Shown piece by piece: positions 1-64,000 of a stretch of 64,000 bases of DNA. The notes beneath the pieces were generated by a model. The model was not told the DNA's origin and did not search any database. It saw nothing but the letters and a program-made list of their open reading frames with translations. A program made the translations under genes and the position numbers. The DNA lies in NCBI GenBank assembly GCA_003024785.1, contig PUQB01000139.1, forward strand, positions 442,405 through 506,404, in the 5' to 3' direction. How positions within the stretch are numbered: the stretch's first letter is position 1; each line of letters opens with the position of its first letter. The DNA is from Selaginella tamariscina (lineage: Eukaryota > Streptophyta > Lycopodiopsida > Selaginellales > Selaginellaceae).

Positions 1-350
1 ATAACCATATGTAAATCAAAATCATTGCTGATATATGTATATATGTTGTGTATCCGCAATTATAATGTGAATATATACATGTACACCTTGAGACATAGAG
101 GCATGAAAATCAGTTTGGATGGCACCCTGCTTTCATACGGAAGCTCAGTATTGTGTGTCACTCACACACCCACGCATACACGCACGGACGCAAACACCAT
201 ATATCTCGTAGGATTTAAACTAAAGAACTAGTCGGATAAATAGGACCAGACAACGAACCAGTTCACCTAATCACAACAAAACATACATAGTAGATCATAC
301 GTAGTAAAGATGTACGTGAGCAGTTACACATACAGATATATATCTCTCTC

Positions 351-382
<32 letters not shown>

Positions 383-392
383 ACACACACAC
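1..392. other. Non-coding stretch at window edge
   Basis: I see no coding exon here. The 3' exons of the kinase to the right (from the activation segment GT.GY..PEY onward) should lie on this side, but I could not find them, so they either lie beyond the window edge or are missing. A (CT)n(CA)n microsatellite occupies about 343-390 and forms the start of a kinase intron on the minus strand. Confidence 0.5.
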
Positions 393-396
393 GTAC

Positions 397-1389
397 CGCT
401 GTAGTCACATGTGTATTACCAAAACTGGGTCCATCTCGAGCTAATCCAAAGTCTGAAAGCTTCGGATTGAACTGGTTATCCAGAAGAATGTTGGAAGCCT
501 TAAGATCTCTATAAATAATCTGAAAAAGAGAAAGGGAACAGACCTCTCTTATGAGCTTCTGACCATGCTTAGTCGTATATATGCATGTGTTGTATATATA
601 TATATATATATATGTCATAATAAACAACAAATGTCTTACCGATGGTTTCACTTCCTCATGCAAATAAGCAAGGCCTTTTGCAGTAGCAAGAGCAATGAGC
701 GCCTAAGATCCCAAGGTAATACAGGGTCGTGGGTATGAAAGAGATGATCATCCAGACTCTTGTTAGGCATGAGCTCATACACAAGAAGGCACTGTGGCCC
801 TCTATCATCATCTTCCAAACAGTACCCAAGTAGTTTCACTAGGTTTGGATGATCCACCATTCTTAGGTACGTTATCTCGCTCAACCATTCTCTCTGCCCC
901 TAAGTAGTGTACACGCTAAATGTCTATATGTTTGTATATCGATATACATATAGTAAAGCTACTACTACATAGAAATATACCTCTCTCACACACACTCAAG
1001 TTTACCTGCTGGCCTTTCAAATTAAGCTTCTTGACAGCAACATCCATTCTCTCATCGCTCTTCTTAAACTTGACACGGCCTCTGTAGACTGTCCCAAAGC
1101 CACCCTCTCCGAGCTTCTCTGATTCAGAGAAGTTTTTCGTGCCATTTTTCAGCTCGGACAGAGTAAAGATCCTTAACTCCTGCACCTTGGGATCCCCACC
1201 TTGTGCCACCACCTCGGCCCTGGTGCCGTTTTTCGTGTTCTCACTGGAGCCAGAGGATGTCTTTGAGCTCCTCGAAAACACCAAGCTGAACTTCCACCAG
1301 AACAACTTGGCGCGTTTCCCTGTACATGTGTTCTTCTCACCGTCTTCTTCGTCCTCTTCCCGCGGATGCATAATAGGAAAACACCCCAT
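397..1389 (-). CDS. Receptor-like cytoplasmic kinase, RLCK VII / PCRK1-like (partial)
   Basis: Ser/Thr protein kinase of the membrane-anchored RLCK VII group, which relays pattern-receptor signals. Exons on the minus strand: 1389-1006, 893 to about 626, and 519-397. The start was chosen at MGCF because Gly2-Cys3 is the usual N-myristoylation/palmitoylation signal; an upstream in-frame Met gives a hydrophobic, unlikely N-terminus. Visible motifs are the glycine loop [17 protein letters not shown] with the ATP-binding Lys, the hinge region [13 protein letters not shown] typical of PCRK1/PCRK2, the catalytic loop [12 protein letters not shown], and DFGLAR. Exon 2 changes frame by one base near 700 (after PWDLR, before [14 protein letters not shown]), so it is either a sequencing indel or a broken gene. 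The exons after THVTTA were not found in the window. Confidence 0.8.
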
Positions 1390-1713
1390 TATGAAAAATA
1401 TTTTTAAAAAAATAAAAAATAAAAAAAAGAGAAAACAATTTCCCACGCGTATCTAATAATCTGTCTCACATGTCTCGGCAATCGGTGATGTTCTTGACAA
1501 ATCTACAATCTACGACGAATCCCTGTTGCATTTTTATAGCGAATTCATACCTGGCAGCGTGGATTGAACGCGACCCTAAACCCACGCGTTTTCTATATTT
1601 GATTCATACAGCAGCTGCAGGAAAACGCAATTCCTGTCACGTCATCTGCCACGTCGGACAATACCCTGCCACGCTGGAGAATAATCCCTGTTTTAGGGTT
1701 AGGGCTTTTGGAA
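1390..1713. promoter_or_regulatory. Divergent promoter region, kinase / chlorophyllase
   Basis: About 320 bases separate the start codons of the kinase (-) and the chlorophyllase (+). It holds an A-rich stretch (about 1390-1440) and no coding exon. No specific cis-element was assigned. Confidence 0.4.
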
Positions 1714-2938
1714 ATGAGGCGTGTGTTTGAAGACGGGGAATGTGGAGCTCATCTACTGAAGATTGGTGAGCGGGATTGCAAAGATAACGAAGAATTGCCA
1801 CCAAAGGAGCTTCTTATTAGTGTGCCCGAAAAGAATGTGCCCGCGAGTTGTCCGATTGTGTTATTATTTCATGGATTCTCTCTCCGGAACAACTTCTACA
1901 GCCAGCTTATGCATCACATTGCTTCTCATGGATTCCTTGTTATTGCTCCTCAGGTACGCACGCACACACACACATATATATACAGTAGAGAATGTGTGTG
2001 TACAATATGCAGAGTAAATGTTTGTCGGTGTGTCTGGCTTTTATTCAGTCAGTCTTACATCCTTTTAAGTGTTCACACATGCGCACTGTTCAGATAAGAA
2101 TCTTTCTTTTAACTTTCGTAGACATTTGTAGAGACGTACGTGTAAACTCAAAGTACACGTACACACACACGTATAGAGACCATTTTCCCTTATAATAACC
2201 GAGTGCATATTCTTTACAGATGTATGAGTTTGCAGGTTCTAATGCAACCCCAGAGATAACAGATGGAGCAGCAGTTATCAACTGGATACACAAGAACTCT
2301 CATAAGCTAACCGTCCAGCCGGACGTGAACAAGCTGGCGGTAATGGGGCACAGCCGAGGTGGAAAAGTCGCATTCGGACTGGCTCTCGGGCTGTCCGAGG
2401 TAACCCAAGAATCTCGGCTCTGGTCGGACTGGATCCCGTTGATGGGACTTCGGATGCGCAACAAACGGAGCCACATATTCTCAAGTTTGAGAATGAGTCT
2501 CTTGATGTACATTGTCCGGCTCTCATTGTGGAAGGAAAGTTGGGAGCGGAGAAGAAGAATGTATTCTTCCCTGCCTGTGCTCCTGAGAAGGTACTCGTCT
2601 CTCTCTTCACTCTCTCTCTCTACATTGTGAATTGTTTAAAGGTGGGACCAAAGGCGTTCTTCAGGGACTGTTCTACACCCAAGTTTCTCTTCACTGCTAC
2701 TGAGCATGGACACATGGATTTCCTGGATGATGTTACGAGTGGAATAAGGGGAAAGCTTACCTCTGTTGTTTGCAAGAATGGAATTGCTCGCATGCCCATG
2801 AGGAGGTTTACTGGAGGTCTTGTGGTTGCCTTCCTTCGTGCTGCGTTTGGTGTTGATGGGAGTGAATTTAAGCAGCTGATCAGTGATGCTTCAGTTTGTC
2901 CTGTGAGAGTAAATCCTGAATGTTGTGGTGAAATATAA
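1714..2938 (+). CDS. CLH: Chlorophyllase
   Basis: Hydrolyses chlorophyll a/b to chlorophyllide and phytol; alpha/beta-hydrolase fold. Exons: 1714-1953, 2220-2590 and 2642-2938. Exon 1 contains the oxyanion-hole region VLLFHGFSLRNNFY; exon 2 contains the lipase-type nucleophile motif GHSRGG that defines chlorophyllases, then GLDPVDGT with the presumed catalytic Asp; exon 3 has EHGHMDFLDD with the catalytic His region. Exon 2 needs a one-base insertion near 2402 (SEV to SALVGLDPVDGT), so either the assembly lost a base or this copy is broken. The second intron is only 51 bases, a multiple of three with no stop, so retention would still give an open frame. The first ATG is at 1714. Confidence 0.82.
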
Positions 2939-3284
2939 TTTAAGTATATAATGTACATACTTTACATGGTTATGTGTATGTACTTACCGTCATGACTTCT
3001 CTTTCTGCAATTCTCTTTAGTGTTAAATACTAAAAACTGTCTGTCGTCGTCCCTCCCCTCCCACTCTCACTATACACACACATATCTGTGTATGTCTATG
3101 TACACACACACACAAGCAGTCTTATGAAAAATAAAGTCTATTCGAGTTCTCAACTCCTAAAGAAGTTGAAAACTAGTTTATGCTGTGAACCTTTTAAATA
3201 CAAATTTGTTTTTAAGTTTAATTATTTTGATGGTCATACCACCTAGAAAAGAGTTTTTGAGTTAGTTTAAAATGAATTGTAAAG
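2939..3284. other. Intergenic spacer between convergent genes
   Basis: The chlorophyllase (+) and the copper ATPase (-) end towards each other here. I see no coding exon; there are short CA/GT repeats near 3070-3110. Confidence 0.5.
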
Positions 3285-5430
3285 TTATTTAAGTAAAACC
3301 TGTTGGTTATGTTCATTTTTCGGTCGATGGAGTCTTAAAAGTAAGGAGTTTGAAACCACGAAGATTGAGCTCAGAGCCATCATACCACCTTGTAACAAGA
3401 CCAGAATATTAATACATATAATAGCATATATGTGTATATGTTTATCGACACACACACAGACACACCTGCTGTCGAGGGTGATAAAGCAAAGTCGTATCCA
3501 GGAAGCAAAACCCCAGCTGCAATGGGGACTGCAATCACATTGTATGCCAGTGCGCAGCATAGGTTTTGATAAACCTTGTTCATTGTCATCTTGCTCAATT
3601 TCAATGCTTCCAAGACCTGCATAATGTCGTTACATACATCATATATATATATATATGTATATTGTGTGTGTGTGTGTGTGTGTGATTTACCTGGGACAGT
3701 CTGTTTCCAAGTAGAATTACAGAAGCTGCATCAGAAGCAGCATCGACCTTAGTTTGCAGCTTCAAGGCCATGCCAACATCCGCACTGGCTAGAGCTGGTG
3801 CATCATTCACACCATCCCCCACCTATAATTTTTAAAGCTTTCGGTTATATACATACATATGTTTCTCTCTCTCTCTCTACACAAACTGCATATGTATATC
3901 AACACACACACACAAATCCACGCGCTTGCTTACCATGGCAACCACAGAGCCTTGCTCTCTTAACCTCGTTATTAAGTCTGACTTGTCACGAGGTTTTAGA
4001 TGTGCATATAGAGAATCACCTTGTATGCCAACTCTCTTCCCTACACTTGCAACTGCATCTTCCCTGTCACCTGACAGTATCATTGTCCGTATTCCCATTT
4101 GCTGTAACCTGTTCATGATATGTAGTAGTTTATATACAGAACATAAACATAAACATATTAAGTTTATATGAATGTATATATGTACATGTAAAGTAAATGT
4201 ATGTGTGTATTCACCTGGACACTGTGGTTTTTGCATCTCCACGTAAGTTGTCACTTATCGAGATAGCACCTATTATTCCAACCCCCTCAACCCCGACATA
4301 GACAGTTGTTGAAGATTGTTCCAAGTGAGATCCCTCTATTTTCTCAGCCAAAAGATCTTCTAGCCTTTGAAACAACACAACTTAATTGAGTGAGATATAC
4401 ACTTATATATACAGACACGTACTAAATGTATGTATAAAAACAGGAAATGGTATATACCTTCTCTTGATATCTTTGGTGTCTTCTTCTTGTTTGAGACAGC
4501 AGCCTTGAACCCATTCAGCCTGTCCTACAGCCACGATTTTGTTATCCAACTTTGCCAGTGCACCAAATCCAGGCTCTGTAAGTTGTCCCTCTGAACTCAC
4601 TCTGTATTTATATAACGAAAATTAATATAGTAGAACTTACAGATACGTATATTGTCACATATAGATACACTCAACTAAACAGGAAAGTGACACTTATATA
4701 TTTATTATCAATCACACGCACACGCACGTAACTGTTGGAGGTTTTGTGAATCTGCCTGTGTGGTGATTGCAGATGCAATCGGATGGACAGAATGTCGCTC
4801 AACTGCTGATGCAAGTCGAAGCACATCCTCGTCACTGTAACCTTCTACTTCAGATACATAACCTGACACAACAGGGCGTCCTTCTGTAAGAGTTCCTGTC
4901 TGCACTGAAAACATATATCAGTTTATAATTGTTATTATCACGTAAATATATTGTCAAATAATTTTATGATAACATAATACGACATGATATTACCTTGTCA
5001 AATATCATCGTGTTCACAGAAGCTAGTCTTTCCAGAACGTCTCCACCACGTAATAAGAGTCCTTGTTTGGCTCCTGAAGGTATGAATACAAATTTTTTTA
5101 CTCTTAACTTTAAATATGACTCTTGATAATATAATATTACCATCATTCGCATATAATGTATATCTAATACTAACATACCAAGAGATGTTCCAACCAGAAC
5201 AGCTGTTGGAGTAGCAAGTCCAAGAGCACAAGGGCAAGCCACAACCTGCATAACCACAGATAGTTTTAGTATCAGACCACACACACACACACACACACAA
5301 CTCACCAAAACATCTATAGCAAGCTTTAAGCTTAATAGCAAGGCACTTCCTTCAGGACCTGCTGCATCATTGAGCAATACTTGTGGAAAAATCTCTGTCC
5401 CAATCAAATACCTGCAGGGATATACAATTT

Positions 5431-5468
<38 letters not shown>

Positions 5469-6563
5469 TATATATATATACACATGCACCTGTGTATAGC
5501 AACGTACATACGTTTCTATATATTGTTATTGAACATAAAAATGAGAAGGTGGTAGCAGAAAAAGGCCATGATTGTGAAGGCAAAAGGCCCAGCGATAGCA
5601 TCTGCCATTCTTTGAACCGGAGCTTCACGGCCTTGCGCTTCCTCCACCTATTCATATGTATGAAATCTGCTATCTGGACTACACTAACTACATATATATA
5701 GTTATTGTTTATACATGTGTGTGTCTATATATAACGCACGCAGACAAACACAGCTACCATTTTTATGATGTTCGAAATGGATGAAAGAGCTCCTGTAGTT
5801 GTAGCTTTCACCTGTACTGGTCCATCCTGTACACGTGCATGTGAATGAGTGTGTGTGTGTGTGCGCTTATGTGTAATTTCGTCAAATAATCTGAGTTGAT
5901 TATACAGAGTGTAGCTAGCATACCCAATTCACGGTGCCAGCTGAGACCGTGTCTCCAAAAGTCTTACTTACAAGCAATGCTTCACCTGTAAGCATGGACT
6001 CGTCAACGGAGCTCCTTCCTGAAACAACTGTTCCCTGAAGAGTTGAGACTGTTATAAATTATATCATATAACAAAAATATTAATTATCAATTATCGAACA
6101 GTTTCTATTTACTTAAAAGTATGTGTACGATTACAAATAGACATACATCGACTGGAATAACTTCACCAGGTAATACGACAATACGATCCCCAGTACGAAC
6201 TTGTTCAGTAGAGACATCCACCATCAGACTTTTGTCTGATCCAACTTCACCACTGGATTCTTCAGAAATCAATAGCCTTGATTTTGCAGGAACTAGAGAC
6301 TACAATATAATTTACTTAGTTAAATGATTGTGTCTACGTATGTATACACAGACTTATGTATATGTATATACGTGCATACAAGTATACACGTTGCAAACAC
6401 ACACCGTCATCTTACCAGGAGCTTTTGCATATCGCTAGATGCTTGGAGTCTAGCACGTTCTTCCAATGTGCGCCCCAGTAAAACAAAACCCAGTAGCATC
6501 ACCTAGAAGTTCAGTTTTAATATAGTCTAGTGGAAGTATCTATCTCTATCTCCCTCCCCCCCC

Positions 6564-6649
<86 letters not shown>

Positions 6650-7971
6650 CACATCTGTGTACATTACATGTATACACACTATGTACATATAGCATACTTA
6701 GATGTATATGTACCTTAAAAATTTTAAGTATAAAAACTTACTGGTTCATCAAAGAAAGATGCACCCCAATGAAGCTCAGGCATTGTCAATGATACCTAAA
6801 CAACGATTAAGAAAACCAATATATATACATACACATACACATGCATATGCGTGTGTAAGTGTATATAATTTCAGATACTATACCGCACTTATAGAAAATG
6901 CAGCCCAAGCTCCAAATCCTACTAATGTGTTCATGTTCGGGATCTCCTGAGAAAGGCTTTGCCACCATCCATCACAAGATCTGTCATCGACAGATTACAA
7001 ATATTGCAACATACTAGAATATACATACAACACAACAATATTTGGTATACACACACACACCACTACAGATTCTCTAGATAAGATCATCATACATAATGAA
7101 TGAAGCAAGTCTTTGTTATACCTCGAGCTGGACCCAGCAATGCCGTTAATGCAACACCACATTTCAACAGTGGATTGTGTGCAAATTCAACTACGGGGTC
7201 TGCGTTAAAAAAAAACAACGCCATCAGCCATGTACACACACGCATGTGTATATATGTCTAAATAATAATAAACATACTGTGCATAAGTTCATGAAAGAAA
7301 GGATAGTGATGAAGAAGATGAGTAGCATGCGTCCCACAGCAGAGAGCAACCAGAGTCCAGGCAAATGCGACTCTCTGTGTACTCTTTTTGAGGCTCTCCT
7401 TTCTCTTAGTAGACAATTCCTCCATCTTCCGTCCTGCATTCCCATCCTGCCCTGTGTCCGACCTCAACCTCGAGGGAAACCCGGAGTCGGTGAGAAGAGA
7501 AGCCAGTTGATAACCGGTTTCGTACCGATCCAATCCGGACCGGAGCTTCACAGCTGCCGTCTCCGTGAGAAGATTGACAGCGGCAGATTCAACCCGGGCG
7601 TCCTTCGCGAGCTGACTGCGAACACGAGCTACGCATCCGCCACACATCATACCTTCTACATCGAGCAGGACAAACCCTAATTCGGATCCGGTAGCAGAAC
7701 CAGATGATTCTTTTGTGGTGAAAACAGTGCTAGCAGCACTGTGAATCTTGAACTTGCCTGGATTATTGACACGTGGGAGATGTTTGAACTGTCGCATTGG
7801 GATTGAGCTGATGCCATATCGCTGAGACAAGTGAGGCAGCTGTGTTGAGACGAGGGGACGCAATCCTATGACTCTCTCCATTGAGTGGCTCCTCCCTCTC
7901 TCACATTTGGTCTGAGATTGGAATTTCAACGTCAAAATTGCACGCGGCCACGATTTCCTCGTGTGGCTCAT
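3285..7971 (-). CDS. PAA2: Chloroplast P1B-type copper-transporting ATPase, PAA2/HMA8-like
   Basis: Pumps Cu+ across the thylakoid membrane for plastocyanin. I traced 19 exons on the minus strand from 7971 (or the more likely Met at 7881) to the stop at 3285. In order: a Ser/Arg-rich transit peptide; heavy-metal domain with [11 protein letters not shown], the PAA2-type metal motif; transmembrane segments; actuator motif TGEAL (exon 7); the CPC ion-channel motif ACPCALG at 5179-5245; the phosphorylation motif DKTGTLT split by the 4995/4899 intron; HP motif in [25 protein letters not shown] at 3691-3822; and a C-terminal [13 protein letters not shown]. Only exon 3 (6884-6980) is disturbed: between GGKAF and IPNMN one base appears to be missing near 6948. 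Divergent from the FxP-repeat gene. Confidence 0.9.
6556..6649. repeat. Compound (C)n(CT)n(TA)n microsatellite
   Basis: A run of Cs passes directly into (CT)n and then (TA)n within a PAA2 intron. On the gene's strand it reads (TA)n(GA)n(G)n. Length is likely unstable and hard to sequence. Confidence 0.9.
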
Positions 7972-8127
7972 ATTGTGGACGAATATTCATTTCGATATTA
8001 ATTTCAATATTCTCTACGTATACGGAATATGCTATCGTGCCAAGAAATCATAGCCGTTACAGTCCAACGAACAACTGCCCTAGAAGGGACGGATGAGATC
8101 AAACCAACGGTTTTACGTAGGTGCGAG
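7972..8127. promoter_or_regulatory. Short divergent promoter, PAA2 / FxP-repeat gene
   Basis: The outermost possible ATGs of the two divergent genes (7971 on minus, 8029 on plus) are 57 bases apart; the preferred ones (7881 and 8128) are 246 apart. The two genes probably share one bidirectional promoter. This is inferred from spacing only. Confidence 0.4.
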
Positions 8128-8395
8128 ATGAAGGACGAAGCTGTCGGCGATGGCGGAGGTCGGAGTTTTGAGGATTACCAAGCCGGGCTTGAGGACAGCA
8201 TTCGCAGGTGTGAGGAGCTTCTGGCGTGTACGCCGCTCACGTTTCTGCCTCCACGTCGTGGTAATCTCTCGATTTCTCCAGAATCCCATATATTAGGTCT
8301 AAGGAATCCCATTGATTCATAAAATTTTGTTACATTTCTCTAAAATGCCATACAATATGTTAGAAAACTTGATATATCACACACACACACACACA

Positions 8396-8434
<39 letters not shown>

Positions 8435-11400
8435 GTGTGTGTGTGTTCATATCTGTTCAAGCTTTCTTACTTAATTTTGTAGGTTCTGAGAGAAAAAGCT
8501 TGCGGGACAGTGTATCAGTGTGCAGTTTGTTTCCGGACATCATCACCGTTGATTCCTCTACAACCATCCCAGATTCAAAAGACTCCATAATTGCAACTGA
8601 ACGAAGACACTCTGATTCCAGTGATAAAAGACACTCCACAGATATAGTTTCCATGTCATCTTCATTCCCTGAGGTGTGTGCGTGCGCGTGCGCGTGCGCG
8701 TGTTGTTATTTCTCTATCTATACAACTATATCACAAGAACTTTACGATGTTCACATATAGAGACACAACATACATACACACATGTATACATTCCTAAATT
8801 AACTTTGAATTTCCAGGTGAGAAGTGAAGAAGAGAAGAAGTCAGAAGTGTCACAGAGTGTTCTTATAGAAGATAGGAGTGAGACTACACACGAAGATAAG
8901 AATGTAGCACCAAACGTGTTATCTTTTACTGGAGATGAAGTTGAAATTATAATTGAAGCTGATGCTAAAGAAGAACAATCTCAAGTTAAGTCACAGCTTA
9001 AGTTCTGCCCACTGGTAAGCTACAGCGTTGTGTGTGTGGGTAGACTTTCGTTATCCCCCCACGTGGCCACTTAAGGAGGCCACGTGTTATATAATTAACT
9101 TAATTAATCATGGTATAGATTTTCATCGGATTTAAGTTTTAAATCTTTAATTTATTATTTATTAATTTAGATTTAATTTAAATTTAAATTCTATACCAAA
9201 TAAAACTTAAACTTATGCAAGTTAAATGACATGTCACACTTGAAATGTGACATGTAAAACATAAAAGAACGGACCGGATAACAACATTGACCACGTGGGA
9301 CGAAAACTAGCCGTGTGTGTGTGTGTGTCCCGTGTAGTATAACTATGACTATTGTTTCCTACAAACTCTAGGACAAGAAGTAAGTTAGAATGTGTAATAT
9401 ACTATATATATAAGTGACGAATTACTTGTTGATATATGTACAGGACGATAAACCACCACGAAGAGCACACCGGAGCAAGAGTGCACCAAAGGAGAATATG
9501 CAGGTATCTTATTAAAATTTCTAATTAATAGAAATAAAGAAGTTTTTTTTTTCAAGTTTTACGTATTCACTCTCTTTGGGCGTACAGTTTAAGAATACAA
9601 CGGATTTCTTTAATGCCATTACTGAGGTTATGGACAATCTGAAGTCATACATTCATATGCCACCTGTATCCCCGGACAACAACGCAAGCAAAAAGGTTAG
9701 TTGTTAGTATACTTAAAATACATTATAGTGCGTGCGTGCGTGCGTGTGTGTTCAGTTTTACTTTAACAGGAAAGACTGAAGAATTTATCTAAACCGAGAA
9801 CTGAATTTCACAAAAACTTGCTGAAGTAAAGCAAATCATAGAGGATAAACAACTTAAAGAGTGCTCATTCAAGGTATATAAAGCTTAGTTTTATGTTATA
9901 GTATATCTTACTGTATGCACAATTTAGATTGTAATATGTCTTCTGTGTGTTTGCCTATATGTTTATACGTAAATTATTTAGTAATATTATAGAATAATTT
10001 CTTTTGCAGCCTGCGGTAAGAAAGAAGAATGACTCGGGAAACAATGTTCCTGTACTGGAGAGGCTAACAGAGGCCCAACAGCAGAGAGAGATTAGAAAAA
10101 ATAGTAAAGAATTTTATTTTCGTATATATGTATACATTTACATACACACACAGACATACATACATAAACTACAGATGTGTTTATTTACATATTGTTATAC
10201 ATAAGCGTGTGCATTTTACTTTTAATTCATACTGCTCATCATTTTAGCAGGCACGAAAAGTTAGTGAAAAGGAGGAGCTGGCCGCGTGCTCTTTTAGACC
10301 ACAAATAAATCACAAATCTCCTTATTATGATCGAAATGGATCTCAACCACTTCCTGAGCGGTTCAAGGAATTAGAGGTACATTCTTATTACTATTATTTA
10401 GTATAGCATTTATAAAAGTGTATTGATATATTATTACTATACGTGTATTAGTTTAGTTACTTATCGTTTATTTATTATATGCTAATGCAGCGACGTCGAC
10501 GCGAAAGACTGGAGAAGGCTATGAAAGAACAAGAGCATCATCCATTTAAGCCTGAACTAAATCCAAAATCTGTGCAGCTTTTCAAACAGGTAAAACTATA
10601 GATAGATAGATAGACAGATAGATATTTGTGTGTGTGTGTGTGTGTGATAGTATACTCAGAGAGTAAATTTCAGAGTGGACTGGAGACCGTGGATTTGCAA
10701 GAGAGACTGGTAGGAGGAGGCCACTCAGTTCATGCGGATTGCAAGTACGAGATAGAGGTATATTTTTCACACGCACACACGCACATACATATGCACAATT
10801 TCTCTGTGTATGCATGTGTTTTGCATATCATAGTTCATAATAAGATGTATACTCATTGCTTCTTGACTTTATTGATGTAATGTCTCTTTGCACAATAAAA
10901 GTACATATACATACTTGGTTGCAGGCACGAAAATCAACATTTGCTCCGGAGATCAACCCCAACACGGACGACATTATAGCTTGTTCAAAACAGTTTGGAG
11001 GGCTTTCAGCGGACTTCTTTACAAGACAGCAGCGGTTTTTAGGAAGTCTGCAAGAAAAGAAAGTAAGAACAAACATATAATTATATATTTGATTCCGTAT
11101 ATTACGTGTGTGTGCAGCAGAAACAAAAGGAGAATGAGGTTCCTCGTGACTTCACATTTACACCAAATATTGGAAACGCTGAATTCATTCTTAAGCAAGC
11201 TATGTGTGGTGAGATCTTCCCAGAGACAGCAGGAGAGAGTACAAAGGCTTGCTTACAAAGACAAGGCAAACCAAATGCAAGTCCGTAAAAAAATCTCTGT
11301 AAGTTTTCACATTCCTTCCTGCATATTCATATAGCATTATACACATCCATATACACCATATGAGGGTATACATGTATCTTGTAGATAAGGGCATGAGAGT

Positions 11401-11925
11401 TTATATCACCAGGCTTTTCCACGTATCCCAAAGTGTTTGAATCGCCAGGCGATCCCCCTAGTCCACAGATCCCGTAGTGTATGTACGTAAGTATACATAT
11501 TCGTAAGATGCATACGGGTAGTATGTGGGAATATGGATATTTTTGCAGGAGAGGCATCATCTGATTAAAAAGCACAGGTTATGTTGAAGTATATCAAGTC
11601 TTATGGAGGAGTTTGCTATACAAGCAGGACGAATATTATGGACAGTTCAACTTTCACCCAGAGATTGACGAGGTTTCTCGGCTTGTGGGGCGTACATCTA
11701 CCATCAAAGACCTTTACATGGTACTACTCTCTCTCCGTGGTGTGTGTGTGTGTGCGCGCTAACCTGTTCTTTGTTTCAGAACGCAAAGAGTCAGGAGCTG
11801 AAGAAGGAACTTGAACAAGCTGCAGAGGCGGATTTTCAGCAGAAATGCCCATTCAGACCCATGGTAAGCATTCTATACACATACAACGGCATAGACGTGG
11901 GCGTGCGCGGGTGTGTTTGCGTGCT

Positions 11926-11992
<67 letters not shown>

Positions 11993-12860
11993 GAGAGAGA
12001 GAGGAGAGGGAGAGGAGAGAGAGAGAGAGAGGGAGAGAGAGAGAGGGAGAGAGAGAGAGAGAGAAGAAGGGGCTTTTAATGAACAATGCGTTTCAGACAT
12101 ATTCATCCCATGAGGTCGAGAAGATTAGATTCCGAAGTCATCTGTTGGAGAGACTGCATGCACGAAAGGTAATATACACGCATGCACGCACGCACGGATA
12201 ATAGTAATGCTATGGTTGGTTTAGGATCCATATCCGAATTGTTTACAAGAGTCATGGACTATGAAAGAGCTGGAGGAGATTAGGAATGCACATTTAAACC
12301 CATGGTTAACCGATTACGTCCAAAAGATGCACCACCCGCACTTATCAAAGGGCTGGACAGACATCTTGAACTCCAGCAGATTGCTAAGCAGATGAAAAAG
12401 GACCAAGAGGATTATGAAAAGAAAGTCTTCTTTTCTCATGTAAGTAGCTACGCTATATAACTATACACACGCGCACGCACACACCCAACACACAGCTCAT
12501 ATTATATGTATACAAGCATGTGTTATATCTGGTTTATAATACGAGGTAGACTTCTGTCCAGTGGTTTTATTTATCTAGGTATTATACATGCATACATCAT
12601 TTATCGTTTCACAGACACACACATCCCTGTATATTGACGTCTTCTCTCTATACACACACGCACACACACACATATATATACACACACACGCGCATGCGCA
12701 CAAACACAGACAGACACATGCATCTGTGTGTGTATATAACTGATATATTGTTTTTGTGCAGGTTTCTAGCTTACCAATAAGGCAGTATACCATTCCGAAA
12801 CCGTTTTCTTTTACGGAGCATTACAAGTCCGACATGAAACCGGGTTCTCCGGAGCCTTAA
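8029..12860 (+). CDS. FxP-repeat coiled-coil protein, unrecognised function
   Basis: A gene of about 18 small exons; preferred ATG at 8128 (an in-frame one lies at 8029), stop at 12858-12860. The product is charged and helical and carries a recurring short motif of the form F-x-P-x-hydrophobic-N: CSFKP, CSFRPQINHKS, HPFKPELNPKS, STFAPEINPN, FTFTPNI, FNFHPEID, CPFRPM, TFKPMVNRL. Such motifs occur in large charged proteins that I associate with cilia/flagella and centrioles, so a role in the motile sperm apparatus is possible, but this is inference. Frame corrections of one base are needed near 9815 (A run), 11210, 11570 (A run) and 12287, and perhaps 10110. Either the locus is decaying or the homopolymers are miscalled. 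Confidence 0.65.
11936..12066. repeat. (GT)n(GA)n intronic microsatellite
   Basis: Roughly 130 bases of GA-rich repeat interrupted by GG, within an intron of the FxP-repeat gene. Apparent Arg-Glu or Ser-Leu reading frames across it are artefacts of the repeat. Confidence 0.9.
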
Positions 12861-13222
12861 AAAGGAACTCTGTTCTTGTTTTTCATATAATAAAAATACG
12901 TTCTAATTAATAGTCTGGTAATTATACATTTCACACACACACACACACACACACGTGTAAAATGAACAAGAGAAGAACTACAATCGTGCAAAAAATATTT
13001 CAAGAACAAGGTATATGCTTAGAATATTAGGGAATATTTTAAAATAAACCCTAATATTTTATGACACACATGACACTTAAATTTTCTTAGATAATTTAAT
13101 TTAATTATAAGAAGTGTTTTATGCTAAAGTTCAATATCAAAATAAAAAGGTGGTTGATAGGTCACTTTTAATTCTGACATTAGTACACCGTTAAGTACAC
13201 CATTTTCCTTCTTAATTGTCAA
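12861..13222. other. Non-coding AT-rich spacer
   Basis: Downstream of the FxP-repeat gene: a (CA)n tract near 12933-12955 followed by AT-rich sequence. No gene seen. Confidence 0.5.
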
Positions 13223-13444
13223 CCTATTGTGGTAGTGAAAGGAAATGACCATGATAAATCCTTTAGAAAGAAAAAGCTTGATTTGGCACATGCGTACCTA
13301 TTGTGGTAGTGAAAGGAAATGACCATGATAAATCCTTTAGAAAGAAAAAGCTTGATTTGGCACATGCGTACCTATTGTGGTAGTGAAAGGAAATGACCAT
13401 GATAAATCCTTTAGAAAGAAAAAGCTTGATTTGGCACATGCGTA
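13223..13444. repeat. Three tandem copies of a 74-bp unit
   Basis: Units start at 13223, 13297 and 13371 and appear identical to the eye, ending with CACATGCGTA. The unit has no open frame and no palindromic core, and there are no spacers of varying sequence. A recent local tandem amplification. Confidence 0.92.
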
Positions 13445-13719
13445 GATTTTTAAATGTCCAACATATGAATAAATTTTAAAGGAGCTGTAGATCAAGTTTG
13501 ATTTGACTAGAGAAAGATTAATGTTTGTTGGCATGTCTAATATAAATTATCATGTTTACAAATTGATGTATCCTATGACAATCACCTATGTTTGTAGACA
13601 GGAAGAAGTTGTATTTCTTGACGAAATTCTTTTTTTTTCTTAATTCTCTTTAATTTTTGATTTTGACTTCATGATATTTTTAAGTTTTTGATTTTAAAAT
13701 AATAATGTTGATTTTTAAA
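13445..13719. other. AT-rich non-coding spacer before copia remnant
   Basis: No gene seen. It may include eroded upstream parts of the copia element, which I could not recognise. Confidence 0.4.
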
Positions 13720-15354
13720 ATGATGCTTAACAAGGAGGAATATCTTAATAAGGAGGAGAGGTTAAACAAAATGTAGAGCTTGAGCAAAGAGGAACTAGCC
13801 CAATCATTGAAACTAAATCAATTTCCCCAATAGTATCTTAGGAATTTTCCTATGTGACAACTTCAATAGTCATAGAATCTCACTAGGATGTGAAAAAAAG
13901 GTAAAAATTCATAGTCGGAAGGCTATTAAGAATGCATTCTCTTATTTACTAAAATTTTGTGTAGCTGCATGGACGTTAGAGCTTTCCTTGTTCAAGGAGG
14001 TTATGGTTGAACCTGATGCTAGTCACTAGAAGTGAGCAATGGATAAAGAGATTGATTCATCACTCACATGAACACTTCTTAGGAAGTTGTTCTCCTAGTT
14101 AATTTTATAGCCCTTGATAGTCGATGGGTCTACAAGACAAAGCTGAATCCTGATGGCTCCATCAATTATCACAAAGATTGACTTGTAACACAAGGTTATA
14201 AATAACAATATGATGTGGATTATCTGGAGACGTATTCTCCAGTGGTAAAGATGACAAGCGTTTGGATTTTGCTTGCATTTGTTATTTATTTTGATATTGA
14301 TATATATTATATTGACATTAAAATTATTTTCTTAAATGGAAATTTACAATAAAATGTTTATCTTCGACAACTAGAAAGTCACACCCGAAGGAGCATTTTG
14401 TATGGAAGTTCAATAAAGCTCTTTATAACCTTAAACAAGCCTCTAGAGCATGGTGATAAAAAATGAATGCTTTCTTCAAAGTAAAAGAATTTTCTCCTAT
14501 CATTCATGAGTCCAACATTTATATTAAGAAGGAAGAGAAGTTTTTATTTATTATTATTCTTTACATGGATGACTCCCTTCTTATCAATAACAACCTTTAG
14601 TATTTATAGATCTTCAAAGCAAAATTTAGATAAGCTTTTATTATAAAGGACCTTGGAGAAGCTTGACTAAGGTTCTTGAGAATTATATATTGATTGCAAT
14701 CCTTTTTATTTGCTTATAAAACTATGTAATATCGAGTTTCTTACGAAAGTGGAGTGTCCTTCTACTGAGGAGGAGTGTTAGGATATGGCAAAGGTATCCT
14801 TTCAGAATTTGCTTGGGAGTCTCATGTACGTTATGGTTATCTAAAGCATACACTTGCTTTTGGATTATCCTACTGGCTACTTTTAACAATAATAACTTAT
14901 TAAATAATTGAGACAACTATAAATCCATAATAAAATTTTGTTTCCAAATTGGAACAAGTCTTGTTCTTTGAACTAGTAAAAAAAAATTCACATTGCTCTT
15001 TCTTTTACAGAAGAAAAGTATTTGGCTGTCTTTGCTACTTCTAGGGAGATTCTTTGGTTTTAGGAATTTCTTGGAGCTCTCGGGCAATTCTCGATACTAA
15101 TTTTGCTCCATGTGGACAACAAAAGAGCAATTGATTAGTGAGGCGCAACAATGAAAATCCAAACATTATCACCATATCAAGGAATTGATAAACACATGTT
15201 TGTTAAAGTTTTCTTGACAGTAGCTATCTAATATCTTTACCAAGCCATTGGTTATGACTCTTTTCACTAAACACAAGAATTTCATTGGGGTTGTGGCCAA
15301 GCCTTGACCGAGGAGAAGGAGTAGCAACAATCACATCCTTGGCTTTAGGAGGAG
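13720..15354 (+). pseudogene. Decayed Ty1/copia pol (reverse transcriptase-RNase H)
   Basis: Scattered frames on the plus strand match the copia pol order: the linker before RT (EPDAS, then AMDKEID), RT start WVYKTKLNPDGSINYHKD, ETYSPVVK in place of ETFSPVVK, FLNGN, the polymerase active-site region as YMDDSLL near 14565, DLGEA, LLGSLMYV, and RNase H pieces (EKYLAVFATSREILW near 15015, then VDNKRAID). Stops and frame changes are frequent, so the element is long dead. Gag, protease and integrase were not recognised upstream. It ends with a purine-rich tract directly before TGTTGGAGTC. Confidence 0.85.
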
Positions 15355-15981
15355 TGTTGGAGTCGAAATCCAAGGAGGAAAACATGCAATGTCAAGAATA
15401 TTTCTAATCTAAAGCTTCCGAATGCAAACTTAAATGCAAACTCAAAAATATTCTTGAGTTGGTTAAGAGCTAGAACTCATTTCTCTTGTTTTAGTTAGCA
15501 GTTATTTGAATCAAACATTTTGTTATAACCAGTTCAATCATTACGTAATCATTTCATTTTCTAGTTTTATAATGTTCTCAAGCAGGGCACAATTGCTTGT
15601 TGAGATGTATATCACTCACATATTATAATATTTTCAGTCTTATAATGTTGTACATACTTACATTTTAATTCTAATCTAACATGATAACGTAACTAGCGTA
15701 TAAATTACTGTTTTTAATGCGTTAAAATGTCATGGTCTTATTTAATTAAAAAATAATTATAAAACAGACACACTAGTACACACTTGTACACACACATACT
15801 TGAATTTATTTATGCATTTTAAACAATATTTATTTCCTTGATATTTTATGTGAAATACACTTGTTTAATTTGTTTTATTTGATGAAATACACTTACTCAA
15901 TTTCACAAGTTTAATTGATTAAAATTAAAAGATTGTTTTAAGTTTCTTTAGGTTTATTTTTAAAAACCACAATTTCTAACA
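15355..15981 (+). mobile_element. Putative 3' LTR of the copia remnant
   Basis: It starts with TGTTGGAGTC right after the polypurine tract AGGAGGAG, as in plant copia elements, and probably ends at TTTCTAACA, giving about 627 bases. No 5' LTR was found, so the right-hand boundary is a proposal based on the TG...CA termini only. Confidence 0.5.
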
Positions 15982-16100
15982 TGTATTAGCTAACATTTTT
16001 AATACATAATTATACATATATATACAAGACATGTATTAGCTAACATGTTCATTTGACTTTTTAATACATAATTATACATATATATACAAGACCAATGTAA
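15982..16100. repeat. Imperfect tandem duplication of about 50-60 bp
   Basis: The phrase from ATGTATTAGCTAACAT to ATATACAAGAC occurs twice in a row (about 15981-16029 and 16030-16093), the second with an extra CATTTGACTTT. It lies immediately beyond the proposed copia LTR end. The rest, up to the BTB gene at 16371, holds only microsatellites. Confidence 0.75.
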
Positions 16101-16370
16101 GTATGTGAGTTATATGCATATGAGTGAGAGAGAGAGAGCTGTTGCACATACGTCATTGACAAAATCCTTTAACAAGCCAACTGTATAATAATGACAGAGG
16201 TATTTATTATACCGAGGTAAGAGTTCTTGTTATTTAGTTTACATGATCTCACCTATGTATGATGCACACACATACATACAGATACCGCACACACACACAT
16301 ACGAATACATAAATATGGGGGAGTGTGTGTACCTCAAAGTTTTGGTTTAGCATTAACAAGAAAAGAACCT

Positions 16371-16709
16371 TCACAAAGCATTGGCAACGCACTGTATAAT
16401 ATCAAGGAGAGCTTCAGGGTCCTCGTTTCTAAACACAAGTTGTCGAAACCCGTCAGTCCACGCAACCTGTTTGATGTTACTCGCTATGCTCTCTATACAT
16501 ACCCTCTTTAACGTGTTTGCGTCGTACAGCTTCGCCTGTTGTAATATGTCCAATGCGTTTGATGGGTGTACGGACACCGAGCTCTCGCATATCCTCTTCA
16601 GGTCCGGTATGTCGTACTTGTGTGCAGCTGCCAACAATGCCATCCCGTGTTCTTTCATCACCGTCGTATCGTGCTCTCCTGTACATGTGTATGCAAGCGT
16701 GTGTATACG

Positions 16710-16744
<35 letters not shown>

Positions 16745-17874
16745 ATGACCATGGCGTGTAATAATGAAGAGTTAATGCACATCAAAAACAAACATATAAA
16801 CTTAACAAACACAGCACATGGGGGTCATAGAGAATAAAATACTGATTAAATAATATTGCATGAGATTTATATATATGAGGAAATAAAAGAACCTGTATAT
16901 ATGTACAAAAGCAAGGCACGCATTGCTGGAGTGGGAACATCATCTACACGTATAATAGCGCAAGTCTTCTCCTTAAGCTCGTGTTCAAACATTGCATTAA
17001 AAACTGGTGACCTGCTCGCCTGAAAAAACTCAATAATGTATATATGCGTGGGCGTGCGTGCGTGTGTGCGAGTGCGTGTTGCATGTACAGACGACATCAT
17101 TATCCAGGTGTATTGCAAGGACTATACATATCAATAAATTGTAGTTTATAAGGAGTTAAAGACTATAAGAAGAAGATAAGAAGCATCTATAGATAATCAA
17201 ACTACAATCGATATGTGAGGACATACATAACCATTGTGTGTGTGTGTGTGTGTAGGGAGGGGTTTTGGACTTACCAAAACAGCTCGATGTGCAGGAGTTT
17301 TATCCCCATTGCCAGTCTCAATTGTGATATCAGCATGAATACCATGAAGAAGCATGGTTCGATATGAAGAAAGAGCAGCTTCTAACCTCCTGAAATTAAG
17401 AGGAACCATGTAACAATAATTAATGAACTTCATATACAATGTATACACAAACATCTAACAGTAAATCATCTACGAAAGGACACAACATTTAGACTACAAA
17501 AGTAATACACTAATATCATAAACTTCAAACAGTATCACACACACAAATACTTATCTAAACATATACATACATATTACTAAAGCAAATTATTATTTAACAC
17601 ACACACACACACACGTACTTATCTATACATATATATGTATATGTGTACATATTACTAAAGTAAGTCATTATTTAAATTTATTAACAAACCTGTATTTAGC
17701 TCGTTCGTGTTCAAGGTCTAACTCTAATTTTTGAATGTTCAGCTCGGAATGCTGCCATTTTTGTTCATTTCTGAAATCACTTTGACACCGTTGATCATAA
17801 CAGCTATGGCAATATGTGGACTGCTCACATATTTGTCCACACTGGTAACACATTGCAAGGTCGTCGTCTGCCAT
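16371..17874 (-). CDS. BTB/POZ domain protein, At4g08455-like
   Basis: Probable substrate adaptor for a CUL3 ubiquitin ligase. Four exons on the minus strand: 17874-17690, 17389-17275, 17019-16893 and 16678-16371 (stop). The first ATG follows an in-frame TTG and gives MADDDLAMCYQCG. The N-terminus is a Cys-rich zinc-binding-like segment (CYQCGQICEQSTYCHSCYDQRC) followed by a short coiled coil. The BTB fold runs through HADITIETGNG, PAHRAVL, ASRSPVFNAMFEHELKE, and LLLYIYTG; a C-terminal helical BACK-like tail begins at YDIPDLKRICES. All splice phases fit and no frame correction is needed. Confidence 0.85.
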
Positions 17875-17962
17875 ATCCACCTTCAAGCTGCATCACTTAA
17901 GAGTTATACAGAGCATACACACATGTATCTATATGTTTCATGTCTATACGTGTGTGTTTATT

Positions 17963-18016
<54 letters not shown>

Positions 18017-18568
18017 ATCGGAGTATGACGAGAGATTCCCCATGTAGCACGCGAGGAGGAAGACGCGGCGTGCTGCGGTATATGAGAGAGAGAGAGGCCG
18101 GGGGGGGGGAGGGAGGGAGAGGGAGAGTATCTAATCTACAACAGAATCCGGAATTGAGAAGCGCGAGAGAGACTTACAAGTAAATTCAGCACCAAAAACC
18201 CTAATTCACAAAATGTCCTAATAATTGTCGTACACAAAATTGATTTGTACGATCATGTCATCTGGCCACGTGGCCCATGCGCGCGGCAACGAACATAGTG
18301 TTCAAACCTAGTGTACAATCTAGGGTTTGAAGAATGCGCAGCCTCCCCGGCTGCGGCACGCCAAGATCACATGCAATCAGCTGCTTAAATTTGTGCTCGC
18401 TGGTTGAATCTTCATTTATCCGGCTGCAGGCACAGGAATATGTAGTCCGTTGTGTTAAATCCATTGCTGGGAGCTGAAAAAGGAATATAATGAGGTAAAC
18501 AATGTAAAATCTCATGCCTTCTGATGCTAAACCCGGAGTTTGCGCACAGGATTTCCCTATAACCCACA
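17875..18568. promoter_or_regulatory. Divergent intergenic region, BTB / MSL gene
   Basis: About 690 bases between the ATGs of the BTB gene (-) and the channel gene (+). It holds (TA)n(GA)n at about 17963-18013, G-rich sequence near 18100 and further GA tracts. The open frames seen here have no recognisable product. Confidence 0.45.
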
Positions 18569-20582
18569 ATGTACAGTCCCGGTGGACACGATGAGGAGGC
18601 GGGGATGTCGGAAGAGGTTGCGCTAGCAGAAGAAATCGGCTCTCCAGAGAACCTGATCGAGGAGCCGCTGGAAGGTACACACATAGACAGGAAAGATATT
18701 GAAGTCCAGGATGGGAACCGCATTGTGGTACAGCGATTAGGCAGCATTCCTTCTTTTGGTAGGGAGATTCCAGTTGTCCGGATAGTCTCCAGTGAGGAGC
18801 CTGAACCCTCCGGTTCCAAGGATGTAGAGAGCCAGGAAGAGTACATAGAACTCACTCCGATCTTAGACGCGGCTAGCTCTAGTAACTTAGACACCGAGAA
18901 GACCGATGAGAGGCCGAGCACAAGCGCAAGGATCCGAGAAGAAGCCGAGTTGCCAGCACATAACGAGCGGACTTTTAAAAGGCCAGAGATTGCATTGCCA
19001 GTTTCACCTCAGTACAACTTAGACAGGGTCCCGACTATGCAAGAAGAAGAAGAGAGTGAGGACGGAGAAGAGGCTGCAGTACAGGAAATGAGTAACTTAC
19101 TGACCAGCCCATTAGCAGGAACTGTTCTAGGCAAGACTAAAGCTCGGCTTCAAGAGCCGGCGCCCATCACACCGGCTGTGAAGGATCAGATTGCAGACTC
19201 TCTCAACCTAAAACGTGCTCCAACGGTACTAAATGCGCAAGTTGAGGAGGCAGGAGCAGCTACGCGGGATGAAACACAGACACAACCGCAACCATCAGGA
19301 CCTACAGGGTCGTTCAAACAAGCCTCATTAGCAAAACAGCCGAGTATACAACAGAACCAAGAAGAGGAGGACCCCCTAGAAGACAGCATTATTCCCGAGT
19401 ACAAGGAGAAACTTAAGCGGGACGAGAGCCTGTTCTGGATCATCTGTCAGTGGGTTTTCTTTATACTCTTGGTCACGCTGCTTATCTGCTCTGTCAACAT
19501 TAAGGTGGTGAGAGATATCAAGTGGCTGGAGAATAACATATGGAGATGGCAGGCTGTTGCGCTTGTCATATTTTCTGGCAGGCTCATTTCTGGATGGGTC
19601 GTACAGGTGAGTGTTTTGCATTATACTCATGTATAGGTGAATACTGCAGTGTATAAACTAGTGTTTTTAATTGTGAAGGTATTCGTGCTTTTGATAGAGA
19701 AGAGGTTTCTCTTCAGGAAGCGCGTTCTTACTTTGTTACGGCTACGGAAATCTGTGAAGAATTGTGTTTGGTTAGCTCTTGTCATTATCATATGGAGACA
19801 GTGTTTATAGAGCGGGAAAGCAGAGGACTACGTTTAATCACAAGGGTAACTCACATTGTATATAATGCGTGTGTGTACCTACATTATATACTTATGTATG
19901 TTAGATACACATACATAAAACTATATGCAGTTACCAATCTATTTTATCTTCTATGTTTACAGTTACTATGGTGCTTGTTCACCATTTCCGTGTCGTGGAT
20001 GTTCAAGATTCTAGCTGTAAGGTAGCTGCAAACGGCTTCACCGAGCTGCATATTTTTGAAAGGATACAGGAGTGCCTGTTCAACCAGTATACTCGCAACT
20101 CTCTCGGCACCGCCCACAATGCAGATAACCTCCGACCCAACAGAGGAGAGGGCTTATAACCTCGAGATACAACCCTCATGTATCTCCAATAGTAAGTTTC
20201 GCAAGCAGATGACGAGGATCCCTTCTGGACAGGAAGCCGCTCCTCAGCCTTCTCCCATATTGCAAGCTCCCATCATTGCAAGAAGTGCAGTACCCATCGA
20301 GCAGGATAAGCTGCAACAGTTGACATCAGAGGTAATGTGTGTGTGTATACGTGCATGTGTCGGGTCACCAACGTACCTAGAGTACCTACACAGACTCTAC
20401 ATGTGTATATACTTGTTATACTTGTCTATAAAGTCTCAGCATGGACATTGAAGAGTTTGATGAAGCTCATCAGGAAAAAGAAACTTGGCAAGCTATGCAA
20501 ACACATTCTCAAAGAATGAAGGGGAATGGGAAATCGACAGTGAAGTCCGAGCTAAGGCTGCAGCCAAGCAGGTAAAACACAC

Positions 20583-20613
<31 letters not shown>

Positions 20614-21212
20614 ACTTTGTTACTTCAATATTAATGACTTAAAAGACCATTTTCAATGCAGATTTTTACAACATAGCGAGGCCAGGAAGAAGGTACCTTA
20701 TGCTGAAGGACTTCTTATACTTCCTACCAGAGGACAAAGCAACAAGGGCATTTCGCCTTTTCGAAACAACAGAGAGTGGGTCAATTACCAAAAAGGCCTT
20801 TGTGAAGTGGGTTGTCAATGCATACAAGGAGCGACGTGCCCTCGCTTTGACGCTCAATGACAACAAACTGTTGTTGCAAAGCTTCATAAAGTCCTTGATG
20901 TGGTACTCCACACGCTCCATTAACAGAACATTAACTTCTAAGGTGATATGTGTGTGTGTGGGAATGCATGTACATGAATGTTAACAGAGTTTTGTAGGTA
21001 CTTGCAATATGTCTGTTCATTGTGTCCTTGCTTCTTATTGGAGTTGAGACGGCCAAACTGCTTGTCTTCTTTTCTTCAGTATTCATCCCGTGTGTTTTCA
21101 TTTTTGGTAATGCTGCAAAGACTACCTTTGAAGCATTGCTGTTTTTGTTTATTCTACATCCTTACGACGTTGGTGACGTGTGAGCATAGATGGCACGATG
21201 ATGCTGGTCGAG

Positions 21213-21269
<57 letters not shown>

Positions 21270-22135
21270 TCTTGTTAACTCTTCTTTGTTGGGTTTCATT
21301 ATTTCTTTTGCAGGAGATGAATGTGTTGAACACTGTTTTCTTGGGTAAGTTTATTAGGTGACACAGACATGTACCTATGTTTATATGTAAGATTACTCTT
21401 ACACATACATTCATTAAGTCAATACACGTATGTGAATATGTGCGTGAGTGTGTGTATTTATATGTTATTGTATCTGTCTAACTTGCTTATGTTTACTATA
21501 CAGACCTACAAATGAGAAGATCTATTATCCAAATGCAATCCTGGGTACAAAGTTTATCACAAACTACTACAGGAGTCCAGATCAATGGGATGGAATAGAG
21601 TTCCAAATACATATGAACACACCGCTTGAGAAGTTGGGTTCACTTAAGGAAAGAATGCAGAGATATGTGGACAGTCAACCTCAGTTTTGGTACCCCGATT
21701 TCGGACTCGTGTGTAAAGACATTGACGATTGTAACAAGATGAAGATGGGTTACTACTTCCAACACCACCTTAATTACCATGTAAGCTCTCTCTCTCTAAC
21801 ATCCACACGTGTTATATACGTATAAGCTACATAAACGTGATGCATACTTTTTATATACACACATTGTTTGTGTTTGTGTGTGGGTGTGAATAATTTACTA
21901 AGTATCGAATATAAATCAACAGGAGGCTGGGGAGAGATACAAGAGGCGAAGTAATATGCTACTGTACATGAAGCAACAAATGGAGGACCTTCAGATAACA
22001 TACCAACTGCCATCTCAGGAAGTAATTGTCACGGGGATACCTGCATTTGCATTGCCTCAACAACAGCAGCAACAAGGTTTGCCTTCCCCTTCTCCTCGTA
22101 AGTCATCCCCACAAAAGTTTTCACCACGTTTATAG
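18569..22135 (+). CDS. Mechanosensitive channel of the MscS family, MSL10-like
   Basis: Class II MscS-like channel expected in the plasma membrane, opened by membrane tension. Exon 1 (18569-19606) encodes a long acidic soluble N-terminus of about 285 residues and the first transmembrane segments (ICQWVFFILLVTLLICSV; VIFSGRLISGWVVQ). Later exons start near 19679, 19963, 20434, 20662, 20997, 21314, 21504 and 21923. They supply further helices, a cytosolic loop (GEWEIDSEVRAKAAAKQ, FLPEDKATRAFRLF), WVVNAYKERRALALTLND, the pore-lining helix near 21070-21165 ending in HPYDVGD, and the MscS beta domain YYPNAILGTKFITNYYRSPD. Frame corrections are needed near 19800, 20022, 20098 (a TA repeat), 20490, 20665 (T run) and 21180; all restore family-like sequence. 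The C-terminus is Gln/Pro/Ser-rich. Confidence 0.85.
21212..21266. repeat. (GT)n(GA)n microsatellite beginning at a splice donor
   Basis: The MSL exon ends ...GTCGAG and the intron begins directly with (GT)n followed by (GA)n. Confidence 0.85.
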
Positions 22136-22341
22136 ATTATTCACAAGAGATAGTTAACTATTGTAGTAGTTTTTGTTTCTCGATAATACATATCTACACA
22201 TTCTGAATGTTAGTTCACTTCATTATATATGGTATAAATACCGGAATTTTCCGGCCCTGCATGTTGTATGTCTATATATTATTATGGTTTGAGAGAGAGT
22301 GTTAAGTTGCATGAATCTCAAGAACTCTGTTGTACACGTTC
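22136..22341. other. Spacer between MSL and PPR genes
   Basis: Only about 200 bases separate the channel stop codon from the PPR start, both on the plus strand. It contains a short (TA)n and GA tract; no gene. Confidence 0.5.
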
Positions 22342-24168
22342 ATGTTCATTGGAAAATCTCTGTTATCTCAAATACTAAATGTAACAAGAACAACATGGGA
22401 CTACACATCGCTTGCAACACGCATTCTCCAGTGCGCAAATCCTACAGAATCCAAGTTACTACATAGCGATCTCATCACAGCAGGACTTGATCGAGACACG
22501 TTTATCGGCAACCACATCGTGAGAATGTTCGGTAAGCTCGGAAAAGTGCAGGAAGCAAACCGGGCATTTGATCGTATAGAGCAGCCCAATGTTTTCTCCT
22601 GGAACATGCTCCTTACCGCATATGCCCAGAACGGGTATCTGCAGCAAGCTGTGGAGCTATTCGAGAAAATGCCACAGAAAGACATAGTTTCCTGGACATC
22701 ACTAATCACTGTATTCTCTCAAAAGAACGAGCCTCTTCAAGCACTGCATTTCTTCCGAAGAATGCTTCTTTCAGGTAATTAATACATATACGTCGGTACA
22801 TATTTACATGTCTGTGTATAGGACTAGAACCAGACAGAGCTGCCTTGTTGGGCATGCTAGATGCATGCACATTCTCAGAAGGCAAGATGGTGCACGAGAA
22901 AGCTGTTCATATGGGACTCATATGTGATGTTTCAGTTGGGACTGCATTGATTAACATGTACGGGAGGTTTAAAGAGTTAGAACACGCTAAGTATCTCTTT
23001 GATCAGATGTCACAGAGGAATGTTATATCTTGGACTGCCATGCTCACTGCATATGCCCAGAATGGGCATTTGCAGGAAGGGACGAGCTTGTTTCATAAGA
23101 TGCCCAAGCAAGACGTGGTATCATGGAACTCGATTGTCTCGGCACACGCGCAGGACGGGGATCATATTGAAGCATTCAATCTCTTCAAGCACATGGATAT
23201 TGAAGGTATTTGCCCAGAGAGAAGCACGTTTGTGAGCATTCTAGATGCCTGTGCGAACAATGCAGCTTTAGTACAAGGGAAACTTGTACACTCTAGCATT
23301 GTAGCCTGGGATGTGGCTGTACGGAATGCACTCATCAACATGTACGGGAAATGTGGGCACTTGGTGTATGCTAAGATGATATTTGATGAGATGGACTACT
23401 TGAGGGATGTTATTTCGTGGACTTCTATCATATCTGTTCATGCACAGCATGGCCAAAGTGGATTGGCTCTGGAGCTCTTTCACAGGTAACCCTCTCTCTC
23501 TACCAGAACATCGTCTGTAGATAAACACGTAGGTTTGCACACACACATGTATGAATGTATTTATTCATAGTCAGGAATACTCTAACTAAATGCATTCATT
23601 AATTGAGCGCACGCACACACACGTGAGAGAGGAGAGAGGGCTGCACATACTTAAGATGTACATCACAGGATGGCATGCGAAGGTATACAGCCCAATGAGA
23701 TAACTTTGGCCACCATTTTATCCGCTTGTAACTATAAAGGTATGAATATATATGTTACATTCATATAGTATGTATGCGATATATACATATTGCATGATTA
23801 TAGGTGTGTGTGTGTGTATTCGTACAGGTATGATCAACGATGGGATATACTACTTCTTATGTCTGCACTTGGAATATGGGATTCTCGCGACACTCAACCA
23901 CTACATGTGGCTAATCGATGTGTTGGGAAGATGTGGGCAACTGGACAAGGCCGAAGGACTACTGAAGAACATGCCATTTGAGCCACGTCCATTGGCATGG
24001 AAGATGGTTTTAGGTGCATGTCAAACTCACCAGGATCTAGAAAGGGCAGAAAGGCTCGCGGAGCATCTGTTTAGTACACATGCACTGCACTCTGCACCGT
24101 ATATAGTTCTCTCTAATATGTATGTAACAAAGTCGCAGAGATCTTTGTGCATAACCACTAGGATTTAG
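22342..24168 (+). CDS. PLS-class pentatricopeptide repeat protein (PPR 1)
   Basis: RNA-binding protein, expected in mitochondria or plastids. Four exons: 22342-22774, 22822-23485, 23669-23739 and 23828-24168, with consistent phases and no frame breaks. ATG 22342 replaces a TTG at 22330. The repeats are easy to see: IGNHIVRMFGKLGKVQEANRAF, NVFSWNMLLTAYAQNGYLQQA, DIVSWTSLITVF, GTALINMYGRFKELEHAK, NVISWTAMLTAYAQNGHLQEG, DVVSWNSIVSAHAQDGD and NALINMYGKCGHLVYAK. The tail (HYMWLIDVLGRCGQLDKAE, PRPLAWKMVLGACQTHQDLERAE) is an E-type domain and then stops, so no DYW deaminase is present. Introns are unusual for this family. Confidence 0.88.
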
Positions 24169-24501
24169 TATTTGTGTGTATGTATGTGGTGCGCGTGGGA
24201 ATATACTAGTTTTTGGAGCCAACTATTCTGAAAACTGAACTCTCTCTCTATATCAAAAATACACATGTATATATGTATCTCACGAATATAATGTATATAT
24301 ATAGAGAGAGAGACACACATACACACCCACACACACACATTCAGATAGAGGGGTCCCCCATAACCTTAGCAGTTTTCATGTCTTTCTCCATTGAAACATT
24401 TCACATACGTCATAGATCATTTTGATTCCTCGAACATTCCGTTAGATTTATCAAGGGCATATTGTCAGCATATGCGTTTAGGGTTCTGAGCTAGGGCAAA
24501 A

Positions 24502-25046
24502 ATGAGAACGCCAGCAGGCGCAGGTCGGCCCGTGTTTGGCTTCAGAATGTGACTATCTCTCTCTTTCTCTCTCTTTCTCTCATATTATTTCGATTTACAG
24601 GCCAACAGCAGAGAATTTAGTTCCAATTAGACTCGATATCGATATCGACGGACAGCGTGTGAAAGATAGCTTTACTTGGAACGCAAATGGTATTTTGTAT
24701 ATGTATATATAAATACAAGTGGTACATATACATATTATACAGTATATGATACATATTATATAATGTTTTGCAATTATACATATTATACAGTATATGAAAT
24801 GTTTTGCAATTTTTCCAGAGAGAGATAACGAGATTATGCCTTTTGCAAAGAAATTAGTGAGCGACCGGAATCTCCCTCCGTTTCTCATGCAGCATATCAT
24901 ATCTTCAATCCAAGTAAGTTCATAGATATATTATCTCCTACATATTATATGGCTTGAATGGAGATTATTCCTACAGACCCAGCTGAATGATTTCCGCTCA
25001 TTGGAAGCACAACAACTGAGTACTGAAGAGAAAGTTCTAATGCTAA

Positions 25047-25122
<76 letters not shown>

Positions 25123-25989
25123 GTTTTTACGGTTATGTACTGGCAGCTGGACTTAAGAGTCAATAACAAAGTCATACGTGACCAGTTTTTATGGGTATGA
25201 AAAGTTCTATTTTATAATAAACACATACACATCGATATATAGTCACGCATATGATTATTATCAGGATGTAGGAGATTTTGATAGTGACCCAGAAGGATTT
25301 GCAAGGAGTTTATGTAAAGATCTCGAGATTGAAGATCCTGAAGTTGCGGTAAGTATTTCTAGAATGCGCTAAATTTCTAACTAATACTTTGTGTTTAGCC
25401 AGCAATTGCGTTTGCTATCCGAGAGCAACTATATGAAGTAAGAAACACGCACACGCACACGCACGCACGCACGCACACACACTACATATATGTATGTATG
25501 TATGTATGCATGTATATGTATATATGTGTTGTGTGTGCAGATAGCGAAGCAAAATGTTACATCGGGGCGTGAAACAAGGATAACAAAGAAACAACGTAGA
25601 GAAAGAGGGATCGAGTTCAACCATGCAACGTATGTATAAAGAATAGATAGCACTTCATTAACCAGATTTGGAAGTTGATGTTTCTATTGTTTTGCAGCTC
25701 TACTGGTACAACTGCTCTAAATTTGATGAGACGACCAAATAATAAAATCAGTGTAGTCAGGTATTGTATTTGTATATTCATAACACGTATCATATATAAC
25801 ACACGTGTATGTGTGCCTGTGTGTGCATTTGTGTAACATATTGATATAACAGGAAGAAGACCGAATGGGAGCAATTCGAGCCTACGGTCGAAGTTATGAC
25901 AGAAGAGGAAACTGAGGCGCTCGAAGCCAAAGAAAATGCTCGGTATATATCCCATATAACCTTACATATATACATTATATATATATATA

Positions 25990-26025
<36 letters not shown>

Positions 26026-26105
26026 CATAACACATTGGATTTCTTTTCAGTAAAAAGCAAGAGAAGGAAGATAACAGCTTTGCGTCTCGATATGTTCGTT
26101 CCTAG
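24502..26105 (+). CDS. BSH: SWI/SNF core subunit SNF5/INI1 homologue (BUSHY)
   Basis: Core subunit of plant SWI/SNF chromatin remodellers in the nucleus. Eleven exons: 24502-24548, 24601-24689, 24819-24913, 24977-25048, 25147-25194, 25265-25348, 25399-25437, 25541-25629, 25698-25760, 25853-25941 and 26051-26105. It shows the plant BSH signatures: [15 protein letters not shown] and KDSFTWN at the N-terminus, the first SNF5 repeat around ISSIQTQLNDF, the second repeat [16 protein letters not shown], then [20 protein letters not shown] and [12 protein letters not shown]. The protein of about 250 residues has the length expected for BSH. All phases fit and there is no frame correction. Its stop lies 146 bases from the stop of the convergent Tubby-like gene. 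Confidence 0.92.
25049..25122. repeat. (GT)n(GA)n microsatellite beginning at a splice donor
   Basis: BSH exon 4 ends CTAAAG and the intron opens immediately with about fifteen GT units, then (GA)n. Confidence 0.9.
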
Positions 26106-26250
26106 TATCACATTTGTACAATATAAAAGGTATATACCATTTTTTGCATATTGTTTTTTATCTTATTAATTAGAAGTACATAAACGTTTTGTTTATACAT
26201 GATTAAATACCCCAGTGTGGGACTCTTACATAAGCTGCAAAACCATACAT

Positions 26251-26315
26251 TTACCTGCAGTCGAGACTAGATAAACATATGGCAAAGGCCTGAAAGTCAA
26301 GCATATATTAGTGTG

Positions 26316-26351
<36 letters not shown>

Positions 26352-27592
26352 CACACACACACACACACACACACATGTTCATGGAATCTGACCTGGAATG
26401 GGGATATCGGATATTTGTAATCCATGGAGTAAATACCCTTGTCCACCTGGCATGACGTAGATTATGTATAGATATACGACGGATATATATATATGTACAC
26501 ACACAGCTTAGATGTGCCGCAACCTTTCTAAACTGCAACACTATGTTGTCTTGACCACTTCGTGTTGCTAACTGTAAAAACTACTACTAAACAAAATAAC
26601 ACTTTGTTTAACTATATATATTATTACACTTCATATTTATGTATACATGATAAATTTATATATGTATACATAAACTCTGTTTGGCGTACTAACCTGAAAG
26701 CTCCTTTTGGAAACTGGAGTTGCTCTACCATTAAAGGTCAGACAATACGCTTGAACCTGAACGATTATCAGGTCAGATATACTCACATCTTTGTTAGTAG
26801 TACACACATACACGCACACACATGTTTACCTGGGAGTTCCACTTGGGTAGCTTGTTGTACAGCACAGTCATTCTGTCCAGGTCCAAGCCACTCTTATAGT
26901 TCTGTAAAATGGTGCTTGAGCCTTTCAAGAGTGGCTGGAATACATGTGGTTTGAGGTCCTCTGTGGAGAATGAAGGTATAACAACTGTCATTCTTCGAGG
27001 GCCCTTTCCAAAGAGGTTCCTCTGGTATATAATCCCACCTAGCTCCATTCTTATGTTCTTAGATGAAAGGCTGAAAGCACCAAATCATATATATAGATAG
27101 ATATATGTGTGTGTACAGACATGTCTTTCTGTGTCTGTGTATGTGTTGCACATAATAGATTGCGATCACGTTTTAAAAATGTTCTTGTTTTTTACATAAA
27201 CACATTCTCTCTCCCTGCACCATCATAGTAATACATTCACACACACACACGGGCTCTTTAGATGATAGTGTATTGGTATAAAATAAAAACTGACCGACCA
27301 TCTACCAAGCTCATGTGATGGCCGCTCCCCTTTATCATAGAGCAAAAACTCCGTCCCCATGAAATTAGACCGCAACTGCACTCATATAGTCTTGCTAAAG
27401 GGATGGCACGTACATATATATTAGAGAGAAAGCAAACCTTTCCAAAGTAATTTCCTGTCTTATTTGATATATCATGCTCGTCAATGGACACTGCATAGTT
27501 ACTCCCTTTGCTCTTCTTTCGCTTCCTCGCAGATAATAGGAAACGGTCACCATCGGATAGACACAACTTGTACCTGTATGAAAAGTATGTGA

Positions 27593-27648
<56 letters not shown>

Positions 27649-28557
27649 GTAATATAAGTTGTATATACACATACATACGTTATCTTACCTTGGGTAGAGC
27701 TTATTGGGCTCGTGTTTTCTGTAAATGTGGCATTGGAAAAAACCACCAGATCTGGGACCAGGACTAGTTAAGAACATACGCAGGTCCAATATATCAGGTA
27801 CAATCTGTCTGAACAGGGGTACTTCTCTGTATTCAGGATCGTATATAGGTGTAATCCCTTGTTCTAGAAGACGCCGTTCAAGAGGATCCTACACTTTAAA
27901 CCACACCCATTTGTCAAACAATTTGAGACATATACATAGATGTATATGTTATACTACATACGTATATAGACGCGTGTATGTACGTGTAACTATGTAAATC
28001 ACCTTAGAATCGAAGTCCTTACAACGGTGATATGTCCAAATGTCATCTGGATCGTTGTCATCGATATTCTGTTAAACATAAGGACGCTTGTGTGCGTGCG
28101 TGCGTGCGTGTGTGTATGTGAGAGAGAGAGAGACAGACAGAGAACCTTTTCGAGGTTTGCCATGAAGCGGCTGCGTAAACTATCTTGAAGGACCTCAGAG
28201 CCGCGCTCTTTCTTTCTCATTGGTAGTGGCCTCATGACTTTCCATGCTTTTTTGTCTCTGTACTAAACCAGCCAGCATGAAGATAAGTTCTACAGGTACC
28301 ATATTAATATGCATACACATACACCTGTTGTGTGTGTTGGAAAAATCTGACCTTTCTGAGTTCTTTCTGGGGTTAACTGTAGGAGTTACTATGCTCGACC
28401 TTGGAGAGAGGAAATCATTCAACACAAACCCTATACCAAAATGTTAATAGACATGTTTTATTCAACAATTGGACTTACTTGGTGATATGCCATGATCTCT
28501 GCGTCTACTCACAAATACGTCATTGTGCTGTTCTGAATCCTGTAGCAGAATGTTTAA

Positions 28558-28603
<46 letters not shown>

Positions 28604-29002
28604 GTTCTCATATACATATGACAAATACACTTCTTTCTATAAACATTACAATACCTTATGCTCTCTGGAGCTTAATAGAAGAGGTTCTTCATTGCCATGT
28701 ATTTCTTCCTAAATTAAAATATAAAGAATATATGTCACTTCAAAAGCTACTCTCTCTCTCTACCTCTCTATACACCCACACCCACACACACATGTGTGTT
28801 TGTGTGTGTGTTTGTGGAGACATATCACACACCCACACACACGGGCAGTAAGAAAACGCTTATGTATACACATCTATACATGCATGCGCATTTATATATT
28901 TGTGAAACATGATGACGGCAAAGAAACAAATGATCATGTTACATATATCTATTCAGAAAATACCATGTGATCTTGGCGTCTTCCTTGATCTTGCTCACTC
29001 AT
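26251..29002 (-). CDS. Tubby-like protein without F-box
   Basis: Tubby C-terminal domain protein; the family binds PI(4,5)P2 and, in animals, delivers cargo to cilia. Fourteen exons on the minus strand, start ATG at 29002 (MSEQDQGRRQDHM), stop at 26251; internal exons include 27888-27689, 27573-27438, 27375-27295, about 27057-26830, 26756-26694, 26571-26524 and 26446-26393. The N-terminus of about 150 residues is polar and has no F-box. Domain landmarks: SPGPRSGGFFQCHIYR, RFLLSARKRKKSKGSNYAVS, GKLRSNFMGTEFLLYD, GIIYQRNLFGKGPRRM, CLTFNGRATPVSKRSFQ, IYSMDYKYPISPFQ and the terminal AFAICLSSLDCR. All exons join in phase with no corrections. Exon 12 needs a weak GTTGCG donor; its length then matches the family. 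Confidence 0.87.
27590..27648. repeat. (CT)n(TA)n microsatellite in Tubby intron
   Basis: Compound dinucleotide repeat between two Tubby exons; (TA)n(GA)n on the coding strand. Confidence 0.9.
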
Positions 29003-29349
29003 AATATGTGTTATTCAGAAACCTAAGTTTTTGACGTAGGAATTCTTCGTTAAAATTCACATGCACGCACACACACACAAATAATTTACCATGTTTTGTA
29101 ATGCTTCTGATCCATCGCATTCCTAGAAGTCTGAAATGTAAGACACACAAGCGCTAGATAAAACGCGGCAAGGCCGTTTTGCTCGCCATTAGGGCAGCTC
29201 TGTTTCTAGGTTTAGGTCTTATCTAGAAACCGTCGGATAAATATCCACTGGCCAACGGTCAAGATGTTCTCCGCGTCCGGATAGACCACGCACAACACAC
29301 ACCATAACAGAGCTTGTGGCGAACACGAGCCTTTGCTTATACACACGAA
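29003..29349. promoter_or_regulatory. Divergent promoter region, Tubby-like / petC
   Basis: About 350 bases between the two ATGs; no coding exon and no specific element assigned. Confidence 0.4.
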
Positions 29350-30388
29350 ATGGCGGCAACCATTTCTGTATCCTCTACAACATCGAAGGTACTCATTCAA
29401 TATATACATGTGTGTGTATTATTCAATATATACATGTGTGTATGTACTTCTGTATATGTATTACTTCCAATTCATCTCAATTTTGATTCAGCTACACATG
29501 TAAGAATGTATGCATATGCTGAATTGTGTATGAATAATTCAGTAACTTTTCTCCATTGTATTCTCCACACATTTGTATACACACACACCCACACACACAC
29601 ATATAATTTGAGTTTGTTTTGTGTGTGTAGATTTCTTCTGCACAAAATGGGATGAATACACCTTCCCTACCACACATGCCTTGTTATCTCAATAGAAGCA
29701 AAGCCAAAAAGATCGACTACTACAGTATGCCAGGCTACGTCTGTCCCAGCTAACGTCCCCGACATGGGAAAGCGTACACTCCTAAACTACCTTCTTCTTG
29801 GTGCAATCTCCCTGCCTACTGTTGTATACTTGGACCATATCTTGCATTCTTCGTCCCACCTGGGTATGTACATGTGTGTGTATGTGTGTTTACACACACA
29901 CAAGTTACCATTCTACACACAGTATGAACACATACATACATATAGATATTAAGCTGTTAAGGATGCAGTTCTGGTGGAGGTGGAGGTGGTCTAGTTGCGA
30001 AAGATGCAATTGGAAATGATATTCTTGCTAAGGAATGGGTCGCTTCGCACCCTCCGGGTGACAGAACTCTCAGCCAAGGCCTAAAGGTAGATATTTACAT
30101 CACACACACACACACAGTCTACAGAATATATGTTTAGTGTTATAACTTGCCGTATATAGGGAGATCCAACCTATCTTGTGATAGAAAACGATGGGACTCT
30201 GGCACCTTACGCAATAAACGCAGTTTGCACGCACCTTGGTTGTGTAGTTCCATGGAACAAGGCCGAGAACAAGTTCATTTGTCCCTGCCATGGTTCCCAG
30301 TATAATTTCCAGGGCAAAGTTGTCCGAGGACCTGCACCCCTGGTACGCAAATCTATAGATACACATATATTATGATGAGAGTGTGCGT

Positions 30389-30425
<37 letters not shown>

Positions 30426-30634
30426 TGCGTCAATGCATAATAACTGAATGCTGTATCTTTGCCTACACGCACGCGCGCACGCACACAACACACACACCAA
30501 CACACACACTGACCATGTTATTTTGCTTATAGTCCTTGGCATTGGCTCACTGTGATGTCGATGGCAACAAGGTTATTTTCTCCCCATGGCCGGAAACAGA
30601 TTTCAGAACAGGAGAAAATCCATGGTGGGCATAA
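29350..30634 (+). CDS. petC: Cytochrome b6f Rieske iron-sulfur protein, chloroplast precursor
   Basis: 2Fe-2S subunit of cytochrome b6f, passing electrons from plastoquinol to cytochrome f at the thylakoid lumen side. Five exons: 29350-29388, 29631-29863, 29969-30086, 30160-30342 and 30533-30634. Exons 1-2 encode the transit peptide, then [21 protein letters not shown], the thylakoid anchor. Exon 3 is the flexible Gly-rich hinge. Exon 4 carries both cluster-binding boxes, CTHLGC and CPCHGS. It ends ENPWWA. Exon 2 needs a one-base removal in an A run near 29710 and a one-base insertion near 29830 (before [12 protein letters not shown]). For such an essential gene, sequence error is the likelier reason unless another copy exists. 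Confidence 0.92.
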
Positions 30635-30840
30635 ATTGCCAAATTGTTTATATACAATTTACTTTTTCTAATATCATAAATAAATGTTATTTACCTTAAT
30701 TAAACATGGAGTTTGAAAACTTAAAAACACATGTATGGGTGTACGTATATGTGGATACAACTATGTACTTTATTTTATTTAGTTTTCAATAATTAAGGTG
30801 AAAAACATTGTACCCGTCGTATACCATACTTCTCTCTAAT

Positions 30841-33800
30841 CTAGCGAGCATCCTTAGAGAGCAGATTGTTGGCCTCGATAGGACGTGCATTGCTTAAAGT
30901 ATCTACCGAGCTTCCTTGCTCAAACACCGCTGCAGCTCCCATTCCACTACCTGCATTTGCATAGTTTATTTATAGTTTAATATTATGAAGTTTACATATA
31001 GTACGAACTTACCTATACACATAGAGACAACTCCAAACCTGCAATCCTTTCCCCGTTTGGCCATCTCATGAAGCAAAGTAGCCACACATCGAGCTCCTGT
31101 AACACGTAAAATTTGACCACGTACTCAGATCAGATACAATTTATAACATAATCTGCATAAAACTATGGAGAGAGAGAGAGAGCTATGTATACACGTAGGC
31201 TACATGTAAATAAGTAAAATACCTGTAGCGCCAAGAGGGTGACCAAGAGCCATTGCACCACCATTAACGTTAACCTTCTCCATATCCAAGTCGAGCTTCT
31301 TGCAGCTATAAGTGAACTGAGATGCAAAAGCTTCATTCAGCTCAAACAAATCAATGTCGCTAATTTCAAGGCCTGCATCTTTCACAGCTTTTGGAATTGC
31401 CACTGCTGGCCCAACACCCATCACAGCTGGATCAACGCCAACTGCTGCAAAACTCCTGTACATAAAGAAGTTAGTTTTAAATTTAACAAAAACACAGAAA
31501 TGTTTTTTCCTCCAACATAATGCAGCACCCACAACATATAACTGCATCTGCATACAGTATATACAAAAATGTACACCTTCTGATGTGTATATACGTCAAT
31601 ACATCGTAAATACATACATAGATAAAAAACACGATACCATGTGTGTATAATACTCACAAAGAGAAATTATACGACAGCACATTCAAATACATAAACCAAA
31701 AGTAGATACTATCAAACTACATAATCCAAAAAGATATGCAACTCATAAGATATACATATTATCAAAATACATACAGCAACCGATATCCATCCGTCTAGAC
31801 ATATTACTGACCTGAAAACACCAAGGATTGGCAATCCACGTTTAATAGCACAGCGTCTCTTCATCAAAAGAACAGCACCCGCACCATCACTAACCTGGCT
31901 CGAATTACCTGTAGTAGCATAGTATAATCAGTAAGATATTGCTACAAGATCTGTGTATTTTATAACTACTTAAAACAGACAGTTAGTTTACATAATGTTG
32001 TAAATTTACCTGCAGTAGTGGAGCCTCCTTTCTTGAAGGCAGGCTTCAGCTTGGCAAGGTCTGAAACCTTAGCTCCTGGTCGAATACCATCATCCACAGA
32101 AATAACAACTGGCTTCTCTTCTCCGGTCTTCGGGTCAACAATCTAAAAATAAAAACTTATCAAATATAAATGTATATAGCCACAAGGACATATACATGTG
32201 TAAATTACCTTGGTCGGAACTGGAATGATTTCATCTTTGAATCTTCCACTCGCTGTTGCTGCTGCAGCACGACGATGTGAAGTGACCTGTTCAGAATACA
32301 GCAATCAGAGATGCAACTTCTTAAAATGAATCAACTGGCAGTTCGGCTACAAACAAGCTCTCATAGTCCATGCATTGTGTGCGTGCGTGCGTGTGTTGTC
32401 TCTTGTGTGCATATGTATATATAACTTACAGCAGCTTCATCTTGCTCTTCTCGAGGAATACCGTAACGCTCAGCAACGTTCTCAGAGGTAATTCCCATGG
32501 GCAACAAGCAATCGCGGGCCTTTTCGTTTATCTCCACCTAACAAACCACATTTCAGAATGTCAAGCCGCAAGAATCAAAGATACATATTACATGTTCGTG
32601 TACACACATATACATTTATAGACAATGTGCTTGTAATGAATTAACTAACCTTGGGATTCACTTGGCCCTCCCAACCCATTGCATTAACCGACATAGATTC
32701 CAAACCTGCCCTATACCTGTGATTAATGCCAACAGAAGGTTAGCAAGCTTCTCAATAAAATGTGCGTATTCACACACGCACACGCATACAACTAAATATA
32801 TCATATACATACACAAATATTTGAAAATATACATACCAATATTATAAAATCCTGCTTTGATCGCTGCAACAACGTCAGCAACAGCTTGAAGACCGGAGGA
32901 GCATTGCCTGTTCACAGTACGAACAGGCACAGTTTCTGCAGAATGTCCGTGATTAGTTTTAAGCGCAAACATAGGGATCCTCTATGTGACTAACCTGGAA
33001 ACCCGGCGTAAAAAGCAGCCATACGACATTCGTTTGCTCTCTGAGCACCAGGTGCAAGTACACTACCAACAACAATATCTCCAATTTCAGCCGGATTCAC
33101 CCCAGTTTTCTCAACAACAGCCTAAAAGAATGAAACATATTATATAAGATACATAAAAAACACTTATTAACAAACATGGATACAAGCTACATACATATCT
33201 TAATAGGCATATATACAAAAACAATATAAGAACTAGATAATCAATTTGTCACAGCAAATAGATGATTCATGATCTCTCTACCTTAAGAACGGGAGTCAAC
33301 AAATCTTCAGGGTAAGTATCCTTGAAGCCACCACGCTTGGATTTACAGATAGGTGTCCGATAAGCACTGTAGTAACACAACAAGGTTGGTCAAACTAAAA
33401 CACTTAATATAACTAGTCTTTATTGATCAAACAAAACACACACACACACACACATATTAATATTTCAAAAGCAGCACTTACGCTACAACCACCACATCGT
33501 CAAGGTAGTCGGTTGTCCTCTCATATGCTGCAGAATCCCCCGCAGAACAAGCAGATGCCTGTAAAAGTTCCGTAAGCGCACGCACGCACGTACACATTCA
33601 CAGACTCGAAATAATTAAATTGCCAGTTAACTTTGTCATAAGATGTACACATGCATTTGTATTCCATGCATTAAATCAAGCCCAGAATATATGTGTGTGT
33701 GTGTGTAAATAAGCTATCTATATTTCTCTCATGAATAAGGTGATGACATTATACAAATTGCACCAATAACCACAACCATAGAATCAATATGTATCTGGGT

Positions 33801-33958
33801 AAGTACGTATACATAAATTCATTTTTTAAGGGTAAATTCATGGATAAATAATCACCCAAATTATACATAGAAATTATGAATCGACACAATTATACTCTCT
33901 CTCACACGCACACTTACACACCACGTCTCATGAATAACCACGACCATAGAATCAAACC

Positions 33959-33991
<33 letters not shown>

Positions 33992-34223
33992 CTCCGTGTA
34001 TACAAATTCATTTTTTAAGGGTAAATTCATGGATAAATAAATAATCACCCAAATCAGCCGGAATTCCACAAATTATACAGAGAATTATCAATCAACACAA
34101 GTATACTCTCTCACGGCGCACACACACACGCACCACGAGGTTAACACTGCGAGGCGCCACGGAAGGCCGGAGATGATCGAGTAACACCTGCTGGCGCATC
34201 CTGAGCTTCCTATCCGTCTCCAT
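30841..34223 (-). CDS. KAT2: Peroxisomal 3-ketoacyl-CoA thiolase, KAT2/PED1-like
   Basis: Last step of peroxisomal beta-oxidation: cleaves 3-ketoacyl-CoA with CoA to acetyl-CoA and a shortened acyl-CoA. Thirteen exons on the minus strand from ATG 34223 to the stop at 30841. The N-terminus [18 protein letters not shown] contains a PTS2 signal (RQ-x5-HL) for PEX7-dependent import. Landmarks: [35 protein letters not shown], the active-site Cys in [14 protein letters not shown] (exon at about 32847-32940), the catalytic His in GHPLGATG (exon 31225-31456), and the second active-site Cys in VVSMCIGSGMG split by the intron near 30950-31011. All exons read in frame, with no corrections, and the length of about 460 residues is normal. 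Confidence 0.93.
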
Positions 34224-34951
34224 AGCTGCAGCGACCTCGACACGCAATGTAGAAAATTGCAAACCCTAGATCACTCCCTCGTTTCTTAAGTATTGCGTGT
34301 TCTAAACACTTTAATTACACGTCACTCTTATCAGACCTAGCTTTCTATATTTAGCACTCAATAATCGAAACTCCGCATATCCCTACAGTTACACATCGAC
34401 GGTGCTAATCCAACCACGTGCCGATGGACCGTACACCGTTCCCACGCTTGAAGATTTTAAAACCAGAGGAGCCCTAGAACTCTGCTCTTTTAGGTTTACG
34501 GGGTTTGGGGGCTGAATTGGCCTTCTACCTGTCGAATGTACTGTGTGATCTCCGCGGGAATCATGTGTTTCTGCCTACCGCGACACGAATCGACTGTTTG
34601 GGTCGTTCGCCTGCCTTGGGTCTCGACTATCCGCGTTATTAACTACGGATTCGAGGCTGAAGAACGACCAAGAACGATCGATAAGTTTCAGTTCCGAGTG
34701 ATTTTGCTGTAAAATCGTCTTTTTTATTCATTCCTGCTTGAAAACAACGGAAAACTGCGTTCTTGACTAGATTCTTCTTTCTTGATCATGTGTCTTATTT
34801 CATATCGGTAGATCTGATCGGAACGCTTCTTTATTTGATTGAATATCCCCTGAATGGGTCAAGAAATGCGATCGGAAAATCCTTGGATCGATCGCGAGCC
34901 TGTCGGTTTTTGATCCCCGCGGTTTAGGCACGGATCGACGAACACACGAAA
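34224..34951. promoter_or_regulatory. Divergent promoter region, thiolase / GDSL esterase
   Basis: About 730 bases between divergent start codons. GC content is higher than in nearby intergenic DNA. It probably includes the long 5' UTR of the GDSL gene; no coding exon was recognised. Confidence 0.4.
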
Positions 34952-37125
34952 ATGGGTAAGTTTTCTTCTCACGGAAAGGTGAGGTTTTTGATCCGGGACA
35001 TCCCAGCTACAGGTTGCCAACTCGCTGTCGCGGTGATTTCTACAGTAATCTCGCTAGGGTTGCTGCTATTCGCGGTCCTGGCTTTGTTACAGAGCTCCAG
35101 AGCTTACGCAGCCGGCAGAGGCACCTACTGCAGCATTTGCGAAGAATGGCGATGACAGATCGATCTCTTGGGCGCTACACAGATCCCGACATTACTCTGT
35201 TAAGAACGGTTTCCTCCGCGCCTCGGCCGCTCAAGCAACTTCCAATTCCTCGAATCCGCTGGTCCCCGGATTCTTTATATACGGCGACTCCACCGTAGAC
35301 GTGGGCAACAACAATAATCTTTTGACTTTCGCCAAAGCTTCATATGCTCCTTATGGACGGGATTTTGATACTCACCAGCCTACTGGGAGGTTCTCCAATG
35401 GCCGCTTGAGCATCGACTATCTGGGTACGTCTTCTCTTATACCCTAGACACACATATATATATATATATATATATACAGAGTTGCCATACACACATACAC
35501 AGTCAAATGACTCTATGTTATATAATGATGCGGTTGGTCTCATTCCTATGTATATCTGTACGTGGTACCTAATTCATATAAGCAATTCTGAAAGCGTGTG
35601 TATTGAATATGTATACCATGTCTTTCATGAAAAAATTCGTCTGTGACAGTGTAGTTGTAAATTTTTTGTTTGATGTGATGTATCAGGTGCCGTATATGGA
35701 ATATGAATATGACTGAACAAACGTACAAGGTCTTTTATGTGCGTGTTCTAAATGCCCAAATGGAAGAAGACAGGCAAATTTACTTGTTCTTGCTGAAAGT
35801 CGTTAAGTTTGTTGTATAGATGTCCACTTTGTTTACCTTCGAAAGTGCATATACTTGTGCTCTGTACATTCACACAACACACACACACACACACATATAT
35901 AATGGGGTACATATATGATTTATGTCTCTGCCGTGCAGCTTTGTTTCTTGGGCTCCCTTTTGTCCCGGCTTTCCTGAAACAGCTCCAACATAACGTCTCT
36001 CATGCAAGGTGCGAATTTTGCATCTGCTGGAGCGGGGATACTACCTCAAAGCGGTAGACAACTTGTAAGTTTTATCTTTTATTATTACATAGCGTTTCTT
36101 GAATGCATCTCATTTATATTACATGTGCTTAAAAACATATTTACGAATAGATAACAGCATGCAGGTATGTACACGGTTATTTCTGTTTATTCATTACTTC
36201 TGATGTAACTCAGGGAAAACCCATCCCGATGGACATGCAAGTGAGTAGCTTTTCCGAATTTAAAAATCAGCTAACTGAGAAGATCGGTGAAGAAGCCGCA
36301 AATTCTATCATAACAAATCCATCCATTTCATCTCCACTGGCAGCAACGATTTCATTCATATGTATCTCACGCCACTTTGGAACACCACAAACAAGAACAA
36401 TTTCGCCTTTAATGAGCTGTTATTGACCACATTTACAGGAGAAATTGAGGTTCGTAGTATTTTTATTTAGTATATATTTATATTATGTGCGTGCGTGCGT
36501 GTGGTAAGTAGCTCGGTCTCTGAAGCGTGGAAATTTTTGCTTACATGTAATACTTGTATGTGCGCGTATATATACTATGTGTGCATAAATATTGGTTGGT
36601 AGGATCTGTATGCACTGGGTATTCGCAAAATGGCGATTGTCGGGCTGGGTCCATTGGGATGTGCACCTAGTTACCTTTCCACGTTCCATCGTGCCGGCTG
36701 CGTGGATAGCGTTAACTTTGTGATAGCAGAGTTTAACATGGCACTCAAGGTTACCGTAGCGGACCTCTCTATGAAGCATGAAAATCTCAACATTGTCTTC
36801 TGTGACATCTTCGGAACCATCTTGACCATTGTCAGAAACCCTTCCCGATACGGTTCGCTCTTTCTCTCTCATGATTCATTAACAATAATATAGCGTGATG
36901 TCCAGGATTTCAAACTGCACGGAATGCATGCTGCGGGTGGGGACATATGGAGGAAATGCGTGGCCACCATGCCTCGCCACAGAGATGGCATGCGACAACG
37001 CTAACGACTACGTGTGGTGGGACATGTTTCATCCAACGGCCAAGGTGAATTATCTCGTTGCAAATAGCATTTGGACGGGCAAGATCTGCGAGCCCATGAG
37101 CCTACAGGAGCTTGCCTTGGCTTAG
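34952..37125 (+). CDS. GDSL-type esterase/lipase (SGNH hydrolase), frame-disrupted
   Basis: Secreted SGNH hydrolase family of plants; substrate unknown. ATG 34952 leads into a basic stretch and a hydrophobic segment (LAVAVISTVISLGLLLFAV) that would serve as signal anchor. Exons end near 35424 and cover about 35940-36063, 36214-36449, 36603-36855 and 36906-37125. Block I is YGDSTVDVGNNNNLL with the nucleophile Ser; an oxyanion-hole Gly lies in GANFASAGAGIL; block III is STGSNDF; block V is WWDMFHPTAKVN with the catalytic Asp and His. Single-base or two-base frame changes lie between the anchor and block I (about 35150-35240), near 36007, near 36320 (A run) and near 36940 (G run). The intact family blocks argue for recent damage or sequencing indels rather than old decay. 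Confidence 0.75.
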
Positions 37126-38229
37126 CTTTGCATCAGGTTCGTCTTTATTTTTGTTGGATTTTCAAGCCTATTAATTCATATTTGATATAATATATCTGTC
37201 TCCTGTTAAAGTGATATACTCTTCCTGCCTGGCCAAACCCACCAGCATACCAGATTTAGCTCGTCACTGAGCTTATTGTATGTCCTATGTTGAGCAAATA
37301 AGTTTTTGAGTCTCTTTGCGAGCCACTGTCCGCTGCCACAACATATTATCCAATGTTAGCACGGCCAGTTTACTTGCAAGGCAGCCATGGAATAAAACTG
37401 ATCTTCTTGAAATAAATATTAGAAGTAACATGTTACTTACACACACATACATGTTGTATGTTTTTCTTTTCTTTTCTTTTTCTTTTAATTTGTTTTATTT
37501 GTGTATGTGTAGTATACATGTATTTAATAAATTTTTCCCATTTGTTAATATAATAATCTGTAGTTAATTTTGTTTGGCCCAAGCTCCTTAAAGCAACGTT
37601 TAAAGATGTTAATATCAAGTGTCGAATAGTTTTAGTTTAACACAAGTTACGGATTGATCTCACTAATACTTAATTTCCTTTTTTTTCTTCCATAAAATTC
37701 CTTATTCCATTCATATTTATTTATGGCTATGGCCTTCACAGTTTAAATCGAAATCCACAGTCAAGTCTTTGTCAAAAATAGTAACTCAGCACAAGCAAAG
37801 TTGTGTGCTTTGTGAATTTGATTACTTATATAGAAATAAAAACCAAGGTTACAAGTCATAACAATTCACTTAACAAGATTGGAGAAGGTGCAAAAAGTTA
37901 GTAATGATAGTCATCAATCTCAAGAATTATATATTTATTAATTTAAGACTTTAGTTGAATTTTAATATTTTATTAATTATTTATTCTTAATCTGATAAAT
38001 TTATTTCTAAATTAGACTCTTAACTTAATTATTATCTTTAACCCGGTGAATCCTTAGCCCAATTGCCTGGTGAGTTTGGTAGGACATCAACTGTCGAATG
38101 TGAGTTTACAATAATCGTTGAATGAGACATTCCACCCAAAGTAAACTTATACATTTATAAGTATTTAAATATATTTTGGTTTCATATAATTATTATTTCT
38201 TAGTAAGTATAGCATATTTCAAACACATA
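37126..38229. other. AT-rich intergenic DNA
   Basis: About 1.1 kb downstream of the GDSL gene. I see no coding exon; CT-rich and T-rich tracts near 37450-37500. Confidence 0.5.
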
Positions 38230-39350
38230 TATATTCACGGTCTCCAAGTTTCTGCATTATTCGAGTAATGATGCAACAACCTCTCTGTGATCCTTGATCT
38301 GTGGTGCTGTGGCAGCGCTAGTGTAGAAAGCGCTTGTTGATTTGTTGATTAATAGGAGTTCACCCAGAAATGTACGCTTTGGATGCAGCCATTGATGCTT
38401 CACTTGCATGCTGTTTAAAAAAACCCACATTTCTTCGAGATTAATAGCTTCAAACCTGCGAATATTCTAAGTATATAATAGGATATACTCTGAATACTAG
38501 AATTATTTCAGAAAATATAATATGCTTAAAGAATTGAATCTTTTTAAAATCTCTCAAAATTTTTTATTTAAATCTCAAAAAAGTTTAATAAAATTATTAA
38601 TCTATCACCATTTGCCACCGAGAGGTCTGTTTAATTTTATATCACTTCAACATTTTATATATCAACATATTAATGCAACGCACATATCACTTGAAAATGT
38701 TTTTAAAACAGTGTTTGTTTTCTTTTCTTTCTTTTGTTTTTTTTTGAAAAATCTAGGATTGGTTTATAACATACTTTTTAACGCAAACACATAAATCCTT
38801 TTTATTAACAAGCCATACGTAATGGACATTAAAGCTCTGTAATAGTAAGATATAAATTAATTATTATATATTATAAAAGAATTAAAGATATATAGCTTGT
38901 ATGATAAATCAAACCCTTCAAATATGCAAAACGCAATAGTTCTAATATGTCTGCTATGAACCTGTTTGCATGTGTTGTGTGTGTGTGTGTGCATATACAT
39001 GATATGCATATATATGCATGTGTGTGTGTGTGTGTATGAATATAAACCGTTATTGAAAGATTTACATGAAACAGATTTTTTTTAAATTCAGAATAAAAGT
39101 ACTATGTTTTTTTATAATTATGATTTATATGTTTATAAATACATTATGCGTATATCATATTTTAAATTTAAATTGTTAGTAAATATATTTTAGTTTCATA
39201 TAATTATTATTTCTTGTTGGTGTGAGAGTAGATTCAAGAGCAGTTTTTCCCCTCTTCCAAGTCTCTTGTTTTACCTTATTGTTTTAATGCAGCAAGCAAC
39301 CTCTGTGAGATCCATGCTTCACTTGCATGCCTGGAAACTAAATACCTGTT
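38230..39350 (-). pseudogene. Duplicated 5' fragments and flank of PPR 2
   Basis: Two short blocks (about 38262-38412 and about 39250-39340) match the first coding part of the PPR gene at 58300-58460 (shared words such as CACCCAGAAATGTACGC, CTTCACTTGCATGC, GTGATGATGCAAC), without the rest of the gene. The DNA between resembles the AT-rich region upstream of that PPR gene (58460-59340). These are partial duplicates with no coding potential. Confidence 0.7.
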
Positions 39351-39674
39351 TAAATCATGACAAAAGCCTCAGTTTCAAATATTGAAGACGTGTTTTGAAC
39401 ACGATCTCTCTCTCTCTCTCCACAGTCTTCTAAGCGAATAAACAATGGTTTAACAAGTACATGATATACAAATAAACAATGTATAGTATAGATTATACAT
39501 ATATGTATAGGTATTTGAATACTTACATACACCTTCGCATATGTATAACATATAAAAATTGAATTTACAAATGCCATTAAATAATACCAAAAAGCTCCAG
39601 AGGAGATGTGTATATATATAATATATATATATTGATGGCTGTGTTTTCACACAGGTAGAGATGTATAAATATGT
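39351..39674. other. Spacer before transposon
   Basis: AT-rich with CT and TA microsatellites; no gene seen. Confidence 0.5.
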
Positions 39675-39683
39675 AAATGTCAG
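39675..39683. repeat. 9-bp target-site duplication, left copy
   Basis: AAATGTCAG, repeated exactly at 51799-51807. Nine bases is the duplication length made by Mutator-superfamily transposases. Confidence 0.85.
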
Positions 39684-39756
39684 GGTCTCGGCGAAGAGAG
39701 GCTCCGGCTCAAGGGCTTCGTAATTTTCTAGTATATTCGTGGATCTTCCAGGTTTA

Positions 39757-39793
39757 TTCTAGCATATTCTAGAATATTCTTAAGAATATTTTT
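39757..39793. promoter_or_regulatory. Heat-shock-element-like array, left end of transposon copy 1
   Basis: Alternating TTC and GAA triplets in 5-base steps (TTCTAGCATATTCTAGAATA, then TTC and AAGAATA) match the nGAAn consensus bound by heat-shock factors. Imperfect at one unit. Confidence 0.4.
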
Positions 39794-40160
39794 ATATAAG
39801 TTTTTTTAATATGCCGACTGGCTTAATATTTGCCGACCAACAATAAATCATTTAAATTTTTAGAAATTTTTTTGAATACTTTATAAAAAAGTTCAATAAG
39901 TTACTATTCAAACAAAGCATTTTTATGTATACCATTTATCCTTGTAGCACCGTGGTCATGAACTCTGCTGCAATTCACCAGCAAACGGTGGACCTCCATC
40001 TCACTGAGCGATCGCCTTTGTAGAAAGTATGTGACGTCCGGGTTCAAGCCAAGCACACGGTGTAGACAAGTACATGTGTACACATGGGCTCCAACTTTTG
40101 CTTTTCTGAAAGGTAGAACAACTGCATGTAGGATAAGTACTGATAGTCACCTTTGCAGAG

Positions 40161-41052
40161 TCATTTCCTGCCGACACAACAAAGCCTCCTTCCGTCCTCT
40201 AATGTCACTTCAACATTTCTCACACGACCTAAAAACGTCTTGGCCTTGTGGAAATTCTTCTCTTGTTCCTTAGACATTTTTGTTGGAGTCCGGACCATGC
40301 GTCCTTCGAAAGGTGGAATTGTTGTAGATCCAGCTCCATGTGGTGGCGATGGTGTTTTGTCCTTCTGACCCTCATCTACTCTTCCTGCCGTCCCCTGTAA
40401 ACCTTCCAGAACAAAGCCTGCATCCTGTAGTTCTCTGACCTCCTCACTTGTCAGCTTCGTTTCCTTGAGCACAGGCCAAACCGTTGGTGGTGTTGGAATT
40501 CTTGATGAAGAATTTTGCCGTTTGGCCGTGAAACACCCTGAATCTCTTGGGCAAACCACATCATCTGTTGTACATACTCCTCATTCCCCAAGGCATCACT
40601 GTACATTCGTTTTCTGTAGAATCCTGGTGCTGGCACTCTACTTGGATAACCGATTGGTTTTCCACACAGAGCAGTTCCTTCCTGATTCATCCCCAAACAC
40701 TTAACCTTACTGGATGCTCCGATTTGTCTGATGGCCCACTCTTTTGTGCAATCTCTCTCTCCAAAACCTCTTCGAACCTTAACCTCTTTCTCCTGTTGTT
40801 TTGGACCACCCGCTCTGTGTACTCTACATCATGTCTGTGTGAACGTCGAGCATCAGATGTTCTGTTCCTATGACTGTTCTCCTCCATTTGCACTCGAACG
40901 TTAGTGGTACTCGTGAACTCCGGGTGGTCAAGTGTTCCTCGTCTTCCACCAGATTGATAATTGTTGATGGAGATACACTTTTCCCTTCAGAGAGTTTGCG
41001 TTGCACTCATTTCAATAGAGTTTCCTTCGAAGGACCTGACCCTGTATACCTC
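40161..41052 (-). CDS. Transposase-strand C-terminal region, interrupted by LTR element
   Basis: Several minus-strand frames continue beyond the nested LTR element: a piece with TIINLVEDEEHLTTRSSR, a basic helical piece (RRKRLRFEEVLEREIAQK), one with EGTALCGKPIGYPSRVP and a tail with GRVRNVEVTLEDG. No family was recognised; the Cys/His spacing does not clearly make a SWIM finger. It may be the 3' part of the transposase gene or a separate accessory gene, cut off from its upstream part by the LTR insertion at 41053-45436. Confidence 0.4.
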
Positions 41053-41619
41053 TGTTAAACAGGAAAACAGGAAACCCACCTTTTCCTGTTTAACAGGTTT
41101 TCTTTCACACAACCTTTAAGAAAGGCTACACACTTTCTTTCTATCAACTCTCCACACATATATATATATCAAATCACCTTCTCTCAAAGCCACAATGACT
41201 AGTCTTCGAAGTCAAGGGCAAGAACAGATTTTGGCTATTGCCTTGTTAGATCCATTCATTGAGAGTATACATACACACACACAAGATCTTATAATATGCA
41301 CATTTCATTGCTAACATGAATAGAGAACAAAGTGTGGAGATCCTCTCTCTCCTGCTGGAACTTCTTGTGGAGACCCTCTCTCCTGTTAGAACTTCATGTG
41401 GAGACCCCTTTTCCCTTGCCCTAACTTACTCTTAACTACCCTTCCTCTCGCCACGTCATCCTTTTCATTTTCCTTACTCTCCTTTTCCTTACTCACCTTT
41501 TCCTCTCAGTAAGGATTTTCCTCCTTCACAGCCTTTCCTTCTATGCTTACTACAGACCTTCCTACCCTTATTCTCTCCATAGTAGGATGTCCTATGCTCT
41601 TAATATTTTACCTTTAACA
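41053..41619 (-). repeat. 3' LTR (relative to element)
   Basis: 567-bp terminal repeat with TG...CA ends, closely matching 44869-45436. Confidence 0.9.
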
Positions 41620-42378
41620 CTACTCCTCCTTATTCGTTGTTGTGTCCTCACGGCAACTATCCTACTCCTTCCTTTGGAAGTTGATCTTCATGGTACTGTG
41701 GATTCTCTCCTTTATACTTCCAAAAGTTGTTCTTCACTTTCCTAAGTTCTTGGTTGGAAGTTGATACCTTAAGTTGCAGCACTTATTTCCTGCATCTTGT
41801 TCCTTAGGATCAGCATTTGCTTTCTCTTCCTGTTCCTGAATAGTTTTTCCTTCATGTTCCTTTGTCTTTTTCTGTGTTTATATTCACTTGCTTTAAAGGA
41901 TCTGTGGTATACACATATGTATACTTGAAGGTTGTTCCTGCAAATCAATCTTATACAGGATTGCCTTATAAAACTTTTCATGTAATCAGGTTTCGTTTTC
42001 CTTTGCTGAACAGTTTTCTTTCCTTTCAGCACTACGTGAAGGTCAATATGTTAAGACCTTCAATTAGGATATGCTTTCAGGATTTTACTTCTTCCTGATT
42101 ATCTAGCCCATTAAACCAATCATATCCTTCTAAAAAAGAGGTCGGATTTCCTTTTTAACATACCTTTTAGTATGATTATAGATCATAGTTTTCCTTCTCC
42201 TTCTTCTACCATCATCTTTCTGTTCTCCATTTGTTCTGAATAACCTTATCAGACTTAATCCATAGTCTGGCTAAGAACATAGTATAACATATCCTTTTCT
42301 TCTTTTTGTAGGACAAGCAAGGATATCTATATTTAATCCTTTTACTTGTAGTGACTCCTCTCATTATGTCTAGTGGCC

Positions 42379-42606
42379 TTACACTCGTTGATCAGCCATT
42401 TTAAGGTTAAATGGGGCAGGTTGGATTGGTCCTAAACCCATCCTTTTACATTCACCTTCTTCAATAAAATTCACACCTGAACCTCCATCTATTAACACTC
42501 TCTTTAACTTATTCCTGCCCACATATACTGTGATGCAAGGAACTTGTCCATCATAATCACCTTCATACAATACTTCCTTATCCATTTTAAATTGTATATC
42601 CTTCAC
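42379..42606 (-). CDS. Retroelement aspartic protease fragment
   Basis: The frame includes VLIDGGSGVNFI, a retropepsin-type active site with DGGSG in the place of the usual D(S/T)G, followed by a helix/strand pattern as in plant Ty3-type elements. It lies downstream of gag on the same strand with stops between, so expression as one polyprotein would need frame changes. Only this core is seen. Confidence 0.6.
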   Translation of the reverse strand: MKDIQFKMDKEVLYEGDYDGQVPCITVYVGRNKLKRVLIDGGSGVNFIEEGECKRMGLGPIQPAPFNLKMADQRV

Positions 42607-43176
42607 TCGAAGGTGATGTTTGTTGAACCAGACTTAATGCATTTAATATTTGATTTCTTATATACGGAGCTACATGTATCAGCTGTCTAAGCGTGACCTT
42701 TACCTCCTGATTTATAGCTTGGTAATACATGGAGTCCATTGTCTCATCCTGTAATGGTAACAATGAAAAACCTTGTTTACCTTTGTCTACAGCACCTTTA
42801 TCTATGCCTTCTGATTCATTATCAGTCCGACCTTTTTGGTCAGGATTTTGCTCCTACTCATTTACATTTTCCTGTAACGAACCCACCTTCTTGTTAGGAA
42901 TAGTTTCTATCTCTCCTTCTCCATAACAAGAATATTCCTTCTCCTTCTCTTTAAGAGCTATAATTGCCCTTGCAACAGGTGGATACTCATCTTTTTCCTT
43001 CTCTATTTGAATTAGCCGTGTTGTAGGCTGCACATTAGTCATTCTGGTGGAAGTAGGAGGTTGTACATTTCCCTAGGACATTCCCTAGAGATATGTCCTG
43101 TTTCACCACATGTATAATAAACCTGGGAAGGAAAATTCCTACCCTGTGGTCCTTGTCTATCACTTATCTGATTATA

Positions 43177-44514
43177 TTACTCATTTCTACCTCTTTGACC
43201 TTGATAAGGTCTTGCTTCTCCTCTATATTGTTTATCATTTATTTCTCTATAGGAAATATCCTTCTGTTGTCCATTATATGGACCAACGTTGATGAATCCA
43301 TGCCTGGGAGGTCTTGTCGGAATGCACGTTCCAAGATTCCTTTCTCCATAATACCTGTCCTCTCTGTTTTCGTAAGAAACATTCCTTCTCTCATAATATC
43401 CGAAGTTCCTATTCTGATAAGGAACTTCATTCCTTCTGCCATATATATTATTCCTGTTCTCATAAGGAATAATATTATCATTCCTGTCATTCCCACGGTT
43501 TCTATTAGGTGGGAACCTTCTAGGAGGTGGACGTTCCTCCATTCTCCGTTCTCTCTCTATACCAGCCACATTTTGGTTTAGGAAATGTCTACAGTTCCGA
43601 GCCACATGTCCTTCCTTTCCACATATTTGGCACGTAGGCAATTGCAGCCTACATTCCTCCACTGTATGGCCATGATTGTTACATTTAGTGCACCATACCT
43701 TTGCCTTTATCTCCTCCTTAACTGTCATTCCCTTCAAAGTTTTCATCATTTGAGCCAATGCTTTCTCATTTATTGAATATTTACGAACCTTTACTACATC
43801 AGCTTCCTCTTTCTCTTCATCAGAGGATTCTTCCTTTCTTCCATATACTTTCAGCTTTTCTTCTGCAATCTTTTCTATTTGCCTTCTCTTCTTCTCATAT
43901 ATTTTTAATTGATTAATAAGATCCTCTCTATTCTTTTCATTTATAGTGAGTGCTAGATCTCTATATGGTTTTAGCAACCCTTGCTTATACCATTGCAATA
44001 AGGCATCCATCTTTACATATGCCTTACACTTTTTCTCATGTTTCTTAAAAAAATGTGTATATTCATCTATCTTTTCTGTTTTGCCCTGAAGGATGGTCCT
44101 TAACTTCTCTAAATGTTCCTCCAGCAATTCCTCCTTTTTGAAATATTCTTTAAAAGCATCAATAACCTTCTGATAATCCTCTCTGACTTCCTTTTCAAGA
44201 TCATAATACCAATCAAAGGCATTTCCTTTCAATGTATGTGGAAATATAAGCAGCTTTTCTGCATCCGTCACCTTATACAGTTTTACTACCTCTTCAAACT
44301 GTTGTAAGTGCCTTTTTGGATTTTCCTTCTTTCCTGCAGAGAATGTGGAATACATCACTGTACCCCCAAACATTCCTGGGAAAAGTGCCATATTTGTAAT
44401 AATCCTTTGCTCTGGTGTACTTCCTCTTACACCTTCCTCCCTTCCTCTTCGGGAGTTCTCAGGAGATCCTTCTCCTTGCAATCTCGGTCTATGAACATGC
44501 ACTCCTCCTCTCAT
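43177..44514 (-). CDS. Retrotransposon gag polyprotein with two zinc knuckles
   Basis: An open frame of 445 residues. The N-terminal half is a capsid-like helical region (retrotransposon gag: FDWYYDLEKEV, FKEYFKKEEL), then a Lys/Glu-rich coiled region. Two CCHC knuckles follow: CTKCNNHGHTVEEC and CQICGKEGHVARNC. The C-terminal tail is Arg/Asn/Tyr-rich with repeated short RN..Y units. It packages element RNA. The long intact frame and similar LTRs suggest recent insertion. Confidence 0.88.
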   Translation of the reverse strand: MRGGVHVHRPRLQGEGSPENSRRGREEGVRGSTPEQRIITNMALFPGMFGGTVMYSTFSAGKKENPKRHLQQFEEVVKLYKVTDAEKLLIFPHTLKGNAFDWYYDLEKEVREDYQKVIDAFKEYFKKEELLEEHLEKLRTILQGKTEKIDEYTHFFKKHEKKCKAYVKMDALLQWYKQGLLKPYRDLALTINEKNREDLINQLKIYEKKRRQIEKIAEEKLKVYGRKEESSDEEKEEADVVKVRKYSINEKALAQMMKTLKGMTVKEEIKAKVWCTKCNNHGHTVEECRLQLPTCQICGKEGHVARNCRHFLNQNVAGIERERRMEERPPPRRFPPNRNRGNDRNDNIIPYENRNNIYGRRNEVPYQNRNFGYYERRNVSYENREDRYYGERNLGTCIPTRPPRHGFINVGPYNGQQKDISYREINDKQYRGEARPYQGQRGRNE

Positions 44515-44868
44515 AGTCTCCTCTAAACCAGTTGTTTGATACTGCCTCCAATTCTCTAGATCAGCCTCAGATTTCTATATTGTTTCTGTAATATTCTCTA
44601 CTATCTTTCCAAGGATATTTTGACGTCTATTTCGTCAGTTTCAGGTTGCTGTTGGGGCAGCCACTCTATTGGCCTACCTTTGGTTCCTTTGATTAGCTAA
44701 GGCTGGATCAAGACGATGGTTCCTCCAAGGTTCCATTCATTCCTTCTCCTATACACATCCGACTCTACACCTTCTGAGCCATTTCCAGAATGAAAATTCT
44801 GTCACTTTAACCTCTTTTCTCAATGAATGCTAACACTGCAATGGCGAAATCCCTCCGTGGTCGCCAAA

Positions 44869-45436
44869 TGTTAAACAGGAAAATAGGAAACCCACCTTTT
44901 CCTGCTTAACCGTTTTCCTTTCACACAACCTTTAAGAAAGGCTACACACTTTCTTTCTATCAACTCTCCACACATATATATATCAAATCACCTTCTCTCA
45001 AACCCACAATGATTGGTCTCCGAAGTCAAGGGCAAGAACGAATTTTGGCTATTGCCTTGTTACATCCATTCATTGAGAGTATACATACACACACACAAGA
45101 TCTTATAATATGCACTTTTCATTGCTAACATGAATACAAAAGAACAAAGTGTGGAGATCCTCTCTCTCCTGCTGAAACTTCTTGTGGAGGCCCTCTCTCC
45201 TGTTAGAACTTCATGTGGAGACCCCCTTCTCCCTTGCCCTAACTTACTCTTAACTACCCTTCCTCTCACCACGTCATCCTTTTCCTTTCCTTACTCTCCT
45301 TTTCCTTACTCAACTTTTCCTCTCAGTAAGGATTTTCCTCCTTCACAGCCTTTCCTTCCATGCTTACTACAGACCTTCCTACCCTTATTCTCTCCACAGT
45401 AGGACGTCCTATGCTCCTAATATTTTACCTTTAACA
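44869..45436 (-). repeat. 5' LTR (relative to element)
   Basis: 568-bp terminal repeat matching 41053-41619; flanked on its right by ACCTC. Confidence 0.9.
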
Positions 45437-45470
45437 ACCTCCCTTCTATTGCTGCTTTCACCTTCGCACA

Positions 45471-47455
45471 CTACAGAACTGCATCAGTGAGGTCTAACAT
45501 TGTCGCCTCCAGTAGCGGTACTCTTTTGGCCAATCTTGCTCTTCTTGCTCTTGCGTGAATCACTTCAGCATTGTTTGTAGTTGGAACGCTTGCGAGTCCT
45601 TCTTCTGTCATGTCTCCCAGTTCCACCATGGAGATGTGGTCCTCATGCCTAATCCACCAAGACAGCCATGTCTTCAAAGCACGAATGTTTGATGCTCGTC
45701 CTTCCCAAAAAGACTCCAGAATTGCTAGTTGTTTGTTTTTAGATTGTTCATTCAGTGCTGTAGGCCAGGCACGAGCAAGCTTCATGTGTTCTTCGTAGTG
45801 TTCTTCTGCGATCCATTTCTTTGTCACCTGACGCACGGATTGCATAAAGTGAAACAGACAGCTTCTTTCTCTTCCTTTCATCTTTGCTCCGTTATTGAAT
45901 ACTTGGCGCAAGGCTATCCATATCGCTCCAGCCTCATTCGACATGAAACTAGCAAAGTTTACATTCTCTAAACCCTGTTTCTTACAAACCTCTAGCATTG
46001 TGTTCAAGAACTTCAGCACTATAACATTATCTTTGCGGCACATATCTGCGTAAGCTATAGTGACCATGGATCTGACACTGTAAGAGAGCATTAGATAACA
46101 AAGATTAGAAAGTGTTATGAAGAGTTCTACAACTTACAATGGGTCATAAAGGTGTATTCCAATTGTCGCCCAGTCTGGTATACGGTGTGTGTGGTCCAGA
46201 ACAACCCATTGATCATGAAGGTCTCCTCCACTTTGACACCTTCTGATGTAGTCAACTCCTGAACCCGGTCCCTCAACTGTCATTTTGAAGATCAAAGGCT
46301 GCTCCTCAGCACCATGCAGTTCCATCCCTGGAACATGTATGACGTGAATGAAAGGTATTGGCAACTTTGTTTTCAGCTCCAAAAGACCCTCGTAACCCTC
46401 TCTAAAGTGTGTCTCCTTCTGTCTTGATTGTGTAATCCAGTCCCGAGTCCTAAAGAAAAGGTCACGTCAATGTGTTGAGATCTAAAGAAAAATACCTTTG
46501 ATGGTTTATAGAGGTTCAAGTTTTGAGAGTAAACCAGTGTACGAGACTTCTTCTCCTTGAAAAGTTCTTCAAAGATGAGCTCACGTGTAGCTTGAAACTC
46601 AATCACTCGTTGATTGGTTCGCGACTGCTCTTTACCACGTTGCTGACACTAGATTGGCATGCTGAACGTTTGAAGTTGACACTGAGGGGCTGACTGGATG
46701 CTGATGAACACCTCTGTGAATGAACAACCTTGTAAAAGAAATGTCGTCTGGCAGAATGTAGTATACATAAACCGGACAAGTGTGCACTAGCAATGGCTCC
46801 TCTCCACAATGCTTACATTTCATGCCTTTTACTTTGCCTGACTCAGTTGTCTTCGCCTTCTCCACAGCACCCTTGAAGTGACATTCATTTGCTTTCTTCT
46901 CAAAAGCCAAGTAGGTAGGATTGATGCATTTGAGATGTCCGACACATGAACTTCGACTGACTCGCACCGGAAATGCCAGTGTGTTGTGCTCGGGTGTGTC
47001 CAATGGTAGCAGCCATCCTTGTGATTCATCCCCAAGTACTTCTCTGTGCTTTCTTTCTTTGGAGGAAGTTCGTAAATGACATTTCCATTGTATATCTCGG
47101 TAGTTCAGAGACTCTTTAACTTCAGACGAACCAATGAGATCCTTCCCTATCCTACATTTGTCTGCTCTTAGAAGACACACAGCATGGATTCCTCACGCTC
47201 CTTTGTCTGCAACCTGAACAACGGGCCCTTTGCCGGGCACAATGTGTAAAAGACAAACTGGTTTGATGCATTGCCTTCTAGTAACAACTCCACATCTTCT
47301 CTAGAACTCGCAGAAACTGATATCAATTGAACCACATGTATACTTAACCAACAAGGAATGTTGAAAGCAAAGTGAAGATCATGTTCAAACACAAAAGCAT
47401 TTCCATCTTCATCGACTGGGAAATCTTTGTCAATGCCTAAGGTAACTCTGGCCAT
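45471..47455 (-). CDS. Mutator-like transposase
   Basis: Minus strand, ATG at 47455. Pieces in order: 47455-47168 (start MARVTLGIDKDFP), 47180-46632 with a WRKY/GCM1-like zinc-binding segment (CVGHLKC, CKHCGEEP, then HRGVHQHPV), 46606-46373, 46382-46134 (probable first catalytic Asp within HDQWVVLDHTHR), and 46091-45471 with SFMSNEAGAIWIALRQVF (second acidic position apparently Asn or Glu), the CxxH motif CLFHF, and TTNNAEVIHARARR, which holds the expected last catalytic Glu. Frame shifts and introns between the pieces are not resolved. Assignment to the Mutator superfamily rests on these motifs and on the 9-bp target duplication. Confidence 0.72.
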
Positions 47456-48436
47456 GACAACAAGGAAAAGCTCGGTGGTTTAGGAAAGCAAAGCAAAAGA
47501 TTAAACACACTCTCATTCGCCAAAAAAATTATAATCGTTGATAATAAACGTGAACACACTTTTGTATATAATTAATTCTATGCTGCCCAGCTCACAATGT
47601 TCTTAATGTTGTCCTCTCTAGTATCACCGATGTAATTTAATTATTACCTTTTATGATTTGAAATATCTTCACCTTTATCAATTATTCACATATTTTAATA
47701 TTAACCTAAATTTAATGTCACATTTATTCCGTAGGGTTTACTGTTTTCATTGCGTCTAGGGTTTTTTGGTAGATAGGGTTTATTTTCCATTGCGGCTAGG
47801 GTTTTTTTATCTCAATCTGATACTGAAATCTCCTCCAAGGGGCCTGAGAGGAGCGGCACCGTCCATTTCGAGTCGATTCGTGTAGCGCCCAAGTAAACCA
47901 GTCGAGATTTCTGTGCCGATTTAGATTGTCGGCACCATCCTTCAGTCGGCAGCCACAAGGTTTGTGCAATTTCTTTTTTTTATTTGCGGCTCAAGTATCC
48001 ATATCACAATGTGTTTTTTTTTCCAGAGTTAAAGGGTCTTCCCATTTGTGCCGTCTGAGAGAGACGGCACCATCCTTGCTCAGTCGGCAACCACAAGGTT
48101 TTTCAATTTTTTTTTTTTTTGATTTGCGGCTCAAGTATCCATATCACAATGTTTTTTTTTTTCAGAGTTAAAGGGTCTTCCCATTTGTGCCGTCTGAGAG
48201 GGACGGCACCATCCTGCTCAGTCGGCATACTTCATACATCATCTCATCTGTGCCGTCTGAGAGGGTCGGCACCAATCTCTCAGTCGGCAGTTTTGCTCAT
48301 CTACTTTTCTGTGCCGACTGAGAGGGTCGGCACCATCTAGCTTGAGTCGGCAGCCACAAGGTTAGTCATCTTTGTTTTTGTTTTTTTTTGTCTCCTAATC
48401 AATTGACTTGTGTGTTTGCTTTCCAGAGTTTACAAA
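47456..48436. promoter_or_regulatory. Divergent control region with hairpin array
   Basis: It lies between the transposase (-) and the ParB-methyltransferase gene (+). Five inverted repeats of the form GTGCCG(T/A)..CGGCAC occur at about 47913-47935, 48048-48070, 48187-48209, 48249-48271 and 48311-48333; the later ones have 7-8-bp stems around a TGAGAGG loop. Interspersed half-sites CAGTCGGCA.CCACAAGGTT recur, and a block of about 130 bases (from TTTGCGGCTCAAGTATCC) is duplicated. The region before 47840 is AT-rich and featureless. The array recurs in copy 2 at 63655-63945. Confidence 0.7.
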
Positions 48437-51400
48437 ATGGTGAGAGCTTCAAAACGTCTACTAGAGACTGTGCCTGATGAAGAGCCACGGGAAGAGAAGA
48501 GGATATCGAAGCACAAGCGAGGAAGAGAGGAGAACCATCTAATGTAGCAAAGGAGGATCCTCCAGTGACTCAGTCTCAAGTAGTACCAGTTGAGCAGGAG
48601 CAGCCTCCATCAACATCACAGATTTCCCGGAGAGCTCGTCGCAGTTGCCTCCTTCATCCGCTGAGGTTGCAGTCCTGAACGAGCAAGTGCAGATGACAGA
48701 GGCAGTTGAAGCTAGCGAGGACGACTTGGAGGAGGCAGTCAGCAAAAAGAGAGGCCGCGGAAAGCTGATCAAAAGGCAAGAAGGCGAAGAGCGATAAGGA
48801 GCCGAAGGAGTTATACAGCATACCGGCCAGCCTGCATTTGGAGAGCTCAGCGAACCTGCTCGACAAAATTACTATCAAGGGACTTGGTGATCCTCCTGAT
48901 GTGCCATCTGAGAATGCATTCGAACGAGGTGGTTCGACGAGTGAACCCAGGGGACTTGGACAGGCTGGTGTCATCGTTGAAGAAGGCTGGTTATCTACGC
49001 AACACGGCCTTGTTCATTCTGTCCATCGGAGATCCACTCACTGCTGAGGAGCTATCGGAGCTGTCGAAGGACACGGTTCAGTACGAGCAGCACCGGTCTT
49101 TCGAGCAAGCTCTTACTCAGCCGGAGTACAAACAGTGGGCTTCAAGGCTCTCAAACGGAAGTTCAGCTGCTGGGACGGGAACCATAGGCTACAGGCTTTG
49201 CAGAAGCTCTACCGAGAGGATGCAGAGGACAACCAGCGATGGGCTATTGCGTTCGATCGAGTTTCATCTCCACAGAACCTCGACAATCTTCAACTGGTTT
49301 CGATGTTCCAATCGATAAACATGTGAGTATTTTCTTTTCTTTTGTTAAGAGTCTAGACTTACAGTTTCATGAACAGATCTTCAGCAACATCTGTGGAAAC
49401 AACACTACCACATATTCTCCTCGCTGTAAAGGCGGTCTGCACTAGTACTGAAGGAACTCAGAAAATCCTCGAGTCACTCACGGAGGTTGATCGTCTTGAG
49501 GTGCGGAAGTGGAAGGAGAGTGCAACAGGAAAGACGGCTTGGCATCCTCTTCCGAACCTGATCTGCGCAAAGATCCTTTTCAAGGTAACCTCGATTTGAA
49601 TTGATAGGAAAGAAGTTTTTAACTTATTCTATGTGCAGAACGAGATCGACGATGATCTCGACAGAGCAGTCACCAGTGCTAAAGGCAATCCACAGTTGAG
49701 GTGAACCTGAAGCAGCTAGTGTACAAGAAGCATGACAAGCGTATGCACAAGTTCCTCTCTCATAGACCCAGAGTTGGGGGAGGAGTGGTTCCAGAAGGTG
49801 ACAAACATCTCTCATAAGCAGTGTCGCTGGATGGGCATTGAGAAGCTGTACGCGATGTCAAAGGCGAAGATTTCCAAACATGCTGCGACTCCGATACTTG
49901 AACAAGCTCACTCGTCTCGAATCCAAGGCAGAACAACAGACACTTGGGCTACCAGGCATGCAGGACAAAGAGTGGATCAAGTGGTTCACCTTGGACTTAT
50001 ATTGGAAGGCTGTGTGCGAGGAAGCCATTCAGATCCTTAAGGGGTTGCGAGAGGATGGTGAAGAAGTTGGAACGGATGTCGACTTCATGAGCTGGTTTGA
50101 CGAGATGCGAACTCGGAGCAAGTGCCTGGTCTTTCAGCCCTTCCATGACTGCATACGGTTCACTTATTCGATGGAGCCGAATGAGTTTCTGGAGCGTGAG
50201 GAGTCTGCGCGTCGGATGATATGGAGGTAAGCTTTCATTCCAGCATTGCTACTACTACTTTGTGTTAAGGTTCATACTGGCGAAGAAAATGACACCGTCT
50301 CAGACGATGAAGCTGTGGACAGATCATACAAGCGAGCCTCACATGTGGTCGAAGAGCAGAGGAGCTCTAACACCGTTCGAACGGAGCATGTTCCATTCTG
50401 GCTCGACTGTCCGTCGCAACAGCCACCAGCTTGGGAGAGCTCACTGTTCGACGTGCATGCAATGATCTTCCAGCGATTGTTTGGGAGCCGGACGAAAGTA
50501 GAGGCTATCAAGAAGAGCAAGATGAAGAAGACGGTGCGGAAGACAACTACACCTGCAAAGGGATCGGGAGCGGGACCAAGCTCTTCTACAGCACCTCCGC
50601 GGCAATCGACTTTACAATCAATGAGGTGCAGCCACTTGTAGCTGTTTGGACATCAAGGACGACCTGATGACCTTCATCCCGACACTGGCTGCATCCCGTG
50701 GATCCTACGACCTGGCTGTGTGCGATATGGAGGAGATGAGCAGGTCTTTCTTCGAGCCGGGTGCTTCCCAGACAGAGGTGTACACCAAGCTCCGACAACA
50801 GGTTGACAAACTACATACGGCTGAGTCACAAACGGTGTTCCAGGAAGTGGTAGGTGAATACGGCTTCAACCTCATCATCCTCGACTTGCCCAATGAGCTT
50901 GTATATGGAGGTGCTAGCATCAACAAGGACATTGTGCAGCTAGATCCAGTGAAGTTTGAGGAGGCCTTGCAGTTCAGTGGAATGCACTTGGCAGCGAGTG
51001 GTTTCATGGTCGTCTTCGCGAGTTCTCCTTCTGTTTCGGCGGTGATTCAGGCGGCTGCAGTAATCAACTGGAGGTTGCAGGGACTTACAGCGTCTACCGT
51101 GCACGAGGCTGGGGATACCGTGACAAAATTAAGGTAAGCTAGCTATTCAAGTTCAAGTTTAACTTGGTCTATGTGGCAGGATAACTTGTTGGTTCTCTTG
51201 GTGCTGCAAAGCTTGAGAAGAAGTCGAAGAGCCAAACCCTCTGGCGTTGACGAACACGATCCTCGTCGATACTGCCGACCATTTTCAGAGGCTTGGTAAG
51301 GAAGTACTTTGCTTTGTTATCCTAATGGACAGATGATGATTCAACCAAGAGTGTTCGACTCATGCAGCTTTTGATCGAGCGTCTCAGTAGACCTGGCGAC

Positions 51401-51625
51401 CTAGTCTGGGATATTGTTTCGGAACGGATCATCGTTGTTAGCTGCCGTCGAGCTGGAAGGAATATTATAGGAACCAAGAAGAGTTTCGAACTCTCTAGGT
51501 TGGCAACAAACAAGCTCGCAGAGAACATTTGACCAGAGGAAATACCTACTCAGACACTTCCACGTCCAAGCCTCGCTGGTGGTTCGAGGACTGTAGCTTT
51601 ACGTAAGATGAAGAAGAAACTTTAG
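48437..51625 (+). CDS. ParB-like / DNA methyltransferase-like fusion protein, transposon cargo (copy 1)
   Basis: ATG 48437 (MVRASKRLLET). Read with copy 2, the product of roughly 1,000 residues has a charged N-terminus; a ParB/sulfiredoxin-like domain (LVSSLKKAGYLRNTALFILS, then WDGNHRLQALQKLYRED at 49168-49215); a helical middle (KEWIKWFTLDLYWKA); a Lys-rich linker (50510-50600); and a beta-class N4/N6 methyltransferase-like domain with motif IV as LIILDLPNELVYGG (about 50872-50913), HLAASGFMVVF, and motif I region near 51397-51470. Introns seem to lie at 49323-49377, 49585-49638, 50227-50268, 51134-51180 and about 51298-51332. In this copy motif I is damaged and a stop follows shortly, so it looks inactive. 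The ParB plus methylase order resembles bacterial and phage proteins. Confidence 0.65.
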
Positions 51626-51727
51626 TTAGTGTGTATTGAGTAATAAATTAAGCTAATATAAAAAATAAGGTATAAATACAACGGTTTTACTAGAAAAAAA
51701 AATTTGCCCACTAAGGCCGACCAGAAA

Positions 51728-51765
51728 GAATATTCTAAAATATTCTCAAATATTCTAGAATATTC
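51728..51765. promoter_or_regulatory. Heat-shock-element-like array, right end of transposon copy 1
   Basis: Eight consecutive 5-base units alternating GAA-type and TTC (GAATATTC, AAATATTC, AAATATTC, GAATATTC) between the methyltransferase gene and the terminus. The last four units, starting at the final GAATATTC, fit nGAAn exactly. Confidence 0.45.
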
Positions 51766-51798
51766 GAGCCCCCCAAGCCTCCAAAATGGCGGCACTCT

Positions 51799-51807
51799 AA
51801 ATGTCAG
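51799..51807. repeat. 9-bp target-site duplication, right copy
   Basis: AAATGTCAG, identical to 39675-39683. Confidence 0.85.
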
Positions 51808-53587
51808 TATATATTATAAATGTACACGTTAGTATTTAACTTCTTCCTAAATTGTAAATATGTGGTCGCATAAATATTATGAAAGAAAAAGAATTTATGT
51901 TTGAAATGGAATTTAAATTAAAAAAATGTAAAGTTTAAAATTTTGATTATAAACTCATTTTATAGACCTTCTGTATCCCACTCTGTGTAGGTGTACAAAT
52001 ACATATATATAAAATACAAAATAGGTTTTATGAACACCCTTAATTAAACATTATAATTTTATTGGTTCATAGATCAAACCTGTGAATATTCTAAGTATAA
52101 ATACACTAGAATATGTTAAAACCAAAGGCATCTTAAAGTACAAAAATTTCGGAAAAAGAATGCACTTCAAAGAATCTAGATCGATTGTTTAATTAGGATA
52201 CTATTAAGGTAAAGAAGATTTAAATACAAACATCTATTATATGCATATATAAGTTTATTTAGTTTTTAAAAAACTTAAAAGTCCTGTCTGAGCCGGCATC
52301 TGCTGCATTTCATATTACTTTAACTTTTTTATACCACAGCATATTAACATATTAATGCAATGGGCATATAACTTTAAAGGTTTCTGAAAGTGTTTTATTT
52401 ATTTATTTATTATTATTTATAAATATTTAAGATTACTTTTTAGTGCAGAAAAATCAATCTTTTTTATTAACAAGCCATACGTAATGGACATTTGAGCTCT
52501 GTAATAGTAAGATAGAAATTAATTACTATATTATAAAGAATTAAAGATAAATAGCTTGTATGACCCTTCTGGTTTCAACTGACCTTCAAATATGCATGGC
52601 TGCTATGAATGTGTGCGTGTGTGTGTGTGTGTGTGTGCATATATATAATATGCACATATATTTATGAACTTTAAGTATAAATACAACATATATTATATGA
52701 GTAATACCAAGAAAGATTTACTTTGAAACAGATATTTTAAATTCAGAAATCATATCAAAGATCATGTAAATAGCGTTGAATGTTATATATAGAAGTGTAA
52801 AAGTTTATACATATATATATAACATATTATTAATATATTCTTGTTTATATAATAATTATTTTTTTATGTTTATAAGTATCTTATTATTAAATATATTCCG
52901 GTTTCATATAATTATTATTTCTTGAATAAACTCACGCACTTATAACATATTTCAAACACATATATATTCATGTTGGAGCTTTAAAGACACATACATTCTT
53001 GTAAAATAATTATTTTCCTTGCATATATACCATTTAATTTCAATAATATAACTCTATACATATCATTCCCATAGAATTTTCTATGATGTGAATATTCTTT
53101 AATGTTTTGTTTAGAATCTTCAATTTTCACCTAACTGTGTAAAAATTTTCATAAAAAAAAATGTATGTACTTGCTCTTTATTAGTTATCTTATTATATTT
53201 ATATTTAAGTATTAAATATGATCTCTAGGATATTCTTATTGTATTTAATAATTATTTGACATTTAAGCTGTTTATCATATAGTAAATATTATAATTTTAC
53301 ATAACTAATTAAGTTATATACTGATATTCATGTTTGAACATTTTAAAAAATCCACCATAAACCCATAAATTAAATAAATTATTATTTTTAAAACATTAAA
53401 TGGATAAAACGTTTAAACTACTTTAAATTAATTAATGAATTTAAATGAATGTCCATTTAAATATAAAAACGTATGTGTCTTTAAATAATAAATTACATAA
53501 TTTTTAAAAAGAAATAAGGTGTGAAACTTTGAAGGTTATTTAGGGAATTTTCCCTTAATTTTATGCAAACATTCTCTAAACAGCTTG
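51808..53587. repeat. AT-rich DNA, part a copy of the PPR 2 upstream region
   Basis: No gene seen. From about 52070 to 53010 it shares many words in order with 58495-59340 and with 38450-39200 (for example AACCTGTGAATATTCTAAGTA, TTAACAAGCCATACGTAATG, ATTTCTTGAATAAACTCACG), so it is a third copy of that upstream region. A (GT)n tract lies near 52615. Confidence 0.6.
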
Positions 53588-54540
53588 TTCTTTGCTAAAC
53601 CCCTTAATCTCTTTAACAAACTTCTCAATATTCTAATAAGAAGTACCAGCAGTCTTTCTTGCTGCATCTTTCAACTTAACTACGTTTAACCTCATCTCCT
53701 TACTCTATAAACTCCTTAATCAACTTGCTAACCTCATCCCTCCTGAGTACCTTATCCTTCTTCCAATCTTCCAGTCCTCACTTACCAGTTTGCAGTTCAA
53801 ATCCTGGTCACTAGCATAGACACACCATTGCATATACTCTCAAATATACTGTTCCACCCACAATGTGTAAGGAAACCACCAACAGAACTATGTGAAAGAA
53901 CCTTGATCATTCAACTATGTATCACAATATCCATACAAGTTTTACCATTTTCCTTGTTTAAAAAGATCAGGTCTAAACACCCAGAGAAACCGTACATTAC
54001 TGTCGATTAAACCATTTAGAAACTCATCAAACTCTTCCATTGTCAGGGAAGAACAGCTCCCAAAAGAAATGTATAAAACGGATCTAATTAACCCAGTTTA
54101 ACATTAATTACAGCTAAATCTAGTGAATTATAACTTACCAGTATTGAGAGGGAAGAGAGGTCCAACAGGTATGAAGTTTGATCCAACGGCCGCCCTCATT
54201 GCATCGAACGATTGAGATTCAAGCTTGTAGAAAGAGTTTACTATCACCCATGTTGCGTGTCGCAAGTGGCCCAGGGATGTTACAGTAAGCTTCTGCTGAC
54301 GTTGTGGAAGTACTCGGGTACCCTTATCTTGGTTGGAGTTAGCCCAGGGATGTAGTTTACAAGCTTGTTTTTCGACTCTTCATCTGCAAAAACGTGTGTG
54401 TGTGCGTGCGTGCGTGTGCGAGTGGTGTGTGTGTGTGTGTGTGTGTACCTTGAACAGGAAGGTCCCCATGGTCGTAGAACAAAGGTAAGTGATGGTGTAT
54501 GGAGCTCCAAGTAGAGGTACCTGGCCATATCTGGATTGGA
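53588..54540 (-). pseudogene. 5'-truncated UDP-glycosyltransferase
   Basis: Family 1 glycosyltransferase pieces on the minus strand in the right order: LPLFYDHGDLPVQ (54450-54520), an intron opening with (GT)n, DEESKNKLVNYIPGLTP, WVIVNSFYKLESQSFDAM and FIPVGPLFPL, then VLYISFGSCSSLTMEEFDEF, RFLWVFRPD, and the UDP-sugar-binding PSPG box as [20 protein letters not shown]. After VSML the box loses several residues, resuming with [18 protein letters not shown]. The N-terminal acceptor-binding part (roughly 130 residues) is absent and frames change several times. Most likely a dead fragment. Confidence 0.65.
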
Positions 54541-54655
54541 CCCCATACTTGCTTACACTGCCAAAGCAGAGATCAACCAGCTTCAGTGGTCCTCTTCTCA
54601 GCCGGACTGGGTCGCTATTGCATTCTCTAACAAGCTCGAGATTCTTCGTGTTTAA
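54533..54655 (+). pseudogene. C-terminal remnant of an LWD1/TTG1-type WD40 gene
   Basis: An open stretch of about 38 codons, [20 protein letters not shown] then [20 protein letters not shown], ends with a stop, exactly as the last WD repeat of plant LWD1/LWD2 and TTG1/AN11 proteins. A stop lies just upstream in the same frame, and the antisense strand there is a UGT exon, so the remainder of the gene is absent. Overlaps the 5' edge of the UGT remnant and lies 55 bases from the convergent TLDc stop. Confidence 0.75.
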
Positions 54656-54709
54656 GTAAGTTGAGCAGAATTTTTAAAAACTATTTCACATGTGTACAAC
54701 ATGTGTGTA

Positions 54710-55560
54710 TTAATACATGTCAGCTATTGCTGGGCATGCATATACTTCAACTTCCACAAGCTTTGCTTTAGACTCGTCTCCGAAGATAGACTCTTTCCTC
54801 TCAGGCCGACGTGCATATGAAAGTCCTAGCCTCGATTTAGCCTGTTTAAGGTCCCTTCTCCCTTGTTTGGGTCAGGTCCCGCAAAGCCCCCGTAACAGGA
54901 CCTAGTGGAGGTCCGATGAGTAACCCATCCGCTCCAAACTGTGGCCCTCCTAGAAAAATACACATATATATGTGTGTGCGTGTGTGTGTACACTTCATGT
55001 CCCCATCTTATGAGACTCTCTCTCTCTCACATACACACACACCTCGAGCATAATCAAAGATAGCAGCTCCTGAGCCACCCACTTTTGGAAGAATGACAGG
55101 CTCTGTGTTCATATAAAAGAGGAAAGCCTTGAAAGTGTCATAATAGTCATCTGTGATTCTAAAACCGATTGGATTGAATCCCCAAAGCACAAGCCGTCCT
55201 CGGTTGTAGCATATACTACGCACGGCCCTTTGAAGTCTGAACAGTTATAAAACTTGACAGCACTAAAGCCATCCTTAGAACAGCACTTAAGCTCCTTATC
55301 TGTACACAAATTTACTTAGAGAGAGAGAGAGATGTCCATATTTTATGGATGGATAGGATATGTGTGTGTAGATACATACACTTGTGTGTGTGTTTTACCT
55401 GCTAAGAATGTGTCTTGTAAGATGAAGGGAAGTGCTGAAGGAAGTTCTACATTGTGATTCGAAAGAGAGTATGAATCTTTTCATCCTCCAAACAAGTTCC
55501 ATAAGCACTGAGCAAATCTACATTTTTTCCTTCTCGCTGTTAACACAGCTACACTTGTTT
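54710..55560 (-). CDS. TLDc-domain protein, At5g39590-like (5' end unresolved)
   Basis: TLDc proteins are linked to oxidative-stress protection; the plant members' role is poorly known. Minus-strand exons: about 55560-55399 (ELPSALPFILQDTFLA), 55299-55043 and 54949-54710 (stop). Clear landmarks are SKDGFSAVKFYNCSDFKGPC, GFRITDDYYDTFKAFLFY, EPVILPKVGGSGAAIFDYAR, GGPQFGADGLLIGPPLGPV, QAKSRLGLSYARR and the end VEVEVYACPAIADMY. Three one-base insertions, each in a G run (near 55180, 54882 and 54849), bring the whole domain into frame. The start codon and any N-terminal exon were not found. Confidence 0.78.
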
Positions 55561-55632
55561 TTGCATATGCTGAACTCTGTTCTAGACCTCATTTTTAATC
55601 CTCACTTAACTAAACCCATCAAAAGTTGACCA

Positions 55633-55636
<4 letters not shown>

Positions 55637-55694
<58 letters not shown>
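55637..55694. repeat. (CT)n(TA)n microsatellite
   Basis: Compound repeat in the spacer between the TLDc gene and PPR 2, followed by (CA)n. Confidence 0.9.
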
Positions 55695-55814
55695 ATAACA
55701 CACACACACACACGCAGCTTCAAATAATGTACTAGTTTTACTGCCTTTTGGAAGAACAATAAGCTGTAACCAGGGTAGTCCACACAACAAAATCGGCTTC
55801 AAAAGGCATACTTT

Positions 55815-58460
55815 TCAGAAACCCAGCAGCTTCCTGCACATAGACTGAAAGTACTTCTTCCCTTCCTCCACCATACCTGCGTGGTTACAAGCAGTCAGTA
55901 TGGACACCATAGTAATACCATCCATTACTACGCCTTCCTCGTCCATCTTTGTCGCTAAACTAAACACTTTTGAGGTCTTCCCAAGTGAACTATAGCCCGA
56001 TATCAATGCACTCCAGGAAACCATATCTCCAGACTGCATCATATCAAACAAATGTACAGCAGCATTCATACCTCCACACTTCCCATAGAAATCCACCAGA
56101 CAGTTCTGTATAAGAAGGTCTTGCTCGAACCCGAACCTACATATCTGTGAATGGACACCTCGCCCAATAGCTAACTCTGCTATAGTCCCGCAAGCTCTCA
56201 GTGCAGCCATAAACGTGACAGTGTCAAACCCGGAAGCCATTGTCAAGAAGAAATCCACGGCAAGCTCACTTTCGCCGTTCTCTATATATCCCATGAGAAG
56301 AATGTTAACTGATGAAATACTCCAGAAAGGCGTCCTATCGAATACACCCCTGGCGTCCAGCATGCTCCCACACTTACAGTACATATCCAGTAAGGTGTTT
56401 GCCACATATATGTCCGTGTCGTATCCGTGTTCTTTTGCTTCGGTATGTACTTCCATGCCCTTCTCTAAACAAGACTGTTTATTCAATCTGCTCTCACTAG
56501 CAAGACCCGCACATGCCTTCAAGGCCGCAACATATATAAGAGAGTCCGGTTCACAGTCTACACTTGAGAACAGATCCATCGCCACCAAGCTTTCGTCGTT
56601 TTCAATGTATCCAAGTATGAGAGTGGTAAACGAAACAACGTTCCAGTAAACCATCCTATCAAAGACGAACCGGGCATCGAGCATGGTCTTACACTTGCTG
56701 TACATATCTACTAAGTTAATTGCCACGAACGGGTCCGTGTCGAAGCCATGCTCTCTTGCCTGTCTATGAATGTTCATCTCTCTCTCTAAACAGAACTGCC
56801 TGTCATTGCTTTCGCCGGTTAAACTGATACACGCCTTAAGAGCACCCACAAATGTAACCGAGTCCGGTTCACAATCCATATTACTAAACAACTCAAGAGC
56901 AACCAAGCTCTCACCGTTCTCGACATAACCAAGTATGAGTGTATTCCATGAAACAGCCGTCCACTGTACCATATTATCAAACACGGCGCGAGCCTGCAAG
57001 ACACTCCCACATTTCCCATACATATCAATCAAAGTACTTGCCACAACCACATTGTTATCATATCCACATTCCTTACACTTCTTGTGTATATCCATCCCCT
57101 TCTCTAAACAAACTTCAGTGTTTACACCGCTGTTCTCTGTAACCAAACGTGTACACGCCTCGAGTGCAGCAACAAACGTGACAGAACTCGGTTCACAATC
57201 CATTCTACCGAACAACTCCATAGCTACCGAGCTTTCGGCGTTTTCGACGTACCCAAAGAGAAGATTATTCCACGAGACGAATGCACGGTACCTCATCCTG
57301 TCGAATACAGCACGTGCGTGTACCATACTCCCACACTTACTGTACATATCTATCGAGGTACTTTCCACAAAGAGGTCGTCGGAAACCCCACATTCTCAAG
57401 TGTGTATATGCCTTGAGTGCAGCAACAAACGTGACAGAACTCGGTTCACAATCCATGGTACCGAACAACTCCATACTACCGAGCTTTCGGCGTTTTCGAC
57501 GTATCCAAGGAGAAGATTATTCCAAGAAACGAATGTACGGTACCTCATCCTGTCGAATACAGCCTGTGCGCGTACCATACTCCCGCACTCACTATACATA
57601 TCTATCAACGTACTTTCCACAAAGAGGTCGTCGGAAACCCAGCCTGTTTATGAATAATCATCCCCTTCTCTAAACTAAACAGGCGGTCCGTGCTTGCTAA
57701 GTCCGTACACGCCTTCAATGCAGCAACAAATGTAATAGAGCTCGGTTCACAATCCATACTCATAAACAAATCTAGAGCTACAAGACTTTCATCATTCTCC
57801 ACGTACCCTTGAATGAGACTCGTCCACGAAACAGTGTCACGTCGACACATGTTATCAAAACTTCACGAGCGTGGCGCATACTCCCGCACTTGCTGTACAT
57901 ATCTACCAACGTGTTCGCCACGTATATGTCTCCGTCGAGTCCACGCTCTTTGGCTTGTGTATGAATGGCTGTCCCCTTTGATAAACACAACTGCCTGTCC
58001 ATCTGTTTCTCTCACTAGCCAATCTTGCATATGCCTTCAAAGCAGAAACAAATGTGAGAGTGCTCGGTTCACAGTCGATCCTATCAAACAACTCCATAGC
58101 TAACAAGCTTTGATCATTCTCGACATATCCCATAAGAAGACTGTTCCATGAAACAACATTCCAGTGCGGCATTGTATCAAAGACAGCTCTGGCGTGGAGT
58201 ACGCTCCCACACTTGCTATACATTCTGATCAGAGCGGTGGCTACGTACTTGTTGGTGTGAGAATCGGATTCAAGCGCATCCAAATGGAGTTTCTTTCCCT
58301 CCTCCAAGTTTTTGCATTGTTTTAGTGCAGCGAGTGATGATGCAACAGCCACGGTGTGATCATTGATCTGTGGTGCTTCTGTGGCAGCGGTCGTGTACCA
58401 AGCTAAGAGTTCACCCAGAAATGTACGCGTTGGATGAAGCCATTGATGCTTCACTTGCAT
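55815..58460 (-). CDS. PPR protein 2, single exon, internally duplicated and frame-disrupted
   Basis: Minus strand, ATG 58460, stop 55815, about 880 residues with no intron. At least eight modules of about 100 residues repeat a rigid pattern: an ANTLVDMYSKCGSM-like P motif, a VSWNNLLLGYVEN-like L motif, MDCEPSSVTFVAALKAC, then EKGM.IH..A.E.G. The last (DMVSWSALISGYSSLGKTSK, SILTACNHAGMVEEGKKYF) stops at KLLGF, so there is no E or DYW domain. The frame breaks near 58010, 57860, 57640, 57470 and 57380. The module at 57150-57388 and that at about 57410-57640 are nearly identical, a recent tandem duplication. The 1,554-base downstream frame is intact. Its 5' end also exists as duplicates at 38.3 and 39.3 kb. 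Confidence 0.8.
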
Positions 58461-59749
58461 GCCTGGAAACTGTTTAAATCATCCACATAATTGTTTCAAA
58501 CCTGTGAATATTCTAAGTATATAACTTTTGAATATATACTAGAATATGAAAGCAATGCTTAAAGAATCTTTTATTTAAAGCCTCTCAAAAATATTTATTT
58601 AAATTTCAAAAAAAAAATAAATTATAAATCATTAAATCATCACCATTTGCCACCGAGATGTCTGTTTAATTTATATTACTTCAACGTTTTATAGATTAAC
58701 ATATTATTGCAATGGACATATAACTTGAAAATGTTTCTAAAACAGTGTTTGCTTTTTAAAAAAAAAATCTAGGATTGGTTTATAACATACTTTTTAACGC
58801 AGACAAATTATTAACGAGCGATTGGTTTAAGACAAATTATTAACGAGCCATACGTAATGGACATTTGAGCTCAGAAATTAATTATTTTATATTATAAAAG
58901 AATTAAAGACATATAGCTAATCAAACCCTTCAGGTTTCAAAACTCATTTGTCATATGATATGTGCATATATATAATATATATGCATATATATGTGTATAT
59001 ATGTATGTATGAACTTTTAAGTACAAATAAACCGTTACTGCTAACTTACATATTATATGAATAATATCACGAAACAGATATTTGAAATTCAGAAATCATA
59101 AAAAAGATCATGTAAAATAGCATTGAATGCTATATATAGAAGTGTAAATTATTATATATATAACATATTATGAATATACTCTTGTTATTATATAAGTACA
59201 TTATGTGTATATCATATCTTAAAATTAAATTATTATTAAATATATTTTGGTTTCATATAATTATTATTTCTTGAATAAACTCACGTACATATAGCATATT
59301 TCAAACACATATATTCATGCTGCAGCTTTACGCATATTCTTGTAAAATAATTATTTGATTTACATATATGCTCGTAGCATATTCTATGATGTGAATATTC
59401 TTTAATGTTTTGTAGAAAATTTTATTTAGAATTTACATCTTCGGATTGCACCTAACTTTTGTAAATTTCTTCATTAAAAAAATTGCTTGTCATTATTATA
59501 ATTCTATTTAAGTATTAAATATGATCTCTAGAATATTCTTATTGTATGGTTTAGGGGGATTAGGGCAACCCTAAGGTTAGATCTTAATAATTTTAACATT
59601 TAAATAGTTCTCAACGTGTTTATCATATAGTATGAAATATATAATTTTACACAACTAAATGAAGTTATATACTGCTATTCAAAATTTGAAATTTTTTAAA
59701 AAAGTGTGCGCGCAAGACGTAAACAGCATACATAAGAGCAAAAAAGTTT
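58461..59749. other. AT-rich upstream region of PPR 2
   Basis: No gene seen. The segment 58490-59340 is the presumed source of the related blocks at 38450-39200 and 52070-53010. TA-rich microsatellites near 58960-59010. Confidence 0.5.
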
Positions 59750-60170
59750 AGAATTCATTCATGCGGAAATCCATAAATCCACTCGTCAGTATCCAGATTG
59801 CATGCCACCGGAAAACAACAAATCCCGTCTTCAAACATGGTATTGTCCTCAGAGCTGTCGTCCACTCTGACACCCTTTCCCTCCCACAGGTAAGGAAACA
59901 CAATAAGAAATTGGCAGTGGGCCTGTGGATGCATTGTGCTTCACCAAGGGTAAAAAATGAGTAACTTGTAATCCAAGCCATCCTACTTTAAAGCACCCTC
60001 TGCTAGAGTCGTTTTCAAATACCGCGAGCTTTGTCATACTAAAGCTTCCGAGTTTTTTTTGACCCATTCTCCCTTGGCACAATCATATTCCAATACCCCA
60101 AGTTGACCCCGATCGTCCAACATTACAAACACAAGCCGGCCTCTGTACGAAAACAACCTGTGCCTTCCAT
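59750..60170 (-). pseudogene. Coding remnant cut by transposon copy 2 (F-box/kelch-like?)
   Basis: Minus-strand frames read RLFSYRGRLVFVMLDDRGQL then GVLEYDCAKGEWVKK right up to the transposon terminus at 60171, and continue with a run of 8 A (frame change near 60055), VSLPVGG and CNLDTDEWIYGFPHE. The pattern of a short strand, then EYD...G.W, resembles kelch/F-box-associated propeller proteins, but I am not sure of the family. The rest of the gene should lie beyond the other end of transposon copy 2, outside the window. Confidence 0.45.
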
Positions 60171-60216
60171 GGAGTGCCGCCGTTTTGGAGGCTTGGGGCC
60201 CAGGAGGCCTGGGCTC

Positions 60217-60254
60217 GAATATTCTAGAATATTTTAGAATATTTTAGAATATTC
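60217..60254. promoter_or_regulatory. Heat-shock-element-like array, transposon copy 2
   Basis: Eight 5-base units: GAA-TTC-GAA-TTT-GAA-TTT-GAA-TTC, each separated by TA. The first three and last two units match nGAAn perfectly. Same position relative to the terminus as 51728-51765. Confidence 0.5.
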
Positions 60255-60359
60255 TTTCTGGTCGGCAGTATTGGCCTCAGTCGGCAAAAAAAAATTTCTA
60301 GTAAAACTATTGTATTTCTACCTTATTCTTTTTTATATTAACTTAGCTTAATTTATTAC

Positions 60360-63300
60360 TCAATACACATTAGCTAAAGTTTCTTCTTCAATCTTAAGTA
60401 AAGCTGCAGTTCTTGAACCACCAGCTAGGCTTGGACGTGGAGGTGTCTGAGTAGGTATTTCCTCTGGTTTAATGTTCTCTACGAGCTTGTTTGTTGCCAA
60501 CCTAGAGAGTTTGAAACTCTTCTCGGTTCCTATAATATTCCTTCCGAGCTCGACGGCAGCTAACAACGATGATTCGGTTCCGGAACCAATATCCCAGACT
60601 AGGTCGCCAGGTCTACTGAGACGCTCGATCAAAAGCTGCATGAGTCGAACACTCTTCGTTGAATCATCATCCTGCAACAAACTTCCATTAGGATAAACAA
60701 AGTAAAGTACTTCCTTACCAAGCCTCCTGAAAACAGTCGGCAGTATCGACGAGGATCGTGTTCGTCAACACCAGAGGGTTGGCCTCTTTGACTTCTTCTC
60801 AGAGCTTTGCAGCACCAAGAGAACCAACAAGTTATCCTGCCACATAGACCAAGTTAAACTATGAACATGAATAGCTAGCTTACCTTAATTTTGTCACGGT
60901 ATCCCCAGCCTCGTGCACGGTAGACGCTGTAAGTCCCTGCAACCTCCATGTTGATTACCACAACCGCCTGAATCACTACCGAAATAGAAGGAGAACTCGT
61001 GAAGACGACCATGAAACCACTCGCTGCCAAGTGCATTCCACTGAACTGCAAGGCCTCCTCAAACTTCACCGGATCTAGCTGCACAATGTCCTTGTTGATG
61101 CTAGCACCTCCATATACAAGCTCATTGGGCAAGTCGAGGATGATGAGGTTGAAGCCGTATTCACCTACCACTTCCTGGAACACCGTTTGTGACTCAGCCG
61201 TATGTAGTTGTCAACCTGTTGTCGGAGCTTGGTGTACACCTCTGTCTGGGAAGCACCCGGCTCGAAGAAAGACCTGCTCATCTCCTCCATATCGCACACA
61301 GCCAGGTCGTAGGATCCACGGATGCAGCTAGTGGTCGGGATGAAGGTCATCAGGTCGTCCTTGATGTCCAAACCAGCTACAAGTGGCTGCACCTCATTGA
61401 GTAAAGTCGATTGCCGGCGAGGTGCTGTAGAAGAGCTTGGTCCCGCTCCCGATCCCTTTGCAGGTGTAGTTGTCTTCCGCACCGTCTTCTTCATCTTGCT
61501 CTTCTTGATAGCCTCTACTTCGTCCGGCTCCCAAACAATTGCTAGAAGATCATTGGCATGCACGTCGAACAGTGAGCTCTTCAATCTGGTGGCTGCTGCG
61601 ACGGACAGTCGAGCCAAAATGGAACATGCTCCCGTTCGAACGGTGTTAGAGCTCCTCTGCTCTTCGACCACATGTGAGGCTCGCTTGTATGATCTGTCCA
61701 CAGCTTCATCGTCTGGACGGTGCATTTTCTTCGCCAGTATGAACCTGTAACACAAAGTCAGACAGTAGCAATGCTGGATGAAAGCTTACCTCCATATCAT
61801 CCGACGCGCAGATCCTCACGCTCCAGAAACTCATTCGGCTCCATCGAATAAGTGAACCGTATGCAGTCATGGAAGGGCTGAAAGACCAGGCACTTGCTCC
61901 GAGTTCTCATCTCGTCAAACCAGCTCATGAAGTCGACATCCGTTCCAACTTCTTCACCATCCTCTCGCAACCCCTTAAGGATCTGAATGGCTTCCTCGCG
62001 CACAGCCTTCCAATATAAGTCCAAGGTGAACCACTTGATCCACTCTTTGTCCTGCATGCCCGGTAGCCCAAGTGTCTGTTGTTCTGCCTTGGATTCGAGA
62101 CGGGTGAGCTTGTTCAGTATCGGAGTCGCAGCATGTTTGGAATCTTCGCCTTGACATCGCATACAGCTTCTCAATGCCCATCCAGCGACACTGCTTATGA
62201 GAGATGTTTGTCACCTTCTGGAACCACTCCTCCCCCAAGTCTGGGTCTATGATGGAGAGGAACTTGTGCATACGCTTGTCATGCTTCTTGTACACTAGCT
62301 GCTTCAGGTTCACCTCAACCTGTGGATTGCCCTTAGCACTGGTGACTGCTCTGTCGAGATCATCGTCGATCTCGTTCTGCACATAGAATAAGTTAAAAAT
62401 TCTTTCCTATAAATTAAATCGGAGGTTACCTTGAAAAGGATCTTTGCGCAGATCAGGTTCGGAAGAGGATGCCAAGCCGTCTTTCCTGTGAACTCTCCTT
62501 CCACTTCCGCACCTCAAGACGATCAACCTCCGTGAGTGACTCGAGGATTTTCTGAGTTCCTTTGTACTAGTGCAGACCGCCTTTACAGCGAGGAGAATAT
62601 GTGGTAGCGTTGTTTCCACAGATGTTGCTGAAGATCTGTTCAAAAACTGTAAGTCTAAACTCTTAACAAAAAAAAAGAAAATACTCACATGTTAATCGAT
62701 TGGAACATCGAAACCAGTTGAAGAATGTCGAGGTTCTCCGTGGAGATGAAACTCGATCGAACGCGAATAGCCCATCGCTGGTTGTCCTCTGCATCCTCGG
62801 TACAGCTTCTGCAAAGCCTGTAGCCTATGGTTCCCGTCCCAGCAGCTAAACTTCCTGTTTGAGAGCCTTGAAGCCCACTGTTTGTACTCCGGCTGAGTAA
62901 GAGCTTGCTCGAAAGACCGGTGCTGCTCGTACTGAACGTGTCCTTCGACAGCTCCGATAGCTCCTCAGCAGTGAGTCGATCTCCGATGGACAGAATGAAC
63001 AAGGCCGTGTTGCGTAGATAACCAGCCTTCTTCAACGATGACACCAGCCTGTCCAAGTCCCCTGGGTTCACTCGTCGAACCACCTCGTTCGAATGTATTC
63101 TACAGATGGGCACATCAGGAGGATCACCAAGTCCCTTGATAGTAATTTTGTCGAGCAGGTTTGCTGAGCTCTCCAAATGCAGGCTCGCCGGTATGCTGTA
63201 TAACTCCTTCGGCTCCTTATCGCTCTTCGCCTTCTTGCCTTTTGAATCAGCTTTCCCCGGCCTCTCTTTTTGCTGACTGCCTCCTCCAAGTCGTCCTCGC

Positions 63301-63576
63301 TAGCTTCAACTGCCTCTGTCATCTGCACTTGCTCGTTCAGGACTGCAACCTCAGCGGATGAAGGAGGCAACTGCGACGAGCTCTCCGGGAAATCTGTGAT
63401 GTTGGTGGAGGCTGTCTCTCAACTGGTACTACTCCAGACTGAGTCACTGGAGGATCCTCCTTTGCTACATTAGATGGTTCTCCTCTCTTGCCTCGCTTCT
63501 GCTTCGATATCCTCTTCTCTTCCCGTGGCTCTTCATCAGGCGCAGTCTCTAGTAGACGTTTTGAAGCTCTCACCAT
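60360..63576 (-). CDS. ParB-like / DNA methyltransferase-like fusion protein, transposon cargo (copy 2)
   Basis: Minus strand, ATG 63576, stop 60360. The gene matches copy 1 throughout but keeps parts that copy 1 lost: motif I VWDIGSGTESSLLAAVELGR and NIIGTEKSF (about 60510-60610) fits the SAM-binding D.F.GSGT..LAA..LGR..IG.E pattern of beta-class N4/N6 methyltransferases; motif IV is again DLPN (about 61121-61150) in place of DPPY; a Lys-rich linker (KKSKMKKTVRKTTTPAKGSG) is in frame with EVQPLVAGLDIKDDLMTFIP. The ParB-like part includes LVSSLKKAGYLRNTALFILS and, frame-shifted, the DGNHRLQAL equivalent near 62820. Several indels remain. Because the two copies break at different places, they give a consensus open frame. 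Confidence 0.68.
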
Positions 63577-63654
63577 TTTGTAAACTCTGGAAAGCAAACA
63601 CACAAGTCAATTGATGGAGACAAAATAAAAAAAAAACAAAGATGACTAACCTTG

Positions 63655-63945
63655 TGGCTGCCGACTCAAGCTAGATGGTGCCGACCCTCTCAGTCGGCAG
63701 AAGATGTAGAAGACAAACCTGCCGACTGAGATAGTTTGTGCCGACCCTCTCAGACGGCACTGAAGAGATATGGGTGCCGACTGAGATAGGATGGTGCCGT
63801 CCCTCTCAGACGGCACAAATGGGAAGACCCATTAACTCTGAAAAAAAACTTGAATGACTTGAGCCGCAAATCAAAAAAATAAAAAATTGAACAACCTTGT
63901 GGCTGCCGACTGAGCAGGATGGTGCCACTCTCTCAGTCGGCACAA
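63655..63945. repeat. Hairpin array, copy 2
   Basis: At least four inverted repeats GTGCCGACCCTCTCAG.CGGCA(C/G), the reverse complement of the array at 47913-48333, spaced differently, with the CTTGTGGCTGCCGACT half-sites at both sides. Confidence 0.75.
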
Positions 63946-64000
63946 ATGGGAAGACCTTAACTCTGAAAAAAAAAACACATTGTGGTATGGATATTTGAGC

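Follow-up and report, generated by a model that had tools for sequence, protein, structure and literature searches.

A Mutator-like transposon of Selaginella tamariscina carries an accessory gene with ParB-like and methyltransferase-like parts and shares the word AGTCGGCA between two families

Background

The closest described counterpart of the element examined here is the transposon Sola1-1_Ec32 of Ectocarpus, which carries an accessory gene encoding ParB and N4/N6 methyltransferase domains in a protein of 1104 residues (PMC12477816). DNA-modifying accessory proteins of transposons are reported there from a few algae, with no target named in the parts of the article used here, and those parts mention no motif arrays for the Sola1-1_Ec32 accessory system (PMC12477816). 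This algal report rules out that the present system is categorically new. Compared by description, both are DNA transposons with an accessory gene on the strand opposite the transposase and with ParB-like and methyltransferase domains in one protein, but Sola1-1_Ec32 belongs to the Sola1 superfamily of a brown alga, whereas the element described here is from a plant, makes 9-bp duplications and encodes about 990 residues.

VANC, from the VANDAL elements of Arabidopsis, is likewise an element-encoded accessory protein that goes with a short motif tandemly repeated in non-coding parts of its element (PMC5735166, PMC10398659), a likeness of layout only. The VANC6 motifs AGTTGTCC and AGTTGTAC are similar in length to AGTCGGCA here (PMC5735166). 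Motif binding has been demonstrated for VANC and is a prediction for the accessory protein here; the parts of these sources used here call VANC neither a methyltransferase nor a ParB protein (PMC5735166, PMC10398659). VANC motifs also vary between related families (PMC5735166), but AGTCGGCA is identical in two families whose exons are only 48-72% identical. Bacterial-type amino-methyltransferases occur in other eukaryotes, namely N4CMT of bdelloid rotifers and the Marchantia 4mC methyltransferase; these are described as host genes (PMC8885841), whereas the gene here belongs to a transposon.

Results

The element and its copies

We analysed a window of 64,000 nucleotides from S. tamariscina. 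PPR genes in the window were the basis for calling the host a plant. The window holds two copies of one element, the second truncated by the window's end:

39683 to 51797, no strand assigned: Mutator-like element, copy 1, starting GGGTCTCGGCG and ending GGCGGCACTC (limits from where homology to copy 2 stops on the right, ends common to other genomic copies and an exact 9-bp duplication)
39674 to 39682, no strand assigned: left target-site duplication TAAATGTCA, which occurs only twice in the window, once per element end
51798 to 51806, no strand assigned: right target-site duplication TAAATGTCA, the second of the two occurrences
39683 to 39704, plus strand: imperfect terminal inverted repeat of about 22 bp at the left end (comparison of ends)
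51776 to 51797, minus strand: right terminal inverted repeat, imperfect (comparison of ends)
60172 to 64000, minus strand: copy 2, right part only, with the window ending inside it (alignment to copy 1)

The first-pass annotation had described two copies of one DNA transposon of Mutator type with the same cargo gene, and both parts of this description hold. The window copies (47989-51797 on the plus strand and 64000-60172 on the minus strand) are 94% identical across 3.9 kb, and the genome contains at least 40 near-identical copies; an artefact of one copy is ruled out by the 40 copies scored. The typical length of the element is roughly 8 kb. Mutator-like elements (MULEs) are defined by target-site duplications of 8-11 bp, usually 9. 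With fixed boundaries, the 9-bp duplication is exact in 10 of 18 two-ended copies (among them L024, which repeats the place of L017) and at most one base off in 12 of the 18, and none of 306 mismatched end pairings used as a control has an exact one. These duplications support the reading of the element as a Mutator-like DNA transposon. Its terminal inverted repeats match at about 13 of 22 positions, a count made by eye and without a chance control, and the right one is preceded in copy 1 by an AATATTC-rich subterminal region. A second family (B) has the same two-gene layout as the family of the window copies (A), and its accessory protein is 48-72% identical per exon to that of family A.

The transposase gene of copy 1 is spliced, broken and split by a nested retroelement:

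39951 to 47455, minus strand: transposase gene of copy 1, limits approximate (reading frames and more open relatives)
41053 to 45436, minus strand: nested LTR retroelement that is separate from the transposon and has a 5-bp duplication, ACCTC (self-comparison, reading frames and comparison with other copies)

Its frames are more open in L037 and L039 than in copy 1. Between families the transposase is 77% identical in amino acids over 199 codons, with pN 0.15 against pS 0.83. MULE-family transposases are recognised by PF10551 together with a SWIM zinc finger. No Pfam transposase profile, PF10551 included, matched the transposase pieces of either family, and SWIM (PF04434) reached 16.6 bits on them (E 0.0056), below the cut-off of 19.6. 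Observed/expected CpG is 0.79 in the cargo gene versus 0.28 in the nested LTR element, and within the cargo gene C-to-T change at CpG exceeds that at other positions by a factor of only 1.5, but the copies are too young (median pairwise distance 1.3%) for these figures to be informative.

Structure and selection of the accessory gene

The accessory (cargo) gene is transcribed away from the transposase and encodes a protein of about 990 residues. It has six exons in copy 1 (48437-51636) and in copy 2 (63576-60363):

48437 to 49322, plus strand: exon 1, ParB-like segment (copy alignment and profile comparison)
49377 to 49584, plus strand: exon 2 (alignment of copies)
49639 to 50226, plus strand: exon 3, encoding the middle part, where no Pfam family matches (alignment of copies and profile search)
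50270 to 51133, plus strand: exon 4, first half of the methyltransferase-like domain, with motif IV DLPN at 50883-50894 (alignment of copies)
51180 to 51295, plus strand: exon 5 (alignment of copies)
51332 to 51636, plus strand: exon 6, SAM-binding motif I region, broken in copy 1 (alignment of copies)
60363 to 63576, minus strand: six-exon cargo gene of copy 2 (alignment of copies)

The limits first proposed for the gene, 48437-51625, are right for its coding part to within about ten bases, and the peptides quoted with them (LKKAGYLRNTALFILS, DGNHRLQAL and GSGTESSLLAAVELGRNIIGTE) are present in the window. Many small indels break the gene in both window copies. The whole gene is open in none of 21 aligned family A sequences and, judged by eye, in none of three family B loci; the most open loci are L023, with exons 1-5 open and exon 6 open as far as the SAM motif, and L021, with exon 6 open to the stop. 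When 19 sequences were compared with L023 as reference, 236 of 260 gaps changed the frame. Such small indels may reflect decay or assembly error.

At the level of substitutions, pN between families is 0.21-0.33 versus pS of 0.81-0.88 in four cargo exons. Within family A, variants found in one copy comprise 307 amino-acid-changing (stops included) and 109 silent changes, compared with 22 and 20 among variants found in three or more copies (Fisher p 0.006). The accessory gene is thus under purifying selection and has long been kept in the element.

The methyltransferase part

The first-pass annotation had also read the protein as a ParB/sulfiredoxin-like segment followed by a beta-class methyltransferase segment, and had proposed a profile search against the N6_N4_Mtase family. 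In this search PF01555 scored above its cut-off (26.7 bits), so the protein is not one that matches neither ParBc nor a methyltransferase, the outcome named in advance as refuting the idea. Exon 6, taken unmodified, reached 39.8 bits in family B and 39.3 bits in family A, and a fragment of the window itself also matched:

60360 to 60764, minus strand: unmodified fragment of copy 2, 134 aa, matching PF01555 (N6_N4_Mtase) at 33 bits (profile search, cut-off 26.7)

A PADLOC Type II methyltransferase profile gave 44.9 bits on the accessory protein. In searches of Pfam, PHROGs, NCBIfam, PADLOC and PDB with single exons and with the stitched protein, the only matches were to methyltransferases and lay around motif I. 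With hhalign, the motif I half aligned to five phage methylases (phage records L041-L045) with a probability of 97.5 and an E value of 5.7e-12 over 73 residues, comprising motif I, the preceding helix, the SAM loop and the following strand. The position of this stretch is C-terminal, as in beta-class PF01555 enzymes such as the methylase of Lactobacillus phage Lrm1. The C-terminal part thus carries, by these profile matches, the SAM site of a beta-class N6/N4 methyltransferase.

The motif IV half did not rise above its control: five of 60 shuffles scored as high against the phage methylases. Beta-class motif IV has the consensus (D/N/S)PP(Y/F/W). The tetrapeptide is DLPN in both families and the usual aromatic residue is missing, unlike the DPPY, DIPY or DVPY of PF01555 phage methylases, from which the protein also differs by its long N-terminal extension and its spliced eukaryotic gene. 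Given this altered motif IV, activity as an enzyme cannot be taken for granted. Between families, exon 4, which holds motif IV, is 48% identical, and the SAM exon, at 72%, is the best conserved of the cargo exons.

The genome contains at least 150 scored PF01555 loci, and all eight of the matches that were read proved to be the cargo gene of this transposon. Among the best 80 of 127 prokaryotic relatives, most are from Streptomyces, with similarity over 35-92 of the 97 residues of the motif I exon; no relatives were found in viral contigs.

The ParB-like part

The PF02195 (ParB) profile found no match in the whole genome at E values up to 1, with a control positive in 11 of 14 genomes, and none with single exons of the accessory gene. 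Nor did it match any of the six phage records behind L040-L045. The lack of a match in the genome and the exons is not decisive, because the annotated ParB of phage P1 goes undetected by this profile as well. A ParB relative in the PDB was not found by sequence, and the best E values of the ParB exon against phages and plasmids were 8 and 2, respectively. Compared with a profile of 19 ParB sequences, the segment scored 19.7, as high as in none of 150 column shuffles, at an hhalign probability of 2%. Leaving out a plant-specific insert, which was picked after the motif had been seen, raised the score to 25.3 (none of 100 shuffles as high) and the hhalign probability to 15-18%; with the second half alone, two of 100 shuffles scored as high. 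The predicted ParB likeness accordingly gains tentative support from profile-profile scores that exceed all shuffles for the segment in full and with the insert left out, and none from curated profiles or hhalign probabilities, and we describe the N-terminal part as a divergent, putatively ParB-like segment, weaker than the methyltransferase part.

AGTCGGCA at the ends and centre of the element

When one copy of each family was examined, AGTCGGCA was the only 8-mer common to the left 300 bp, the centre and the right 300 bp. It forms arrays between the two genes and stands as single or paired sites near the element ends:

47456 to 48436, no strand assigned: central region between the divergent genes, tandem units of about 139 bp, nine GTCGGCA/TGCCGAC sites (repeat and site search)

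The sharing of AGTCGGCA by both families at ends and centre, with arrays between the genes, is what is new here. Of 13 sites in window copy 1, nine are central, as are 12 of 14 and 19 of 21 AGTCGGCA words in the copies compared, one per family. A pair of GTCGGCA-type sites is present at the right end in all seven family A loci listed; the right subterminal stretch of copy 1 has no AGTCGGCA-type sites. At the left end, window copy 1 (at 39812 and 39831) and L012 each carry two GTCGGCA-type sites, and the other listed family A loci carry one. A palindrome built from the word, CAGTCGGCATGCCGACTG, was counted 1135 times in the 300.7 Mb of the genome; the control read backwards was absent. In family B the palindromes are perfect and regular, spaced about 39.4 bp. 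Among the palindrome arrays listed, six of eight have a scored PF01555 match at a distance of 3.2-3.5 kb. These arrays may be recognition sites of the accessory protein on its own element, and their conservation lends indirect support to the idea that the protein might mark that element.

Discussion

We give an even chance to the explanation that this is a MULE family with divergently transcribed genes for a transposase and for a ParB-like/methyltransferase-like accessory protein that recognises, marks or shields its own element, comparable with VANC. The accessory protein (less likely the transposase) would bind the AGTCGGCA sites, gather on the promoter region and ends of the element, and there mark or shield the DNA, such that the element remains expressed and mobile; the effect would resemble that of VANC on VANDAL elements by another chemistry. 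A more specific version, in which a ParB-like clamp is loaded at central, parS-like arrays of the palindrome and at end sites while the fused methyltransferase writes 4mC or 6mA, keeps copies from host silencing and links the ends for transposition, appears unlikely in this full form. Methyl transfer itself is only a possibility, because motif IV is altered. The methyltransferase half may instead be catalytically dead, a SAM sensor or scaffold in a sequence-specific anti-silencing or partition-like factor, which we regard as a serious possibility somewhat short of even. DLPN in both families despite the divergence of exon 4 suggests that the change is old and kept, and the SAM exon is the best conserved, but purifying selection on that exon also fits an active enzyme and phage relatives with DIPY or DVPY indicate that the second position is variable in the class.

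The sites themselves could be read differently. If they were transposase binding sites multiplied centrally by tandem duplication, with the accessory protein acting elsewhere, for example as a transposition cofactor, then the recurrent right-end pair, the one or two left-end sites and the tandem units around the central sites would be expected; we nevertheless find this doubtful, since most sites lie far from the ends and the regular, perfect palindromes of family B exceed what end recognition needs. It is improbable that the palindromes act in RNA, with the family A centre consisting of duplicated non-coding exons whose transcript hairpins influence splicing or processing. Units do read, by eye in L022, as a 3' splice site, about 75 bases and a 5' splice site, and one unit folds as RNA at -23.3 kcal/mol (z -4.9), but such folding is expected of any DNA palindrome, the family B palindromes lie outside such units, and sites are present near the element ends too. 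MULEs often carry captured pieces, and every copy read is broken somewhere, as expected if a functionless piece of a host or foreign gene had been taken up passively (Pack-MULE type). However, the gene holds the same place under purifying selection in two families at synonymous saturation, and shared family A variants lean to silent sites; selection between families strongly disfavours passive capture, which we consider highly improbable.

A kind of protein known from algal transposons is now found in a plant and in a different transposon superfamily. The genome has at least 150 scored methyltransferase loci, purifying selection on the gene has been measured, and the word kept by both old families offers a concrete candidate for the target sequence. 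It thereby becomes possible to test if transposons are able to write or block their own epigenetic marks by a bacterial-type mechanism, and if plant 4mC or 6mA may partly stem from such elements.

Two copies of a Mutator-like element

The first-pass annotation had described two copies of one element with the same cargo gene, and both are present: 47989-51797 (+) and 64000-60172 (-) are 94% identical. Homology between them ends at position 51797, directly followed by TAAATGTCAG, which occurs at only one other place in the window, at 39674. Across the searched genome (300.7 Mb in 1391 contigs), at least 40 matches to a 501-base piece of the cargo gene, the window copy included, were 98-100% identical (40 scored of 533 first-look candidates), and 20 genomic places of this family (family A) were retrieved for comparison. 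Where both ends are present, the family A element is 7.4-9.1 kb long, besides one 3.1-kb deletion form, and it starts with GGGTCTCGGCG or a near variant and ends with CACTC.

At these fixed boundaries, 9-bp duplications were exact in 10 of 18 two-ended copies and within one base in 12 of 18 (window copy 1 is included, locus L024 is the same place as L017, and the left end is absent in L010, L011 and L021); none of 306 mismatched pairings gave such a duplication. A 9-bp target-site duplication is a hallmark of Mutator-like elements, and because of these duplications we assign the element to that group, as was originally proposed.

Copy 1 is broken up by an LTR retroelement, at a place where several other copies (e.g. 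L012) are uninterrupted. The retroelement has a gag ORF (Retrotrans_gag, zf-CCHC) and no other ORF of at least 170 aa, and its CpG observed/expected ratio is only 0.28.

Features of the two element copies
41053-45436, nested LTR retroelement in copy 1 (LTRs 94.6% identical, 5-bp duplication ACCTC)
48437-49322, + strand, cargo gene copy 1, exon 1
49377-49584, + strand, cargo gene copy 1, exon 2
49639-50226, + strand, cargo gene copy 1, exon 3
50270-51133, + strand, cargo gene copy 1, exon 4
51180-51295, + strand, cargo gene copy 1, exon 5
51332-51636, + strand, cargo gene copy 1, exon 6
63576 down to 60363, - strand, cargo gene copy 2, six exons

Several further observations concern these loci and their surroundings. 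L017 and L024 have identical printed flanks and represent one insertion present in two contigs, which may be haplotypes or reflect a contig duplication. The 3.1-kb form, L026, has lost internal sequence but still has its two ends and the 3' portion of the cargo gene. An AT-rich repeat of about 1 kb (38154-39216, 52299-53350 and 58302-59702, pieces 67-77% identical) adjoins both element copies outside their boundaries, and PPR ORFs at 55815-58460 contain a 252-bp tandem duplication (57149-57640). It is from the PPR genes that we take the host for a plant, perhaps a fern or another seedless one.

Coding capacity and selection

Small indels disrupt the cargo gene in both window copies, and none of 21 family A sequences has a wholly open one (L010 is cut by a contig end and L026 is the deletion form). 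L023 is open across exons 1-5 as far as inside the SAM motif and exon 6 of L021 is open to the stop, so that their combined reading gives a protein of about 990 residues. Gaps that shift the frame are common compared with substitutions: of 260 gaps in the coding exons of 19 sequences set against L023 (loci L009-L028), 236 are of this kind, reflecting either decay or assembly error.

A whole-genome search with the methyltransferase profile PF01555 gave 739 candidates, and all 150 that were scored exceeded the cut-off. All eight retrieved loci (L029-L036) encode the cargo protein, two of them (L034 and L035) as members of a second family (B). Three longer family B loci (L037-L039) were read for layout: in L037 and L039 an array separates the transposase from the cargo gene, which lies on the opposite strand, and by eye the ends of L037 share the 9-bp repeat CGCCTTTAA and those of L039 a 9-bp repeat with a single mismatch. 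L038 contains a 7.4-kb stretch that matches its reverse complement with 98% identity; it is made of two family B cargo halves in inverted orientation. Transposase profiles did not match the transposase pieces of the elements; a SWIM-like motif in the family B transposase scored 16.6 bits, below the cut-off of 19.6.

Identity between the families is 58% in the ParB-like exon, 66% in exon 3, 48% in exon 4 and 72% in exon 6. Nonsynonymous differences are far fewer than synonymous ones in exon 1 (pN 0.27 vs pS 0.88), exon 3 (0.22 vs 0.86), exon 4 (0.33 vs 0.85), exon 6 (0.21 vs 0.81) and the transposase (0.15 vs 0.83). Synonymous sites are saturated, and the two families are therefore old. Within family A (exons 1-5 of 20 of the 21 aligned sequences, L026 excluded), single-copy variants are spread evenly over codon positions (141/142/133; 307 amino-acid-changing or stop vs 109 silent), whereas variants in at least three copies favour third positions (12/7/23; 22 vs 20; Fisher p 0.006 for changing:silent). 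These patterns indicate that the cargo gene is maintained in source copies while single copies drift or bear assembly errors, and that it is an old, selected component of the element.

The two halves of the predicted protein

The methyltransferase-like half is clearest at its C-terminal end. PF01555, the N6_N4_Mtase profile, scored 33 bits with the unmodified copy 2 fragment and 39.3 and 39.8 bits in unmodified exons of families A and B (cut-off 26.7), the C-terminal part matched a PADLOC Type II methyltransferase at 44.9 bits, and hhalign aligned it to five phage methylases with E 5.7e-12; judged by these profiles, it is a beta-class methyltransferase SAM site. The half before this site, where motif IV is expected, did not rise above shuffles against the phage methylases (5 of 60 as high). 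Its conserved core in both families is EYGFNLxIxDLPN, and the phage relatives have DIPY or DVPY (4 of 5) or DPPY (1 of 5); the second motif IV position thus varies, but the plant proteins lack the aromatic residue. Because DLPN lacks that residue, we consider the protein a candidate methyltransferase only; the methyltransferase claim of the first-pass annotation holds for the SAM site and not for motif IV.

The ParB-like segment had no match in Pfam or PDB, and PF02195 had none across the whole genome; this ParBc profile also fails to detect the protein annotated as ParB in phage P1. When a three-row alignment of the segment (A3, two rows nearly alike) was compared with a profile built from 19 bacterial ParB domains, it scored 19.7 with an hhalign probability of 2%; none of 150 column shuffles reached this score (mean 12.4, sd 2.1), and the reversed alignment scored 11.5. 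Removal of a plant-specific insert, picked with the motif already known, raised the score to 25.3-26.0 and the probability to 15-18% (0 of 100 shuffles; mean 11.6, sd 2.0) and aligned box I and then the DGNHR box in ParB order. The second half alone scored 16.1, a score reached by 2 of 100 shuffles, and two other cargo exons scored 11.3 and 14.8. We therefore call the N-terminal segment ParB-like, not ParB.

GTCGGCA arrays and palindromes

All 24 GTCGGCA/TGCCGAC sites in the window lie inside the elements (13 in copy 1, 11 in copy 2), with 9 in the centre of copy 1 vs 0.06 expected and 0 outside the elements vs 2.1 expected. The right subterminal stretch has no such site in copy 1 and two in copy 2 and in each of seven listed family A loci. 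In a comparison of one copy per family (L022 for A, L039 for B), AGTCGGCA was the sole 8-mer in all six compartments (left 300 bp, centre and right 300 bp), with counts of 1, 12, 1 and 1, 19, 1, respectively.

In family B, AGTCGGCA is arranged as perfect palindromes. The palindrome CAGTCGGCATGCCGACTG occurs at 1135 genomic places and its backwards-read control at none; mean spacing is 39.4 bp (39 spacings among the matches listed, leaving out three positions and one longer step on contig C58). For six of the eight arrays among the matches listed, a scored PF01555 match lies at a distance of 3.2-3.5 kb; the other two have none on their contig. In copy 1, of family A, the sites recur in units of about 139 bp. 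Family A units (window 47912-48353 and the L022 centre) resemble non-coding exons that have been duplicated, reading polypyrimidine-CAG, about 75 bases and AAG-GTATTT, and each has a hairpin.

Relation to known systems

In the portions of PMC12477816 available, the Ectocarpus transposon Sola1-1_Ec32 has an accessory gene of 1104 residues, ParB-like plus N4/N6 methyltransferase, opposite the transposase strand, and similar proteins of green and red algae are cited (Iyer 2011, Petroll 2025). Within those portions, the Sola1-1_Ec32 gene is the closest relative of the cargo gene in architecture. No report of a ParB-methyltransferase-type gene in a land plant or a Mutator-like element, or of a motif array accompanying such a gene, appears among the published open-access matches listed. 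We accordingly rate this kind of accessory gene as already reported from algal transposons, and its variant in a Mutator-like element of a land plant, together with the motif array, as new against the matches listed. Retrotransposons have reportedly acquired C5 methyltransferases in parallel (PMC5890265).

As described in the available parts of PMC5735166 and PMC10398659, VANC of Arabidopsis VANDAL elements binds short motifs in non-coding tandem repeats and removes DNA methylation from these elements. From these accounts, VANC is the closest functional precedent for the cargo protein and its putative AGTCGGCA target sites. Most economically, the cargo protein would recognise its own element through the candidate site AGTCGGCA, and recognition may then be followed by marking or shielding of the element.
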